From: Pyrus communis
Taxonomy: Eukaryota > Streptophyta > Magnoliopsida > Rosales > Rosaceae
Assembly (NCBI RefSeq): GCF_963583255.1
Contig: NC_084805.1
Span: forward strand, 9,664,827-9,728,826
Direction: 5' to 3'
Length of the DNA: 64,000 nt
Positions 1 to 64,000 of the stretch are shown piece after piece; the stretch's first letter is position 1, and every line of letters begins with the position of its first letter. Below the pieces are notes generated by a model. The model saw only the letters and a program-made list of their open reading frames with translations, ran no database searches and was not told where the DNA came from. The translations under genes and the position numbers were made by a program.

Positions 1-3000
1 CTGCATGGCCAAGAAACGAACGTACCTCTCTAACCGAAGTAGGAGAGGGTAAGTGACGTACAAGGTCTATTTTCGATTTATCTACTTCAATTCCTTTTTC
101 TGAAACAATATGTCCTAAAACTATACCTTGTTTCACCATAAAGTGACATTTCTCCCAATTCAAGACAAGGTTAGTTTCAACACATCGTTTCAAAATTAAG
201 GTTAGATTATCCAAGCAATTATCAAATGAACTCCCAAACACACTGAAATCATCCATGAAAACCTCAATGATCTTTTCAACAAAATTGGAAAATATACTTA
301 CAATACACCTTTGGAAAGTGGCCGGTGCGTTGCATAAGCCAAATGGCATGCGACGATAAGCAAATGTTCCAAAGGGACATGTGAATGTGGTCTTCTCTTG
401 ATCATCCGGGGCTATCACAATTTGGTTATATCCAGAGTATCCATCAAGAAAACAGTAAAAGGCATGACCGGCTAACCTTTCGAGCATCTGGTCGATGAAT
501 GGCAAAGGAAAGTGATCTTTCCTAGTCATGGCATTTAGCTTCCGGTAATCGATACATACTCGCCATCCAGTCTGAATGCGTGTAGGTACGAGCTCATTCT
601 CATCATTCTTGATAACAGTTACTCCGGACTTCTTGGGAACGACTTGAACTGGAGAGACCTAACGGCTATCGGAGATAGGGTAGATCACTCCGCAATCCAA
701 AAGCTTGATTATTTCCTTCTTCACCACTTCCATCATCGGAGGGTTGAGACGGCGTTGAGCCTCTCGGGATGGCTTAGTCCCCTCCTCAAGAAGTATACGG
801 TGCATGCATGTGGTAGGGCTTATTCCTTTAATGTCGGCCAAAGTCCATCCTATGGCCGTTTTGTGTTCTCGCAGCACCCTCACAAGCTTCTCCTCCTCCA
901 TTGCCGTGAGACTTGATGAAATGATGACGGGCAATGTTTCGCCTTCTCCCAAAAACACATACTTCAAATGGTCCGGCAACGGCTTAAGTTCAAGCGATGG
1001 TGCCTGAGCAACAGAAGGTAGCATCTTAGTGGAAACTGAATTTGAAAGTGAGAGTGGAACCTTACCATATTGTTGTGGCAATGACTCAAGGGCTGCCACA
1101 ACCTCAATTATTTCTTCACTAGAACCCATGACAAAGAATTCCTCCTCCTTGCCGTGGCCTTGCATTGGCCCAAATCCTTCATGTTTGCACTCTATGGCCT
1201 TAGTGATGGTTGTTTCCAGGGCGTCCTCGTTCAATTCTTCAAGGTATACCTGCGCCAAAGAATCGATAACATCAATGGAAAAACAAGAATGGTCATCAAC
1301 GGGATATCTCATAGTTTCAGAAATATTAAAATCAATCACTTCCCCATCGAATTCCATTGTCAATGTGCCTTTGTATACATCAATCTTCGTTCGGGCCGTC
1401 TTCATGAATGGCCTACCAAGGAAAATCGGCAAAGATGTAGAATGGGCTGAATCCTCCATGTCTAGGACGTAGAAATCAGCCGGAAAAATTAAATGGTTCA
1501 CCTGCACAAGCACATCTTCCAAAACTCCTTTTGGATACGCGTTAGAACGATCGGCCAATTGTATAATTACACCATCTTGTTTTAATTCACCCAAATTCAT
1601 AGATGCATAAATAGAATAAGGCATCACATTTATGGATGCACCTAAATCAAGCATGGCATGTTCAAAACGATTATGTCCAATCACACAAGGAATCGTGAAA
1701 CTACCGGGGTCTTTGCACTTGGTAGGCAGTTTACGTTGCAAAACAGCGGACACATTCTCGCTTACCTTCACTACCTCTTTGTTTGCCCTTCTTCTCTTTG
1801 TATTGCATAGGTCCTTGAGGAATTTAGCATACTTTGGAACCTGTTTGATTGCATCGAGAAGCGGTATGTTCACTTGCACCTTCCGGAACGTTTCAAGAAT
1901 GTCCTTCTCGCTTTCTTCCTTTTTTTCTTGCATGAACCTGCAAGGAAAAGGTACATTGGGCAGATTAGGACGTGAAGTACATGAATTTGAACTTAAATTA
2001 CCTGATTTGGCCGAGTTAGGGTGATTGGGGGCCTGCGGCATTGGGTTTTTCACCCTTACCGTGGGTGAGCTAGACACTTCCTCAGGTTGTGTCGTCTCTT
2101 CATCTACTTTCTGGGCAGATTTGGGATTGTTTGGCTCGGTCCCAACTTCTTTTCCACCCCTTAGGGTGATGGCCTTGGCGGATTCGAATCCTCCCTTTGG
2201 ATTGACTGTGGTTGAGCTAGGAAGCTTTCCTTGCTCTCTAATCTGTCCAAGGAACTCAGAAATCTGCCCTATTTGTTTCTTCATATCCATCATCTCTTTC
2301 TCGTTATTTGCTATCCGGTTGTTGGGGTTGTTGGGGTGCATACGGCTTGGAATAAAAACCAGGGGGGTTTGGCCTAAATCCTCCTTGTTGGGCAGCTTGT
2401 TGTGGCTCCCTCCATTTGAAGTTTGGATGGTCCCTCCATCCGACATTGTAAGTGTTCGAGTATGGGTTGTTTTGATTTTGTCCTTGGAAACCAATTGCAT
2501 TGGCAGATTCCCACCCACCATTCTCGATTAGTTGAGGGCACTTGTCGGATGGATGCCCTTGAATTGAGCACACGCCACAAACTTGGTGTTCTTGTGCTTT
2601 TGGACCAATCACAACCTGAGAAACAAGAGAATTAAGATTAGCAAGTTATGATTGAATTTCAGAAATAGCACTCACCTCATTTACACTTTGTTGCCATGGG
2701 GCTTCCCTTTGGCCCACTCCTTCATATTGTTGAGCGTTGAGCGCTCGGTTGGCTATGAGAATCTTGGCATCCCTTGGTGTTTTGTCCACCAATGCTCCTC
2801 CCGCTGATGCATCAAGCATTTGACGTTCGATAGGAAGGAGGCCCTCATAGAAATATTGAAGGAGAAGTTCCTCCTTCATTTGATGTTGAGGACATGAAGC
2901 TACAAGGCCCTTGAAGCGCTCATAATAAGCCGGGAATGTCTCACCATAATTCTGTTGAATACCACTAATTTTCTTCCGTAAGAGAATCACTCTCGAAGTA

Positions 3001-3554
3001 GGGAAGAATTTCTCCAAGAAAGCACGCTTCATACTCTCCCACGAAGTCACAGTTCCCGGGGCTAGTTCGTAGAGCCAATCTTTGGCCTTGTCCATAAGTG
3101 AAAATGGAAAGGCCTTCATCTTCAATATACTCCCATCCACATTGACGGGGGTCATGCTCGAACAAACCACCTCGAACTCCTTCAAGTGTTTCTTGGGGTC
3201 TTCCATAGACAAGCCATGGAACTTCGGAATATGGTGTAACAAACTGGATTTGAGTTCAAATTCATCGGTCTTGCCTTGGGCAGCCGCGGGGTATTGAATG
3301 CAAAGAGGGGCTGCATTGGCCAAACCCGAGGCCGAAAGCTCCTTGATGGTTCTATTATCTGCTGCCATGGCTTGTTCTTCTTCAAAAACCTGATCCGTGG
3401 GCTTTTCTTCTACACCTACTTCGTCTTCTTCAAGCCCAGGTTGTGGTGGAGGTTGTGGTGGCTCTTGTTGACTCCTCGTTCTCCTCAAAGTGCGTTCAAA
3501 ATCACCGTCAAAGTCGGAGATGTTCTCTATAATAGGCCGAGAGCTACGAGTCAT
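1..3554 (-). pseudogene. Athila gag-pol polyprotein, broken (element A)
   Basis: The frame starts at 3554 (MTRSSRPIIE) and encodes an Athila Gag, then protease and the first half of reverse transcriptase, running off the window at 1. The Gag capsid region and a CX2CX4HX4C zinc knuckle (about 2590-2550) are visible, followed by a protease DLGAS motif near 1655. Three lesions separate it from copy B. A CAA to TAA stop lies at about 2645-2643. A 95-bp deletion near 2320, between two GGTTGTT repeats, shifts the frame. A TGG to TAG stop lies just upstream of position 659. Gag would coat the RNA and pol would copy and integrate it, but this copy cannot make a full polyprotein. Where A has these lesions B is intact, and where B has stops A is intact. 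Confidence 0.93.
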
Positions 3555-3662
3555 ACACAGTACCTAAAAAAGACAAGGAAACAAACAAACTAAGAATCTG
3601 AAATAAGAATGCACGAAAAACAAAATATAAAAATAAAGACAAAGGATTAGCAAAGTTGCTAA

Positions 3663-3680
3663 TCCCCGGCAACGGCGCCA
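3663..3680 (-). other. Primer binding site, tRNA-Asp type (element A)
   Basis: In element orientation it reads TGGCGCCGTTGCCGGGGA, complementary to the 3' end of plant tRNA-Asp including CCA. It lies 5 nt inside the LTR. This primer is characteristic of the Athila lineage. Confidence 0.9.
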
Positions 3681-4626
3681 AAATTTGATATGTAGAATTA
3701 TACGCACACAAACTAAACCCTATTTGTGACAGTTGTAGTAATGATGTAAGTAGGGATCGTTCTAACCGGGGATTAACTAGGGATGCTAAAAACTTGACTC
3801 AAATAAATAAAACTAACTTTTAAAACACTAAGACAAACTAAAAGAATCAAAACAAGTTTAAAAGACTCCAAATACTCAAAAACATAAAATAAGACAAATC
3901 AAATGAATAAGACTTAACAAAATAAGGGGGGTGATTGTGGTTGGACGAGATTAAATTAAATGGACAAATTGTAATTAAAGGCAAAACGTAAATATGAATG
4001 TGATGAAAATATGGATGATGGAATAGCCAAGGGGTTCTTCTCCACACATGTTACACTTGCATACAATATTGATTCTCAGTTGGTCTTTCGATAAGTTGTG
4101 AAACTCAATGCTCCAAGTTAATTATGTCCGCTTAGATTAACTTTCAGATTTCCCTAAATTCGTTGGATTGAATGGAATACGCATTACAACCAAATTATTC
4201 TTAATCAAAGTCCCTAACTATGGAATACGCATGATAGAGACATTCAACAAAGATCATTAAGTTCAATGAAAATTATAAGTGTTGACGAGGCATTCGTTAC
4301 TATGGAATACGCATGAAACTTATGCCAAGAATTCGTTTAACGCGATTGTTTATAAGCAACCTCCACTACTTGTGAATATAAGTTCATAACGATTAGGTGA
4401 AACTCACTTATATTCTAGCGTCATATTCATGCATGAAAATTAAGCTTGCAATCTCAATGAACATACATAAATAAGTTATCAATCAAACAGTTAAACGAAT
4501 TGAATCCACAACTTATGAAATTCCAACCAAAAGTAATCAATTCATATTGCAAATATAAACATAGTTTCGAATCACCCCCTAGCTAAAGGGGGTTTAGTTC
4601 CTCATAACTTTGAAATCAAAGAAACC

Positions 4627-4789
4627 CCTAAACATTCCAACAACTCAAACTTGAATTGTATGAATGTTTAGGCACTCTTCTCTTCCATTCTCATACGTAC
4701 AAAACAAAGAGAATTAAATTTAAACTTTGAAATCAAAGAAACACCTAAAAATTCCAACAACTCAAACTTGAATTGTATGAACGTTTAGG
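4627..4789 (-). repeat. Two tandem copies of the 46-nt LTR hairpin (element A)
   Basis: The copies lie at 4627-4672 and 4744-4789. Each is an imperfect palindrome beginning CCTAAAC and ending GTTTAGG. In the first copy an inner G-U pair seen in E is replaced by an A-U pair, so pairing is kept. The second copy carries one stem-breaking change in the outer heptamer. They lie 210-380 nt downstream of the TATA box in transcript sense. Confidence 0.75.
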
Positions 4790-5002
4790 CACTCTTTTCT
4801 TCCTCGTTGTTGTAGCACAAGGTCTAAGTGAGCTTTGGGGATTATGTGAAGTGTTTTGGAGGGATGGGAAGTGGTTGGATAGTGGCTGCAATGGAGGAGA
4901 AAAACTGCACAGAAATGGAAGGGGATTTGCGGCACAAGGGTTGTGTTTGTGTTGTGTGAAGTGTATGAAAATGAGGTCCCTTGAATGATGCGAATGCAAG
5001 GG

Positions 5003-5010
5003 TATTTATA
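5003..5010 (-). promoter_or_regulatory. LTR TATA box (element A)
   Basis: TATAAATA on the minus strand, followed by CCCTTGCATTC. The same octamer sits at the same place in B, C and E. It is the likely U3 promoter of the element. Confidence 0.65.
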
Positions 5011-5833
5011 GGAGGAGTGGAGATGTATATGGCTGTTTGTTTAAGGTGTTTGTGTGGAGGAATGATGGAAAAACAGCTAGGACAACATGTGAAAGATGGA
5101 AAATAAAAGGGAAAGCTGGAATGTGGAATGGTGCCCACGGCAAAGTGTTGTTTGTTTGATGATGATGCATGTGATGGGTGGGAACAAAGGGGGAAACATG
5201 GCACAAGGGTGCTTGAGTGAATGATTGAATGTGCATGTGGATTAAAGAATGAGTGGTGGTGTAATGATGAAGTGAATGCATGTGGAATTGCAAGGAGGAA
5301 AGCTGAAATTGTGAAGGGAAGGCACGGCAATGTGTTTTGTAAAAGGGAAGATGGTGTGTGAATGCATGTGAAGATGCTAATAAATAATGCATGTAGGGTT
5401 AGGAAATAAAATCATAATTTAAAGGGGAATGATTAAAGGGTGTTGAAAGGTTTTGCATGGCTTTGAAGTGATTGTGGATTGGGCTAGAGTTTAAGTACAT
5501 GAAATGGACCCAAATTGCTCCCCCTTGCATGGCAAGGAATGGTGTTTGTGTTAAGCCCAAGGCAAGGTGAATGTAATTGGGTTAGGGCCATTGTTTTGTG
5601 TCCTCAAGTGCTTACAAGGCCTTCAATTTCATCCAACACTTGGGCTCCAAGCATAAGCTATCCATCCTTAGCCCAATAGTGCTCCAAAACACTCCATAAT
5701 GCATCCTTTCGTCAAACACGTCTTATTATCCTGAAAACACACAAAAGAAGCATAAAGGACTAAACTAACTAAAGAAACATAACGTAAATGTACGAGAACA
5801 AGCCATTTAAGTCGCATGAATATGCTCCTATCA

Positions 5834-6243
5834 GAAAGGCATAGCAAGGGCTTTAAAGTGGGCTAGGGCCTTTGTTTTGTGTCCTAAAGTGCATACAAGG
5901 CCTTCAAAGTGGCTAGAAAATACGGACGTTTAAGATTAGGAAAGGTTACCAAAACGGGAAACCTAGGGTTAACTTTCCTACTTCAAGTAGGAAACCTTAT
6001 TTGAGTAGGAATCCTCGTTTGAGTAGGAATTCATCGTTGGAGTAGGAATTCATCGTTTCTTCAAGTCTTCAACTCATTCATTCCTCTTTTGCTCCAAAAG
6101 ACTCCAATTTGCATCTTCTTGCACACTTTGTCCTTATAATCTGAAAATACACAAAAGTGACTTTAAACACTAAAATAACTAAGGAAACACAACGTAAATG
6201 CACGAGAACAAGCTAATTAAGTCGCATGAATATGCTCCTATCA
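5834..6243 (-). repeat. U3 fragment of an older Athila-type LTR
   Basis: The block ends at 6243 with the family's terminal ATATGCTCCTATCA (the 5' end of a minus-strand LTR). It shares phrases with LTR A, such as the TTTGTTTTGTGTCCT and TACAAGGCCTTCAA blocks. It is cut at 5834 by element A, so A seems to have inserted into this LTR. The rest would lie left of the window. Confidence 0.75.
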
Positions 6244-7544
6244 AAATCTGATTATGCCCAAACCCTTGCCGCAACTTAGGGGCCCTAAACACTTGTATCA
6301 GCTAGGCTTAACCCAAAATCTGATTGCTCGGGTTTCGGCCATGCTATATATATATATGTCTATTATTGTGCCACACCTCCTTAGACACCCTAGGCAGCCA
6401 TTCAACATTCAAATCATTCATTCATTCAACCCACACACCATCCATTCAGAAATAGACCTTTGTGCCGCAAGTCCTTGGAAGAAGAAGGAGTGTCACGGCT
6501 TCCATAGGAGAAAGACCATCTTGTGCCGCAAGAAATCTGCATCCATTGGAGACCTTTAGAGTTCTTTCTTCCATTGTTTCATTTCCATGTTTATTTTAAT
6601 TTGCTTTTCAATTGTTATGAACATGTGTAACTAAGTTTTTCTTAGTTAGGGGTGAACTCAAACCCATGGACTTATGTTTTATATGAATTGATTTCCTCTA
6701 GATTTTTTTTCTTGAATTATGAATGTGATTTACTTAATTGATTTATTGAGAACTTGTTCTTGTGTGTTGATTAAGGATGCATACTTAGTTTTCATACATG
6801 AATTTGATGCTAGGATATAAGGGAATTTCACCTAATCGTTGTGACCTTATATTCACAAGTAGTGGAAATCACTAGTCATGATTGTATTAAGTAAATCCTA
6901 GGCACGAGTATCATGCAATTCATAGTTACGAATGCCTAATCAATGCTTAGGGTTTTCAAAAAGCTTAATGATCTTTGATTTTATCTCTATTATGCAATTC
7001 ATGTAGGGAATTTGATAAGAATAATTTGATTGTCGATGCGTTTCCCATCCAATTCAGTGAAACTAGGAAAATCTGAAAGTTAATTTGTGCTTTTCACAAT
7101 TAATTTGGGGCATTGTCATTCATAGTTTAAAAGGGATAAAATCTGGAAATTAATTTATGTTACATATGTGCATGTGTGGAGAAGGACCCCCTAACTAGCC
7201 TTTTTTCCCATTCAATTCACCTAATTTAGTGCTTAATCTGTTTAGTTTACAATCTGTCCATTTTAATTAATTTCGTCCAAATCAATTCCCCATTTTATTA
7301 AGTGTGTTAGATTAGTTAGAAAAGTGTTTGAATCTGTCCAAATTAGTGTTTTGAGTCTTTTTAAGTTGTTTTGAGTCATATAGGTCTAGGTAAGTGTTTT
7401 AAAGTTTAATTTTGTGTTTTTAAGTCAGTTTAGAGTAGATTAGCATCCCTAGTTAATCCCCGGTTAGAACGATCCCTACTTGCATTTATACTACAATTGT
7501 CACAAATAGGGTTTAATTTGTGTGTCAATATAATTTTCACATCA
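6244..7544 (+). repeat. Truncated LTR, plus orientation, second Athila subfamily
   Basis: The 3' part of an LTR ends at TTTCACATCA (7544). It is the reverse-oriented counterpart of the solo LTR at 12371-14088, sharing the GGGGCCCTAA, TTGTGCCGCAAG and GAACGATCCCTACTTGCA blocks. Its 5' part is missing because the fragment at 5834-6243 abuts it. A TATATATATATA run at about 6345-6357 is the probable TATA region. Confidence 0.8.
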
Positions 7545-7805
7545 GTAAGTGAAATTTCTGAAATTCAATCTCAATTGGCTAATCTCACTGTTCTTGTGTC
7601 ACAAGTTGTTGATGGATCCAAAGTGCAAAGAGCAAGTGTATGTGGCTTGTGCACTATGCAAGGACATTCCAATGATCAATGTCCTCAATTGATAGAGAAT
7701 GGAGGATGGGAAAATGCCAATGTCGTAGGATATCAAGGCCAAAATCAACCAAGGCATGATCCATATGCCAACACTTACAATCCAGGATAGAGAGATCACC
7801 CAAAC
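7545..7805 (+). pseudogene. Athila gag zinc-knuckle fragment
   Basis: The translation begins VSEISEIQSQLANL and includes CGLCTMQGHSNDQCP, a CX2CX4HX4C nucleic-acid-binding knuckle, then QLIENGGWENANVVGYQGQN and a stop after ANTYNPG. It matches B Gag from about residue 293 to 375. It is joined directly to the end of the LTR, so the primer site, leader and capsid are all missing. The fragment cannot be functional. Confidence 0.85.
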
Positions 7806-8414
7806 AAGGACTTATGGCAAGAATTACGCCCTCTTCCCCAGGGACCATCCTTGTTCTCCCCTTGGGAGAGGGTAAACTATACACTATGAACATCCAAACT
7901 TGGAAGGGTTGAGCTGCCATAGTGTAACTAGAGCACGATGGCTTGGGCCGGCATCCTTAGAAGTAGCCATAATGGTCTTTTTCAAGGCTTAGCTAGATTG
8001 AAGGATTTTAGGCCTTTGGCTTGATCAGCAAGGACCTGAGCCTTAGAGACGGAGGAGGTACATAGCACAGCTCGCCCTCTGAACGGTTGCCCACAAAAGA
8101 TGGACTACAGATTAAACATCCCAAATTCCTAAGGTGATGTGTTATTTGCAGTTTACGGAATTGGTTACATAAACTGCAAAGTGTGTTTTCCCATTGCCCA
8201 CGAATTTTCATGGAATCACGCACTTTTGATGCTCAAGGGTAACGAAATTCATGTCCTAGCAATCTTTAGTATGTTGTGATGTAGGCCATGCAGCTCAAAG
8301 AATTAGAGAAATGACGACCAGCTAAGCAACCTATGGTCAAGGGGCAACAACACAAGATAAAGCTCAACAATCCAACGCCCTAGAAGATCGAAGCTAATAA
8401 CCGACCAGTCATAG
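7806..8414. other. Unassigned sequence between transposon fragments
   Basis: Similarity to gag fades by about 7870. I recognise no coding frame, LTR end or repeat in the rest. The short open frames here have no family features. It may be the original target of element H or a decayed transposon. Confidence 0.4.
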
Positions 8415-9361
8415 TGTAGACATGTAAATTTCATTGTATATAAAACAATGCATCACAAAGCCCCACGTGGCATATGACTCATCACAAATGGACAAGTCAC
8501 CAATGGCATGTGGCACAAATCAAGCAAGGGAAGTATAAAACATTCCCTAAATTCGGCTAAGAGAATAAACATCCTTTAACTTCGGCAAACAAGCTCCAAC
8601 ATCTTTCAAAATCGGAAAAAAAATAAATAAATTAAAGCATCTTCATAAAAGAAATAAGAATTGAAGATTGGTCACAAAATAGACAACAAGGTTCTTAAAT
8701 TCAGCTAAAGCAACGAAAATGGCTGAAATTAATACACAAAACATGCCTAAATTCTCTTATGGAAAAATTAGGACACAAATCAAAGCCAAATCCTCCCAAA
8801 GGCAAGCCTTGAGAAATCTATAAATACAAGGTCCTCCCACAAGCATTTGGGTGGAAAAAATCTCTACGCAGAAGAACCTCTGCCAAATCTTTAAAGATTA
8901 ATATGCTGCCAAAAGCTCTATTCGAGGAACATTTAACCAAAGCCGAATCTTTCTCTCGACCAAACCTGAAGCACTTCCTTGAAGAATCAACAAGCACTCA
9001 TGCCGATTCCTTCAAGACTTTGTTGCAAGCTTATAAACTTGTAGCAACGTTCCTCTTAAGATCAAGTCGACAAGACCCTTGAAGCAACGAAATCTCGCAT
9101 CCACACTATCTTTGCCATACCTTGAGGTGAAGACCCTCCCCACGTTTATTTCAAGCTCAAAACTTGAAGCTATCATTCAATCGTTCATCCAAGATCAAGT
9201 CATCGCGACCCTTAGATCAACAATCAACTATCTACATCAAGTTTGAAGACTAAATAAGAGGAAAAGATGAAACAGAGATTGTAACCTACAAATTTAAATC
9301 AATACAAATCTACTTGTACACGTGTTCTCATCTCATTCGATATACAATTTTTGTGTTTACA
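8415..9361 (+). repeat. 5' LTR of Tat element H
   Basis: The 947-bp LTR begins TGTAGACATGTAAATTTC and ends TTTGTGTTTACA. The second copy at 52886-53810 is clearly homologous with many scattered differences, which implies an old insertion. A CTATAAATACAAGG block at about 8819 is the probable TATA box. Confidence 0.85.
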
Positions 9362-9365
9362 AATT

Positions 9366-9382
9366 TGGCACGCCAAGTGGGA
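9366..9382 (+). other. Putative primer binding site (element H)
   Basis: TGGCACGCCAAGTGGGA lies 4 nt after the LTR end, starts with TGG as expected for pairing with a CCA tail, and precedes gag. I could not name the tRNA with confidence. Confidence 0.5.
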
Positions 9383-9437
9383 TATCTCTGCCTCTCATCG
9401 TTGTCCTCAAATCTACAAAAAAAAAAAAAAAACACAA

Positions 9438-11230
9438 ATGGCATCAAGGAAGGATCAAGCTGTCCCTGCTACCAATGCGAAGAATAAGGGCATCCTTGCC
9501 ACAAATGGTAGAACTTTGGGTGTCACAACCCAAAACAAGGCAAGAACTCTCTCTGCCGTGCCTTCCACCTCTCCGTCAACTCTGCTGAAGGAGCAAAAGC
9601 ACCCAAGGCACGAACCTATGATCACCCTGGCCTCGCTAAGGGTGCCAAGGGAAGAAAGTTCGAGGAGGTACTCTGAGTCTTTGACTTCTAACGCTGACTA
9701 AAGCAACTCGTGCCCCGTAGCCATACAAGTTATGACTACGGGCGCGACTTCCATCATTGAGCAGCTAGCTCAAATGAGTGAAGCAATTGCAAGGCTGACA
9801 AGGACCGTGGAGGAAAAGGATTTGCAAAATACTACGCTCGTCAATCGTCTAAAGGTCCAACACGACGACAAAGCTAACCCAAAGGTTGATCCACCAAAGG
9901 AGGAAACTGACGAAAAGAAAGAGCCTCTATTGGAGACAGTCGAAAAAAAACTACACCAAGTGACAGTGCTCATAGGATCTCTCTCTATCCAACAATTGTA
10001 GGAGATGATCACTAGAACCATCAAGGTGCAGTACCAAGGAAGCTCGCATGATTCTATGTTATACTCAAAGCCCTGCTCCAAGAAGATTGATGCCTTAAGG
10101 ATGCCAAAGGGTTATCAACCACCAATGTTCATGCAATTCGATGGAAAGGGCAATCCCAAACAACATATTGCCCATTTCATCAAAACTTGCAACAACGCTA
10201 GAACAGAATAAGACTATCTCGTCAAGCAGTTTGTGGATTCACTAAAAGGTAACACCTTTGATTGGTACACCAACCTCGAGCCTAAATCTATCAACAGCTA
10301 TGACCAACTTGAAAATGAATTCCTCAACCGCTTCTACAGCACATGTCACATTGTAAGCATGCTGGAGCAGACAAGTACAAAACAATGGAAAGATAGACCG
10401 ATCATTGACTACAGCAACAGATGACGCTCATTAAGCCTAGATTGCAAGGATCAGCTTTCTAAAACTTCCTCCATTAAGATGTGCATTCAAGGCATGCACT
10501 AAGGGCTACATTACATCCTCCAAGGCATAAAGCCAAGGACATTTAAGGAATTGGCGACTCGTTCCCACGACATGGAGCTGAGCATCGCCAATCATGGGAA
10601 GAATGAGCCAATCACCGACTTCAAAAATGACAACGTGTTCATTTCGAATGTAGACAAGACTGGGAAGAAGCCTGCTAAGGGAGCTTTTACCATCAACACT
10701 ACCCTCATCAAGGCCTCCATTTTGCTCGTCAAGATCTTATCCAAGAAGAAAGCGAATGAGATAAAAAGAAGTGAGCCTTCTCGCACCCAAGATAGGTATA
10801 AAAACACCTTGAGGGAGCTAGAGTAGAAGACTTACCTTTTTTCGGACTCGGATGTGGGCGTAATGCTAGACGACCTACTAGAGAAGAAAGTGATCGAGTT
10901 GCCTTAATGTAAGTGTCTCGAAGAGATGAATCATTTGAACAATCCTAGGTACTGCAAATACCATCGTATCTGAGCCATCATGTTGGCAAATGTTTCGTCC
11001 TTAAAGAGCTCATCATAAAGCTGGCATAACAAGGGCAAATTGAACTTGACCTTGAAGACACGGCTACAACACACATTACTGCAATTGTGTTTGGATCATT
11101 TGATCTTATGCCTCTCCAAGTGACGCATACTTATTCATGTTCATGCTCAAGCTATACAGCACCTTCTACACAATCATCCCTAAGGGTAAGTGACCAAAGT
11201 GCATTTACCGACGATGAAGAGAGGTGGACA
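9438..11230 (+). pseudogene. Tat-type gag, degenerate (element H)
   Basis: The start at 9438 (MASRKDQAVP) follows an A-rich leader. Frames 9438-9701, 9732-10001, 10005-10424 and 10551-10826 together resemble a plant Tat Gag. They include a coiled-coil-like stretch (EQLAQMSEAIARLTRTVEEK, about 9756) and the capsid core from GNPKQHIAHFIKTC (about 10149) through DSLKGNTFDWYTNLEP to FYSTCHIVSMLEQ. Gag would form the particle. Several stops separate the frames and no zinc knuckle is seen. Confidence 0.8.
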
Positions 11231-12366
11231 CTGGTGACCTATAAGAAGACAAGGAATCTAAGATAACAAGTCGTCAAACCAAAAGTTGAACAAGTGAGAA
11301 AGCACCGCCGCCATAACAATAGGAAGCCCAAGAACAACGTAAGAGCTGCTAAGCCAACGTACGTTGAGGAACCTATAAAGCAAGAGCAACACATTCCCGT
11401 CCCTTTGCACGAGTACTTCCTGAAAGATTTCTTCCAACAATGCACCACCGCTACTTGTCACATGGTTGAAGTAGAGATAGAAGAGCTCTCAAAGGGCAAA
11501 GCTATAGCCATCAAGGAAGAGAAAACTCCAACGCCTGAAGAAAGCCTGGCATCATACTTTAGCATTGAGGAGGCACTACGATTGCCCAAGCATATGCAAA
11601 GAGTATTAATAGCGGTCTTGGCAAGTCTCGACGACCACAAAGTGCAAGAAAGTAAGGATAAAGGCTTAGAGTTGCGACCACATGAATACACCACATGATC
11701 TGTCGCCTATGACACAATAACCTTCACTGATGAAGACTTACTACTAGGGTCCAAGCCTCACAACTGTCTTTTCTTTGTCTCTGGGTACGTGAAGGAGCAC
11801 AAAGTCAACCGCATGCTTGTGGATGATGGTCTAGCCATAAACATCATGCCAAAGTCAAAAATGACTGCAATCGGCAGAAAGCTGGGCAAACTAACTTGAA
11901 GCCGTCTGCTAATCCAAGGTTTCAACCAAGGAGGACAAAGGGAAATACGCATGGTATGCGTCGAGATGACCATTGGCAAACTCAAGTCTAGCATCATATT
12001 CCATGTGATTCACGCAAGAACTTCCTACAGCTTTCTCTTGGGAAGGCTTTGGATCCATAAGAATGGAGTGGTGCCGTCCACCCTCTATCAATGCTTAAAA
12101 TACTACTGAGAAAGGGTGAAAGTGATACAAGGTGACACCAAACCATTCACCGAAGCTGAATCACACTTTGCATACGCCAAGTTATACATGGATGAAGATA
12201 CGATGCCTAAAGCTCTTCCAAAAGAGATCAAGTCCACAGGCAAAAGCCACACCCAAAAAGAAGGAGTGGCAAGCCGTGCCCAAACAGCATGAAGGGGAAG
12301 CCATGCCATCTTCAAGCAAAAACAACAATGAGCTTGCTAAGGCTGCAATAACCAAAGGGAATGTAA
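11231..12366 (+). pseudogene. Tat-type protease region, degenerate (element H)
   Basis: The frame reads through IPVPLHEYFLKDFFQQC (about 11392) to the aspartic protease core RMLVDDGLAINIMPKSK (about 11811), then LLGRLWIHKNGVVPSTLYQC (about 12037). The usual catalytic DGGSA is DDGLA here: Asp is kept but the Gly and Ser after it are changed. Stops at about 11697, 11897 and 12106 break it. The frame resumes after two solo-LTR insertions, at 18226. It would have processed the polyprotein. Confidence 0.8.
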
Positions 12367-12370
12367 CGCC

Positions 12371-15300
12371 TGATGTGAAAATTAACCTAACACATAAATT
12401 AAACCCTCTTTTGACAATTGTAGTATATATGTAAGTAGGGATCGTTCTTAAACTGGGGATTATGAGGGATTGCTAAACATTTAAACTGACTCAAATAGAT
12501 AAAACTAAGCTTTAAAACACTTAACTCAACTTAGAAGACTCAAAACAAGTTCACAGGACTCAAAATAAGCTAAAAACACTCAAAACTACCTAAAAACACA
12601 ACCTGGGCAGATTTGACTCTAAACACAATTTTGGACAAATTTTGGTTTTAACTTGACTCAAAACACTTGAAAACACAATCTAAAACAAATTCTAACTAGT
12701 TAGACACTCTAAAATAAATGGGGATTTGGTTTTGGACAAAAATAATTAAATTGGGCAGATTGTAAACTAAACATATTAGGCACTAAATTAGGTGAATTGA
12801 ATGGGTAAAAGACTAGTTAGAGGGTCCTTCTCCACACATGCACATATGCAACACAAATTGACTTCCAGATTTTATCCCTTTAAACCATGAATGACAATGC
12901 CCCAAATTAATTGTGAAAAACACAAATTAACTTTCAGATTTTCCTAGTTTCATTGAATTGGATGGAATACGCATCGACAATCAAATTATTCTTATTAAAT
13001 TCCCTACATGAACTGCATAATAGAGATAAAATCAAAGATCATTAAGCTTTTTGAAAACCATAAGCATTGACTACGCATTCGTAACTATGAACTGCATGAT
13101 ACTCTTGCCTAGAATTTACTTAACACAATCATGACTAGTGATTTTTACTACTTGTGAATATAAGTTCATAACGATTAGGTGAAATTCCCTTATATCCTAG
13201 CATCAAATTCATGAATGAAAACTAAGTATGCATCCTTAATCAACACACAAGAACAAGTTCTCAATAAATCAATTAAGTAAATCACATTCACAATTCAAGA
13301 AACAAAATCTGGAGGAAATCAATTCATATAAAACATATGTCCATGGCTTTGAATTCACCTCTAATTAAGAAAAACTTAGTTCCACATGTTCATAACAATT
13401 GAAAAGCAAATTAAAATAAACATCAAAACGAAACGAGGGAAGAAAGAACTCTGAAAGTCTCCAATGGATACAGATTTCTTGCGGCACAAGATGGTCTTTC
13501 TCCTATGGAACCCACGGCACTCCTTCTTCTCCCTAGGGTTTGCGGCACAAGGTTATATTTCTGAATGGATGGTGAGTGATTTGAATGAATGAATGAATGG
13601 GAGGATGAATGGCTGCCTAGGGTGTCAAAGGGGGTGCGGCACATTTAGTTTCATATATATATATATATATAGCATGGCAAAAACCCTAGGAATCAGAATT
13701 AAGGTTAAACCTAGCAGAAATAAGTGATTAGGGCCCCTAGGTTGCAGCAAAGGTTTGGAAATCAAGACCTAGCCCAATTAATTTCAGCTATGGACTTATA
13801 CAATCCAAATTCAAGAGGAAAATAGCCAATTTAAATTAGAATCCAAGAGGAAAAATGTTTAGGAAATTCGTCCAAAATTGGGCTTTCTAGAAACTAAGTG
13901 TTTTGTGGCTGAATTTGGGTTTTCTAGAAGAGATAAAAGGGGGAGGGGTGTGGCACCCTTTTAGGGTTAGATAAGGCTTCTAGGAATTAGGTTTTTAGGT
14001 CCACTTGCAACTAGGATTAAGGTGGAACAAGATTACGTTAGGATAAGATAGGATAAGGTTTGGATAAGATAAGGTTGTTAGGATAAGTTGATGCGAGTTT
14101 TATACGCGCACAAATTAAACCCTCTTTTTGTCAAATTGTAGTATAGGTGCAAGTAGGGATCGTTATGGACCGGGGATTAGGAGGGATTGTTAATCTCTTG
14201 GAAACTGACTTAAAAACGTAAAAACAATATAAAACACTAAACTAGACTCAAGGAATTCAAAAATACTTTAAAACATAAACTAAACAGATTCTAACAAGTT
14301 CAAAAGACTCAAAACTCTTAAAAACACAAACTAAATTGATTTCTAACTAATTTGACATTAAAGTAAAGGGGGATTTAGGTTTTGACAAAATTAAACTAAA
14401 TGAACAAATTGCAATTAAAACAGAATGTAAATATGAATGTGAATAAAATATGGATGATGGAATAGCCAAGGGGTTCTTCTCCACACATGTTACACTTGCA
14501 TACAAGATTGATTCTCAGTTGGTCTTTCGATAAATTATGAAACTCAACGCCCCGGGTTAATTAGGTCCGCTTAAATTAACCATCAAGTTTTCCTTAAGTT
14601 AATGAATTGGATGGGTTAGCGCAACGCAATTCACCACATTCTCCAAAAGTCCTTTACGTGAACAGCACAATAAAGATACAATCAAAGATCATTAAGCATT
14701 ATGAAAACTATAAGTGTTGACGAGGCATTCGTTACTATGATGAGCATGAAACTCGTGCCAAGAATTCATTTAACGCGATTTTTTTATAAGCAACCTCCAC
14801 TACTTGTGAATATAAGTTCATAACGATTAGGTGAAATTCACTTATATTCTAGCGTCATATTTATGCATGAAAATTAAGCGCGCATTCTTAATAAACATTC
14901 ATAAATAAGTTATCAAACAAACGGTTAAACAAATTGAATCCACAACTTATGAAATTCCAACGAAAGTTAATCAATTCATATTGCAAATATAAACATAGTT
15001 TCGAATCACCCCCTAGCTAAAGGGGGTTTAGTTCCTCATAACTTTGAAATCAAAGAAACACCTAAACATTCCAACAACTCAAACTTGAATTGTATGAACG
15101 TTTAGGCACTCTTCTCTTCCATTCCTCATACGTACAAAACAAAGAGAATTAAATTTAAACTTTGAAATCAAAGAAACACCTAAACATTCCAACAACTCAC
15201 ACTTGAATTGTATGAACGTTTAGGCCCTCTTATCTTCCTCGTTGTTGTAGCACAAGGTCTAAGGTGAGGTTTGGGGGATTATGGAAATGGATGAGGAGTG

Positions 15301-16738
15301 GTGTTTGGATTATAAGGGAATGGATGGGAAGCTCACGGCTAGGGAAGGGAGAATGTGTTTGTAATGTGTTGTGTATGAAATGAGATGTCCTAGGTGATGG
15401 GAATGCAAGGGTATTTATAGGAGGAGTGGAGATGTATATGGCTGTTTGTTTAAGGTGTTTGTGGCTGCAATGATGAAGAGTTAGAGCTGGAAATGAAAGG
15501 GAAAGCTGGAATGTGAAATGGTGCCCACGGCAAAGTGTTTTGGTGCATGTGTTTGCTGTTTTGTTTGTTGGTTAAAGCTTGTGTTTGCATGTGAATGATA
15601 GCTAGGGTGTGTGATGATGAGTGTATGTGGAATAAAGAATGAATGGTGGCTGAATTGAATGAGTGGGAAGCTGGAAAGTTGAAGGGGATACACGGCACAA
15701 GGTTTTCAGGATGCATGTGTGTGTGAATGGTGGTGAAAATGCATGTGATGAAGAGTGAATAAAGAAATGCATGTAGGGTTAGCTAGGTTGGCTTTGTTTG
15801 GGTGCATGTGTTTGACTCAATTATATTGTTGGGAAGGCATGTGGATTAGGTGGAATGTAGGTGGGTTATAATGATGAATGCATGTGGAATTGCAAGGAGG
15901 AAAGGTGCAGAAAATGGGAAGAAATGCACGGCAATGTGTTTTGTAAAAGGGAAGATGGTGTGTGAATGCATGTGAAGATGCTAATAAATAATGCATGTAG
16001 GGTTAGGAAATAAAATCATAACTTAAAGGGGAATGATTAAAGGGTGTTGAAAGGTTTTGCATGGCTTTGAAGTGATTGTGGATTGGGCTAGAGTTTAAGT
16101 ACATGAAATGGACCCAAATTGCTCCCCCTTGCATGGCAAGGAATGGTGTTTGTGTTAAGCCCAAGGCAAGGTGAATGAAATTGGGTTAGGGCCATTGTTT
16201 TGTGTCCTCAAGTGCTTACAAGGCCTTCAATTTCATCCAACACTTGGGCTCCAAGCATAAGCTATCCATCCTTAGCCCAATAGTGCTCCAAAACACTCCA
16301 CAATGCATCCTTTCGTCAAACACGTCTTATTATCCTGAAAACACACAAAAGAAGCATAAAGGACTAAACTAACTAAAGAAACATAACATAAATGTACGAG
16401 AACAAGCCATTTAAGTCGCATGAATATGCTCCTATCATAAGTTTCCATATTTCTTGCTCTTTCCTTATCTTCTTTGTCTTGAATTTTCCTTTTCTTATTT
16501 GTAGCATGTTCCTAGCTTCTTTTGACTCCAAATTCGTCCATCCATCTTGCTCCATATACAAGCTATCCATAATAAACCCAAAAATGCTCTAAAAGGCTCA
16601 AAATTGCCTTTTCTTGCCAACTTTGTCATTAGGACCTACAAACACACAGAAATTTCTTAAAACACTATAATAAGTAGTAATTAGCTCACTAAATGTAAGG
16701 AAACAACATAGCTAAGTAGCATAAATATGCTCCTATCA
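12371..16738 (-). repeat. Solo LTR of Athila subfamily 2 (outer), carrying a nested solo LTR
   Basis: The LTR starts TGATGTGAAAATTAACC at 12371 and ends ATATGCTCCTATCA at 16738. It is interrupted at 14089-16437, so its own length is about 2.0 kb (12371-14088 plus 16443-16738). The flanking pentamers are ACGCC (12366-12370) and ATGCC (16739-16743), a target duplication with one mutation. No internal region remains, so it arose by LTR-LTR recombination. It is the same subfamily as 6244-7544. Confidence 0.85.
14089..16437 (-). repeat. Solo LTR of Athila A-like subfamily (inner)
   Basis: The 2349-bp LTR runs from TGATGCGAGTTTTATACGC to GCTCCTATCA. It has a perfect 5-bp target duplication TAAGT at 14084-14088 and 16438-16442. 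Its U3 shares long blocks with LTR A. It holds the family hairpins (about 15058-15220) and a TATTTATA box near 15412. It inserted after the surrounding solo LTR. Confidence 0.9.
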
Positions 16739-16765
16739 ATGCCCTTAAAAGGATCAAACACATCC

Positions 16766-18220
16766 TGTTGAGTGCGTACAGTTATATTTATATGCCTTCT
16801 TTTACATAGGATTTTGACTTAAAATCTCTATGCATCACAAGCTATTTTGTTGTTTGTATTGTATTTCAGGATGAAAGTAGGGGCTTGAAGAAATCATCTT
16901 ATTTTGAATATTGCAACAAGTGGCCCAAGATCGCCAGAAAAAGCCCTTGCAGAACAACCAATTTACGAGCTTTGCCCCGAAGTGCTCATAACGAATTAGA
17001 AAATAGGCTATATATGGTTGGAAAGCCTTAGAAGTCTTCTTTCTGATGGTCTTTATAGCTTATGATTTCAAGGTTTCGACAAGAAGTTATAACAAAATAA
17101 AGTGGAGCTGTTCAGTTACAAATTCTGATAACAGCTAGTTTTTCAGTTACTCCAATACTAAAAGTTGGTTGTTATGAGTTATAAATGAGAGTCAATTCAA
17201 GGATGTAAATGTGTCCGATGTTAGATAACTCCTAAGCCTTTTAATATGAGACAAATACACTACATGAGGAAGAAAATGAGGAAAATGAAGAGATACACAA
17301 CAATAAAGAGGAGAATATGGAGAGAGCAGGAGTCTTCAACCTTAAGCAGTTTCTAGGTTCTAGCTTTCCTAGCTTTTTATGTATTTTGTTATGTTTTTAA
17401 TTTAGTTTATGGATACTTAGGGCTACTTTGAAGCCTTGACATGATTGAATTAATGTTATGATGCAATTTTAGTTTATTAATTTCATTTGCAAGCTAGAAT
17501 CAGTTTTCTGTTTCAATCATTTCAAGCACATATTTTCAAGCTTACTACCTTGTTTATGTTTGCTTTCTGTTGAGAATGATAAGGATGACTGCCATATCTT
17601 CATTCATTCATTACCAACATGTGGTTAGGTTTAGAACTAATCATGTAAATTGATTCCATGAATTTCTAGGATAAATACCATGCTCTAGGGTTCATGTGAT
17701 GTTCATAATCCTCTTCGTTCTTAATGAGTTTCTAGGCGCCAAATCTGAGTATATGCCATGCTAGGTTGCACCTACAAATAAAAGTTTTATGCATATGCCA
17801 TGCATCTTACATGCAAAGTAAGAAAGGATTCATACAATCTAGTTATATGCCATGCTAGATATGTGAACATCTTAGTTATGCATTTGAAAGGGATAAGTTA
17901 AAAGATCATATCACTGAATCAAGAATGTTTAGGGGAAGGCCTTTGTTTAATTGAAGTCAGATTTATGTGCTAAAAACGTTTGTAACCTATTCCATGTCTT
18001 AGGTTTGATTTTAGATAGTTCTAACTTTTCCCTTTTCTTTCTGTTTTTATTTCTTTTCCAAAAGTACTCAAACCCCCCATTTTAAGTCATTTGAGTCTTT
18101 AACTAATGCTAATTTGTAAGAGTCAGGTTTTACTAAGTTGTTTCTCAGTCCTTGTGGTTCGACACCCTTACTTGTGCCGCTATACTATCCTTATATTTGC
18201 ATTCGAAAGGAACTTCAACA
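16766..18220 (+). repeat. Solo LTR of an unassigned retrotransposon
   Basis: The 1455-bp segment begins TGTTGA and ends TCAACA, a perfect 6-bp terminal inverted repeat, and is flanked by the direct repeat CATCC (16761-16765 and 18221-18225). It carries GGCTATATATGG near 17006 and a block near the end resembling other plant LTR U5 regions (AGTCCTTGTGGTTCGACAC). No coding frame is present. The plus orientation is inferred from these two signals. Confidence 0.8.
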
Positions 18221-18225
18221 CATCC

Positions 18226-20706
18226 ATCTTCTGATATATCCTGATGTCGGGAAGAAAGAAGGGGCAATCCCCATTCGAAACAAGCAAAGTCGACATGCAG
18301 CTACAAAAGGACAACATAAAGCTGCTCAAGGCAAATGTAATTTTACCTCTGACACAACTAGGCGATGCTAAAATATCAATGCCACCACAAGGCTTCATAC
18401 AACGCTTTCCAAAAGAAACAGAACCAAGCTTTCTTCCAACCAAGAAGACCGGAGAAGGCTTCAACCCAAACATCTACAAACTCATGTCAAAGGCTGGGTA
18501 CGATTTCACTTCCTTTTCAAATGTTGGAAAGAAGAATGTAAACACTGTTAACGACAAAGAAGGTGACCTCACTGAGACTCAAAAGAAGTTCAAGGAGCAT
18601 GGTTACGGAGTTGACATCACCAAAGCTGGACTTGGCTTCACACCAAATACACCGATGAAAATTTCAAGAAAAGCGAAAAATGCTAGTGCTTAACACATCA
18701 ACTTAAGCATTGAACAAGATTAAGAGGAGCCTAAGATCACCCATCAAACGTCAGTCTTCGATAGGCTGAATCATTCAAAACCTAGAATTTCGGCACTTGA
18801 TCGTATTGGTAGTCAAGATAGAACTTTCGTCTTCAAGCAGGTTAACTCGCCAACACCCCAAAGCTCTGTTTTCAAAAGGTTATCAAAACCTAAGAAACAA
18901 AGCAACACGGCTAGTTCTCCTCCACGACAGTCGGCCTTGGAAAGACTTGAAGAAACCAAGAAACCTTCAAGGATGAAGGTCTAACAAAAAAAGACGATGT
19001 TTGAAGACAAGCTCGACGGTCTAACAGAAAAGACGATGTTCGAAGCCTGATTCCTTCAAGGATGAAGCGCCAAGCAACCTTGGAAGTTGACATAAAAGGA
19101 CAACCGAAGGTAAAGAGGCGCACTATCATCCACACTGGCCAATCTTCACGCCAACAAGCCCAAGAGGATAGCATTGAAGAGAAGGTGCAAGAAGTTTTCC
19201 ACATCACAATCCAAGAAGATAAAGAAGACGAAATCCCCGAGGAAGAGGCCATTGATGCACCACCATAGCTCAAGGATAGGGGCCAAGCCACGGTTGATAA
19301 TCTTAGGGAGCTCAACTTAGGCACAAGCGAGGAATCAAAGCCTATCTTCATAAGGGCACTACTAAGTGCGGATGTGATCGAAGAGTACTACTAACTGCTA
19401 ACGGAGTACAAAGACCTTTTTGCTTGGACCTATAAAGAAATGGCCGACCTTGACCCTATCATCGTCGTGCACTATTTTGCAGTCAAGCTTGGAGCATTAT
19501 ACCAATGCTATTTTGAAGGAGTACTTCTAAGATGCCTAGGCGAGGAAGAAGCCAATCAAGCCATGGAAAAAGCACACTTAGGCGTATGCGGAGCCCATCA
19601 GTCTAGACCAAAACTACACTTCCAGCTTAAGAGAATGGGCTACTATTGGCTGAGCATGGTGAATGACTGCTTGTAATACACCAAAAGGTGCCAAGCCTGC
19701 CAATTCCACGCCAACTTCATACATCAACCGCCAAAACCATTAAACCCTATGGTTGCTTCATGGTCGTTTGATGCATAGGGATTAGACGTCGTAGGACCAA
19801 TCACACCAAAATCATCTGTAGGAGAAGCTTACATCCTAGTTGCAACAAATTACTTTTCCAAATGGGCTCGAGCCGTACCCCTAAAAGAAGTCAAGAAGGA
19901 AATTGTCGTCCATTTCATTAAATAGCATATCATCCATCGATATGGTGTGCCTTACTACATCACCACTGACAATAAAAATTAGTTCTCCAACCGATTCATG
20001 GACGGGCTCTGCGAGAAATATCAATTCAAGTAGCACAAGTCTTCCATGTATCATGCTTCGGCCAACGATCTCACGGAAGCATTCAACAAAATGTTGTGCA
20101 ACTTCCTAAATAAGGTAATCAGCCGAACAAAGAGAAACTGGCACGAAAGAATAAGCGAATCACTTTGGGTATATAGGATGACACATAAGACTCCTACCCA
20201 GGCTACACCTTATTCTCTCGTATATGGCGTGAAAGTTGTTTTGCTGCTCGAAAGTCAAATCCCCTCACTAAGGATAACTATACAAGAAGGCTTAACTGAA
20301 GAGGAAATGCAAAACTATGACTTCAAGAGTTAGAAGCACTCGATGAAAGAAGGCTTAAAGCTCAATAACATTTGGAATGCTACCAAGCATGGCTATCTAA
20401 GGCATTCAACAAGAAAGTCTATCCAAGGTCTTTCCAAACTGGTGAGTCTTAGTATTACAGAGGCCTATCATTACAACTCACAAGACAAAAAGCAAGTTCA
20501 CATCAAAATGGGATGGACCTTACGTAATACAAGGGGTTTACACCAACGACACCTACTTGATCATGGTGGAACATGGCTAAAAGATCGGCCCCATCAACGG
20601 TAGATTCTTGAAGCGTTACTACCCCAAAACCAAACAAGCAATGCTCATTGCCTGCATGAGCCTAAACTGCACACGGCACACAGCTCCTCGCCTGCATGAG
20701 CCTTAA
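18226..20706 (+). pseudogene. Tat-type pol lacking RT and RNase H, with integrase (element H)
   Basis: 18244-18693 is the linker that precedes RT in Tat polyproteins (GFNPNIYKLMSKAGYDF, then GLGFTPNTPMKIS). At about 19400-19495 the frame enters the very start of RT (DLFAWTYKEMADLDP, HYFAVKLGA). It then passes in frame, without RT palm or RNase H, into integrase: LLRCLGEEEANQAMEKAHLG, an H-H-C-C zinc region (CQACQFH near 19690), LDVVGPI (first Asp), TDNK (second Asp) and LTEAFNK (Glu). It ends near GRFLKRYYPKTK (about 20600). Scattered stops make it a pseudogene. The deletion junction is near 19494. Confidence 0.85.
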
Positions 20707-20815
20707 TCGCCTATGGCACAATGCTCCTTGTTTGCACGAGCTTAAAAGGCGACACCCCAATGCTCCTTGTTCGCATGAGCTTAAAAGGCGACACCCAATG
20801 CTCTTGTCCCATAAG
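20641..20815 (+). repeat. Tandem repeats after pol of element H
   Basis: About four degenerate copies of a 45-50 bp unit containing AATGCTCCTTGTTCGCATGA and a GCTTAAAAGGCGACACCC block. They lie between the end of pol and the 3' end of the antisense gene, where Tat elements often have tandem repeats. Confidence 0.7.
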
Positions 20816-21115
20816 AGCATAAACTGTGTAAGGAAAAATAAAGCAAAAAAAAAAACAAAAACACCATTAAAATCGCCACAATCCATCATTCCTTGAACTA
20901 TAACATGACTTGATCCCTCATCAACCGAGGTTACATAGGCAACTTGAAACTTCAAAAATTTCAAGTACAATCACATCACTAGCAAAACACAAACACTTTG
21001 AAGAATAAAGAGCAAAACCAAATACGAATACTTTATTTCTTTAAAGGAAAAAATTTGGCTACAAAGCCTTATTACAAAAATGAGCAAAGGCAAAAATAGG
21101 CTTAAAGCACCAATG
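20816..21115. other. A-rich spacer in element H
   Basis: A-rich DNA between the repeat array and the antisense gene. I see no reliable ORF or motif. It could be the 3' untranslated region of either transcript. Confidence 0.4.
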
Positions 21116-22732
21116 GAAGACACTACTTAAAAGCTATATCCCTGAAACTACGGCGATGATCTTCAAGCAAGCTTTCCAAAGTCCTTAAAGTCTCTACATC
21201 GGTAAGAGACAAGGTGGGCACTTCCATAGCCGCACCCTTCTCTTGCTCTTAGCATAAAATCTCCTCCTGATGATGGGAAAGTATAGCTTCCTGCTCCGAG
21301 AGAACACCTTGAGTCATGATGCTTCAGTTTCCAACTGCTCTCGCTCAAGCACCAACGCTTCTGGCAGTGCCTAGACAAAAGATAAAGAAATCCTTGTGAC
21401 TTGATAACCTTCTGAAGCAGCTTGCTGAGAAGGCCGAGCTAGGGCAATCTATTGCCGCAGGTTGTTAAGCTCTAATCTCTAAACTTAATTTCTTCAAGGA
21501 AATAGTATACAAGGAAGAATACTCAGTTGATGTAGCCATAAATTCAGTAATCTTGGCTTTCAAGAGCAAAGAATCAATGTTAAGATGGTCAATCGTAGAA
21601 AAACGCTTCAATAAGTCCTCCTCAAGCAAAGCAAGGTCCTTTAATGGACACTTTGAAATCCTCTTCTCAATATGGCTTTTGATATCCATGGCCGCGCGAA
21701 GGTTAATGTGATGGATAAGCTGCTCAATGCCACTGAGGTTCGACCCCCTCAAAGAGATCTCAGAGTTAGCCAACAAAGGTGTTGGATGCATGACAGGCTA
21801 TTGCACACCTCCACCTACACACGGCAAGTTTGGACAACTTGGCGGATTTGGAATGAGCTCTGCACCAGGCAAATCCCCAATCTCCTTGGCCGTAGGAAGA
21901 TCGCCTCCAAATAGCATCTCCATATAAGAATGAACACCCATGTTCACCGAGTCAAACTGAGGAGGCTCAAGCACCTCTTTCTTCTTGTGACGGAAATTTA
22001 CGTCTCTATCATCTAAATCACCTTCACATGGTCACTTGTTCAAAACCTGTTGACCTTACCGTATAATAAGCTCATTTTCATGCAAATCAACTTCGTCACC
22101 ATTCTCTTCAGAGTTATCCGGATAGTGAGAAGATGAGCATAAGCGTTAAGAAGCTAAAATCGCAGGATGTAAGTGAGCTGCACTTGCACAATCAAGGCGC
22201 CAGCTGTGTATGAGGTGCATGACAACCCTCTCTTGGTACATCATTATGCGAATGAGAATAATTGGTACCATTTGTCATCCCCAAGTCACCACAGTACACC
22301 TTTGACCACCAGCCTACATAGGCATGGGCCACCAGTTTGCTTTTAAACTCGTCCTTGACCTGAGGCCTCGCCGCCCGAGCTAACTCTCGCTAGGTGGTCC
22401 ATCCTCAAGCTATTACAACTTCTAAACAGTGCTTGTGCCTGCGAATCGTCAAGACTCTTCGCAGAAAGCCCTGGCTTGACTGAAGTTGGTGAAGAAGGCC
22501 CTGGCTTGTCTAAAACTGACGAAGAAAAATGAGTGCCAAAGTACTCACCCAACCAACCGTACACATAATGGTAAGGAAGTACTGCAACACAATCTTCGGT
22601 GCTCGTCGAGTTTGAAACAACACTCAAGTTGTTGTAAATGTTGGCTAAGAATGGAATAGCAAGACTAAAGGATTCACCTGCAACCATCTTGCTAGCAACT
22701 TTGAAGACTTCGAGATGGATAAGGTTAACGTC
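21116..22732 (-). pseudogene. Antisense plant-mobile-domain gene of Tat element H, 3' part
   Basis: The minus-strand frame at 22732-22343 contains SFSLAIPFLANIYNNLSVV and VLPYHYVYGWLGEYFGTHF, hallmarks of the plant mobile domain (aminotransferase-like) found in transposon-borne genes. Downstream frames (21791-21465 and 21378-21163) include a helical stretch (DLALLEEDLLKRFSTIDHL), likely a coiled-coil tail, broken by stops. The 5' part lies beyond element B at 37430-38684: the residues ending WLCKFVF there continue into FKVASKMVAG here. It is antisense to gag-pol. Its function is unknown; extra antisense ORFs are known in Tat elements. Confidence 0.75.
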
Positions 22733-22737
22733 GTCTT

Positions 22738-25220
22738 TGATGCGTGAATTATACGCACACAAACTAAACCCTATTTGTGACAATTGTAGTAATGATGTAA
22801 GTAGGGATCATTCTAACCGGGGATTAACTAGGGATGCTAAACACTTGACTCAAATAAATAAAACTAACTTTTAAAACACTAAGACAAACCAAAAGACTCA
22901 AAACAAGTTCAAAAGACTCCAATACTTAAAAACATAAAATAAGACAAATCAAATGATTAAGACTTAACAAAATAGAGGGGGGAATTGTGGTTGGACGAGA
23001 TTAAATTAAACGGACAGATTATAATTTAAAACAGATAGTAAAGATGAATGTGATGAAAATATGGATGATGGAATAGCTAAGGGGTTCTTCTCCACACATG
23101 TTACACTTGCATACAAAATTGATTCTCAGTTGGTCTTTCGATAAGTTGTGAAACTCAATGCTCCAAGTTAATTAGGTCCGCTTAAATTAACTTTCAGATT
23201 TCCCTAAATTCATTGGATTGAATGGAATACGCATTACAACCAAATTATTCTTAATCAAAGTCCCTAACTATGGAATACGCATGATAGAGACATTCAACAA
23301 AGATCATTAAGTTCAATGAAAATTATAAGTGTTGACGAGGCACTCGTTACTATGGAATACGCATGAAACTTATGCCAAGAATTCGTTTAAAGCGATTGTT
23401 TATAAGCAACCTCCACTACTTGTGAATATAAGTTCATAACGATTAGGTGAAACTCACTTATATTCTAGCGTCATATTCATGCATGAAAATTAAGCTTGCA
23501 ATCTCAATGAACATACATAAATAAGTTATCAATCAAACAGTTAAACGAATTGAATCCACAACTTATGAAATTCCAACCAAAAGTAATCAATTCATATTGC
23601 AAATATAAACATAGTTTCGAATCACCCCCTAGCTAAAGGGGGTTTAGTTCCTCATAACCTTGAAATCAAAGAAACAACTAAACATTCCAACAACTCAAAC
23701 TTGAATTGTATGAACGTTTAGGCACTCTTATCTTCCATTCGTCATACGTACAAAACAAAGAGAATTAAATTATAACTTTGAAATCAAAGAAACACCCAAA
23801 CATTCCAACAACTCAAACTTGAATTGTATGAACGTTTAGGCACTCTTCTCTTCCTCTTCGTTGTGGCACAAGGTCTAAGGAGATGTTAAGGGCTTTAGGT
23901 GTATGTGGAATGGAGTAGGGAGTGGTTGGAGATGGAAGAGTGAAGAGAAAATATGCAGAAAATGAAATGGGACTCACGGCAATGGAATGGGTTTGTTGCT
24001 TGGTGTTTGTAACTGAAAATGTGTATGGAAGAGTGAATGAATTGTGGAAGAATGGATGCTTATTTATAGGTGAAATAGGGGAACATGGCAGCTAGGAGGG
24101 AATGTGGCTGCATGTGTGAATGATTAAAGGATGCATGTGGGTTGAAATGAAAGGGAAATGCATGTGCAAAGCTGGAAATGCATGTGAAGATGTTGGAAAT
24201 GGAATGAAACTCACGGCAATAGTGTAATGGTGCTGAAAATGCATGTTTGTGCATGTGATTTGAAGTGATTATTGTTTGGAAATGAATGTGAAGGCATGTG
24301 AAAGCTGGAAATGCATGTGAAGATGTTGGAAATGGAATGAAACTCACGGCAATAGTGTAATGGTGCATGTGTTGGCTGTTTTGTTTGTTGGTTAAAGCTT
24401 GTGTTTGCATGTGAATGTTGTTTGTGTGAAGTGTGTGTGAATGCATGTGGATTAAAGAGTGAATGCATGTGTTGAATGATTTCTTGGTGAGGGAATGCAT
24501 GTGCAAATGCATGTGGAATGTGGCTGAAAATGAAAGGAGGAGTGCAATGGAATGTGCACGGCAATAATGTGTGTTTGTGCATGTGGGTGAATGTGCATGT
24601 GTTTTAGGTTGTAATGTGTAGATAATTATGAGTATGATAAATGATAAGTGTATGATATGTTGAGTGGTAAGTGAATGATAAGATAAGTGATAAGTGAATG
24701 ATATGTTGAGTGATAAATGAATGATATGTTGAGTAATAAGATAAGTGGTTATTGATATGTAGATGAATGAATGATATGATAAGTAATAAATGAATGATAA
24801 GTGGTTATTGATATGTAGATGAATGAATGATATGATAAGTAATAAATGAATGATATGTGGTGATGATAAGATAAGTGTATGATATGATAAGTGGTGAATG
24901 AAGGAGTGGAATGTTGGAATGTTATGCACGACTAAGGATATAGGAAAGGTTTAAATATCCTAAAACTAAAGGGAACAAGGTTCCAACACTTTGGTCTTCA
25001 ATTAGGTTTTCAATTTCGTCCAACACTTTGGCTCCAAGCATAAGCTATCCATCCTTAGCCCAAAAGTGCTCCAAAAGTCTCCAAAATGCATCTTTTTGCT
25101 CCTTTAGCCCTTTCGGCCTACAAACACACGAAAATAGCTTAAAGTACTAAAATAACTAAAGAAACATAACGTAAATGCACGAGAACAAGCCATTTAAGTC
25201 GCATGAATATGCTCCTATCA
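22738..25220 (-). repeat. 3' LTR of element B
   Basis: 2483 bp from TGATGCGTGAATTATACGC to GCTCCTATCA, nearly identical to 34953-37424 (2472 bp). The small length gap falls mainly in the GATAAGTGA repeats. It contains the duplicated hairpins (about 23680-23842) and a TATTTATA box near 24059. Confidence 0.95.
24040..24905 (-). repeat. Low-complexity U3 repeats of LTR B
   Basis: The U3 is built from many TGCATGTG and GAATGCATGTG units (about 24070-24600), a near-duplicated 130-bp block (24170-24240 and 24300-24370), then GATAAGTGA and GAATGATATGTTGAGTGA units (24610-24900). The 289-residue open frame across it is a by-product of these repeats. Confidence 0.8.
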
Positions 25221-25223
25221 AAT

Positions 25224-25235
25224 ACCCCCACACTT
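25224..25235 (-). other. Polypurine tract of element B
   Basis: AAGTGTGGGGGT in element sense, 3 nt from the 3' LTR, where the plus-strand primer is expected. The same tract occurs in C (40739-40750) and D (48223-48234). Confidence 0.85.
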
Positions 25236-26924
25236 ATCTTTTGCTAGTCCTCGAGCAAAACAAAACAAAAGAAACCAGAAACAAAACAAAACGAACAAGT
25301 AAAACACAACCTAAACCTTCCAACAAACGTCTCAGGGATTTCCAAAGCACATGACAAGTTAAAAATCATTATTCCCACAGATTTTAGCCATCTTTACACT
25401 TAAGTACATTCTTACTCATAGTCACCACATACTAGTTCACAATTAAGCATTTAAAACACATTTCGAATGTAGTAACATGCCTTAGAGAATTTGCTCAAAT
25501 CCTTACAAGATATACTCTCGTTTTTCACACAGATTTTCTGACTACACACCCTACACTAGGTATATGTGAGAAGATTGATGTAAACATAAAAATGAACACT
25601 CACATAAATGTATTTCAAAGGAAGCAATTTCTGGAGTTAATAAGCATGTTTAAGCATGATCTCATGAATGGAATGCTACTACTTAGACGCGAGAACCAGT
25701 GACACCATAAGCTCATATCAATTCCAAACTCCACATTTTGAAACACATAACACTCAAGATAGAAGTCAAAGGGTTGTAACGGGGCTAGGGTATTGGCTAA
25801 CAATGAAAGGTGAAGGATAAACAAACATTCTTAAAGCAATAGTGAGCAAAGTATTGAATTAGGCACTTAGAATTCCCTTAAGAACGCAGAAGTCAACTTT
25901 GAACACCCAAGGGAAAATCACACAAAACTTAGGGCCATATTCAACTTTTTGGACCCTTTCTTCAACCATCAACGCTCGTGAGTTCATTCTTACTTATTTT
26001 CACTCTTTTTTTTTTTTTTTTTTTTTGTTTTTTTTTTTTTTTTATGAATCTCAAAACATACATATAAACGTAAGAACAAACTTTTACTCCCCCACACTCA
26101 TTTTCTTGCATAATGTAACTCAAAAGGAATTCATTTAAGTCATGCTCACTATACTTTAAGAACAAGGGTATAGGAAAGTCCTACTCTAGGCTAGGTAAGG
26201 GGTGATGTGGGTTAACAAAGAATAAAGGCTAAACGAGGCTCAACGGGGTTAAAACTTACAATAAATACGAAATATGGGAAGTAAGGCTATTTGGTTATGG
26301 TGGCAACTACACAACTTCATCTTGATATATGTTATGCAATTCAATGTCATGCTTTGAATGAAACGGATATAAGTTCTAGCATTTAGTTCTATCATGATAC
26401 AATTGCATTCTAAGTAGTAACCAAGCAAGGAATAATGAGATCATGCAACAACTTTAGAAAACAAAGAATCACAGAAAATAACTCTCCAAAGAAGGTAATG
26501 GCTCGAGTCTCACAGGGTTGTAGCGTTTGTTTGAGTTCCTTCCTTCAAGCATGTTACAAAAACGAATTTTTCTTTTATGATTGCATGTGAAGTCATACAT
26601 TATAACCATAACTAAGCATAAACCAAGAGTAAACCAAACTTTTCTCTATGTTTATAACTCTTTTTAACAGTCATGCAATTACAAACCAAATCCTCGTCAA
26701 ACGTTGGAAGGTACCCTAAGACACAAACACACAAAAACGACTCAAAACACTCTTTTTAGGCTTTTCAAAACATTTTCTTCAAATTTTTATGTGATTTTCG
26801 GAGTTATAAAACAACACACACTAAAACACTCTAAAACAATTTAAAAACACCTTAAAACAGCAAGGAACAACATTTGAAGTTATGGGTGATAAAATCCCAC
26901 GAATTTGCATTAACAACATTAGTT
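25236..26924 (-). other. 3' noncoding block of element B
   Basis: No coding frame is credible. The block is shared with C (40751-42428), D (47085-48222) and E (63263-64000). A 30-40 nt T-rich run (26007-26043) is A-rich in element sense, and the same place in C and D also holds a homopolymer run of different length. Conserved tracts include TGCTAGTCCTCGAGCAAAAC next to the polypurine tract. Confidence 0.7.
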
Positions 26925-26938
26925 ACCCCCCCACACTT
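26925..26938 (-). other. Second, internal polypurine-like tract (element B)
   Basis: AAGTGTGGGGGGGT in element sense, preceded by CATTGAGGACAATGTTTGAT. It has the same core as the terminal tract but lies 1.7 kb inside. It is conserved in C and E. It may be a relic or an additional plus-strand primer. Confidence 0.55.
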
Positions 26939-27505
26939 AAATCAAACATTGTCCTCAATGTTTTAAGCATAGATTCACACAAAACATAAGTAAACACACA
27001 AAAAGCACTTAAACATACTAAACATGGCAAAATGTAATTAACAAAGAGAAGAGTTTAGGGACGCAAATCTGGTTATGGAGTGTAAATTCCATCTTCTCTT
27101 TGTTGATTGCAATGAGGCTTGATCTTGATGATTCCACAGGTTTACTCTCGAACTGGTTTCCGCCCATCATTGATTTTCCTTTGTGCTACTGGGCTGGAGG
27201 ATTCTTTTGGTCTTCCCCGAAGGTCTGAGCTTACCCTTTTGGTCTGTTTCTTTGTTCAATCTTTCCAATTCGTATTGAAAAGGGTTGGAGGATAACTCAG
27301 CCTATGTTTGTCTCCACATGCTTCAATGTATCATTTTCACTTGCCTTACTCGCTCCCCTTTGCAGAAGTGGTCCCTTCTCCGGAAGTGTATCAACCGTTG
27401 AAGATGACTACTCGAGAGCAACGCTAGGTAAGCAATCAGGAATAGATTCCAGGCAGTTGGCTCCAGAACGGAAGACTGACTCCAAGTGCCGGCTGATTGC
27501 TTGTT

Positions 27506-28006
27506 TTACTTTGCCATGCGAGTAAGAACAAGGACAAAGAAAAAGACAGGGAAAGAGCATGATATGAGATACTTTCGCTTTTGACCTTGATGATATGAGA
27601 TACCTTTGCTTTTGAAGAAGCGGTTGGTTGAATCAGCACATGTATTTGTTGTGCTGTTCCCTCCTCGGTCATCTGTACTCCAGACATCTGGTATCATCTT
27701 TGGGGAAGAAGAAAGAATTTAGTATTTCGAAAGGCTTTGCTGGGAGTGCATCCTCAGAGGTGAGGGAGAGTTGGGCATTTTCTTCAGGTTTGCCCTGCCA
27801 TAAAAGACGAAGGTCGACATATATAGAGATAATAGCAAGTGGTGGTACTTTTTACCTTTGTCGACAAACGTTTTGATCCCGCAACTATGGCTTTTTGAAA
27901 TAGTGGCGCCTCTTCGATTTTTGAATACGCCTCTTCGATTTCTGAGCAGGCGCCCCTTCGATTTCTGAGCGACACGTGGTAGTGCAGATGCGGCTCCTTT
28001 TGACAA
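27506..28006 (-). pseudogene. Broken copy of the 175-residue sense ORF (element B)
   Basis: The frame 28006-27719 (from QKSKGRLLRNRRGVFKNRR to SQQSLSKY) and frame 27697-27506 (MIPDVWST to VFFFVLVLTRMAK) match the intact 175-residue ORFs of C and E. A TCA to TAA change ends the first part and the reading differs after WST. The N-terminal half is very basic and the C-terminal tail hydrophobic. Because the frame is lost here, a protein role is doubtful. The region may matter as DNA or RNA, since its 5' half overlaps the promoter-like block of the antisense gene. Confidence 0.5.
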
Positions 28007-28340
28007 AGCTACACGCGTCTTCTGAAAAGCAGAGAAAGCGTCGCCGAACTTTGCGCTTGTCGGCTAAAGATGTGTAGTTGTGATGATGGCCTCCACGTGT
28101 TGTTTGAAAAGAAGAAATCTTTTGACAAAGTTGAACGCGCCTTCTGAAAAGCCGAGAAAGCGTCGCCTAAATTACGCCGAAAATTCCGGCTTTTTGAATT
28201 GGTGGACGCGTCGCCTTGGCTTTTTTATTGAGCTATCGATCACCACAACAAACACACACTGAAGATTTCCCATTCTTGAAAATCGACTCCGGCCCTTTGA
28301 AATTTAACTCCATCCCTTCTCTTTGAACACTTTTGAAAAA
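27898..28340 (+). promoter_or_regulatory. Promoter-like block of the antisense gene (element B)
   Basis: The block is GC-rich against the surrounding DNA. It has three CCTCTTCGATTTCTGA-type units (27903-27970), a G-box CACGTG at 27973-27978, two copies of a 48-bp module at 27998-28045 and 28120-28167 (TTTTGACAAAG, then ACGCG, CTTCTGAAAAGC, GAGAAAGCGTCGCC), and a second G-box at 28094-28099. TTGAC is a W-box core and CGCG is the CAMTA core. The layout is conserved in C and E. Promoter function is inferred. Confidence 0.55.
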
Positions 28341-29018
28341 ATGGCAAACTCATCGAACCTTAGCTTGGAATTGAGCCTTAGCAGTGATACGGGCGCGCCG
28401 CGTCAAGGTAACGTATGGCGCCCTTCTTTTTTATCTTCTAACGGTCTTCTTACAGGTGAAGACTCCGTGATGCAAGACGCCACAACAGCTACAATAGTAG
28501 CTAGGAACCTCCTCACACCAAAAGATAGTAGGCTGCTGTCAGGACGGTCCGATGAGTTGGCCGTTCAAGAGTATCTCGCACTTAGTGTTCAGTGTGCGAG
28601 CTCTGTGTCCAACATGGGCCAACGCCTGCTTGCCCGCTCCCGTCAGGTGGAATCATTGATGGCAGAGGTGGAAAGTCTCAAGCAGGAGATCCAGCAGCTG
28701 AAGTATGAGAATAGAAGTTTGCACGTGCTTGCAAACAACTATTCGACGGGCATGAAGAGGAAGCTTGATGAGTTGCAAGAGTCTGAAGGTCGGATTCACA
28801 GTGACCGTCAAAGGTTTTCGTCTTTCCTCCAGAGGCACCTTTTTCCTGGCTCATCCAGCGCTTGGCCAAGTATTGAGGCCTGGAATGCTCAATCTTCGAT
28901 GCCTCCCGCTCCGATGCCTTCTGTTCCTACGCCTTCCACTCCGATGCCTTCTATTCCTACGCCTTCCACTCCAAGAGTAAAGCCACGTAGTGGGGCCTCA
29001 AGCAAACAACCTTTGTGA
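28341..29018 (+). CDS. Antisense EAR/coiled-coil protein (element B), 225 residues
   Basis: The ORF is encoded opposite to gag-pol, between pol and the 3' LTR. I chose ATG 28341 (MANSSNL) over 28323 because only it is shared by C and E. Residues 6-13 (NLSLELSL) contain LxLxL, the EAR pattern that in plant proteins recruits TOPLESS-type co-repressors. Residues about 35-90 form a nearly invariant core (GEDSVMQDATTATIVA and SVQCASSVSNMG). Residues about 98-145 are heptad-like (VESLMAEVESLKQEIQQLKY). The tail is a Pro/Ser repeat (MPS.PTPSTP) of variable length. No known domain is recognised. Compared with C, 15 codons in a core of about 112 differ silently and 4 change the residue, which argues for a translated, selected protein. 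Confidence 0.8.
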   Translation: MANSSNLSLELSLSSDTGAPRQGNVWRPSFLSSNGLLTGEDSVMQDATTATIVARNLLTPKDSRLLSGRSDELAVQEYLALSVQCASSVSNMGQRLLARSRQVESLMAEVESLKQEIQQLKYENRSLHVLANNYSTGMKRKLDELQESEGRIHSDRQRFSSFLQRHLFPGSSSAWPSIEAWNAQSSMPPAPMPSVPTPSTPMPSIPTPSTPRVKPRSGASSKQPL

Positions 29019-29174
29019 AGCACCATCTTTCTTTGTTTAGCAGTGCCTATCAATAAATCAAACATTTTCTCAATGTTACAATCATAGACTCACACAATTA
29101 ATAAACAAACAAACAATAACAACTAAACAACCTAACAAGGCAGAAACGAAATAGCAACAAAGAAAGATGGTGCT
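29019..29174. repeat. 19-bp inverted repeat between convergent genes (element B)
   Basis: AGCACCATCTTTCTTTGTT at 29019-29037 is perfectly inverted at 29156-29174, with a 118-bp spacer. The spacer is a diverged copy of the AATCAAACATTGTCCTCAATG region found at 26937-27056. It lies directly after the antisense gene stop and before the pol stop, so both convergent transcripts would contain it. Confidence 0.75.
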
Positions 29175-29258
29175 TTCTAAGTCTTCCTTTGTTGAATGCA
29201 TGGGTTGCCTCCCAAGTAGCGCTTTGTTTTACGTCTTGCAGCCGGACGGTACCTCCGT

Positions 29259-32200
29259 TTAAGCTTGACTAGATTCCACGGCATGGAGGGGTACCTCCTC
29301 CACGACATGCTCCTCAAACATCTCGTAATAGGGCTTCAATCGATGCCCATTCACTTTGAATTCTTGCTGCGTCCTTGAACTTTTGATTTGCACTGCACCA
29401 TGAGGGAAAACATTAGTAACAACAAACGGGCCAATCCATTTAGAACGCAACTTACCAGGAAACAAACGTAGGCGAGAGTTGAAAAGTAACACTTTCTGCC
29501 CAACTGTGAAGGTCTTGGTTCGAATCATTTTATCATGGAATGCTTTGGTCTTGGCTTTGTACATCCGGGCATTCTCATAGGCTTCATTCCGAATCTCCTC
29601 AAGTTCATTCAATTGGAGCTTCCTATGAACTCCCGCTGCATCTATGTCCATGTTGAAAGTCTTCACGGCCCAATGTGCCTTGTGCTCTAACTCTACGGGC
29701 AAATGACATGGCTTACCATAGACGAGCCGAAAAGGTGACATCCCAATGGGTGTTTTGTATGCCGTACGATATGCCCACAGTGCATCATCTAAACGTAAGC
29801 TCCAATCCCTCCTTGTTGGTCCAACGGTCTTCTCCAAAATTTGTTTGATTTCTCGGTTAGACACCTCGGCTTGGCCATTTGTTTGAGGATGGTAAGGTGT
29901 GGAGACCTTATGGTTGACATGGTACTTTCTTAGCAACGCCTCAATGGTCCGATTGCAAAAGTGAGACCCTCCATCACTTATGATTACTCTCGGCATTCCA
30001 AACCTAGCAAAAATGTTAGTTTTCACGAAATCTGCAACCACCTTAGAATCGTTAGTACGGGTGGCTTTTGCTTCCACCCATTTAGAAACATAATCAACGG
30101 CTAGCAAGATATAAGTGAAACCATAAGATGGAGGGAAAGGGCCCATGAAATCAATGCCCCAAACATCAAAAATTTCAACATTAAAGACAGGGGTTTGCGG
30201 CATTTGGTCCTTGGTACCTATGTTACCCATTCGTTGGCAACGATCACAAGACATACAAAAGGTTCTAGCATCCCTAAATATAGTCGGCCAATAAAAACCA
30301 CACTCTGGAACCTTGAGGGCAGTGCGTTGTGTGCCAAAATGACCACCACATGCATATGTGTGACAAAAGCTTAGAATTGAGTGAAATTCAGAATTATGCA
30401 CACATCTACGTACAATTTGATCTGAGCAATACTTCCACAAATAAGGGTCATCCCAAACATAGAAACGTGCATCATTTTTAAGCTTATCACGTTGGTGCTT
30501 GTTTAGTTCATTTGGAATTTGTTTAGCCACCAAGTAATTCACTAAATCTGCATACCATGGTTCACTTACCTTAATGGATAGCAGCTGCTCATCAGGAAAA
30601 GTTTCAGGGATAGGTACGGCATGTTCATGCTCCTCGTGGATCATTCGGCTTAAATGGTCAGCCACTACATTCTCGCTTCCTTTCGTATCCCGGATTTCAA
30701 TATCAAATTCTTGAAGAAGAAGAATCCAACGGATAAGCCTCGGCTTTGCTTCCTTTTTCGTGATCAAGTACCTCAAAGCTGCATGATCAGAATAAACGAT
30801 TACTTTAGTACCAATTAAATATGAACGGAATTTATCTAAAGCAAAAACCACAGCTAGAAGTTCTTTTTCCGTCGTGGAGTAGTTCAATTGGGCATCATTG
30901 AGAGTCCGAGAGGCATAGTATATGACATGCGGCCGCTTGTCTCTTCTTTGTCCTAGAACAGCTCCTAATGCATAGTCGGATGCATCGCACATGAGCTCGA
31001 ACGGAAGGCTCCAATCTGGAGGTACAATAATGGGGGCTGAGACTAGCTTCTCCTTGAGTTGGTTAAATGCCGAATTACACTCTTCATCAAACTTGAATGG
31101 CACATCTTTTTGAAGCAATCGGCAAAGAGGGTTGGACATCTTGGAGAAGTCCTTGATAAAACGCCTATAGAACCCTGCATGGCCAAGAAACGAACGTACC
31201 TCTCTAACCGAAGTAGGAGAGGGTAAGTGACGTACAAGGTCTATTTTCGATTTATCTACTTCAATTCCTTTTTCTGAAACAATATGTCCTAAAACTATAC
31301 CTTGTTTCACCATAAAGTGACATTTCTCCCAATTCAAGACAAGGTTAGTTTCAACACATCGTTTCAAAATTAAGGTTAGATTATCCAAGCAATTATCAAA
31401 TGAACTCCCAAACACACTGAAATCATCCATGAAAACCTCAATGATCTTTTCAACAAAATCGGAAAATATACTTACCATACACCTTTGGAAAGTGGCCGGT
31501 GCGTTGCATAAGCCAAATGACATGCGACGATAAGCAAATGTTCCAAAGGGACATGTGAATGTGGTCTTCTCTTGATCATCCGGGGCTATCACAATTTGGT
31601 TATATCCAGAGTATCCATCAAGAAAACAGTAAAAGGCATGACCGGCTAACCTTTCGAGCATCTGGTCGATGAATGGCAAAGGAAAGTGATCTTTCCTAGT
31701 CATGGCATTTAGCTTCCGGTAATCGATACATACTCGCCATCCAGTCTGAATGCGTGTAGGTACGAGCTCATTCTCATCATTCTTGATAACAGTTACTCCG
31801 GACTTCTTGGGAACGACTTGAACTGGAGAGACCCAACGGCTATCGGAGATAGGGTAGATCACTCCGCAATCCAAAAGCTTGATTATTTCCTTCTTCACCA
31901 CTTCCATCATCGGAGGGTTGAGACGGCGTTGAGCCTCTCGGGATGGCTTAGTCCCCTCCTCAAGAAGTATACGGTGCATGCATGTGGTAGGGCTTATTCC
32001 TTTAATGTCGGCCAAAGTCCACCCTATGGCCGTTTTGTGTTCTCGCAGCACCCTCACAAGCTTCTCCTCCTCCATTGCCGTGAGACTTGATGAAATGATG
32101 ACGGGCAATGTTTCGCCTTCTCCCAAAAACACATACTTCAAATGGTCCGGCAACGGCTTAAGTTCAAGCGATGGTGCCTGAACAACAGAAGGTAGCATCT

Positions 32201-34823
32201 TAGTGGAAACTGAATTTGAAAGTGAGAGTGGAACCTTACCATATTGTTATGGCAATGACTCAAGGGCTGCCACAACCTCAATTATTTCTTCACTAGAACC
32301 CATGGCAAAGAATTCCTCCTCCTTGCCGTGGCCTTGCATTGGCCCAAATCCTTCATTTTTGCAGTCTATGGCCTTAGTGATTGTTGTTTCCAGGGCGTCC
32401 TCGTTCAATTCTTCAAGGTATACCTGCGCCAAAGAATCGATAACATCAATGGAAAAACAAGAATGGTCATCAACGGGATATCTCATAGTTTCAGAAATAT
32501 TAAAATCAATCACTTCCCCATCGAATTCCATTGTTAAGGTGCCTTTGTATACATCAATCTTCGTTCGGGCCGTCTTCATGAATGGCCTACCAAGGAGAAT
32601 CGGCAAAGATGTAGAATGGGCTGAATCCTCCATGTCTAGGACGTAGAAATCAGCCGGAAAAATTAAATGGTTCACCTGCACAAGCACATCTTCCAAAACT
32701 CCTTTTGGATACGCGTTAGAACGATCGGCCAATTGTATAATTACACCATCTTGTTTTAATTCACCCAAATTGATAGATGCATAAATAGAATAAGGCATCA
32801 CATTTATAGATGCACCTAAATCAAGCATGGCATGTTCAAAACGATTATGTCCAATCACACAAGGAATCGTGAAACTACCGGGGTCTTTGCACTTGGTAGG
32901 CAGTTTACGTTGCAAAACAGCGGACACATTCTCGCTTACCTTCACTACCTCTTTGTTTGCCCTTCTTCTCTTTGTATTGCATAGGTCCTTGAGGAATTTA
33001 GCATACTTTGGAACCTGTTTGATTGCATCGAGAAGCGGTATGTTCACTTGCACCTTCCGGAACGTTTCAAGAATGTCCTTCTCGCTTTCTTCCTTTTTTT
33101 CTTGCATGAACCTGCGAGGAAAAGGTACATTGGGCAGATTAGGACGTGAAGTACATGAATTTGAACTTAAATTACCTGATTTGGCCGAGTTAGGGTGATT
33201 GGGGGCCTGCGGCATTGGGTTTTTCACCCTTACCGTGGGTGAGCTAGACACTTCCTCAGGTTGTGTCGTCTCTTCATCTACTTTCTGGGCAGATTTGGGA
33301 TTGTTTGGCTCGGTCCCAACTTCTTTTCCACCCCTTAGGGTGATGGCCTTGGCGGATTTGAATCCTCCCTTTGGATTGACTGTGGTTGAGCTAGGAAGCT
33401 TTCCTTGCTCTCTAATCTGTCCAAGGAACTCAGAAATCTACCCTATTTGTTTCTTCATATCCATCATCTCCTTCTCGTTATTTGCTATCCGGTTGTTTTG
33501 ATTTTGCAACCCCTGCGAAATAGAGGTTAGTAATTGCATAGCTTGATCACTTTCCAAGGACGTACCTGAATGAGATGATGCCGAAGGTTGTTGGGGTTGT
33601 TGGGGTGCATACGGCTTGGAATAAAAACCAGGGGGGTTTGGCCTAAATCCTCCTTGTTGGGCAGCTTGTTGTGGCTCCCTCCATTTGAAGTTTGGATGGT
33701 CCCTCCATCCGACATTGTAAGTGTTCGAGTATGGGTTGTTTTGATTTTGTCCTTGGAAACCAATTGCATTGGCAGATTCCCACCCACCATTCTCGATTAG
33801 TTGAGGGCACTTGTCGGATGGATGCCCTTGAATTGAGCACACGCCACAAACTTGGTGTTCTTGTGCTTTTGGACCAATCACAACCTGAGAAACAAGAGAA
33901 TTAAGATTAGCAAGTTGTGATTGAATTTCAGAAATAGCACTCACCTCATTTACACTTTGTTGCCGTGGGGCTTCCCTTTGGCCCACTCCTTCATATTGTT
34001 GAGCGTTGAGCGCTCGGTTGGCTATGAGAATCTTGGCATCCCTTGGTGTTTTGTCCACCAATGCTCCTCCCGCTGATGCATCAAGCATTTGACGTTCGAT
34101 AGGAAGGAGGCCCTCATAGAAATATTGAAGGAGAAGTTCCTCCTTCATTTGATGTTGAGGACATGAAGCTACAAGGCCCTTGAAGCGCTCATAATAAGCC
34201 GGGAATGTCTCACCATGATTCTGTTGAATACCACTAATTTTCTTCCGTAAGAGAATCACTCTCGAAGTAGGGAAGAATTTCTCCAAGAAAGCACGCTTCA
34301 TACTCTCCCACGAAGTCACAGTTCCCGGGGCTAGTTCGTAGAGCCAATCTTTGGCCTTGTCCATAAGTGAAAATGGAAAGGCCTTCATCTTTAATATACT
34401 CCCATCCACATTGACGGGGGTCATGCTCGAACAAACCACCTCGAACTCCTTCAAGTGTTTGTTGGGGTCTTCCATAGACAAACCATGGAACTTCGGAATA
34501 TGGTGTAACAAACTGGATTTGAGTTCAAATTCCTCAGTCTTCCCCTCTGCAGCCGTGGGGTATTGGATACAAAGAGGCAATGCATTATCCAAACCCGAGG
34601 CCGAAAGCTCCTTGATGGTTCTATTATCTGCTGCCATGGCTTGTTTTTCTTCAAAAATCTGATCTGTGGGCTTTTCTTCTACACCTACTTCGTCTTCTTC
34701 ACGCCCAGGTTGTGGTGGAGGTTGTGGTGGCTCTTGTTGACTCCTCGTTCTCCTCAAAGTGCGTTCAAAATCACCGTCAAAGTCGGAGATGTTCTCTATA
34801 ATAGGCCGAGAGCTACGAGTCAT
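29259..34823 (-). pseudogene. Athila gag-pol polyprotein with two stops (element B)
   Basis: One frame of 1854 codons runs from MTRSSRPIIE at 34823 to 29259. Gag has a capsid core (residues 100-275) and a CX2CX4HX4C knuckle (C326, C329, H334, C339). The protease core DLGASINVMP is near 32822. RT spans about 31946-31316 with FMDD near 31433. RNase H is near 31000-30640 with its D-E-D-D residues present. Integrase has an HHCC zinc finger, Asp-Asp-Glu with 35 residues between the last two, and a GPF motif near its end. Stops interrupt it at 33437-33435 (CAG to TAG) and 32246-32244 (CAA to TAA). Copy A has Gln at both places. It supplies particle, protease, reverse transcription and integration when intact. 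Confidence 0.95.
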
Positions 34824-34929
34824 ACACAGTACCTAAAAAACAAGGAAACAAACAAACTAAGAATCTAAAATAAGAATGCACGAAAAACAAAATATAAAAA
34901 TAAAGACAAAGGATTAGCAAAGTTGCTAA

Positions 34930-34947
34930 TCCCCGGCAACGGCGCCA
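34930..34947 (-). other. Primer binding site, tRNA-Asp type (element B)
   Basis: TGGCGCCGTTGCCGGGGA in element sense, 5 nt inside the 5' LTR, a perfect match to the expected tRNA-Asp complement. Confidence 0.92.
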
Positions 34948-34952
34948 AAATT

Positions 34953-37424
34953 TGATGCGTGAATTATACGCACACAAACTAAACCCTATTTGTGACAATT
35001 GTAGTAATGATGTAAGTAGGGATCGTTCTAACCGGGGATTAACTAGGGATGCTAAACACTTGACTCAAATAAATAAAACTAACTTTTAAAACACTAAGAC
35101 AAACTAAAAGACTCAAAACAAGTTCAAAAGACTCCAATACTTAAAAACATAAAATAAGACAAATCAAATGATTAAGACTTAACAAAATAGAGGGGGGAAT
35201 TATGGTTGGACGAGATTAAATTAAACGGACAGATTATAATTTAAAACAGATAGTAAAGATGAATGTGATGAAAATATGGATGATGGAATAGCTAAGGGGT
35301 TCTTCTCCACACATGTTACACTTGCATACAAAATTGATTCTCAGTTGGTCTTTCGATAAGTTGTGAAACTCAATGCTCCAAGTTAATTAGGTCCGCTTAA
35401 ATTAACTTTCAGATTTCCCTAAATTCATTGGATTGAATGGAATACGCATTACAACCAAATTATTCTTAATCAAAGTCCCTAACTATGGAATACGCATGAT
35501 AGAGACATTCAACAAAGATCATTAAGTTCAATGAAAATTATAAGTGTTGACGAGGCACTCGTTACTATGGAATACGCATGAAACTTATGCCAAGAATTCG
35601 TTTAAAGCGATTGTTTATAAGCAACCTCGACTACTTGTGAATATAAGTTCATAACGATTAGGTGAAACTCACTTATATTCTAGCGTCATATTCATGCATG
35701 AAAATTAAGCTTGCAATCTCAATGAACATACATAAATAAGTTATCAATCAAACAGTTAAACGAATTGAATCCACAACTTATGAAATTCCAACCAAAAGTA
35801 ATCAATTCATATTGCAAATATAAACATAGTTTCGAATCACCCCCTAGCTAAAGGGGGTTTAGTTCCTCATAACCTTGAAATCAAAGAAACAACTAAACAT
35901 TCCAACAACTCAAACTTGAATTGTATGAACGTTTAGGCACTCTTATCTTCCATTCGTCATACGTACAAAACAAAGAGAATTAAATTATAACTTTGAAATC
36001 AAAGAAACACCCAAACATTCCAACAACTCAAACTTGAATTGTATGAACGTTTAGGCACTCTTCTCTTCCTCTTCGTTGTGGCACAAGGTCTAAGGAGATG
36101 TTAAGGGCTTTAGGTGTATGTGGAATGGAGTAGGGAGTGGTTGGAGATGGAAGAGTGAAGAGAAAATATGCAGAAAATGAAGTGGGACTCACGGCAATGG
36201 AATGGGTTTGTTGCTTGGTGTTTGTAACTGAAAATGTGTATGGAAGAGTGAATGAATTGTGGAAGAATGGATGCTTATTTATAGGTGAAATGGGGGAACA
36301 TGGCAGCTAGGAGGGAATGTGGCTGCATGTTTGAATGATTAAAGGATGCATGTGGGTTGAAATGAAAGGGAAATGCATGTGCAAAGCTGGAAATGCATGT
36401 GAAGATGTTGGAAATGGAATGAAACTCACGACAATAGTGTAATGGTGCTGAAAATGCATGTTTGTGCGTGTGATTTGAAGTGATTATTGTTTGGAAATGA
36501 ATGTGAAGGCATGTGAAAGCTGGAAATGCATGTTAAGATGTTGGAAATGGAATGAAACTCACGGCAATAGTGTAATGGTGCATGTGTTGGCTGTTTTGTT
36601 TGTTGGTTAAAGCTTGTGTTTGCATGTGAATGTTGTTTGTGTGAAGTGTGTGTGAATGCATGTGGATTAAAGAGTGAATGCATGTGTTGAATGATTTCTT
36701 GGTGAGGGAATGCATGTGCAAATGCTTGTGGAATGTGGCTGAAAATGAAAGGAGGAGTGCAATGGAATGTGCACGGCAATAATGTGTGTTTGTGCATGTG
36801 GATGAATGTGCATGTGTTTTAGGTTGTAATGTGTAGATAATTATGAGTATGATAAATGATAAGTGTATGATATGTTGAGTGATATGTTGAGTGGTAAGTG
36901 AATGATATGTTGAGTGATAAATGAATGATATGTTGAGTGATAAGATAAGTGGTTATTGATATGTAGATGAATGAATGATATGATAAGTAATAAATGAATG
37001 ATAAGTGGTTATTGATATGTAGATGAATGAATGATATGATAAGTAATAAATGAATGATATGTGGTGATGATAAGATAAGTGTATGATATGATAAGTGGTG
37101 AATGAAGGAGTGGAATGTTGGAATGTTATGCACGACTAAGGATATAGGAAAGGTTTAAATATCCTAAAACTAAAGGGAACAAGGTTCCAACACTTTGGTC
37201 TTCAATTAGGTTTTCAATTTCGTCCAACACTTTGGCTCCAAGCATAAGCTATCCATCCTTAGCCCAAAAGTGCTCCAAAAGTCTCCAAAATGCATCTTTT
37301 TGCTCCTTTAGCCCTTTCGGCCTACAAACACACGAAAATAGCTTAAAGTACTAAAATAACTAAAGAAACATAACGTAAATGCACGAGAACAAGCCATTTA
37401 AGTCGCATGAATATGCTCCTATCA
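34953..37424 (-). repeat. 5' LTR of element B
   Basis: 2472 bp, TG to CA, almost identical to 22738-25220. Hairpins lie at 35892-35937 and 36010-36055. The outer stem of the second has a U-G pair in place of U-A, so pairing is kept. U3 contains the TGCATGTG and GATAAGTGA repeats. Confidence 0.95.
36276..36283 (-). promoter_or_regulatory. LTR TATA box (element B)
   Basis: TATAAATA on the minus strand, about 220 nt upstream of the first 46-nt hairpin. It is the likely promoter of the B genomic RNA. Confidence 0.65.
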
Positions 37425-37429
37425 GTCTT

Positions 37430-38684
37430 TGGGGAAAACAAACTTACAAAGCCAACAAGCTAAGAAAGTGGCTAGGTAAGATTCTTCCAAGTGCTCAAGC
37501 ACTACGCCAAGATCCTTAAATGCTCTCAACTCAGTAGGAATATGGCGCCCAGCTGGACCAATAACACCTAATGGATCCAAGTCTTCCTTTAGCTTGGTTG
37601 TCTTATTGCAACCACTTTTCTTTGAAGGCCTCTTGTACTTTATGGCATCCCAGTACCAAAATCGGATCCATGAAGAAATCTTTATGCTTGATATGCCCAA
37701 AACAAAATGCGATAACTTGTAAGCAATCATTGGCTGTTGCGATGAGAAAACTCCTCCTATCTTGTGAAGATCCTAAAGTGAAATCGACATCTCCCCTTCA
37801 GCTATGTGAAGTGTGTTAGTTGCTAAACACCAATGCTTGAAGAACTCACAAAGGATAAAAGGATGGCGATCGTAGCTAAACAAAGATTTGTACACAGCGT
37901 GATAAAGGGCCACGTTGGTAAGCACATCTTTGGATCGGCTTAAGACATCTTCAAGCCACTCCCAGTAAAACTAAACATAGGCAGCTTCTCCAGTAGTCGA
38001 CAAGGCATTACTTCAAGTCATAGCTTTGCTACAGATGAGATCACCAAGAAGCTCAAACAAAGCTGGTGAGTTATCACGAACATAATGCAAGGGTTCAAAA
38101 CAAGAACCTTCGACGTACATGCCTTCTTCTTCGTAGTTGATTGACTAAAGTCCGTCACCTCCCAAAACACTTCAGAAGACCATGACTTAATGTGCATTGA
38201 GGTGTCTTTTATAGGAAGAACAAGCGTCGTAAGTCCAATCAATGACGCACAAAGCTTCAACGTCGTCCCCCCTATCTCGCGAATCACCTTCCTTTACAAG
38301 AATAGTGATGGTATTGTTCTTGAAACACTTGAAAAATACCATAGCTGTAACAAATAAAACAAAGCAACATAAGCAAGAGTAGGACACGGTAAGAAAAGAA
38401 AAGACATACAAGACTAACCTCGTGGGAATCAAATGATGATGTTGATGAAGTCGTAGCAATGAAAGAAATCAGCCACAAAGCTTGATCGAGCACAACAAAG
38501 TGAGTAGCTCCAAGCAGCAGCAAGGAGCAGGCCAACATCACCACCAAGGAAAGTTGACCAAAAGGCATTACACAGTGTAAAAACGATGTAGTCTTTTGCA
38601 CAACTCCACACGGTAAAAGTGACGCATTACAACAAGCTCCAAGTAGTAACTACAGGGCACATCAATGGCAAGAGGCAGGACTAC
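37430..38684 (-). pseudogene. Antisense plant-mobile-domain gene of element H, 5' part
   Basis: On the minus strand, degenerate coding includes MSISL, a stop, then DLHKIGGVF (about 37790), resembling the conserved mobile-domain motif before GG. The open frame 37730-37422 follows, ending ESYLATFLACWLCKFVF at the insertion point of B. The continuation is at 22732 downward. Upstream (about 38160-38684) is the probable leader, including a repeat unit with CACACGGTAAAAGTGACGC that recurs at 51079-51250. Stops at tryptophan positions show decay. The function of the family is not established. Confidence 0.65.
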
Positions 38685-38689
38685 GTCAC

Positions 38690-40735
38690 TGATGCGTGAT
38701 TTATACGCACACAAATTAAACCCTCTTTTTATCAATTGTAGTATATGTATAAGTAGGGATCGTTCTGGACCGGGGATTAGGAGGGATTGTTAATCACTTG
38801 GATTTGACTAAAAAACGTAAAATAAAGTTTAAAACACTATACTAGACTCAAAGAATGCAAAACTAAACTTTAAATCACTAAGACAAACCAAAGACTCAAA
38901 ATGCTTTAAAACATAAACTAAATTGAACAATAAGGAAAAAGGGGGGAAGAGTTTTGATTTGACGAAAATTGAAATAACAAAACAAGTTAATAAACTAAGC
39001 AGAATGTAAATGTGAATATGGATGATGGAATAAATGGAATGAAGGCTAGCTAAGGGGTTCTTCTCCACACATGTTATACTTGCATACAAGATTGATTCTC
39101 AGTTGGTCTTTCGATAAATTATGAAACTCAATGCTCCAAGTTAATTAGGTCCGCTTAAATTAACTTTCAGATTTCCCTAAATTCATTGGATTGAATGGAA
39201 TACGCATTACAACCAAATTATTCTTAATCAAAGTCCCTAACTATGGAATACGCATGATAGAGACATTCAACAAAGATCATTAAGTTCAATGAAAATTAGA
39301 AGTGTTGATGAGGCATTCGTTACTATGGAATACGCATGAAACTTATGCCAAGAATTCGTTTAACGCGATTGTTTATAAGCAACCTCCACTACTTGTGAAT
39401 ATAAGTTCATAACGATTAGATGAAACTCACTTATATTCTAGCGTCATATTCATGCATGAAAATTAAGCTTGCAATCTCAATGAACATACATAAATAAGTT
39501 ATCAATCAAACAGTTAAATGAATTGAATCCACAACTTATGAAATTCCAACCAAAAGTAATCAATTCATATTGCAAATATAAACATAGTTTCGAATCACCC
39601 CCTAGCTAAAGGGGGATTAGTTCCTCATTACTTTGAAATCAAAGAAACACCTAAACATTCCAACAACTCAAACTTGAATTGTATGAACGTTTAGGCACTC
39701 TTCTCTTCCATTCCTCATACGTACAAAACAAAGAGAATTGAATTTAAACTTTGAAATCAAAGAAACACCTAAACATTCCAACAACTCAAACTTGAATTGT
39801 ATGAACGTTTAGGCCCTCTTATCTTCCTCGTTGTTGTAGCACAAGGTCTAAGGTGAGGTTTGGGGAATTATGGAAATGGATGAGGAATGGTGGAAATGGA
39901 AAGATGGTTTTTGGATTATAAGGGGAGAGATGGGAAGCTCACGGCTAGGGAAGGGAGAATGTGTTTGTAATGTGTTGTGTATGAAATGAGATGTCAATTG
40001 AATGAATGAATGCAAGGGTATTTATAGGAGTAGTGGAGGGAACATATGGCTATGTCATTTGTAGGTGAAGTAGGTGGATGTTGTAGGTGAAGTAGGTGGA
40101 TGTTGTAGGTGAAGTGGATGTTGTAGGTGAAGTAGGTGGATGTTGTAGGTGAAGTAGGTGGATGTTGTAGGTGAAGTGGGTGGATGTTGTAGGTGAAGTA
40201 GGTGGATGTTGTAGGTGAAGTGGATGTTGTAGGTGAAGTAGGTGGATGTTATGTTAAGTGATAAGTGATAAGTGATATGATATGTGGTTATGATATGATA
40301 AGTGGTTAAGTGGTGATGATAAGTGATAAGTGATTAAGTGATATGATATGTGGTGATGATAAGTGATAAGTGCATGTGGGTTAACTAATGAAGGAAATGC
40401 ATGTGCAATGACAATGTGTTAGAATGGATGTGTGTTATGCATGGCATGATTGGGATTAGGAAAGGTTTAAATGTCCTAAAACTAAAGAGAACAAGGTTCC
40501 AACACTTTGGCTCCAATTAGGTCTTCAATTTCGTCCAACACTTTGGCTTCAAGCATAAGCTATCCGTCCTTAGCCCAAAAGTGCTCCAAAAGTCTCCAAA
40601 ATGCATCTTTTTGCTCCTTTAGCCCTTTGGACCTACAAACACACGAAAATAGCTTAAAGTACTAAAATAACTAAAGAAACATAACGTAAATGTACGAGAA
40701 CAAGCCATTTAAGTCGCATAAATATGCTCCTATCA
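38690..40735 (-). repeat. 3' LTR of element C
   Basis: 2046 bp from TGATGCGTGATTTATACGC to GCTCCTATCA. Subtracting the 207 bp lost from the other copy gives the same length (1839 bp), so no net indel difference separates them. Only a few substitutions are visible. The insertion is recent. Confidence 0.93.
40061..40250 (-). repeat. Minisatellite in U3 of LTR C
   Basis: Nine units (seven of 22 bp, two of 18 bp) starting GTAGGTGAAG and ending GTGGATGTT. The same nine-unit array is at 50399-50588. E has five units (58303-58412) and D five plus one degenerate (from 48753). GATAAGTGAT repeats follow. Confidence 0.92.
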
Positions 40736-40738
40736 AAT

Positions 40739-40750
40739 ACCCCCACACTT
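40739..40750 (-). other. Polypurine tract of element C
   Basis: AAGTGTGGGGGT in element sense, 3 nt from the 3' LTR, identical to B and D. Confidence 0.85.
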
Positions 40751-42428
40751 AGCTTTTGCTAGTCCTCGAGCAAAACAGAAAAACAAAACAAAAAGAACAA
40801 AACACAACCTACACCTTCCAACAATCGTATCAGGGACTTCCAATGCATATGACAAGTTAAAAATCATTATTCTCACAGATTTGAGCCATCTTTACACTTA
40901 AGTACATTCTTAATCATAGTCACCACATACTAGTTCACAATTAAGCAATTAAAACACATTTCAAATGTAGTAACATGCCTTTAGAGAATTCCCTCAATTT
41001 CTTACTAGATGTACTCTCGTTTTTCACACAGATTTTCTGACTACACACCCTACACTAGGTATATGTGAGAAGATTGATGTAAACATGTAGATGAACACTC
41101 ACATATGTTATAATAAGGAAAGCATTTTCTGGAGTTAATAAGCATGTTTAGATATGATCTCATGAATGGAATGCTACTACTTAGACGCGAGAACCAGTGA
41201 CACCATAAGTTTATACCAAGTTCAAACTCCACAATTGAAATACATAACACTCAATATAGAAGTCAAAGGGTAGTAACGGGGCTAGGGTATTGGCTAACAA
41301 TGAAAGGTGAAGGATAAACAAACATTCTTAAAGCAATAGTGAGCAAAGTATTGAATTAGACACTTAGAATTCCCTTAAGAACGCAGAAGTCAACTTTGAA
41401 CACCCAAGGGAAAATCACACAAAACTTAGGGCCATATTCAACTTTTTGGACCCTTTCTTCAACCATCAACGCTCGTGAGTTCATTCTTACTTATTTTCAC
41501 TCCTCTTTTTTTTTTTTTTTCTTTTTTTTTTCTTCTTTTTCTTTTGAATCTCAAAACATACATATAAACGTAAGAACAAACTTTTACTCCCCCACACTCA
41601 TTTTCTTGCATAATGTAACTCAAAAGGAATTCATTTAAGTCATGCTCACTAAACTTTAAGAACAAGGGTATAGGAAAGTCCTACTCTAAGCTAGGTAAGG
41701 GGTGATATGGGTAAACAAGGAATAAAGGCAAAACGAGGCTCAACGGGGTTAAAACTTACAACATATACGAAGTATGGGAAGTAAGGCTATTTGGCTATGA
41801 TGGTGGTCACTACACAACTTCTTCTTGAATATGTGTTATGCAAATCAATAACATGCTTTGAATGAAATGGGCATGAGTTCTAGCATTTGGAACTATATGA
41901 TGAAACGCCTTCTAAGTAGTAACCAAGCAAAGAATAATGAGATCATGCAACGACTTTAGAAAACAAGAAATCACAGATTATACTCTCCAAAGAACGTTAT
42001 AGGCTCAAGTCTCTCAGGGTTGTAGCGTTTGTTTGAGTTCCTTCCTTCAAGCATGTTACAAAAACGAATTTTTCTTTTATGATTGCATGTGAAGTCATAC
42101 ATTATAACCATAACCAAGCATATACCAAGAGTAAATCAAACTTTTCTCTATGTTTATAACTCTTTCTAACCGTCATGCAATTATAAACCAAATCCTTATC
42201 ATTGTGTTGGAAGGTACCCTAAGACACAAACACACAAAAACGACTCAAAACACTCTTTTTAGGGTTTTTAAAACAAGTTTTTCAAATTTTTATGTGATTT
42301 TCGGAGTTATAAAACAAAACACACTAAAACACTCTAAAACAACTTAAAAACACCTTAAAACAGCAAGGAACAACATTTGAAGTTATGGGTGATAAAATCC
42401 CACAAATTTGCATTAAATAAACTTAGTT
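40751..42428 (-). other. 3' noncoding block of element C
   Basis: Homologous to 25236-26924 of B. It contains a T-rich run (41505-41541) where B has one. No credible ORF. Confidence 0.7.
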
Positions 42429-42442
42429 ACCCCCCCACACTT
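42429..42442 (-). other. Second, internal polypurine-like tract (element C)
   Basis: AAGTGTGGGGGGGT in element sense, in the same context as in B and E. Confidence 0.55.
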
Positions 42443-42926
42443 AAATCAAACATTGTCCTCAATGTTTTAAGCATATGGTTCACACAAAACATAAGTAAAC
42501 ACACAAAAAACATTTAAACATATTAAACATGGCATAATGTAATTAACAAAGAGAAGAGTTTAGGGACGCAAATCTGGTTATGGAGTGTAAATTCCCTCTT
42601 CTCCTTGGTGATTGCATTGAGGCTTTGATCTTTGTGATTCCACAGGCTTACTCTTGAACTGGTTTCTGCCCATCGTTGATTTTCCTTTGTGCTACTTCTT
42701 GAACTGGGCAGCAGGATGGTTCTTTTGGTTTCCCCCGAAGGTCTGCGCTTCCTCCTGTTATCTGTTTCTTTGTTCAATCTTTGCAGGAGTGGTCCCTTCT
42801 CTGGAAGTGTAACAACCGTTGAAGATGACTACTCGAGAGCAACGCTAGGTAAGCAATCAGGAATAGATTCCAGGCAGTTGGCTCCAGATCGGTAGACTGA
42901 CTCCAAGTGCCGGGTGATTGCTTCTT

Positions 42927-43454
42927 TTACTTTGCCATGCAAGTAAGAACAAGGACAAAGAAAAAGACAGGGAAAGAGCATGATATGAGATATTTTTGCT
43001 TTTGACCTTGATGATATGAGATACCTTTGCTTTGAAGAAGCGGTGAATGAATCAGCACATGCTTCAATCCGCCGTTTCCTCCTGGGTCATATGTACTCCA
43101 GGCATCTGGTATCATCTTTGGGGAAGAAGAAAGAATTGAGTATTTCGAAAGGCTTTGCTGGGAGTGCGCCCTCAGAGGTGAGAGAGAGTTGGGCATTTTC
43201 TTTAGGTTTGCCCTGCCATAAAAGACGAAGGTTGACATATATAGAGATAATATCAAGTGGTGGTACTTTTTACCCTTGTCGACAAACGTTTTGATCTCGC
43301 AAATCCGGCTTTTTGAAATAGTGGCGCCTCTTCGATCTTTGAATACGCCTCTTCGATTTCTGAGCAGGCGCCCCTTCGATTTCTGAACGACGCCCCTTCG
43401 CTTTCTGAACGACACGTGGTAGTGCAGATGCGGCTCCTTTTGACAAAGCTGCAC
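42927..43454 (-). CDS. 175-residue sense ORF upstream of the antisense gene (element C)
   Basis: The ORF starts MQLCQKEPHL at 43454 and ends FVLVLTCMAK. The first 55 residues are strongly basic (RKRRGVVQKSKGRLLRNRR), and the last 20 include a hydrophobic run (PVFFFVLVLT) that could be a membrane tail. No family is recognised. It is read divergently from the antisense gene at 43785, and its 5' part lies inside the promoter-like block, which explains the repeated R/K pattern as translated tandem repeat. E has a near-identical ORF and B a broken one. It may be chance coding. Confidence 0.35.
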   Translation of the reverse strand: MQLCQKEPHLHYHVSFRKRRGVVQKSKGRLLRNRRGVFKDRRGATISKSRICEIKTFVDKGKKYHHLILSLYMSTFVFYGRANLKKMPNSLSPLRAHSQQSLSKYSILSSSPKMIPDAWSTYDPGGNGGLKHVLIHSPLLQSKGISYHQGQKQKYLISCSFPVFFFVLVLTCMAK

Positions 43455-43784
43455 ACGTCTTCTGAAAAGCAGAGAAAGCGTCGCCGAACTTTGCGCTTTG
43501 TCGGCTAAAGATGTGTAGTTGCGATGATGGCCTCCACGTGTTTTCAGCTTTGTCAGAAATCTTTTGACAAAGTTGAACGCGTCTTCTGAAAAGCAGAGAA
43601 CGCGTCGCCTAAATTACGCCGGAAATTCCGGCTTTTCGAATTGGTGGACGCGTCGCCTTGGCTTCTTATAGAGCTATCGATCACCACAACAAACACACTC
43701 TGAAGAATTCCCATTCTTGAAAATCGACTCCGGCCCTTTGAGAATTAACTCCATCCACCCCATCTCTTTGAACACTTTTGAAAA
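43318..43784 (+). promoter_or_regulatory. Promoter-like block of the antisense gene (element C)
   Basis: Same layout as B: four CTTCGATTTCTGA-type units (43325-43410), a G-box in GACACGTGG (about 43411), two 48-bp modules at 43438-43485 and 43562-43609 with TTGAC and ACGCG cores, a second CACGTG near 43537, and CTTATAGAGC near 43665 as a possible TATA box about 115 nt before the start codon. Confidence 0.55.
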
Positions 43785-44465
43785 ATGGCAAACCCATCGA
43801 ACCTTAGCTTAGAATTGAGTCTCAGCAGTGATACGGCCGCGCCGCGTCAAGGTAACGTATGGCGCCCTTCTTTCTTATCTTCTAACGGTCCTCTTTCAGG
43901 TGAAGACTCTGTGATGCAGGACGCCACAACAGCTACAATAGTAGCTAGGAACCTCCTTACTCCAAAAGATAGTAGGCTGCTGTCAGGACGGTCTGATGAG
44001 TTGGCCGTTCAAGAATCCCTCGCACTTAGTGTTCAGTGTGCGAGTTCTGTGTCCAACATGGGCCAACGCCTGCTTGCCCGCTCCCGTCAGGTGGAATCTT
44101 TGATGGCAGAGGTGGAAAGTCTCAAGCAGGAGATCAAACTGCTTAAGTACGAGAATAGAAGTTTGCACGTGCTTGCCAACAACTATTCGACGGGTATGAA
44201 GAGGAAGCTTGATGAGCTACAAGAATCCAATGGTCGGATGCAAAGTGACCGTCAAACTGACCGTCAAAGGCTTGCGGCTTACTTCCAGAGGCACATTTTT
44301 CCGGGCTCATCCAGCGTTTGGCCAAGTATTGAGGCCTCTTCTTTGATGCCTCCCGCTCCGATACCTTCCGCCCCGATGCCTTCCGCTCCGATGCCTTCCG
44401 CATCTATGCCTCCTGCTTCTAGAGTTTTGCCCAGTAGTGGGGCTTCAAGTAAACGCCCTTTGTGA
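43785..44465 (+). CDS. Antisense EAR/coiled-coil protein (element C), 226 residues
   Basis: It starts MANPSNLSLELSLSSD at 43785, with the same LxLxL motif, invariant GEDSVMQDATTATIVA core and coiled coil (VESLMAEVESLKQEIKLLKY) as B and E. It has a four-residue insertion from a duplicated TDRQ and a tail of APMPSAPMPS-type repeats. It is one of only two protein frames that the element keeps apart from the 175-residue ORF. It is convergent with the Gag-linker ORF, from which a 38-nt T run separates it. The product may act on transcription through co-repressor binding; this is inference from the motif only. Confidence 0.8.
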   Translation: MANPSNLSLELSLSSDTAAPRQGNVWRPSFLSSNGPLSGEDSVMQDATTATIVARNLLTPKDSRLLSGRSDELAVQESLALSVQCASSVSNMGQRLLARSRQVESLMAEVESLKQEIKLLKYENRSLHVLANNYSTGMKRKLDELQESNGRMQSDRQTDRQRLAAYFQRHIFPGSSSVWPSIEASSLMPPAPIPSAPMPSAPMPSASMPPASRVLPSSGASSKRPL

Positions 44466-44479
44466 AGCTCCATCATTCT

Positions 44480-44524
<45 letters not shown>

Positions 44525-45868
44525 TAAATAAAATAAAACGGCATGGAATTGGTCCTTGAATGGAAGGTGATACTTGAAGTGAACCGGCATTGGTTCAAAT
44601 TCTAAAGTGGGTGCCTGGATCATTAACCACATGTTAGTATAAAAGAAAATTGAAATTCGGGGAGGCGGCTTACCTGTGTGCTCCAAAATGAACTCCAGAA
44701 TAAACACCCCTTCGAAAGTTATGACTTGTCCCGTGTCATAAAATCCAACTTCCTTGGGAATTGTGGTTTCAAATATGTCCTCTTTGATGCCTTCTACATC
44801 TTCTCCAGCCACTACCTTCTCTTGAATCATTCTTCTTGGTGTACAAAGTCCTTTGAAGAATTCAACACCATCTAAAACTTGCTGTGTTGCACCAAGAATT
44901 TGAATAGCATTTTGCACCTTTGGGAAGGCTTCCACGATGTCCTTTTTACTCTCTTCTTGGTTGGGAATCAAAAACCTGCTAGGAAAAGGGACATTGGGTG
45001 GAATAACATTAGAATAACATGGAATTGGGACGTCCTTACTGGTGGTGGGTGGTTTAGAGGGCTTAGGGGGCTGCGGCAAGGGTTGTTCTACCCTTGCCGT
45101 GTGCATGTCTTCTTCCTCCTCCTCAATTAGCAGCTCTTCATCCACTTCTAGGCTATGTTTGGACATTTTTAGGTCAGCTCCAACCTCCATAGTACTTCCC
45201 AAAGTGATAGCATTATGGATTTCAAAATCTTCCTTCGAGTTTTCAATAGTTGAGTTGGAGAGTTCACTTTGCTCTTGAATTTGTTTCATGAACTCCATAA
45301 TCTGCCCAAATTGCTCGTCCAATTTACCCAACTCCTTGGCTTGATTTTGTGACCCCTGCGCCAAAGAGGTTAGTAATTGAAAATTTTTATCATTATCCAT
45401 GGACATACTTGAACTTGATTGGAATTGTTGTGGGGGAGGTTGTGGTGGCTGCATAGGTGTTGTATTGAACTCCTCATATGGTTGCCAATATGCTTCTTGT
45501 TGAGCCTCCTTGGCTTGATTTTGTGACCCCTGCGCCAAAGAATTTATTTCATTAAGAATTTGATTATAATCTATTGGCGAACTTGAATTTAATTGAGCAT
45601 ATTGCATATGAAGTTGTGGTGGCTGCATAGGTCTTGAATAGAACTCCTCATATGGTTGCCAATATGCTTCACGCTGAACTTGTTGATCTTCCCACCATAT
45701 AGAGTTTGAATGATCCCTCCAATCTCTTTGTGGACATTGATTGGCTTGAAATCCTTGCCTATATGAAGCACCAAATGTAGGGACACTCTGCATTGTGGTC
45801 CTTTCGGCATACGGCGACAATTTAGAAGTAAGATTTGCCAATTGAGCTTGAATGCTAGCAAAATCCAT
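44279..45868 (-). CDS. Gag-linker-derived ORF of non-autonomous element C, 529 residues
   Basis: It starts MDFASIQAQLANL at 45868. It corresponds to the region of Athila Gag-Pol after the zinc knuckle (DWRDHSNSIWWE, and LTSLAQGSQNQAKELGKLDEQFGQIMEF) through the linker before protease (VPFPSRFLIPNQEESKKDI), and then the linker before RT (QAPTLEFEPMPVHFKY). Capsid, knuckle, protease, RT and integrase are absent. Copies of a YWQPYEEFYSRPMQPPQ unit are internally repeated. In E the frame stops after FKDQFHAV. Here the stop TGA has become TTA, so the frame reads through a poly-A tract (poly-Lys) into the complement of the antisense gene. The original end is about 44542. Confidence 0.7.
44484..44521. 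repeat. 38-nt T homopolymer (element C)
   Basis: An uninterrupted T run between the stop codons of the convergent antisense gene and Gag-linker ORF. E has an A-rich tract at the same place (61060-61120). It may be a slipped polyadenylation-type sequence. Confidence 0.9.
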
Positions 45869-46024
45869 ATCTTACTTCTCTAGTACCTAAAATCAAAGAA
45901 AGAGAACTAAATCAAATATCAAAAGTAACAACAAACAAAGAAAACAACATTAAGTTAGAAACTAAAACGAAAACAACTAAACCAAAAAAAAAGAAAAGAA
46001 CCAAGGGATTAGCAAAGTTGCTAA

Positions 46025-46042
46025 TCCCCGGTAACGGCGCCA
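46025..46042 (-). other. Primer binding site, tRNA-Asp type (element C)
   Basis: TGGCGCCGTTACCGGGGA in element sense, one mismatch to the site of A, B and E. The adjacent LTR terminus is also mutated (TTATGCG for TGATGCG). Confidence 0.85.
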
Positions 46043-46047
46043 AAATT

Positions 46048-47084
46048 TTATGCGTGATTTATACGCACACAAATTAAACCCTCTTTTTATCAATTGTAGT
46101 ATATGTATAAGTAGGGATCGTTCTGGACCGGGGATTAGGAGGGATTGTTAATCACTTGGATTTGACTAAAAAACGTAAAATAAAGTTTAAAACACTATAC
46201 TAGACTCAAAGAATGCAAAACTAAACTTTAAATCACTAAGACAAACCAAAGACTCAAAATGCTTTAAAACATAAACTAAATTGAACAATAAGGAAAAAGG
46301 GGGGAAGAGTTTTGATTTGACGAAAATTGAAATAACAAAACAAGTTAATAAACTAAGCAGAATGTAAATGTGAATATGGATGATGGAATAAATGGAATGA
46401 AGGCTAGCTAAGGGGTTCTTCTCCACACATGTTATACTTGCATACAAGATTGATTCTCAGTTGGTCTTTCGATAAATTATGAAACTCAATGCTCCAAGTT
46501 AATTAGGTCCGCTTAAATTAACTTTCAGATTTCCCTAAATTCATTGGATTGAATGGAATACGCATTACAACCAAATTATTCTTAATCAAAGTCCCTAACT
46601 ATGGAATACGCATGATAGAGACATTCAACAAAGATCATTAAGTTCAATGAAAATTAGAAGTGTTGACGAGGCATTCGTTACTATGGAATACGCATGAAAC
46701 TTATGCCAAGAATTCGTTTAACGCGATTGTTTATAAGCAACCTCCACTACTTGTGAATATAAGTTCATAACGATTAGATGAAACTCACTTATATTCTAGC
46801 GTCATATTCATGCATGAAAATTAAGCTTGCAATCTCAATGAACATACATAAATAAGTTATCAATCAAACAGTTAAATGAATTGAATCCACAACTTATGAA
46901 ATTCCAACCAAAAGTAATCAATTCATATTGCAAATATAAACATAGTTTCGAATCACCTCCTAGCTAAAGGGGGATTAGTTCCTCATTACTTTGAAATCAA
47001 AGAAACACCTAAACATTCCAACAACTCAAACTTGAATTGTATGAACGTTTAGGCACTCTTCTCTTCCATTCCTCATACGTACAA
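46048..47084 (-). repeat. 5' LTR of element C, U5/R part
   Basis: 1037 bp matching 38690-39726. It is cut after the ACGTACAA sequence where fragment D begins. The missing 207 bp correspond to 39727-39933. Confidence 0.9.
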
Positions 47085-47439
47085 TCCAAATGCTAGAACT
47101 CATGCCCATTTCATTCAAAGCATGTTATTGATTTGCATAACACATATTCAAGAAGAAGTTGTGTAGTGACCACCACCATAGCCAAATAGCCTTACTTCCC
47201 ATACTTCGTATATGTTGTAAGTTTTAACCCCGTTGAGCCTTGTTTAGCTTTTATTCTTTGTTTACCCACATTTTCCTCACCTAGCCTAGTTTAGGACAAT
47301 CCCCACCCTTGTTCTTAAAAGATAGTGAGCATGACTTAATTGAATTCCTTTTGAGTTACATTATGAAAGAAAATAAGTGTGGGGGAGAGAATGTTTAAGT
47401 GTTTATGTTTTGAGATTCAAAAGAAAAGAAAAAGAAAAG

Positions 47440-47477
<38 letters not shown>

Positions 47478-50271
47478 GAAAAAAATGAAAGAATAAGTGA
47501 TTGAAGAAAGGTTCCAAAACACCAATTCTGGGTGTAAATTGTCTAAATTCTCCCTTTTTGTTCAAAAGTTGAGTTTTCATTCAAAAGTGAATTCTAAGTT
47601 GATTCAAATGCTTTGCTCACTATTTCTTTAAAAACCTTTGTTTTCCATATCCCTTCTTTGTTATCCACATACCCCAAGCCCCGTTACAACCCTTGACTTC
47701 TATCTTGAGTGTTGTGTATTTCAATTTGTGGAGTTTGAACTTGGTATGAGCTTATGGTATCACTGGTTCTCGCGTCTAAATAGTAGCATTCCATTCATGA
47801 GATCATATCTAAACATGCTTATTAACTCCAGAAATTGCTTCCTTTGAAATACATATATGTGAGTGTTTGTTTTTATGATTACATCAATCTTCTCACATAT
47901 AACTAGTTTAGGGTGTGTAGTCAGAAAATCTGTGTGAAAAACGAGAGCATATCTTGTAAGGATTTGAGCAAATTCTCTAAGGCATGTTACTACATTCAAA
48001 ACATGGTTTTAAATGCTTAATTGTGAAATAGTATGTGGTGACTATGATTAAGAATGTATTCAAGTGTGAAGATGACTAAAATCTATGGGAATAATGATTT
48101 TTAACTTGTCTTGTGCATTGGAAATCCGTGAGACGATTGTTGGAAGGTGTAGGTTGTGTTTTGTTCGTTTTGTCTAGTTTCGTGTTCTTTTGTTTTGTTT
48201 TGCTCGAGGACTAGCAAAAGATAAGTGTGGGGGTATTTGATAGGAGCATATTCATGCGACTTAAATAGCTTGTTCTCGTGCATTTACGTTATGTTTCTTT
48301 AGTTATTTTAGTACTTTAAGCTATTTTCGTGTGTTTGTAGGTCCAAAGGGCTAAAGGAGCAAAAAGATGCATTTTGGAGACTTTTGGAGCACTTTTGGGC
48401 TAAGGACGGATAGCTTATGCTTGAAGCCAAAGTGTTGGACGAAATTGAAAACCTAATTAAAGACCAAAGTGTTGGAACCTTGTTCCCTTTAGTTTTAGGA
48501 CATTTAAACCTTTCCTTTATCCTTAGCCGTGCATAACATTCCAACATTCCACACTATCACTTATCACACACCACATATCACTTATCACATATCACTTACC
48601 ACTTATCATTCACCACATATCATTCACCACTTATCATATCATACATTCATTTATCACTTATCATAATCATTCACTTATCACTTAACATATCATACACTTA
48701 TCACTTATCACTCATAATCATCTACACATTTAAACACATGTACTTCACCTACAACATCCACCCACTTCACCTACAACATCCACCTACTTCACCTACAACA
48801 TCCACCCACTTCACCTACAACATCCACCTACTTCACCTACAACATCCACCTACTTCACCTACAACCTCCACTTACTTCACCAACCTCACACACTTACCTC
48901 CCCTACAAATCCAAACACCATCCTTCCATCTCCACAACTCCTCTTCCATTCCTCCACCACTCCCCAAACCATTCACACCATCAAACTATCCCTAGACCTT
49001 GTGCTACAACGAAGAGGAAGATAAGAGGGCCTAAACGTTCATACAATTCAAGTTTGAGTTGTTGGAATGTTTAGGTGTTTCTTTGATTTCAATGTTTAAT
49101 TTCAATACTCTTTGTTTTGTACGAATGAGGAATAGAAGAGAAGAGTGCCTAAACGTTCATACAATTCAAGTTTGAGTTGTTGGAATGTTTAGGTGTTTCT
49201 TTGATTCTCTTTATTTTGTACGTATGAGGTACTAAACCCCCCTTGGCTAGGGGGGGATTTGAAATAAATGTTTATGCTTGCATTTTGATTTGATTACTTC
49301 TAATTGCGTTTCATAAGTTGTGGATTCAATTTGTTTAACCGTTTGATTGATAACTTATTTATGTATGTTTATTGAGAGTGCACGCTTAATTTTCATGCAT
49401 GAATATGACGCTAGAATATAAGTAAGTTTCACCTAATCGTTATGAACTTATATTCACAAGTAGTGGAGGTTGCTTATAAACAATCGCGTTAAACGAATTC
49501 TTGGCATAAGTTTCATGCGTATTCCATAGTAACGAATGCCTCGTCAACACTTATAGTTTTCATAATGCTTAATGATCTTTGATTGTATCTTTATTGTGCT
49601 GTTCACGTAAAGGACTTTTGGAGAATGTTGTGAATTGCGTTGCGCTAACCCATCCAATTCATTAACTTAAGGAAAACTTGACGGTTAATTTAAGCGGACC
49701 TAATTAACCCGGGGTGATGAGTTTCATAATTTATTGAAATGCAATTGGAAATCTTTTTATTATGTAAGTGTAACATGTGTGGAGAAGAACCCCTTAGCTA
49801 TTCTATCATCCATTCATTCCATTTCATCAATTTCGTTTTTATAATCTGTTTTAATTAGAATCTGTCCATTTAGTTTATTTTCGTCCAAACCTCAATCCCC
49901 ATTTATTTTAAAGTGTTAGATTAGTTAGAAATATTTTTAGTTTGTGTTTATAAGTGTTTTGATTCAATTTGTTAAACAAATTCGTCCAAATTTGTGTTTG
50001 TGCTCAGATCTGCCCAGAAAGTGGTTTTTAGGCAGATTTGAGTGTGTTTGTGTTGTTTTGAATCTTTTGGTTTGTTTGAGTGTTTTAAGCATTTAATTTT
50101 GCATTCTTTGAGTCTAGTATAGTATTTTATATTGTGTTTTTACGTTTTTGAGTCAAATCCAAGTGATTAACAATCCCTCCTAATCCCCGGTCCAGAACGA
50201 TCCCTACTTGCACCTATACTACAATTTGACGAAAAGAGGGTTTAATTTGTGTGCGTATAAATCTCGCATCA
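47085..50271 (+). mobile_element. Fragment D: 3' end of an opposite-facing Athila-type element
   Basis: It starts inside the 3' noncoding block (homologous to E near 63800 and B near 26370), has an A run (47440-47470), a polypurine tract AAGTGTGGGGGT at 48223-48234, and a complete 2034-bp LTR at 48238-50271. The right end is a natural LTR terminus (CGCATCA) and the left end is a break. It replaces 207 bp of the C LTR, so there is no simple target duplication. Confidence 0.9.
48238..50271 (+). repeat. 3' LTR of fragment D
   Basis: It runs from TGATAGGAGCATATTCATG to GTATAAATCTCGCATCA. It is the same length (2034 bp) and subfamily as the E LTR, with five 22-bp minisatellite units (48753-48862) plus a degenerate one, and hairpins near 49030-49075 and 49150-49195. 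Confidence 0.92.
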
Positions 50272-51073
50272 GAAGCTCACGGCTAGGGAAGGGAGAATGT
50301 GTTTGTAATGTGTTGTGTATGAAATGAGATGTCAATTGAATGAATGAATGCAAGGGTATTTATAGGAGTAGTGGAGGGAACATATGGCTATGTCATTTGT
50401 AGGTGAAGTAGGTGGATGTTGTAGGTGAAGTAGGTGGATGTTGTAGGTGAAGTGGATGTTGTAGGTGAAGTAGGTGGATGTTGTAGGTGAAGTAGGTGGA
50501 TGTTGTAGGTGAAGTGGGTGGATGTTGTAGGTGAAGTAGGTGGATGTTGTAGGTGAAGTGGATGTTGTAGGTGAGGTAGGTGGATGTTATGTTAAGTGAT
50601 AAGTGATAAGTGATATGATATGTGGTTATGATATGATAAGTGGTTAAGTGGTGATGATAAGTGATAAGTGATTAAGTGATATGATATGTGGTGATGATAA
50701 GTGATAAGTGCATGTGGGTTAACTAATGAAGGAAATGCATGTGCAATGACAATGTGTTAGAATGGATGTGTGTTATGCATGGCATGATTGGGATTAGGAA
50801 AGGTTTAAATGTCCTAAAACTAAAGAGAACAAGGTTCCAACACTTTGGCTCCAATTAGGTCTTCAATTTCGTCCAACACTTTGGCTTCAAGCATAAGCTA
50901 TCCGTCCTTAGCCCAAAAGTGCTCCAAAAGTCTCCAAAATGCATCTTTTTGCTCCTTTAGCCCTTTGGACCTACAAACACACGAAAATAGCTTAAAGTAC
51001 TAAAATAACTAAAGAAACATAACGTAAATGTACGAGAACAAGCCATTTAAGTCGCATAAATATGCTCCTATCA
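50272..51073 (-). repeat. 5' LTR of element C, U3 part
   Basis: 802 bp matching 39934-40735. It includes the TATA box (TATTTATA at 50357-50364 on the plus strand) and the nine-unit minisatellite at 50399-50588. The target duplication GTCAC follows at 51074-51078. Confidence 0.9.
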
Positions 51074-51078
51074 GTCAC

Positions 51079-51250
51079 CCATCGAAGAAGGTCGTGACCA
51101 AAAGGCACTACCTCACACGGTAAAAGCAACGCATGGCAACATGCTCCAAGCAGTGGCAAGAGGCACGACTACGTCACCCCCTGAGGAAAGTCATGACCAA
51201 AACGCACTACCCCACACGGTAAAAGTGACGCACGGTAACAAGCTCTAAGA
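51079..51250 (+). repeat. Tandem units of element H with CACACGGTAAAAG
   Basis: Two degenerate units of about 100 bp with GACCAAAAGGCACTACCTCA-like and CACACGGTAAAAGTGACGC blocks. A third unit lies on the other side of C (about 38545-38689). This proves that the two flanks of C were contiguous. Confidence 0.75.
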
Positions 51251-51861
51251 AGTAGCTATTGGGCATGGCAGCAGCAGCAAACCCACGGCAAAAGCTTCAA
51301 GGTAGTCCATGGCAAGCAATTGTGTGTACGAAAAAAAACACACACTGAATGGTCCTATATATAGGGGTTAATTGCTTCCTAAGGCATACCCAAATAACAA
51401 AAGGAAAATAGGAAAAAACAAGGAGGTACATTCCCACCAAAAGAAGGAAGCAAATTCCAAGAAAAATGGCAAGTTTCAGCCAATCTATGCAGGCAGGACG
51501 TTTTTGGTAATAATTTAAATTTCCGAAAGCATTTTGATGCAATGCCAATTGCAGAAGGAAGCTAAGTGGCTGAGGATCATTGTATCCAAATTCCATAATT
51601 TTCACTAAAGCCAAACATTCTTATTTTCAAAATCATTCTCATAGAAGTCGCTTACTCGTTAGGATTGCGCAACTGTAGGAAAATGCAAAGTTGAAGGTTT
51701 TTCCCATTTTTCCTAGTGGCATGCGATATATGCTTGAAAAGATAAGAAACAAAGCTACGTTTCCCATATTTTTTCAGAATTTTGCAGAAGAGAGATCAAC
51801 CTCAAAATGGACGTGCAAATCAGATGACATGTTTCCCAAAACAAAAAAGAAAAACAGGATA
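51251..51861 (+). other. 3' noncoding DNA of element H
   Basis: No convincing ORF. The 105-residue minus-strand frame here has no recognisable domain. It lies between two repeat arrays of the Tat 3' region. Confidence 0.45.
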
Positions 51862-52130
51862 CCACCTTGCCATGGGGAATCAAAAGGGGAATAAAAGTAC
51901 TTCCCCCTTGCCGTAGAAAATCAAAACAAGGAAGAAAGACTCCTTCGTGGAAATCAAAACAAGAGAAAAAAAAACTCCTTCCCTGCCGTGGAATCAAAAG
52001 AAGAAAGGAAAAAATCCCTCCTTCATGCCATAGGAAATCAAAAAAAGAAACAAACAAAAAAAAAAAAAAAAAAAAAAAAAAGAAAGAAAGAAAAAATTCC
52101 CCCTTACCGTGGGAAAAGATAAAAAAAAAA
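51862..52130 (+). repeat. Degenerate tandem repeat, CTTGCCGTGG/GGAATCAAAA units
   Basis: About six units of 40-50 bp, each with a TTGCCGTGG-like start, AAATCAAAA and an A-rich end. It includes a long A run (52049-52081). Confidence 0.75.
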
Positions 52131-52283
52131 GGAAAGTAAAAATGCACATCCTACTCATCCAAGGATAAGCATTAAATCTTCCCAAAACCTTGAAGGAAAT
52201 CACCAAAGCTTTCCAACATTTTGAAGTAAGCCACCTTTGTTACCAAAATTGAAGAGGATTCCTATCGAAGGAAGGGAAAATGT

Positions 52284-52372
52284 TCATTTTTCTACAACCA
52301 CAAGGAAAAATGTTTGTTGTCCTACAACCACAAGGATAGAAGTTTGTTTTCCTACAACCATAAGGAAAAGTT
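52284..52372 (+). repeat. Tandem repeat of about 32 bp, three units
   Basis: Three units around CCTACAACCACAAGGA separated by AAATGTTTGTT-like spacers. Confidence 0.8.
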
Positions 52373-52454
52373 CAGAATGTGCCAAATGCATCTTGTAAAA
52401 AAATTATGGAAAATCACTATGCACAATAAGTACGTGCCGATTTATCCATTTTCA

Positions 52455-52800
52455 CGTTTTCCTTCAAGATCAAGCCTCTACGGCCCTTAAAGAAAGAAGT
52501 TCATTTCATCAAGATCAAGCCTTTGTGGCCCTTGAAGAAAAGTTTTCATTTCTTTCAAGACCAAGCCTCGGCGGCCCTTGAAGAAATGTTCCGTTCAAGA
52601 AATATGCCTCACTGGCCCTTGGCGAAATTCACCACTTCAATTCAAGACCAAGCCTCTACATCCCTTGAAGAAATGCTTTGATCAAGAAACACGCCTCGAT
52701 GGCCCTTGACGAAGTTCATCATCGCAATTCAAGAAATACACTTCCACGGCCCTTAAAGAAACAAACTAATTCAAGGTCAAGTCTCAACGACCCTTGAGTT
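52455..52800 (+). repeat. Tandem repeat with CAAGCCTC and GGCCCTTGAAGAA blocks
   Basis: About seven degenerate units of 40-60 bp, each with TCAAGA, AAGCCTC and GGCCCTTGAAGAAA. Such arrays just upstream of the 3' LTR are common in Tat elements. Confidence 0.8.
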
Positions 52801-52885
52801 AGAACATTCACATTGCAGGACTTCAAAACACGTTTCCTACATGTGACAAGCACATGACTACAACGCGCCTTGAAGTGCGGGCATT

Positions 52886-53810
52886 TGTAGACATGTAAAT
52901 TTCGTTGCATATAAAACAATGTATCACAAAGCTCCACATGGCATATGACTCATCATAAATGGACAAGTCATCAATGACATGTGGCACAAATGAAGCAAGG
53001 GAAGTATAAAACATTCCCTAAATTTGGCTAAGAGAAGAAACATCCTTTAAATTTGGCAAAGAAGGTCCAAAATCGTTCAAAATCGGAAAGAAAAAAAAAA
53101 AGTTAAAGCATCTTCATAAAACAAGTAAGAATTGAAGATTGCTAACAAAATATGCAACAAGGTTCTTAAATTCGGCTAAAACAAGGAAAGTGGTTAAAAT
53201 TAATATACAAAACATGCCTAAATTCTCTCATGGACAAATTAGGACACAAATCAAAGCCAAATTCTCCTAAAGGCAAGCCTTGAAAAGCCTATAAATACAA
53301 GGTGCTCCCACAAGCATTTAGGTGGAAAAAATGTCTATGCAAAAAAACCTCTACCAAACCTTTGAAGACTAATACGCTACCAAAGCTCTCTTCGAAGAAC
53401 ATTCAACCAAAGCCGAAGCTTTCTCTCGACCAAAGCTGAAGCACTTCCTTGAAGAATCAACAAGTGCTCGTGTCGATTCCTTCAAGACTTTGTTGCAAGC
53501 TTATAAACTTGTAGCAATGTTCGTCTCATGATCAAGTTGCCAAGACCCTTGAAGCAACGAAATCCCGCATCCACACTATCTTTGCCACACATTGAGGTGA
53601 AGACCATCCCCACGTTTGTTTCAAGCTCAAAACTTGAAGCAATCATTCATCGCAACCCTTAGATCAACAATCAACCATCTACGTTAAGTTTGAAGACTGA
53701 ATCAGAGGAAAAGTTGTTAACAGAGATTGTAACCTACAAATTTAAATCAATACGAATCTACTTTGTACACGTGTTATCGTCTCATTCGATATAGAATTTT
53801 AGTGTTTATA
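52886..53810 (+). repeat. 3' LTR of Tat element H
   Basis: About 925 bp, TGTAGACATG to GTGTTTATA, homologous to 8415-9361 with many differences. The terminal CA is mutated to TA. It is preceded by GAAGTGCGGGCATT, a weak polypurine tract. Confidence 0.82.
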
Positions 53811-54292
53811 CCCGCAGACTCGCTTACTTCTGTAAGAAAGGCACTTGATTGTTGGTTCTATGGTTAATAGCTTTGCAAAGGCCCTAAGCCTAGATCGGCA
53901 GTCATATAGGTCATGCAAGGCCATCTACTTATTAAGATCTAGTGGACCACTGCTATGAAACATGCAACTACGAAGGTTATTCGACCATGCAAGTTAGAAG
54001 TTTCAAAAGATGCCTCAAGCAAGCAAAGAATCACACCTGACAACCCGAAGTTGGCACCTAAAGCAATGAAGTTGTGCTTGACTGCTTTGTTCAAAGCAGT
54101 TTACTCAATTGTTCATTCTCCGACTAAAGCTTGAAGCAAGGCAAAGAGACAAAGATGAAATAAAGCAAAGAAAAATAGTCTATTAAATTCTAGCTAATTG
54201 GTAAACTGGCACAATGGCCAACAAAGTTCAAGCAAAGGAAAAAGCAAACAGGAAAGGAAAATAAAGTAAATCCTAAAGTCTATCTAAAAAGA
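53811..54292. other. Noncoding DNA, probably of a second Tat element
   Basis: No ORF or repeat recognised. It precedes (in plus sense) the 3' end of the antisense gene below, so it may be the same kind of 3' region as in H. Confidence 0.4.
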
Positions 54293-57200
54293 CTACTCTT
54301 CATCAGCTTGGCCATCTTCAACAGCCACATCGCACCCAACAACATCAACCTCCTCCGCTTCATCTACAGCTTCCCCATTTTGAGCAGCATTGTCACTAAC
54401 CACCCCTGCTTGGGCAGCATAACCTTCGGCCGCACCTACCTAGGTAGCCTGATCTTTAACAGCTCCACCTATGGTGCTCTTGAAGTAAAACTTAAGAAGA
54501 TCTTCGAAAGAAATAACAAAAAGCTCGATGTCCTTATCAGAAAAGGTGTAGTCAGAATTTATGCCAAAGAAATTATTTATGTAGCCAAGCTTGTAGAAGT
54601 TAACTTGACCTTGGGCAAAGACAACCTCAAGACTGGACTTCTCACTTTTCAGTTGCTTATTCTCCTCAATTAGGTCAGTACGAGCATTATGCAACTCATC
54701 TAGTTCCTTCTTCAGGTTCTCGCTGGTGGTCAACACTTTTTTTAGCTCCATTTCCTTGGACTCAAGTCTACTGACGGCCTTCTTGAGTCAAACAATGTCA
54801 TTATGCATGGCGAGTAACTTTACGTCTTTGGCATCATAGGCAAACTAAAATTCCAAAGTTGTACGCTCAAGATCCTGCACTAGCAACACTGAAGGATTAT
54901 TTTGGAAGATGACATGTTCATTTAAGCAACATCATTAGCATGCAATTAATAAATTAAAGGCGGAATCATGCTAGCATGCACTTAAAAACAAAACATTACC
55001 CATGAATGTTCAAAGCCTAGTAAAATGGTGAACCAATAATCAACTCAAAACAAAGTGAGTTGAAATATATACCTTTGTAGATTCCTCTTTGTATTTAAAC
55101 AAAGGCTAATCACCCAAAGAGAGGGCCTTCATTCCTTGCATCTTAGATCTATGGATTTGGATGGATGAAAAAGGTTTCTCCAAAGTTCCCAAAATTGAGA
55201 ACCTCTAATGATTCATCACCAAGGCATAATGAAGAAGAAATGAGTGACCTTGGAGGAGTTTGATTGCTAGATGATCCCTCCAAGGTGGCCGAAATTTTAG
55301 AGAGAAAGGAGAGCTTGTGTTCTCATCCTTTCCCCAAAAACAACCCTTAATGAATTTTAGGCTATAAAGTCCTTTATATAGTCCCTTCAAATAAGTGACC
55401 TAATGGACCAAAAGCCCTATTCTTCTAACATGGCCGGCCTATAGGGTTTATTGGGCTTTCAAGCCCTTTGTTTATTCAAGTTGTCATACAACTTGAGTTA
55501 ATGGGCTTGACATTCAAATCCCATTGGGCCTTGCGGCCCAAAACTAACCCGAGGTCTTTAACGAACTTATTCGTTTGATTAATTAACATATTAATTAATC
55601 CTAGCCTTAGATAAATAATTAAACCATTTAATTATTCTTACTCATCTCCGTTGTTTCTTCAAACTCTACCTTACTCGGTGAACGATCCATTAGGTTCCTT
55701 TTAGCGAGGCAGTGGGCGATTAAAACTCTTTCTAATCGATTGTGAATTGAAACTTACTTTCAATTCTCCCGTTAGTGATAATACACTTTTAGGGCTTCCA
55801 CAAACCATGGTTGACGCCTAGCAGCATGTCATGGTTACCCAAGCTAATCAGAAGAGGTGGAGAACCTATTTAGTTTTAGGATTACAAATGCAATACGGTC
55901 TTTCTCTAATACAATACTCTTGACCACATTGTTTGGTTTGATAGTTTATTCATGTCTACTATCCAATGTGAGTCTTGTGCTTATATGATTACCTTGAATG
56001 TGATTTGGAACACATTCCTAAATCTCATTATACTTTGGCCAAAGATTCTTAATCATATCATAGAGTATTCTCCCTCAAACAGTTTGAAGGTTAGAGATCC
56101 CTTGTTGCGCATTCACTTGCCTCCATGGCTAAGTGGCTTAACCCCAACGATGCCGTGGACACCCTCCTGATGGAGTGACTTTGACATAATCAAAGATTAA
56201 GGACCTAACCACAAGACAACTGTGATGCCTCAGGTCAAAAGACTAATTTGCATTATCCCAACCATGAGTTCTCATGTGACATAAATATGAGAACTCTTCG
56301 TTGATTGTGTTCAGTGAACTCATTCTCTATTGAGCACCTACGTACTTGTCTTGATGTCACACACACCAATGACTCGAGACTAGTCACTCTCCCTGAGAGA
56401 AGACATAGCACGTACTGATCTTAACGGACTGTCAATGCCCAATTGACAATCCTATGATCAGGAACGTTTAGGATGTGTTAACGAAAGAATGGTCTCATGA
56501 ATCGAACTTCTTTAGATCGCATTCTTCCAATCACATATTCCTTGGACTTATCGTTTAAGCATATAACATTTATATGAGACGGCTCAAACAATAATCTTTG
56601 CCCTTTACATTTAAACTACATTAGTTTAACTTTGTGAAATGTCCGTAAAGTATCATCATATGATTGGTTTTAGGGCATATTTCCAACAAACACTTGGACT
56701 TCAATCTCATTCTTTGCAATGTCATACTTCCCCTGGATCGTGTCAACCTGAGCTTTCAAGTTAATGATCTCTTGGTGAACAATCTCAAGCTGCAGAGCAG
56801 TAGAGGCACAGACATCAAATCCCTTCAAAAAGGTAAGTTAAGACTCTAACTTCTTAATTTTATTAGCAGTCGAGCAAGCTTATGCTACCATGGCTACCGC
56901 TATCTCCCTAGCAGCCTTGGCGTCATCCTACTTCATACGCATATACTCAACTGCCAGGATCATAGATTTCTATATCACAGCAAACAGGGAACCCCTTCAC
57001 GACTAAGCCTCATGCCTCGTGAAGAAACTGAAGTCGACAACCTTGTTCATGCCATCAACAAACTTGGCATATGTTTCCATGCCCTTAAGAAGATCAAGCT
57101 TCAGTAGTACATAGATCTCAGAAAACTCCCCCAAGGCTAGTTTGGTAGATTGATCGCAGTTGCTTATGTGGGAAGGTGCTTCATTCTCAACAGGAGGGGC

Positions 57201-57768
57201 AGGCCTTGACACCGTCTTGGCAGTGGAATCACCATCCTCGCTTTTTGCCACTACACGCTCGTCTGGAATCGGATCAAACTTGGGCATGGAAGGTTGTCTG
57301 GGAATAAACCCAGGCACAAGGTGCGTAATCTTGTTAGCAACTGTTCTAGTAACCCTTGAAGCAGCAAGCTTCACAAGCTCAGATCCAGTAGGCTCTTTCT
57401 TATTCCTGGAAGAACTTAAGTCAACCACAAGCCTCCCAACAGTGGACGAACGAGTAGCAGAAGAAGTCTTCAGCTTTTTCTCCACCGACGGCTCTCGAGC
57501 AGGCGATGAAGATTTCTTTCTCCCACCTTCACTTGCAACAAGCTCCACAGTGGAGATCAGACAAGCAAACACGTTACCTTTAATCCTCATAATCTTCTCC
57601 TATGGGGGCATCCCACATTTCTCCCTACAAAGAAGAATGAGCAGCCAACACCACTTGCGATATTCAGCAAAGATCCCCAAAGCAATGTGCACCTTCTTCA
57701 TGTCTAGATAAGTCTTTAAAGTTGAACCGAACTCCAAATCTATATAAGCATAGGAGGACAATTAAAAG
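54293..57768 (-). pseudogene. Antisense coiled-coil gene of a second Tat-like element (H2)
   Basis: On the minus strand, coding runs from the insertion point of E (about 57768) through frame 57590-57003 (SSPAREPSVEKKLKTSSATR, a Ser/Lys-rich linker; LALGEFSEIYVLLKLDLLKG), a piece at 57000-56694, then beyond the solo LTR from 54884, with MELKKVLTTSENLKKELDEL at 54751 as a clear coiled coil. FYKLGYINNFFG and an acidic tail ending GQADEE at 54293 complete it. This layout is recalled from Tat-associated mobile-domain proteins, whose N-terminal domain would lie beyond E. A stop at 54437-54439 and others make it a pseudogene. Confidence 0.65.
54890..56688 (-). repeat. Copia-like solo LTR
   Basis: 1799 bp. 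On the minus strand it begins TGTTGGAAATATGCCC and ends AATCCTTCA, flanked by a perfect target duplication AACAC (54885-54889 and 56689-56693). It has no internal region. The TGTTGGAAATATG start is typical of a group of plant Copia LTRs; the family assignment is from memory. The short open frames inside are not genes. Confidence 0.85.
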
Positions 57769-58302
57769 GCAACTGATAGGAGCATATTCATGCGACTTAA
57801 ATGGCTTGTTCTCGTGCATTTACGTTATGTTTCTTTAGTTATTTTAGTACTTTAAGCTATTTTCGTGTGTTTATAGGTCCAAAGGGCTAAAGGAGCAAAA
57901 AGATGCATTTTGGAGACTTTTGGAGCACTTTTGGGCTAAGGATGGATAGCTTATGCTTGGAGCCAAAGTGTTGGACGAAATTGAAGACCTAATTGAAGAC
58001 CAAAGTGTTGGAACCTTGTTCTCTTTAGTTTTAGGACATTTAAAACCTTTCCTAATCCCAATCATGCCATGCATAACACACATCCATTCTAACACATTGT
58101 CATTGCACATGCATTTCCTTCATTAGTTAATTCACATGCTCCATACTTATCATCACCACTCATTACTTATCACATATCATCACCATTTATCACTTATCAT
58201 TCACCACTTATCATATCATACATTCATTTATCACTTATCATAATCATTCACTTATCACTTAACATATCATACACTTATCACTTATCACTCATAATCATCT
58301 AC

Positions 58303-58412
58303 AACATCCACCTACTTCACCTACAACATCCACCTACTTCACCTACAACATCCACCTAATTCACCTACAACATCCACCTACTTCACCTACAACATCCACC
58401 TACTTCACCTAC
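58303..58412 (+). repeat. Minisatellite in U3 of LTR E
   Basis: Five 22-bp units (AACATCCACC then TACTTCACCTAC), the reverse complement of the C array. It ends 35 bp upstream of the TATA box. Confidence 0.92.
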
Positions 58413-58446
58413 AAATGACATAGCCATATGTTCCCTCCACTACTCC

Positions 58447-58454
58447 TATAAATA
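58447..58454 (+). promoter_or_regulatory. LTR TATA box (element E)
   Basis: TATAAATA followed by CCCTTGCATTCATTC, conserved in position with A and C. Confidence 0.68.
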
Positions 58455-58672
58455 CCCTTGCATTCATTCATTCATGGACATCTCATTTTCATACACAACA
58501 CATTACAAACACATTCTCCCTTCCCTAGCCGTGAGCTTCCCATCTCTCCCCTTATAATCCAAACACCATTTTTCCATTCCCCTTCCACTTCTACACCACT
58601 CCTCATCCATTTCCATAATCCCCCAAACCTCACCTTAGACCTTGTGCTACAACAAAGAGGAAGAGAAGAGGG

Positions 58673-58836
58673 CCTAAACGTTCATACAATTCAAGTTTGA
58701 GTTGTTGGAATGTTTAGGTGATTCTTTGATTTCAATGTTTCATTTTAATTCTCTTTGTTTTGTGCGTATGAGGAATGGAAGAGAAGAGTGCCTAAACGTT
58801 CATACAATTCAAGTTTGAGTTGTTGGAATGTTTAGG
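58673..58836 (+). repeat. Two tandem copies of the 46-nt LTR hairpin (element E)
   Basis: Identical copies at 58673-58718 and 58791-58836, 118 bp apart. Each starts CCTAAAC and ends GTTTAGG. In element-sense RNA the arms pair with two G-U wobbles and an internal 2-nt mismatch, and the apex would open into a loop. On the other strand the wobbles become A-C mismatches, so the fold is sense-specific. Confidence 0.75.
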
Positions 58837-59812
58837 CGTTTCTTTGATTTCAAAGATATGAGGAAATAAAACCCACTTTAGCTAGGGGTGATTCGAAACT
58901 ATGTTTATATTTGCAATATGAATTGATTAACTTTCGTTGGAATTTCATAAGTTGTTGATTCAATTTGTTTAACCATTTGATTGATAACTTATTTATGTAT
59001 GTTTATTAAGAATGCGCGCTTAATTTTCATGCATGAATATGACGCTAGAATATAAGTGAATTTCACCTAATCATTATGAACTTATATTCACAAGTAGTGG
59101 AGGTTGCTTATAAACAATCGCGTTAAACGAATTCTTGGCATAAGTTTCATGCGTATTCCATAGTAACGAATGCCTCGTCAACACTTATAGTTTTCATGTT
59201 GCTTAATGATCTTTGATTGTATCTTTATTGTGCTGTTCACGTAAAGGACTTTTGGAGAATGTTGTGAATTGCGTTGCGCTAACCCATCCAATTCATTAAC
59301 TTAAGGAAAACTTGACGGTTAATTTAAGCGGACCTAATTAACCCGGAGTGTTGAGTTTCATAATTTATCGAAAGACCAACTGAGAATCAATCTTGTATGC
59401 AAGTGTAACATGTGTGGAGAAGAACCCCTTGGCTATTCCATCATCCATATTTTCATCACATTTATATTTACGTTTTGCCTTTAATTACAATTTGTGCAAT
59501 TTAGCTAATTTCGTCAAATCAAACCCCCCCCCCCCTTTACTTTCCTGTTCTTTAGTGCTTAGAATCTGTTTAGTTTATGTTTTAAAGTATTTTTTTTGTT
59601 TTTTTGGTTTGTCTTAGTGTTTTAAACTTTAATTTTGCATTCTTTGAGTCTAGTTTAGTGTTTTAAACTTTATTTTACGTTTTTGAGTCAGTTTCCAAGA
59701 GATTTGCAATCCCTCCTAATCCCCGGTCCAGAACGATCCCTACTTATACTTATACTACAAATCGACAAAAAGAGGGTTTAATTTGTGTGCGTATAAATCT
59801 CGCATCAAATTT

Positions 59813-59830
59813 TGGCGCCGTTGCCGGGGA
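59813..59830 (+). other. Primer binding site, tRNA-Asp type (element E)
   Basis: TGGCGCCGTTGCCGGGGA, 5 nt after the LTR end, a perfect match. Confidence 0.92.
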
Positions 59831-59923
59831 TTAGAAAATTTGCTAATCCCTTGGATTGTTTGTTTCTGTATTGTCTTTTAGATTTAGTTTTTTTTTATTT
59901 GTGTTTTGTTTGTTAAGAACAAG

Positions 59924-61045
59924 ATGGCACTTAATAATGCTTCTCTTTTGTCACAACTCATGGAAAGGTCCCAAATGCAAAGAGTTGATATATTTAATCT
60001 TCAATCAAGGAATAACGTGTTTTCCAATACTTACAATTCGGATTGGAGTGATCATTCAAACTCTATGTGGTGGGAACCTCAAAATGCTCAACAAGGAGGA
60101 TATTGGCAGCCACCACAACCTCATATTCAATATGCCCAACCAAATTTAAGTTCGTCAATAAATTATAACCAAAAGCTTGATGAATTAATTTGTTTGGTGC
60201 AGGGCTTACAAAATCAAGACAATGAGGCTCAACAAGAAGGATATTGGCAGCCGTATGAGGAGTTCTATTCAACGCCTATGCAGCCACCACAACCTGCCCA
60301 AAGTAATGTAGGTAATTCAAATGATAATGATACGAATTTTCAATTACTTACTACTCTGGAAAAGCAAATTGGGCAGATAGCGGAGTTCGAAGGACAATTT
60401 TGCGACCAAGGCGAACTCCCTAGTTCAACCATTGCAAATCAGAAGGGAGAATTTGAAACTGCCAAGGAAATCATGTTGAGAAGTGACAAGGAGGTTGGAA
60501 CGGACCCTCAACCATCAAAATCAAATCACAAGGAAGAGGAATACACCCAACCCACGGAAAGGGTGGAAACACCTTTACCGGAGGCTCCTATTGCTTTTAT
60601 GCCATCTAATACAGGTATGGTTGTTCCAAATTTCATTATTTTTAACCCTATTCCTTGCAGATTCATGACGTCCAAGGAAGAAGAAGGTGAAAAAAACATC
60701 TTGGAAGCCCTTCCAAAGGTGACAAGTAGGGAATGTCATGAATCCATCAAAGAGGACGTTCTTGAAACCACAAAATCCAAAGAAGTTAAATTTGATGACA
60801 TTGGACAAGTAATAACCATCACTTGCAAACTGGCCAAGTCCAATATCCCTGAAACTTTCAAAGGAGTGGTATTTGTCATTGAGTTCTTGTCGGACAAAAC
60901 AAGTAAGTATTTTTTTCCAAATTCCATTAGATTTTATACTAACTTGCTATTTTTTTTGAATCAGGCACCTACACTAGAATTCAAACCAATGCCGGTTCAC
61001 TTCAAGTATCACCTTCCATTCAAGGACCAATTCCATGCCGTTTGA
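59924..61045 (+). CDS. Gag-linker-derived ORF of non-autonomous element E, 373 residues
   Basis: I chose ATG 59924 (MALNNASLL), six codons into the longer frame, since the upstream codons resemble leader. The frame holds the post-knuckle Gag segment (FSNTYNSDWSDHSNSMWWEP; LTTLEKQIGQIAEFEGQF), two YWQP repeats, the pre-protease linker (IPCRFMTSKEEEGEKNILEA) and the pre-RT linker (QAPTLEFKPMPVHFKYHLPF), stopping after HAV. In full-length B these parts are separated by protease and flanked by capsid, RT and integrase. It stays open for over 370 codons, unlike most relics here. It may help package this element by an autonomous partner; this is inference. Confidence 0.72.
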   Translation: MALNNASLLSQLMERSQMQRVDIFNLQSRNNVFSNTYNSDWSDHSNSMWWEPQNAQQGGYWQPPQPHIQYAQPNLSSSINYNQKLDELICLVQGLQNQDNEAQQEGYWQPYEEFYSTPMQPPQPAQSNVGNSNDNDTNFQLLTTLEKQIGQIAEFEGQFCDQGELPSSTIANQKGEFETAKEIMLRSDKEVGTDPQPSKSNHKEEEYTQPTERVETPLPEAPIAFMPSNTGMVVPNFIIFNPIPCRFMTSKEEEGEKNILEALPKVTSRECHESIKEDVLETTKSKEVKFDDIGQVITITCKLAKSNIPETFKGVVFVIEFLSDKTSKYFFPNSIRFYTNLLFFLNQAPTLEFKPMPVHFKYHLPFKDQFHAV

Positions 61046-61148
61046 TTTTATTTATGTTAATAAAAAAAAAATAAAAAAAAATAAAAAAAAATAAAAAAAA
61101 AGAAAAAGAAAAAAAAGAAAGATACTAAACATGGAGAAAGGTGGAGCT
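61046..61148. repeat. A-rich tract between convergent ORFs (element E)
   Basis: Repeated AAAAAAAAAT units and AAAGAAAAAG between the Gag-linker stop and the antisense stop, the counterpart of the T run in C. Confidence 0.85.
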
Positions 61149-61805
61149 TCACAAAGGTTGTTTGCGTGAAGTCCCACTACGAGGCGCAGAAGCGGAAGGC
61201 GCAGAAGCGGGAGGCATCGAAGCGGAAGGCATCGGAGCGGGAGGCATCGGAGGTAGAGCATTCCAGGCCTCAATACTTGGCCAAGCGCTGGATGACCCAG
61301 GAAAAAGGTGCCTCTGGAGATAAGACGCAAGCCTTTGACGGTCACTGTGAATTCGACCCTCAGATTCTTGCAGCTCATCAAGCTTCCTCTTCATCCCCGA
61401 CGAATAGTTATTTGCAAGCACATGCAAACTTCTATTCTCGTACTTAAGCTGCTGGATCTCTTGCTTAAGTCTTTCCACCTCTGCCATCAACGATTCCACC
61501 TGACGGGAGCGGGCAAGCAGGCGTAGGCCCATGTTGGACACAGAGCTCGCACACTGAACACTAAGTGCGAGGGACTCTTGAACGGCCAACTCATCGGACC
61601 GTCCTGACAGCAGCCTACTATCTTTTGGAGTGAGGAGGTTTTTAGCTACTATTGTAGCTGTTGTGGCGTCCTGCATCACAGAGTCTTCACCTGAAAGATG
61701 ACCGTTAGAAGATAAAAAAGAAGGGCGCCATACATTACCTTGACGGGGCGCAACCGGATCGCTGCTGAGACTCAAATCTAAGCTAAGGTTCGATGAGTTT
61801 GCCAT
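61149..61805 (-). CDS. Antisense EAR/coiled-coil protein (element E), 218 residues
   Basis: It starts MANSSNLSLDLSLSSD at 61805; an ATG three codons upstream is not shared with B or C. The LxLxL motif is present twice in register (LSLDL and LDLSL), the Glu to Asp change being tolerated by the pattern. The core and the coiled coil (VESLMAEVERLKQEIQQLKY) match B and C. The tail is shorter (MPPAPMPSASMPPASAPSAS), showing copy-number change of Pro/Ser units. It is antisense to the element and convergent with the Gag-linker ORF. Function is unknown; nuclear repressor activity is a hypothesis. Confidence 0.8.
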   Translation of the reverse strand: MANSSNLSLDLSLSSDPVAPRQGNVWRPSFLSSNGHLSGEDSVMQDATTATIVAKNLLTPKDSRLLSGRSDELAVQESLALSVQCASSVSNMGLRLLARSRQVESLMAEVERLKQEIQQLKYENRSLHVLANNYSSGMKRKLDELQESEGRIHSDRQRLASYLQRHLFPGSSSAWPSIEAWNALPPMPPAPMPSASMPPASAPSASAPRSGTSRKQPL

Positions 61806-62290
61806 TTTTTTCAAAAGTGTTCAAAGAGAAGGGGTGGATGGAGTTAAAAATTTCACAAAGGGCCGGAGTCGAGTTTCAGGAATGGGAAATCTTCAGAGTG
61901 TGTATGTTGGCGGTGATCGATAGCTCTATAAAATGCCAAGGCGACGCGTCCACCGATTCAAAGAGCTGGATTTTCCGGCGTAAGTTAGGCGACGCTCCCT
62001 CGGCTTTTCAGAAAACGCGTTCAACTTTGTCAAAAGATTTCTGACAAAGCTGAAAACACGTGGAGGCCATCATCGCAACTACACGTCTTTAGCCGACAAG
62101 CGCAAAGTTCGGCGACGCTTTCTCTGCTTTTCAGAAAACGCGTGCAGCTTTGTCAAAAGGAGCCGCATCTGCACTACCACGTGTCGTTCAGAAAGAGAAG
62201 GGGCGTCGTTCAGAAATCGAAGGGGCGCCTGCTCAGAAATCGAAGAGGCGTATTCAAAGATCGAAGAGGCGCCACTATTTCAAAAAGCCG
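61806..62290 (-). promoter_or_regulatory. Promoter-like block of the antisense gene (element E)
   Basis: Two 48-bp modules lie at 61988-62036 and 62111-62159 (in plus sense GGCGACGC, CTTTTCAGAAAACGCGT, CTTTGTCAAAAG). CACGTG boxes lie near 62058 and 62180, and CTTCGATTTCTGA-type units at 62195-62275. A TATAAAA at 61926-61932 faces the plus strand, so the block may work in both directions. Confidence 0.55.
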
Positions 62291-62669
62291 GAATTGCGGG
62301 ATCAAAACGTTTGTCGACAAGGGTAAAAAGTACCACCACTTGATATTATCTCTATATATGTCGACCTTCGTCTTTTATGGCAGGGCAAACCTGAAGAAAA
62401 TGCCCAACTCTCCCTCACCTCTGAGGGCGCACTCCCAGCAAAGCCTTTCAAAATACTCAATTCTTTCTTCTTCCCCAAAGATGATACCAGATGCCTGGAG
62501 TACATATGACCCAGGAGGAAACGGCGGATTGAACCATGTGCTGATTCATTCACCGCTTCTTCAAAGCAAAGGTATCTCATATCATCAAGGTCAAAAGCAA
62601 AAGTATCTCATATCATGCTCTTTCCCTGTCTTTTTCTTTGTCCTTGTTCTTACTCGCATGGCAAAGTAA
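62142..62669 (+). CDS. 175-residue sense ORF (element E)
   Basis: Near-identical to the C ORF, with five residue differences that I can see (for example Pro for Leu in NSPSPLR and Arg for Cys near the end). The N-terminal half is basic and translates the tandem units of the promoter-like block. The hydrophobic end FPVFFFVLVLT could anchor in a membrane. No homologue is recognised. It is transcribed away from the antisense gene, whose start lies 336 bp upstream. The B copy is broken, so the ORF may not be real. Confidence 0.35.
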   Translation: MQLCQKEPHLHYHVSFRKRRGVVQKSKGRLLRNRRGVFKDRRGATISKSRNCGIKTFVDKGKKYHHLILSLYMSTFVFYGRANLKKMPNSPSPLRAHSQQSLSKYSILSSSPKMIPDAWSTYDPGGNGGLNHVLIHSPLLQSKGISYHQGQKQKYLISCSFPVFFFVLVLTRMAK

Positions 62670-63248
62670 AAGAAGCAATCAGCCGGCACTTGGAGTCAAT
62701 CTTCCGATCTGGAGCCAACTGCCTGGAATCTATTCCTGATTGCTTACCTAGCGTTGCTCTCGAGTAGTCATCTTCAACGGTTGATACACTTCCGGAGAAG
62801 GGACCACTTCTACAAAGGGGAGCGAGTAAGGCAAGTGAAAATGATACATTGAAGCATGTGGAGACAAACATAGGCTGAGTTATCCTCCAACCCTTTTCAA
62901 TACGAATTGGAAAGATTGAACAAAGAAACAGACCAAAAGGGTAAGCTCAGACCTTCGGGGGAGACCAAAAGAACCATCCTGCTGCCCAGTTCAAGAAGTA
63001 GCACAAAGGAAAATCAATGATGGGCGGAAACCAGTTCGAGAGTAAGCCTGTGGAATCATCAAGATCAAGCCTCAATGCAATCAACAAAGAGAAAAGGGAA
63101 TTTACACTCCATAACCAGATTTGCGTCCCTAAACTCTTCTCTTTGTTAATTACATTCTGCCATGTTTAGTATGTTTAGTTGTTGTTTGTGTGTTTACTTA
63201 TGTTTTGTGTGAATCTATGCTTAAAACATTGAGGACAATGTTTGATTT
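62670..63248 (+). other. Conserved noncoding segment of element E
   Basis: Homologous to B 26939-27505 and C 42443-42926, with many short identical blocks (for example CTCGAGTAGTCATCTTCAAC). No stable ORF in all three copies. It leads to the internal polypurine-like tract. Confidence 0.6.
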
Positions 63249-63262
63249 AAGTGTGGGGGGGG
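63249..63262 (+). other. Second, internal polypurine-like tract (element E)
   Basis: AAGTGTGGGGGGGG after CATTGAGGACAATGTTTGAT, conserved with B and C. Confidence 0.55.
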
Positions 63263-64000
63263 TAACTAAGTATGTTGATGCAAATTCGTTGAATTTTATC
63301 ACCCATAACTTCAAGTGTTGTTCCTTGCTGTTTTAAATGTTTTTAAGGTGTTTTTAAACTGTTTTAGCGTATTTTGTTTTATAACTCCGAAAATCACATA
63401 AAAATTTGAAAAACATTTTTTTTGAAAAGCCTAAAAAGAGTGTTTTGAGTTGTTTTTGTGTCTTAGGGAACCTTCCAACGTTATGATGATGATTTGGTTT
63501 GTAATTGCATGACTGTTAAAAAGAGTTATGTACATAGAGAAAAGTTTGATTTACTCTTGGTTTATGCTTAGTTATGGTTATAATGTATGACTTCACATGC
63601 AATCATAAAAGAAAAATTCGTTTTTGTAACATGCTTGAAGGAAGGAACTCAAACAAACGCTACAACCCTGTGAGACTCGAGCCATTACCTTCTTTGGAGA
63701 GTTATTTTCTGTGATTCTTTGTTTTCTAAAGTTGTTGAATGATCTCATTATTCCTTGCTTGGTTGCTACTTAGAATGCAATTGTATCATGATAGAACTAA
63801 ATGCTAGAACTTATATCCGTTTCATTCAAAGCATGATATTGAGTTGCATAACATATATCAAGATGAAGTTGTGTAGTTGCCACCATAGCCAAATAGCCTT
63901 ACTTCCCATATTTCGTATATATTGTAAGTCTTAACACCGTTGAGCCTCGTTTAACCTATTTTCTTTGCTAACCATATCACCCCTTACCTAGCCTAGATTA
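63263..64000 (+). other. 3' noncoding block of element E
   Basis: Homologous to B 25236-26924 in reverse. No ORF. The window ends before the polypurine tract and 3' LTR. Confidence 0.65.

Follow-up and report, generated by a model that had tools for sequence, protein, structure and literature searches.

Why would LTR retrotransposons that have lost their enzymes keep a gene on the strand opposite to gag-pol? Antisense genes in plant retrotransposons have been noted for years, and their role is still unsettled. The question is raised by a stretch of 64,000 nucleotides of the Pyrus communis genome (NC_084805.1, positions 9,664,827 to 9,728,826; hereafter, the window), in which a sequence-only reading had pointed to three Athila-type elements (i.e., B, C, and E), each with an intact antisense open reading frame (aORF). 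It is testable in pear and apple, where the copies of this ORF are many.

Arrangement of the elements in the window

Element B carries its aORF (225 amino acids; aa) at positions 28341 to 29018 of the plus strand, with a leucine zipper at residues 103 to 138. Its other genes lie on the minus strand (i.e., a pol ORF at 29259 to 32198 with Pfam matches to RVT_1, RNase H, and integrase; a linker/protease ORF at 32247 to 33251, in which we assign the protease by position and motif; and a gag ORF at 33438 to 34823 with a Pfam match to Retrotrans_gag). The 3' LTR (22736 to 25220) and the 5' LTR (34951 to 37424) of B, also of minus-strand polarity, are 98.9% identical and have approximate ends; a primer-binding-site motif is located at 34930 to 34947 (minus strand). 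The aORF and pol stand tail to tail, with 240 bases separating their ends. A search for a sense env-like ORF in the interval from pol to the 3' LTR of B was negative, the longest minus-strand ORF there having 95 aa (ORFs of at least 50 aa were listed). A 19-base inverted repeat (29018 to 29036 and 29157 to 29175) spans the gap from the aORF stop to pol.

According to the ORF list and pairwise comparison, homologous aORFs are present in C (43785 to 44465, plus strand; 226 aa) and E (61149 to 61805, minus strand; 218 aa). All three are open, run opposite to gag-pol, and are placed between pol and the 3' LTR; the ORF list thus confirms the intact frames described by the sequence-only reading in length, position, and strand. 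Element C has a 3' LTR at 38690 to 40735 (minus strand; ends approximate) and a 5' LTR at 46046 to 51073 (minus strand) that is split by a nested insertion at approximately 47091 to 50271, parts of which match other LTR-related stretches in the window. Element E has a 5' LTR at 57774 to 59807 (plus strand; ends approximate) and is cut by the window end at 64000, so that its 3' LTR lies outside. Arrays of a 22-bp unit occur within the LTRs of C and E (40059 to 40250, 50397 to 50588, and 58295 to 58414). The polarity of C and E was set by their primer-binding-site motifs (46025 to 46042, minus strand, with one mismatch, and 59813 to 59830, plus strand, respectively) and by their gag-remnant ORFs. 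The latter are a 529-aa sense ORF in C (44279 to 45868, minus strand), which holds a gag-linker remnant and the start of pol, and a 379-aa sense ORF in E (59906 to 61045, plus strand), a remnant of the same kind; both are without a Pfam domain. The motif adjoins the 5' LTRs of B, C, E, and a further element, A (four matches versus 0.02 expected). Elements A and B are 99.1% identical over 1 to 2323 and 31175 to 33497, respectively, and 95.6% identical over the adjoining 5' part and LTR (2317 to 4950 and 33586 to 36211), a step that is a possible sign of recombination or conversion.

The loss of capsid, protease, RT, and integrase from C and E, which had been claimed alongside their retention of the aORF, was confirmed by tblastn with the pol, gag, and linker/protease proteins of B, none of these four parts being found in either element. 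In the window, the pol protein of B matched only B, A, and one stretch at 19515 to 20228. From the gag of B, only residues 297 to 444, behind the capsid domain, found matches in C and E (28 to 37% identity), and from its linker/protease ORF only residues 3 to 134, which by our reading end ahead of the protease motif. The stretch at 19515 to 20228 has 31% identity to the integrase region of B and belongs to another element.

Selection on the antisense ORF

We compared the three window ORFs with simulations in which the observed number of substitutions was placed at random, with a spectrum taken from the flanks (2,000 runs per pair; indels not counted). The simulated frame stayed open in 6.6% (B-C), 9.2% (B-E), and 9.5% (C-E) of the runs. 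The amino acid changes seen number 32, 28, and 31 for these pairs, respectively, versus simulated minima of 32, 27, and 29 and means of 45.6, 40.3, and 42.6. Changes at codon positions 1/2/3 are distributed as 19/14/39 (B-C), 18/11/33 (B-E), and 19/11/37 (C-E), and the dN/dS ratios (NG86; first 180 codon columns) are 0.21, 0.13, and 0.21. Between families, the core of the ORF gave dN/dS ratios of 0.11 to 0.24 when B, C, or E was compared with the older copies L085 to L088 (12 pairs; dS of 0.32 to 2.5, with values above 1 poorly measured), and 0.17 to 0.26 among L085 to L088, except for 0.50 between L086 and L087. The core amino acid identity of B and L086 is 58%. Together, the substitution simulation and the dN/dS ratios within and between families rule out a chance ORF, and the aORF is almost certainly a selected protein-coding gene. 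The antisense gene proposed for autonomous and pol-less elements is therefore real by the measure of protein-level selection.

L086 and L087 are two open copies of an older group resembling P0089, a cluster of database relatives described below, and 35 of the 47 best-matching pear rows of this group carry stops. In one other family, from which we fetched 16 copies picked for their listed stops, 15 share a stop at codon 169 that leaves the zipper open, and the remaining copy has an early stop instead. We had considered the amplification of dead genes for pear copies sharing stops and dropped it, since the shared stop takes off the tail only in 15/16. The selected part of the protein is residues 1 to approximately 166; one family can do without the proline-rich tail.

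Pol-less elements that hold the aORF are of two kinds. In addition to the kind represented by C and E, copy L088 (G000:C11:17256782-17261282) has one continuous 908-aa ORF that covers gag and the linker/protease part; most of its RT and integrase is missing, and its antisense ORF is open (207 residues from TTG, 205 from ATG). The antisense placement was established from gag in L088 and from LTR polarity in L087. Other open rows with a length similar to that of L088 suggest a family.

The host genome searched was a 487-Mb assembly of 29 contigs. The aORF protein of B gave 4,304 first-look candidates, which are not a copy count, and 153 reported matches; 10 of the listed rows have an internal stop. 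Since the protein-match list is ordered best first by protein, we sampled copies by 900 bases of upstream DNA. This search gave 3,061 (B) and 2,949 (C) first-look candidates, of which 40 each were scored, and we read the 30 loci nearest to the upstream DNA of B and the 30 nearest to that of C, B and C themselves included. A copy was called open if it had an ATG and at least 195 aa, a definition that includes two copies with altered tails and excludes one that starts with TTG. The aORF region was present in 60/60 copies (30/30 in each sample) and open in 49/60 (22/30 in the B sample and 27/30 in the C sample). The end of pol adjoins the aORF in 27/30 copies of the B sample (20 open, 7 not); the rest are one copy with a pol-less junction (open) and two with neither (one open). 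In the C sample, 25/30 copies have the pol-less junction, all of them open, and five have neither (two open, three not). Many C-type copies are 99 to 100% alike upstream, and the openness of the C sample thus partly reflects youth. A cluster at 21.52 to 22.37 Mb of G000:C4, which gathers 13 of the top 40 matches to the upstream DNA of C within 0.85 Mb, 99 to 100% alike, looks like a recent regional burst of the pol-less element, perhaps at a centromere.

For codon analyses of the genomic copies, we used 49 distinct open ORFs out of 57 chosen (8 of the 57 found by protein). Mean core dN divided by mean core dS was 0.46 in pairs with a dS of at most 0.02 and 0.17 to 0.23 in more distant pairs; such a fall with distance commonly indicates that individual copies lose the gene while the lineages that multiply stay constrained. 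A single omega over all branches was 0.438 (IQ-TREE). The ten pairs among the pol-less copies C, E, L040, L054, and L033 have dN/dS ratios of 0.27 to 0.38 over the whole ORF and 0.19 to 0.29 in the core, while the other pairs compared spread more widely, one young autonomous pair reaching 0.92. Judged by these ratios, purifying selection is similar in strength among autonomous and among pol-less copies. Because the amino acids are kept also among elements without enzymes, the use of the aORF can be separated from that of gag-pol.

The aORF is not better kept than pol. Both regions could be scored in 26 of 29 copies, the other three lacking one of them. In these 26, the aORF carries six stops and five frameshifts in 17,454 nucleotides, and the end of pol two stops and one frameshift in 12,428 nucleotides (i.e., more lesions per base in the aORF). 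The sequence-only reading had named random stops in most copies, at the rate of flanking noncoding DNA, as evidence against a gene. That picture does not fit the young copies, most of which are open; it has some hold on the older rows, most of which carry stops, and in the 26 young copies the aORF is no cleaner than the end of pol. In a window-by-window comparison of nine loci, three (L033, L028, and L054) proved to be mosaics composed of stretches closest to different elements, with switches within or near the ORF. These mosaics show that autonomous and pol-less elements exchange sequence, as would be expected if they are packaged together. Intact aORFs in pol-less elements may thus be borrowed or renewed from outside.

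A zipper protein and its putative transcription signals

The search for relatives of the aORF protein found 1,382, and the organisms named among the best 120 of these are all Malus or Pyrus. One cluster of 224-aa relatives (i.e., P0089) comprises 2,492 sequences and another 1,030. In a second search with a 110-aa piece, the entries naming an organism were all Malus (among the 120 listed of 300 matches; full-length apple proteins were outside the length range). Nineteen of the 24 listed "ena" entries are on contigs of 651 to 1,849 bases, a length that would suit short mRNAs but that genomic contigs can have as well. Plasmid and viral collections yielded no relative. No Pfam family reached its cut-off among the matches shown for the aORF proteins, and generic coiled coils appear there. 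A sequence profile had seven matches among solved structures, mostly coiled coils (best E value, 0.17), and the best Foldseek match had an E value of 4.9 and pointed to no functional family.

AlphaFold2, given a 100-sequence alignment, modeled one helix at residues 72 to 166, with pLDDT block means above 90 for residues 91 to 160; the mean pLDDT was 65.6, confidence being low outside the middle of the helix. The alignment consists of 97 database proteins and the proteins of B, C, and E (23 of 123 sequences were left out, mainly by length). Its d positions are occupied by L106 (in 100 of the 100 sequences), L113 (98), L120 (95), L127 (99), and Y134 (100), and its a positions by V103 (98), V110 (99), I/V117 (100), N124 (100), A131 (96), and M138 (97). 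A parallel leucine zipper has leucines at d over at least four heptads, hydrophobic residues at a, and an asparagine at one a position, and an asparagine buried at such a position sets parallel two-stranded zippers. The alignment shows this pattern, the core asparagine N124 being unchanged in every sequence. By these residues, the protein has as its ordered part a leucine zipper of five heptads with an asparagine buried in its core, and it very likely dimerizes. Membership in the bZIP class was considered as well. The bZIP signature is a basic region, N-x7-R/K-x9-L, joined to the zipper; N91-x7-R99 is present here, but the spacing rules out bZIP membership, with E at position 109 and zipper leucines from 106, and no bZIP match was obtained in Pfam up to an E value of 1 for the three window proteins.

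The ORF is accompanied by promoter-like and terminal signals. A TATA-like core lies approximately 120 bases ahead of the ATG in B (TTTTTTATT; 28221 to 28229, plus strand), C (TTCTTATA; 43663 to 43670), and E (TATAGAG; 61924 to 61930, minus strand), where it would belong to a putative aORF promoter. In 57 of the 60 sampled copies, a fixed order is found within 140 bases before the ATG, namely GCCTTGGC, followed by TTCTTATA (30 copies), TTTTTTATT (26), or TTTCTTATT (1), followed by GAGCTATCGATC. Upstream of the aORF of B are two CACGTG boxes (27973 to 27978 and 28094 to 28099, plus strand) and a pair of 55-bp repeats (27997 to 28173, plus strand; copies at 27997 to 28051 and 28119 to 28173), the latter also present in C and E. 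CACGTG occurs within 500 bases in 60/60 copies (7 with one box, 53 with two) versus 6.6% of random window stretches. Past the stop of B lies an AATAAA (29052 to 29057, plus strand), and this signal occurs at most 150 bases past the stop in 47 of 50 ORFs of at least 195 aa, versus 11.9% of random window stretches. These promoter and poly(A) counts come from related copies and thus show maintenance, not independent origins. The combination of TATA-like core, CACGTG boxes, and AATAAA suggests a separate transcription unit, and we consider it likely that the aORF has its own antisense promoter.

Two further repeats were seen around the gene. A direct repeat of approximately 115 bp (77% identity) brackets the aORF cassette of B (26938 to 27052 and 29054 to 29167, plus strand) and is a possible trace of cassette uptake. 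Repeats of 22 to 23 bp containing CTTCGATTTCTGA lie approximately 400 bases upstream of all three ORFs (27905 to 27970, 43325 to 43413, and 62183 to 62271) and could be binding sites.

Related elements and candidate roles

The primer-binding-site motif beside the 5' LTRs of A, B, C, and E is one that we take to be of the Athila type (tRNA-Asp). A second, archaeal-type RNase H, which marks the Tat clade, was not found, Pfam giving one region (residues 371 to 498), although a very divergent copy could escape such a search. The Athila-type backbone proposed earlier is supported to the extent of this primer-binding site and the single RNase H region. The extra 3' ORF of classic Athila elements is sense and env-like, and a sense env-like ORF is not known to be universal in the lineage. 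The pear elements are thus like Athila in their primer-binding site and in having an extra gene past pol, and unlike classic Athila in the antisense orientation of this gene and in yielding no sense ORF of at least 100 aa.

In its placement on the opposite strand between pol and the 3' LTR, and in its presence in most copies of the family (here, all 60 sampled by upstream DNA), the aORF corresponds to the plant antisense class aORF-3R. Antisense ORFs in this position are reported from Grande (gene23), RIRE2, Retand, and PvRetro13 and have been suggested to act in regulation; gene23 of Grande is reported to have its own promoter and to encode a nuclear protein (PMC7264820). The accessible literature that we compared does not describe a zipper protein like that of pear for these elements. 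In Retand, 97% of the clusters have the domain TRP28 (PF04195; PMC11963269). TRP28 was absent among the matches up to an E value of 1 for the three window proteins and from the 25 most-matched of 121 families obtained with 100 sequences (up to an E value of 10); the pear protein is thus unlike that of Retand, and the claim that it differs from the antisense proteins of Tat/Grande-type elements was borne out in this respect. A broad survey recognizes reverse 3' ORFs as a class but sets a lower limit of 250 codons (PMC6317226), which leaves out ORFs of 218 to 226 codons, and the word "antisense" is absent from the accessible text of a pear element survey (PMC4668562). In the open-access literature (most subscription papers being outside this scope), we found no published description that combines a zipper aORF, an Athila backbone, and retention in pol-less forms. 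Antisense ORFs in plant LTR retrotransposons are therefore already known, while the zipper protein, its backbone, and its pol-less retention appear undescribed in the open-access literature; the earlier suggestion of novelty stands within that literature and goes no further.

On balance, we think it probable that the aORF serves an Athila-type LTR family of apple and pear as an accessory gene that has its own promoter and encodes a dimeric, probably nuclear zipper regulator. In the proposed mechanism, the aORF would be transcribed from its own TATA/CACGTG promoter and end at its own poly(A) signal, and its protein would dimerize in parallel through the zipper. The dimer would regulate the element, probably from within the nucleus, at the level of either LTR transcription or the fate of genomic RNA, and could possibly pair with host zipper factors. 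Action as a nuclear regulator, taken as a claim of its own and argued by analogy, is tentative, and we would place it slightly below an even chance. Pol-less elements would borrow gag-pol from autonomous ones and keep the aORF. There are two possible reasons for this: the gene may chiefly benefit the copy that expresses it, or it may be renewed by recombination with autonomous copies.

The analogy is with HBZ of HTLV-1, an antisense zipper protein with four or five leucine heptads (PMC2647524). Both are antisense genes in the 3' part of a retroelement with leucine heptads, a likeness of analogy and not of established sequence relationship: HBZ has an arginine-rich region ahead of its zipper and belongs to another host kingdom. 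We regard it as unlikely that the aORF is an independent plant counterpart of HBZ, i.e., that its antisense zipper protein pairs with host zipper factors at CACGTG boxes, thereby reprogramming transcription of both the element and the host, and that it is the only well-conserved protein gene retained by stripped-down elements. If so, the parasites of the retrotransposon would carry its regulator but none of its enzymes.

A role in RNA export or packaging, in which a Rev-like or CERV-like helper would act on element RNA and be useful to any carrier copy, pol-less ones included, has a small chance of being correct. In Caenorhabditis elegans, export of the genomic RNA of the element Cer1 requires CERV, a nuclear accessory protein that may contain a leucine zipper (PMC10309623). 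The aORF product shares with CERV its source in an LTR retrotransposon, a presumed accessory role, and possibly the zipper; retention in pol-less forms would also make sense if the protein served the RNA of the copy that encodes it. However, CERV is spliced from exons in frame with gag and has globular domains, the antisense orientation of the pear gene makes its mRNA distinct from the genomic RNA, and no RNA-binding domain is found among the Pfam matches shown.

Alternatively, the segment may be kept for a cis signal (i.e., a promoter, encapsidation, or second-strand priming), with the ORF hitchhiking. The divergence of the DNA upstream of the aORF is 7.0% (B-C), 5.6% (B-E), and 7.3% (C-E), versus 72/666, 62/654, and 67/645 sites, respectively, in the ORF (9.5 to 10.8%), and the ORF is thus not the best-conserved DNA of the segment. 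In 150-base windows, the upstream identity of B, C, and E is 84 to 99%, and they are identical across 100 columns from 26513. A patch at 27305 to 27705 (plus strand), parts of which are common to the older copies L085, L086, and L088, may be a cis signal; with the ORF core, it makes up the DNA similarity of B to L085 and L086 near the gene. There are also polypurine-tract-like sequences (CCCCCACACTTA) at 25225 and 26928. Nevertheless, the dN/dS ratios within and between families indicate selection on the protein as well, and the family once suspected of a dead aORF has kept the zipper open in all but one of the copies fetched. We regard a cis signal as the whole explanation as improbable.

The similarity of the upstream DNA of B, C, and E would also be in keeping with a function of the antisense transcript itself, forming double-stranded RNA with the genomic RNA and feeding small-RNA control, as has been proposed for antisense ORFs generally (PMC7264820). 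An RNA function does not protect amino acids, and between families most of the DNA around the aORF is unalignable, bar the upstream patch, while the codons are kept at the low ratios given above; we therefore consider this explanation highly improbable. Least credible of all is the idea that the elements captured a host gene and now carry it along as a passenger. The bracketing repeat of B may trace an insertion or template switch, but the gene is present in several element families of one genome and in apple, stays under selection, and resembles no family among the Pfam matches shown.

An accessory gene of the kind that we favor would explain gene models of apple and pear that are named "hypothetical protein" or, unsupported here, "S ribonuclease." Pear relatives of the aORF protein are labeled S ribonuclease or S2-RNase by a source database, and we found no support for these labels. 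A further point of contact is HODOR, a high-copy repeat and LTR element of apple and pear (PMC6901071, PMC13334179; also PMC8558331 and PMC11197308). As a high-copy LTR element of the same hosts, it resembles the elements described here in a comparison made by published description (its sequence record is KX869746), and the P0089 cluster, with its 2,492 members, may belong to a HODOR-like element.
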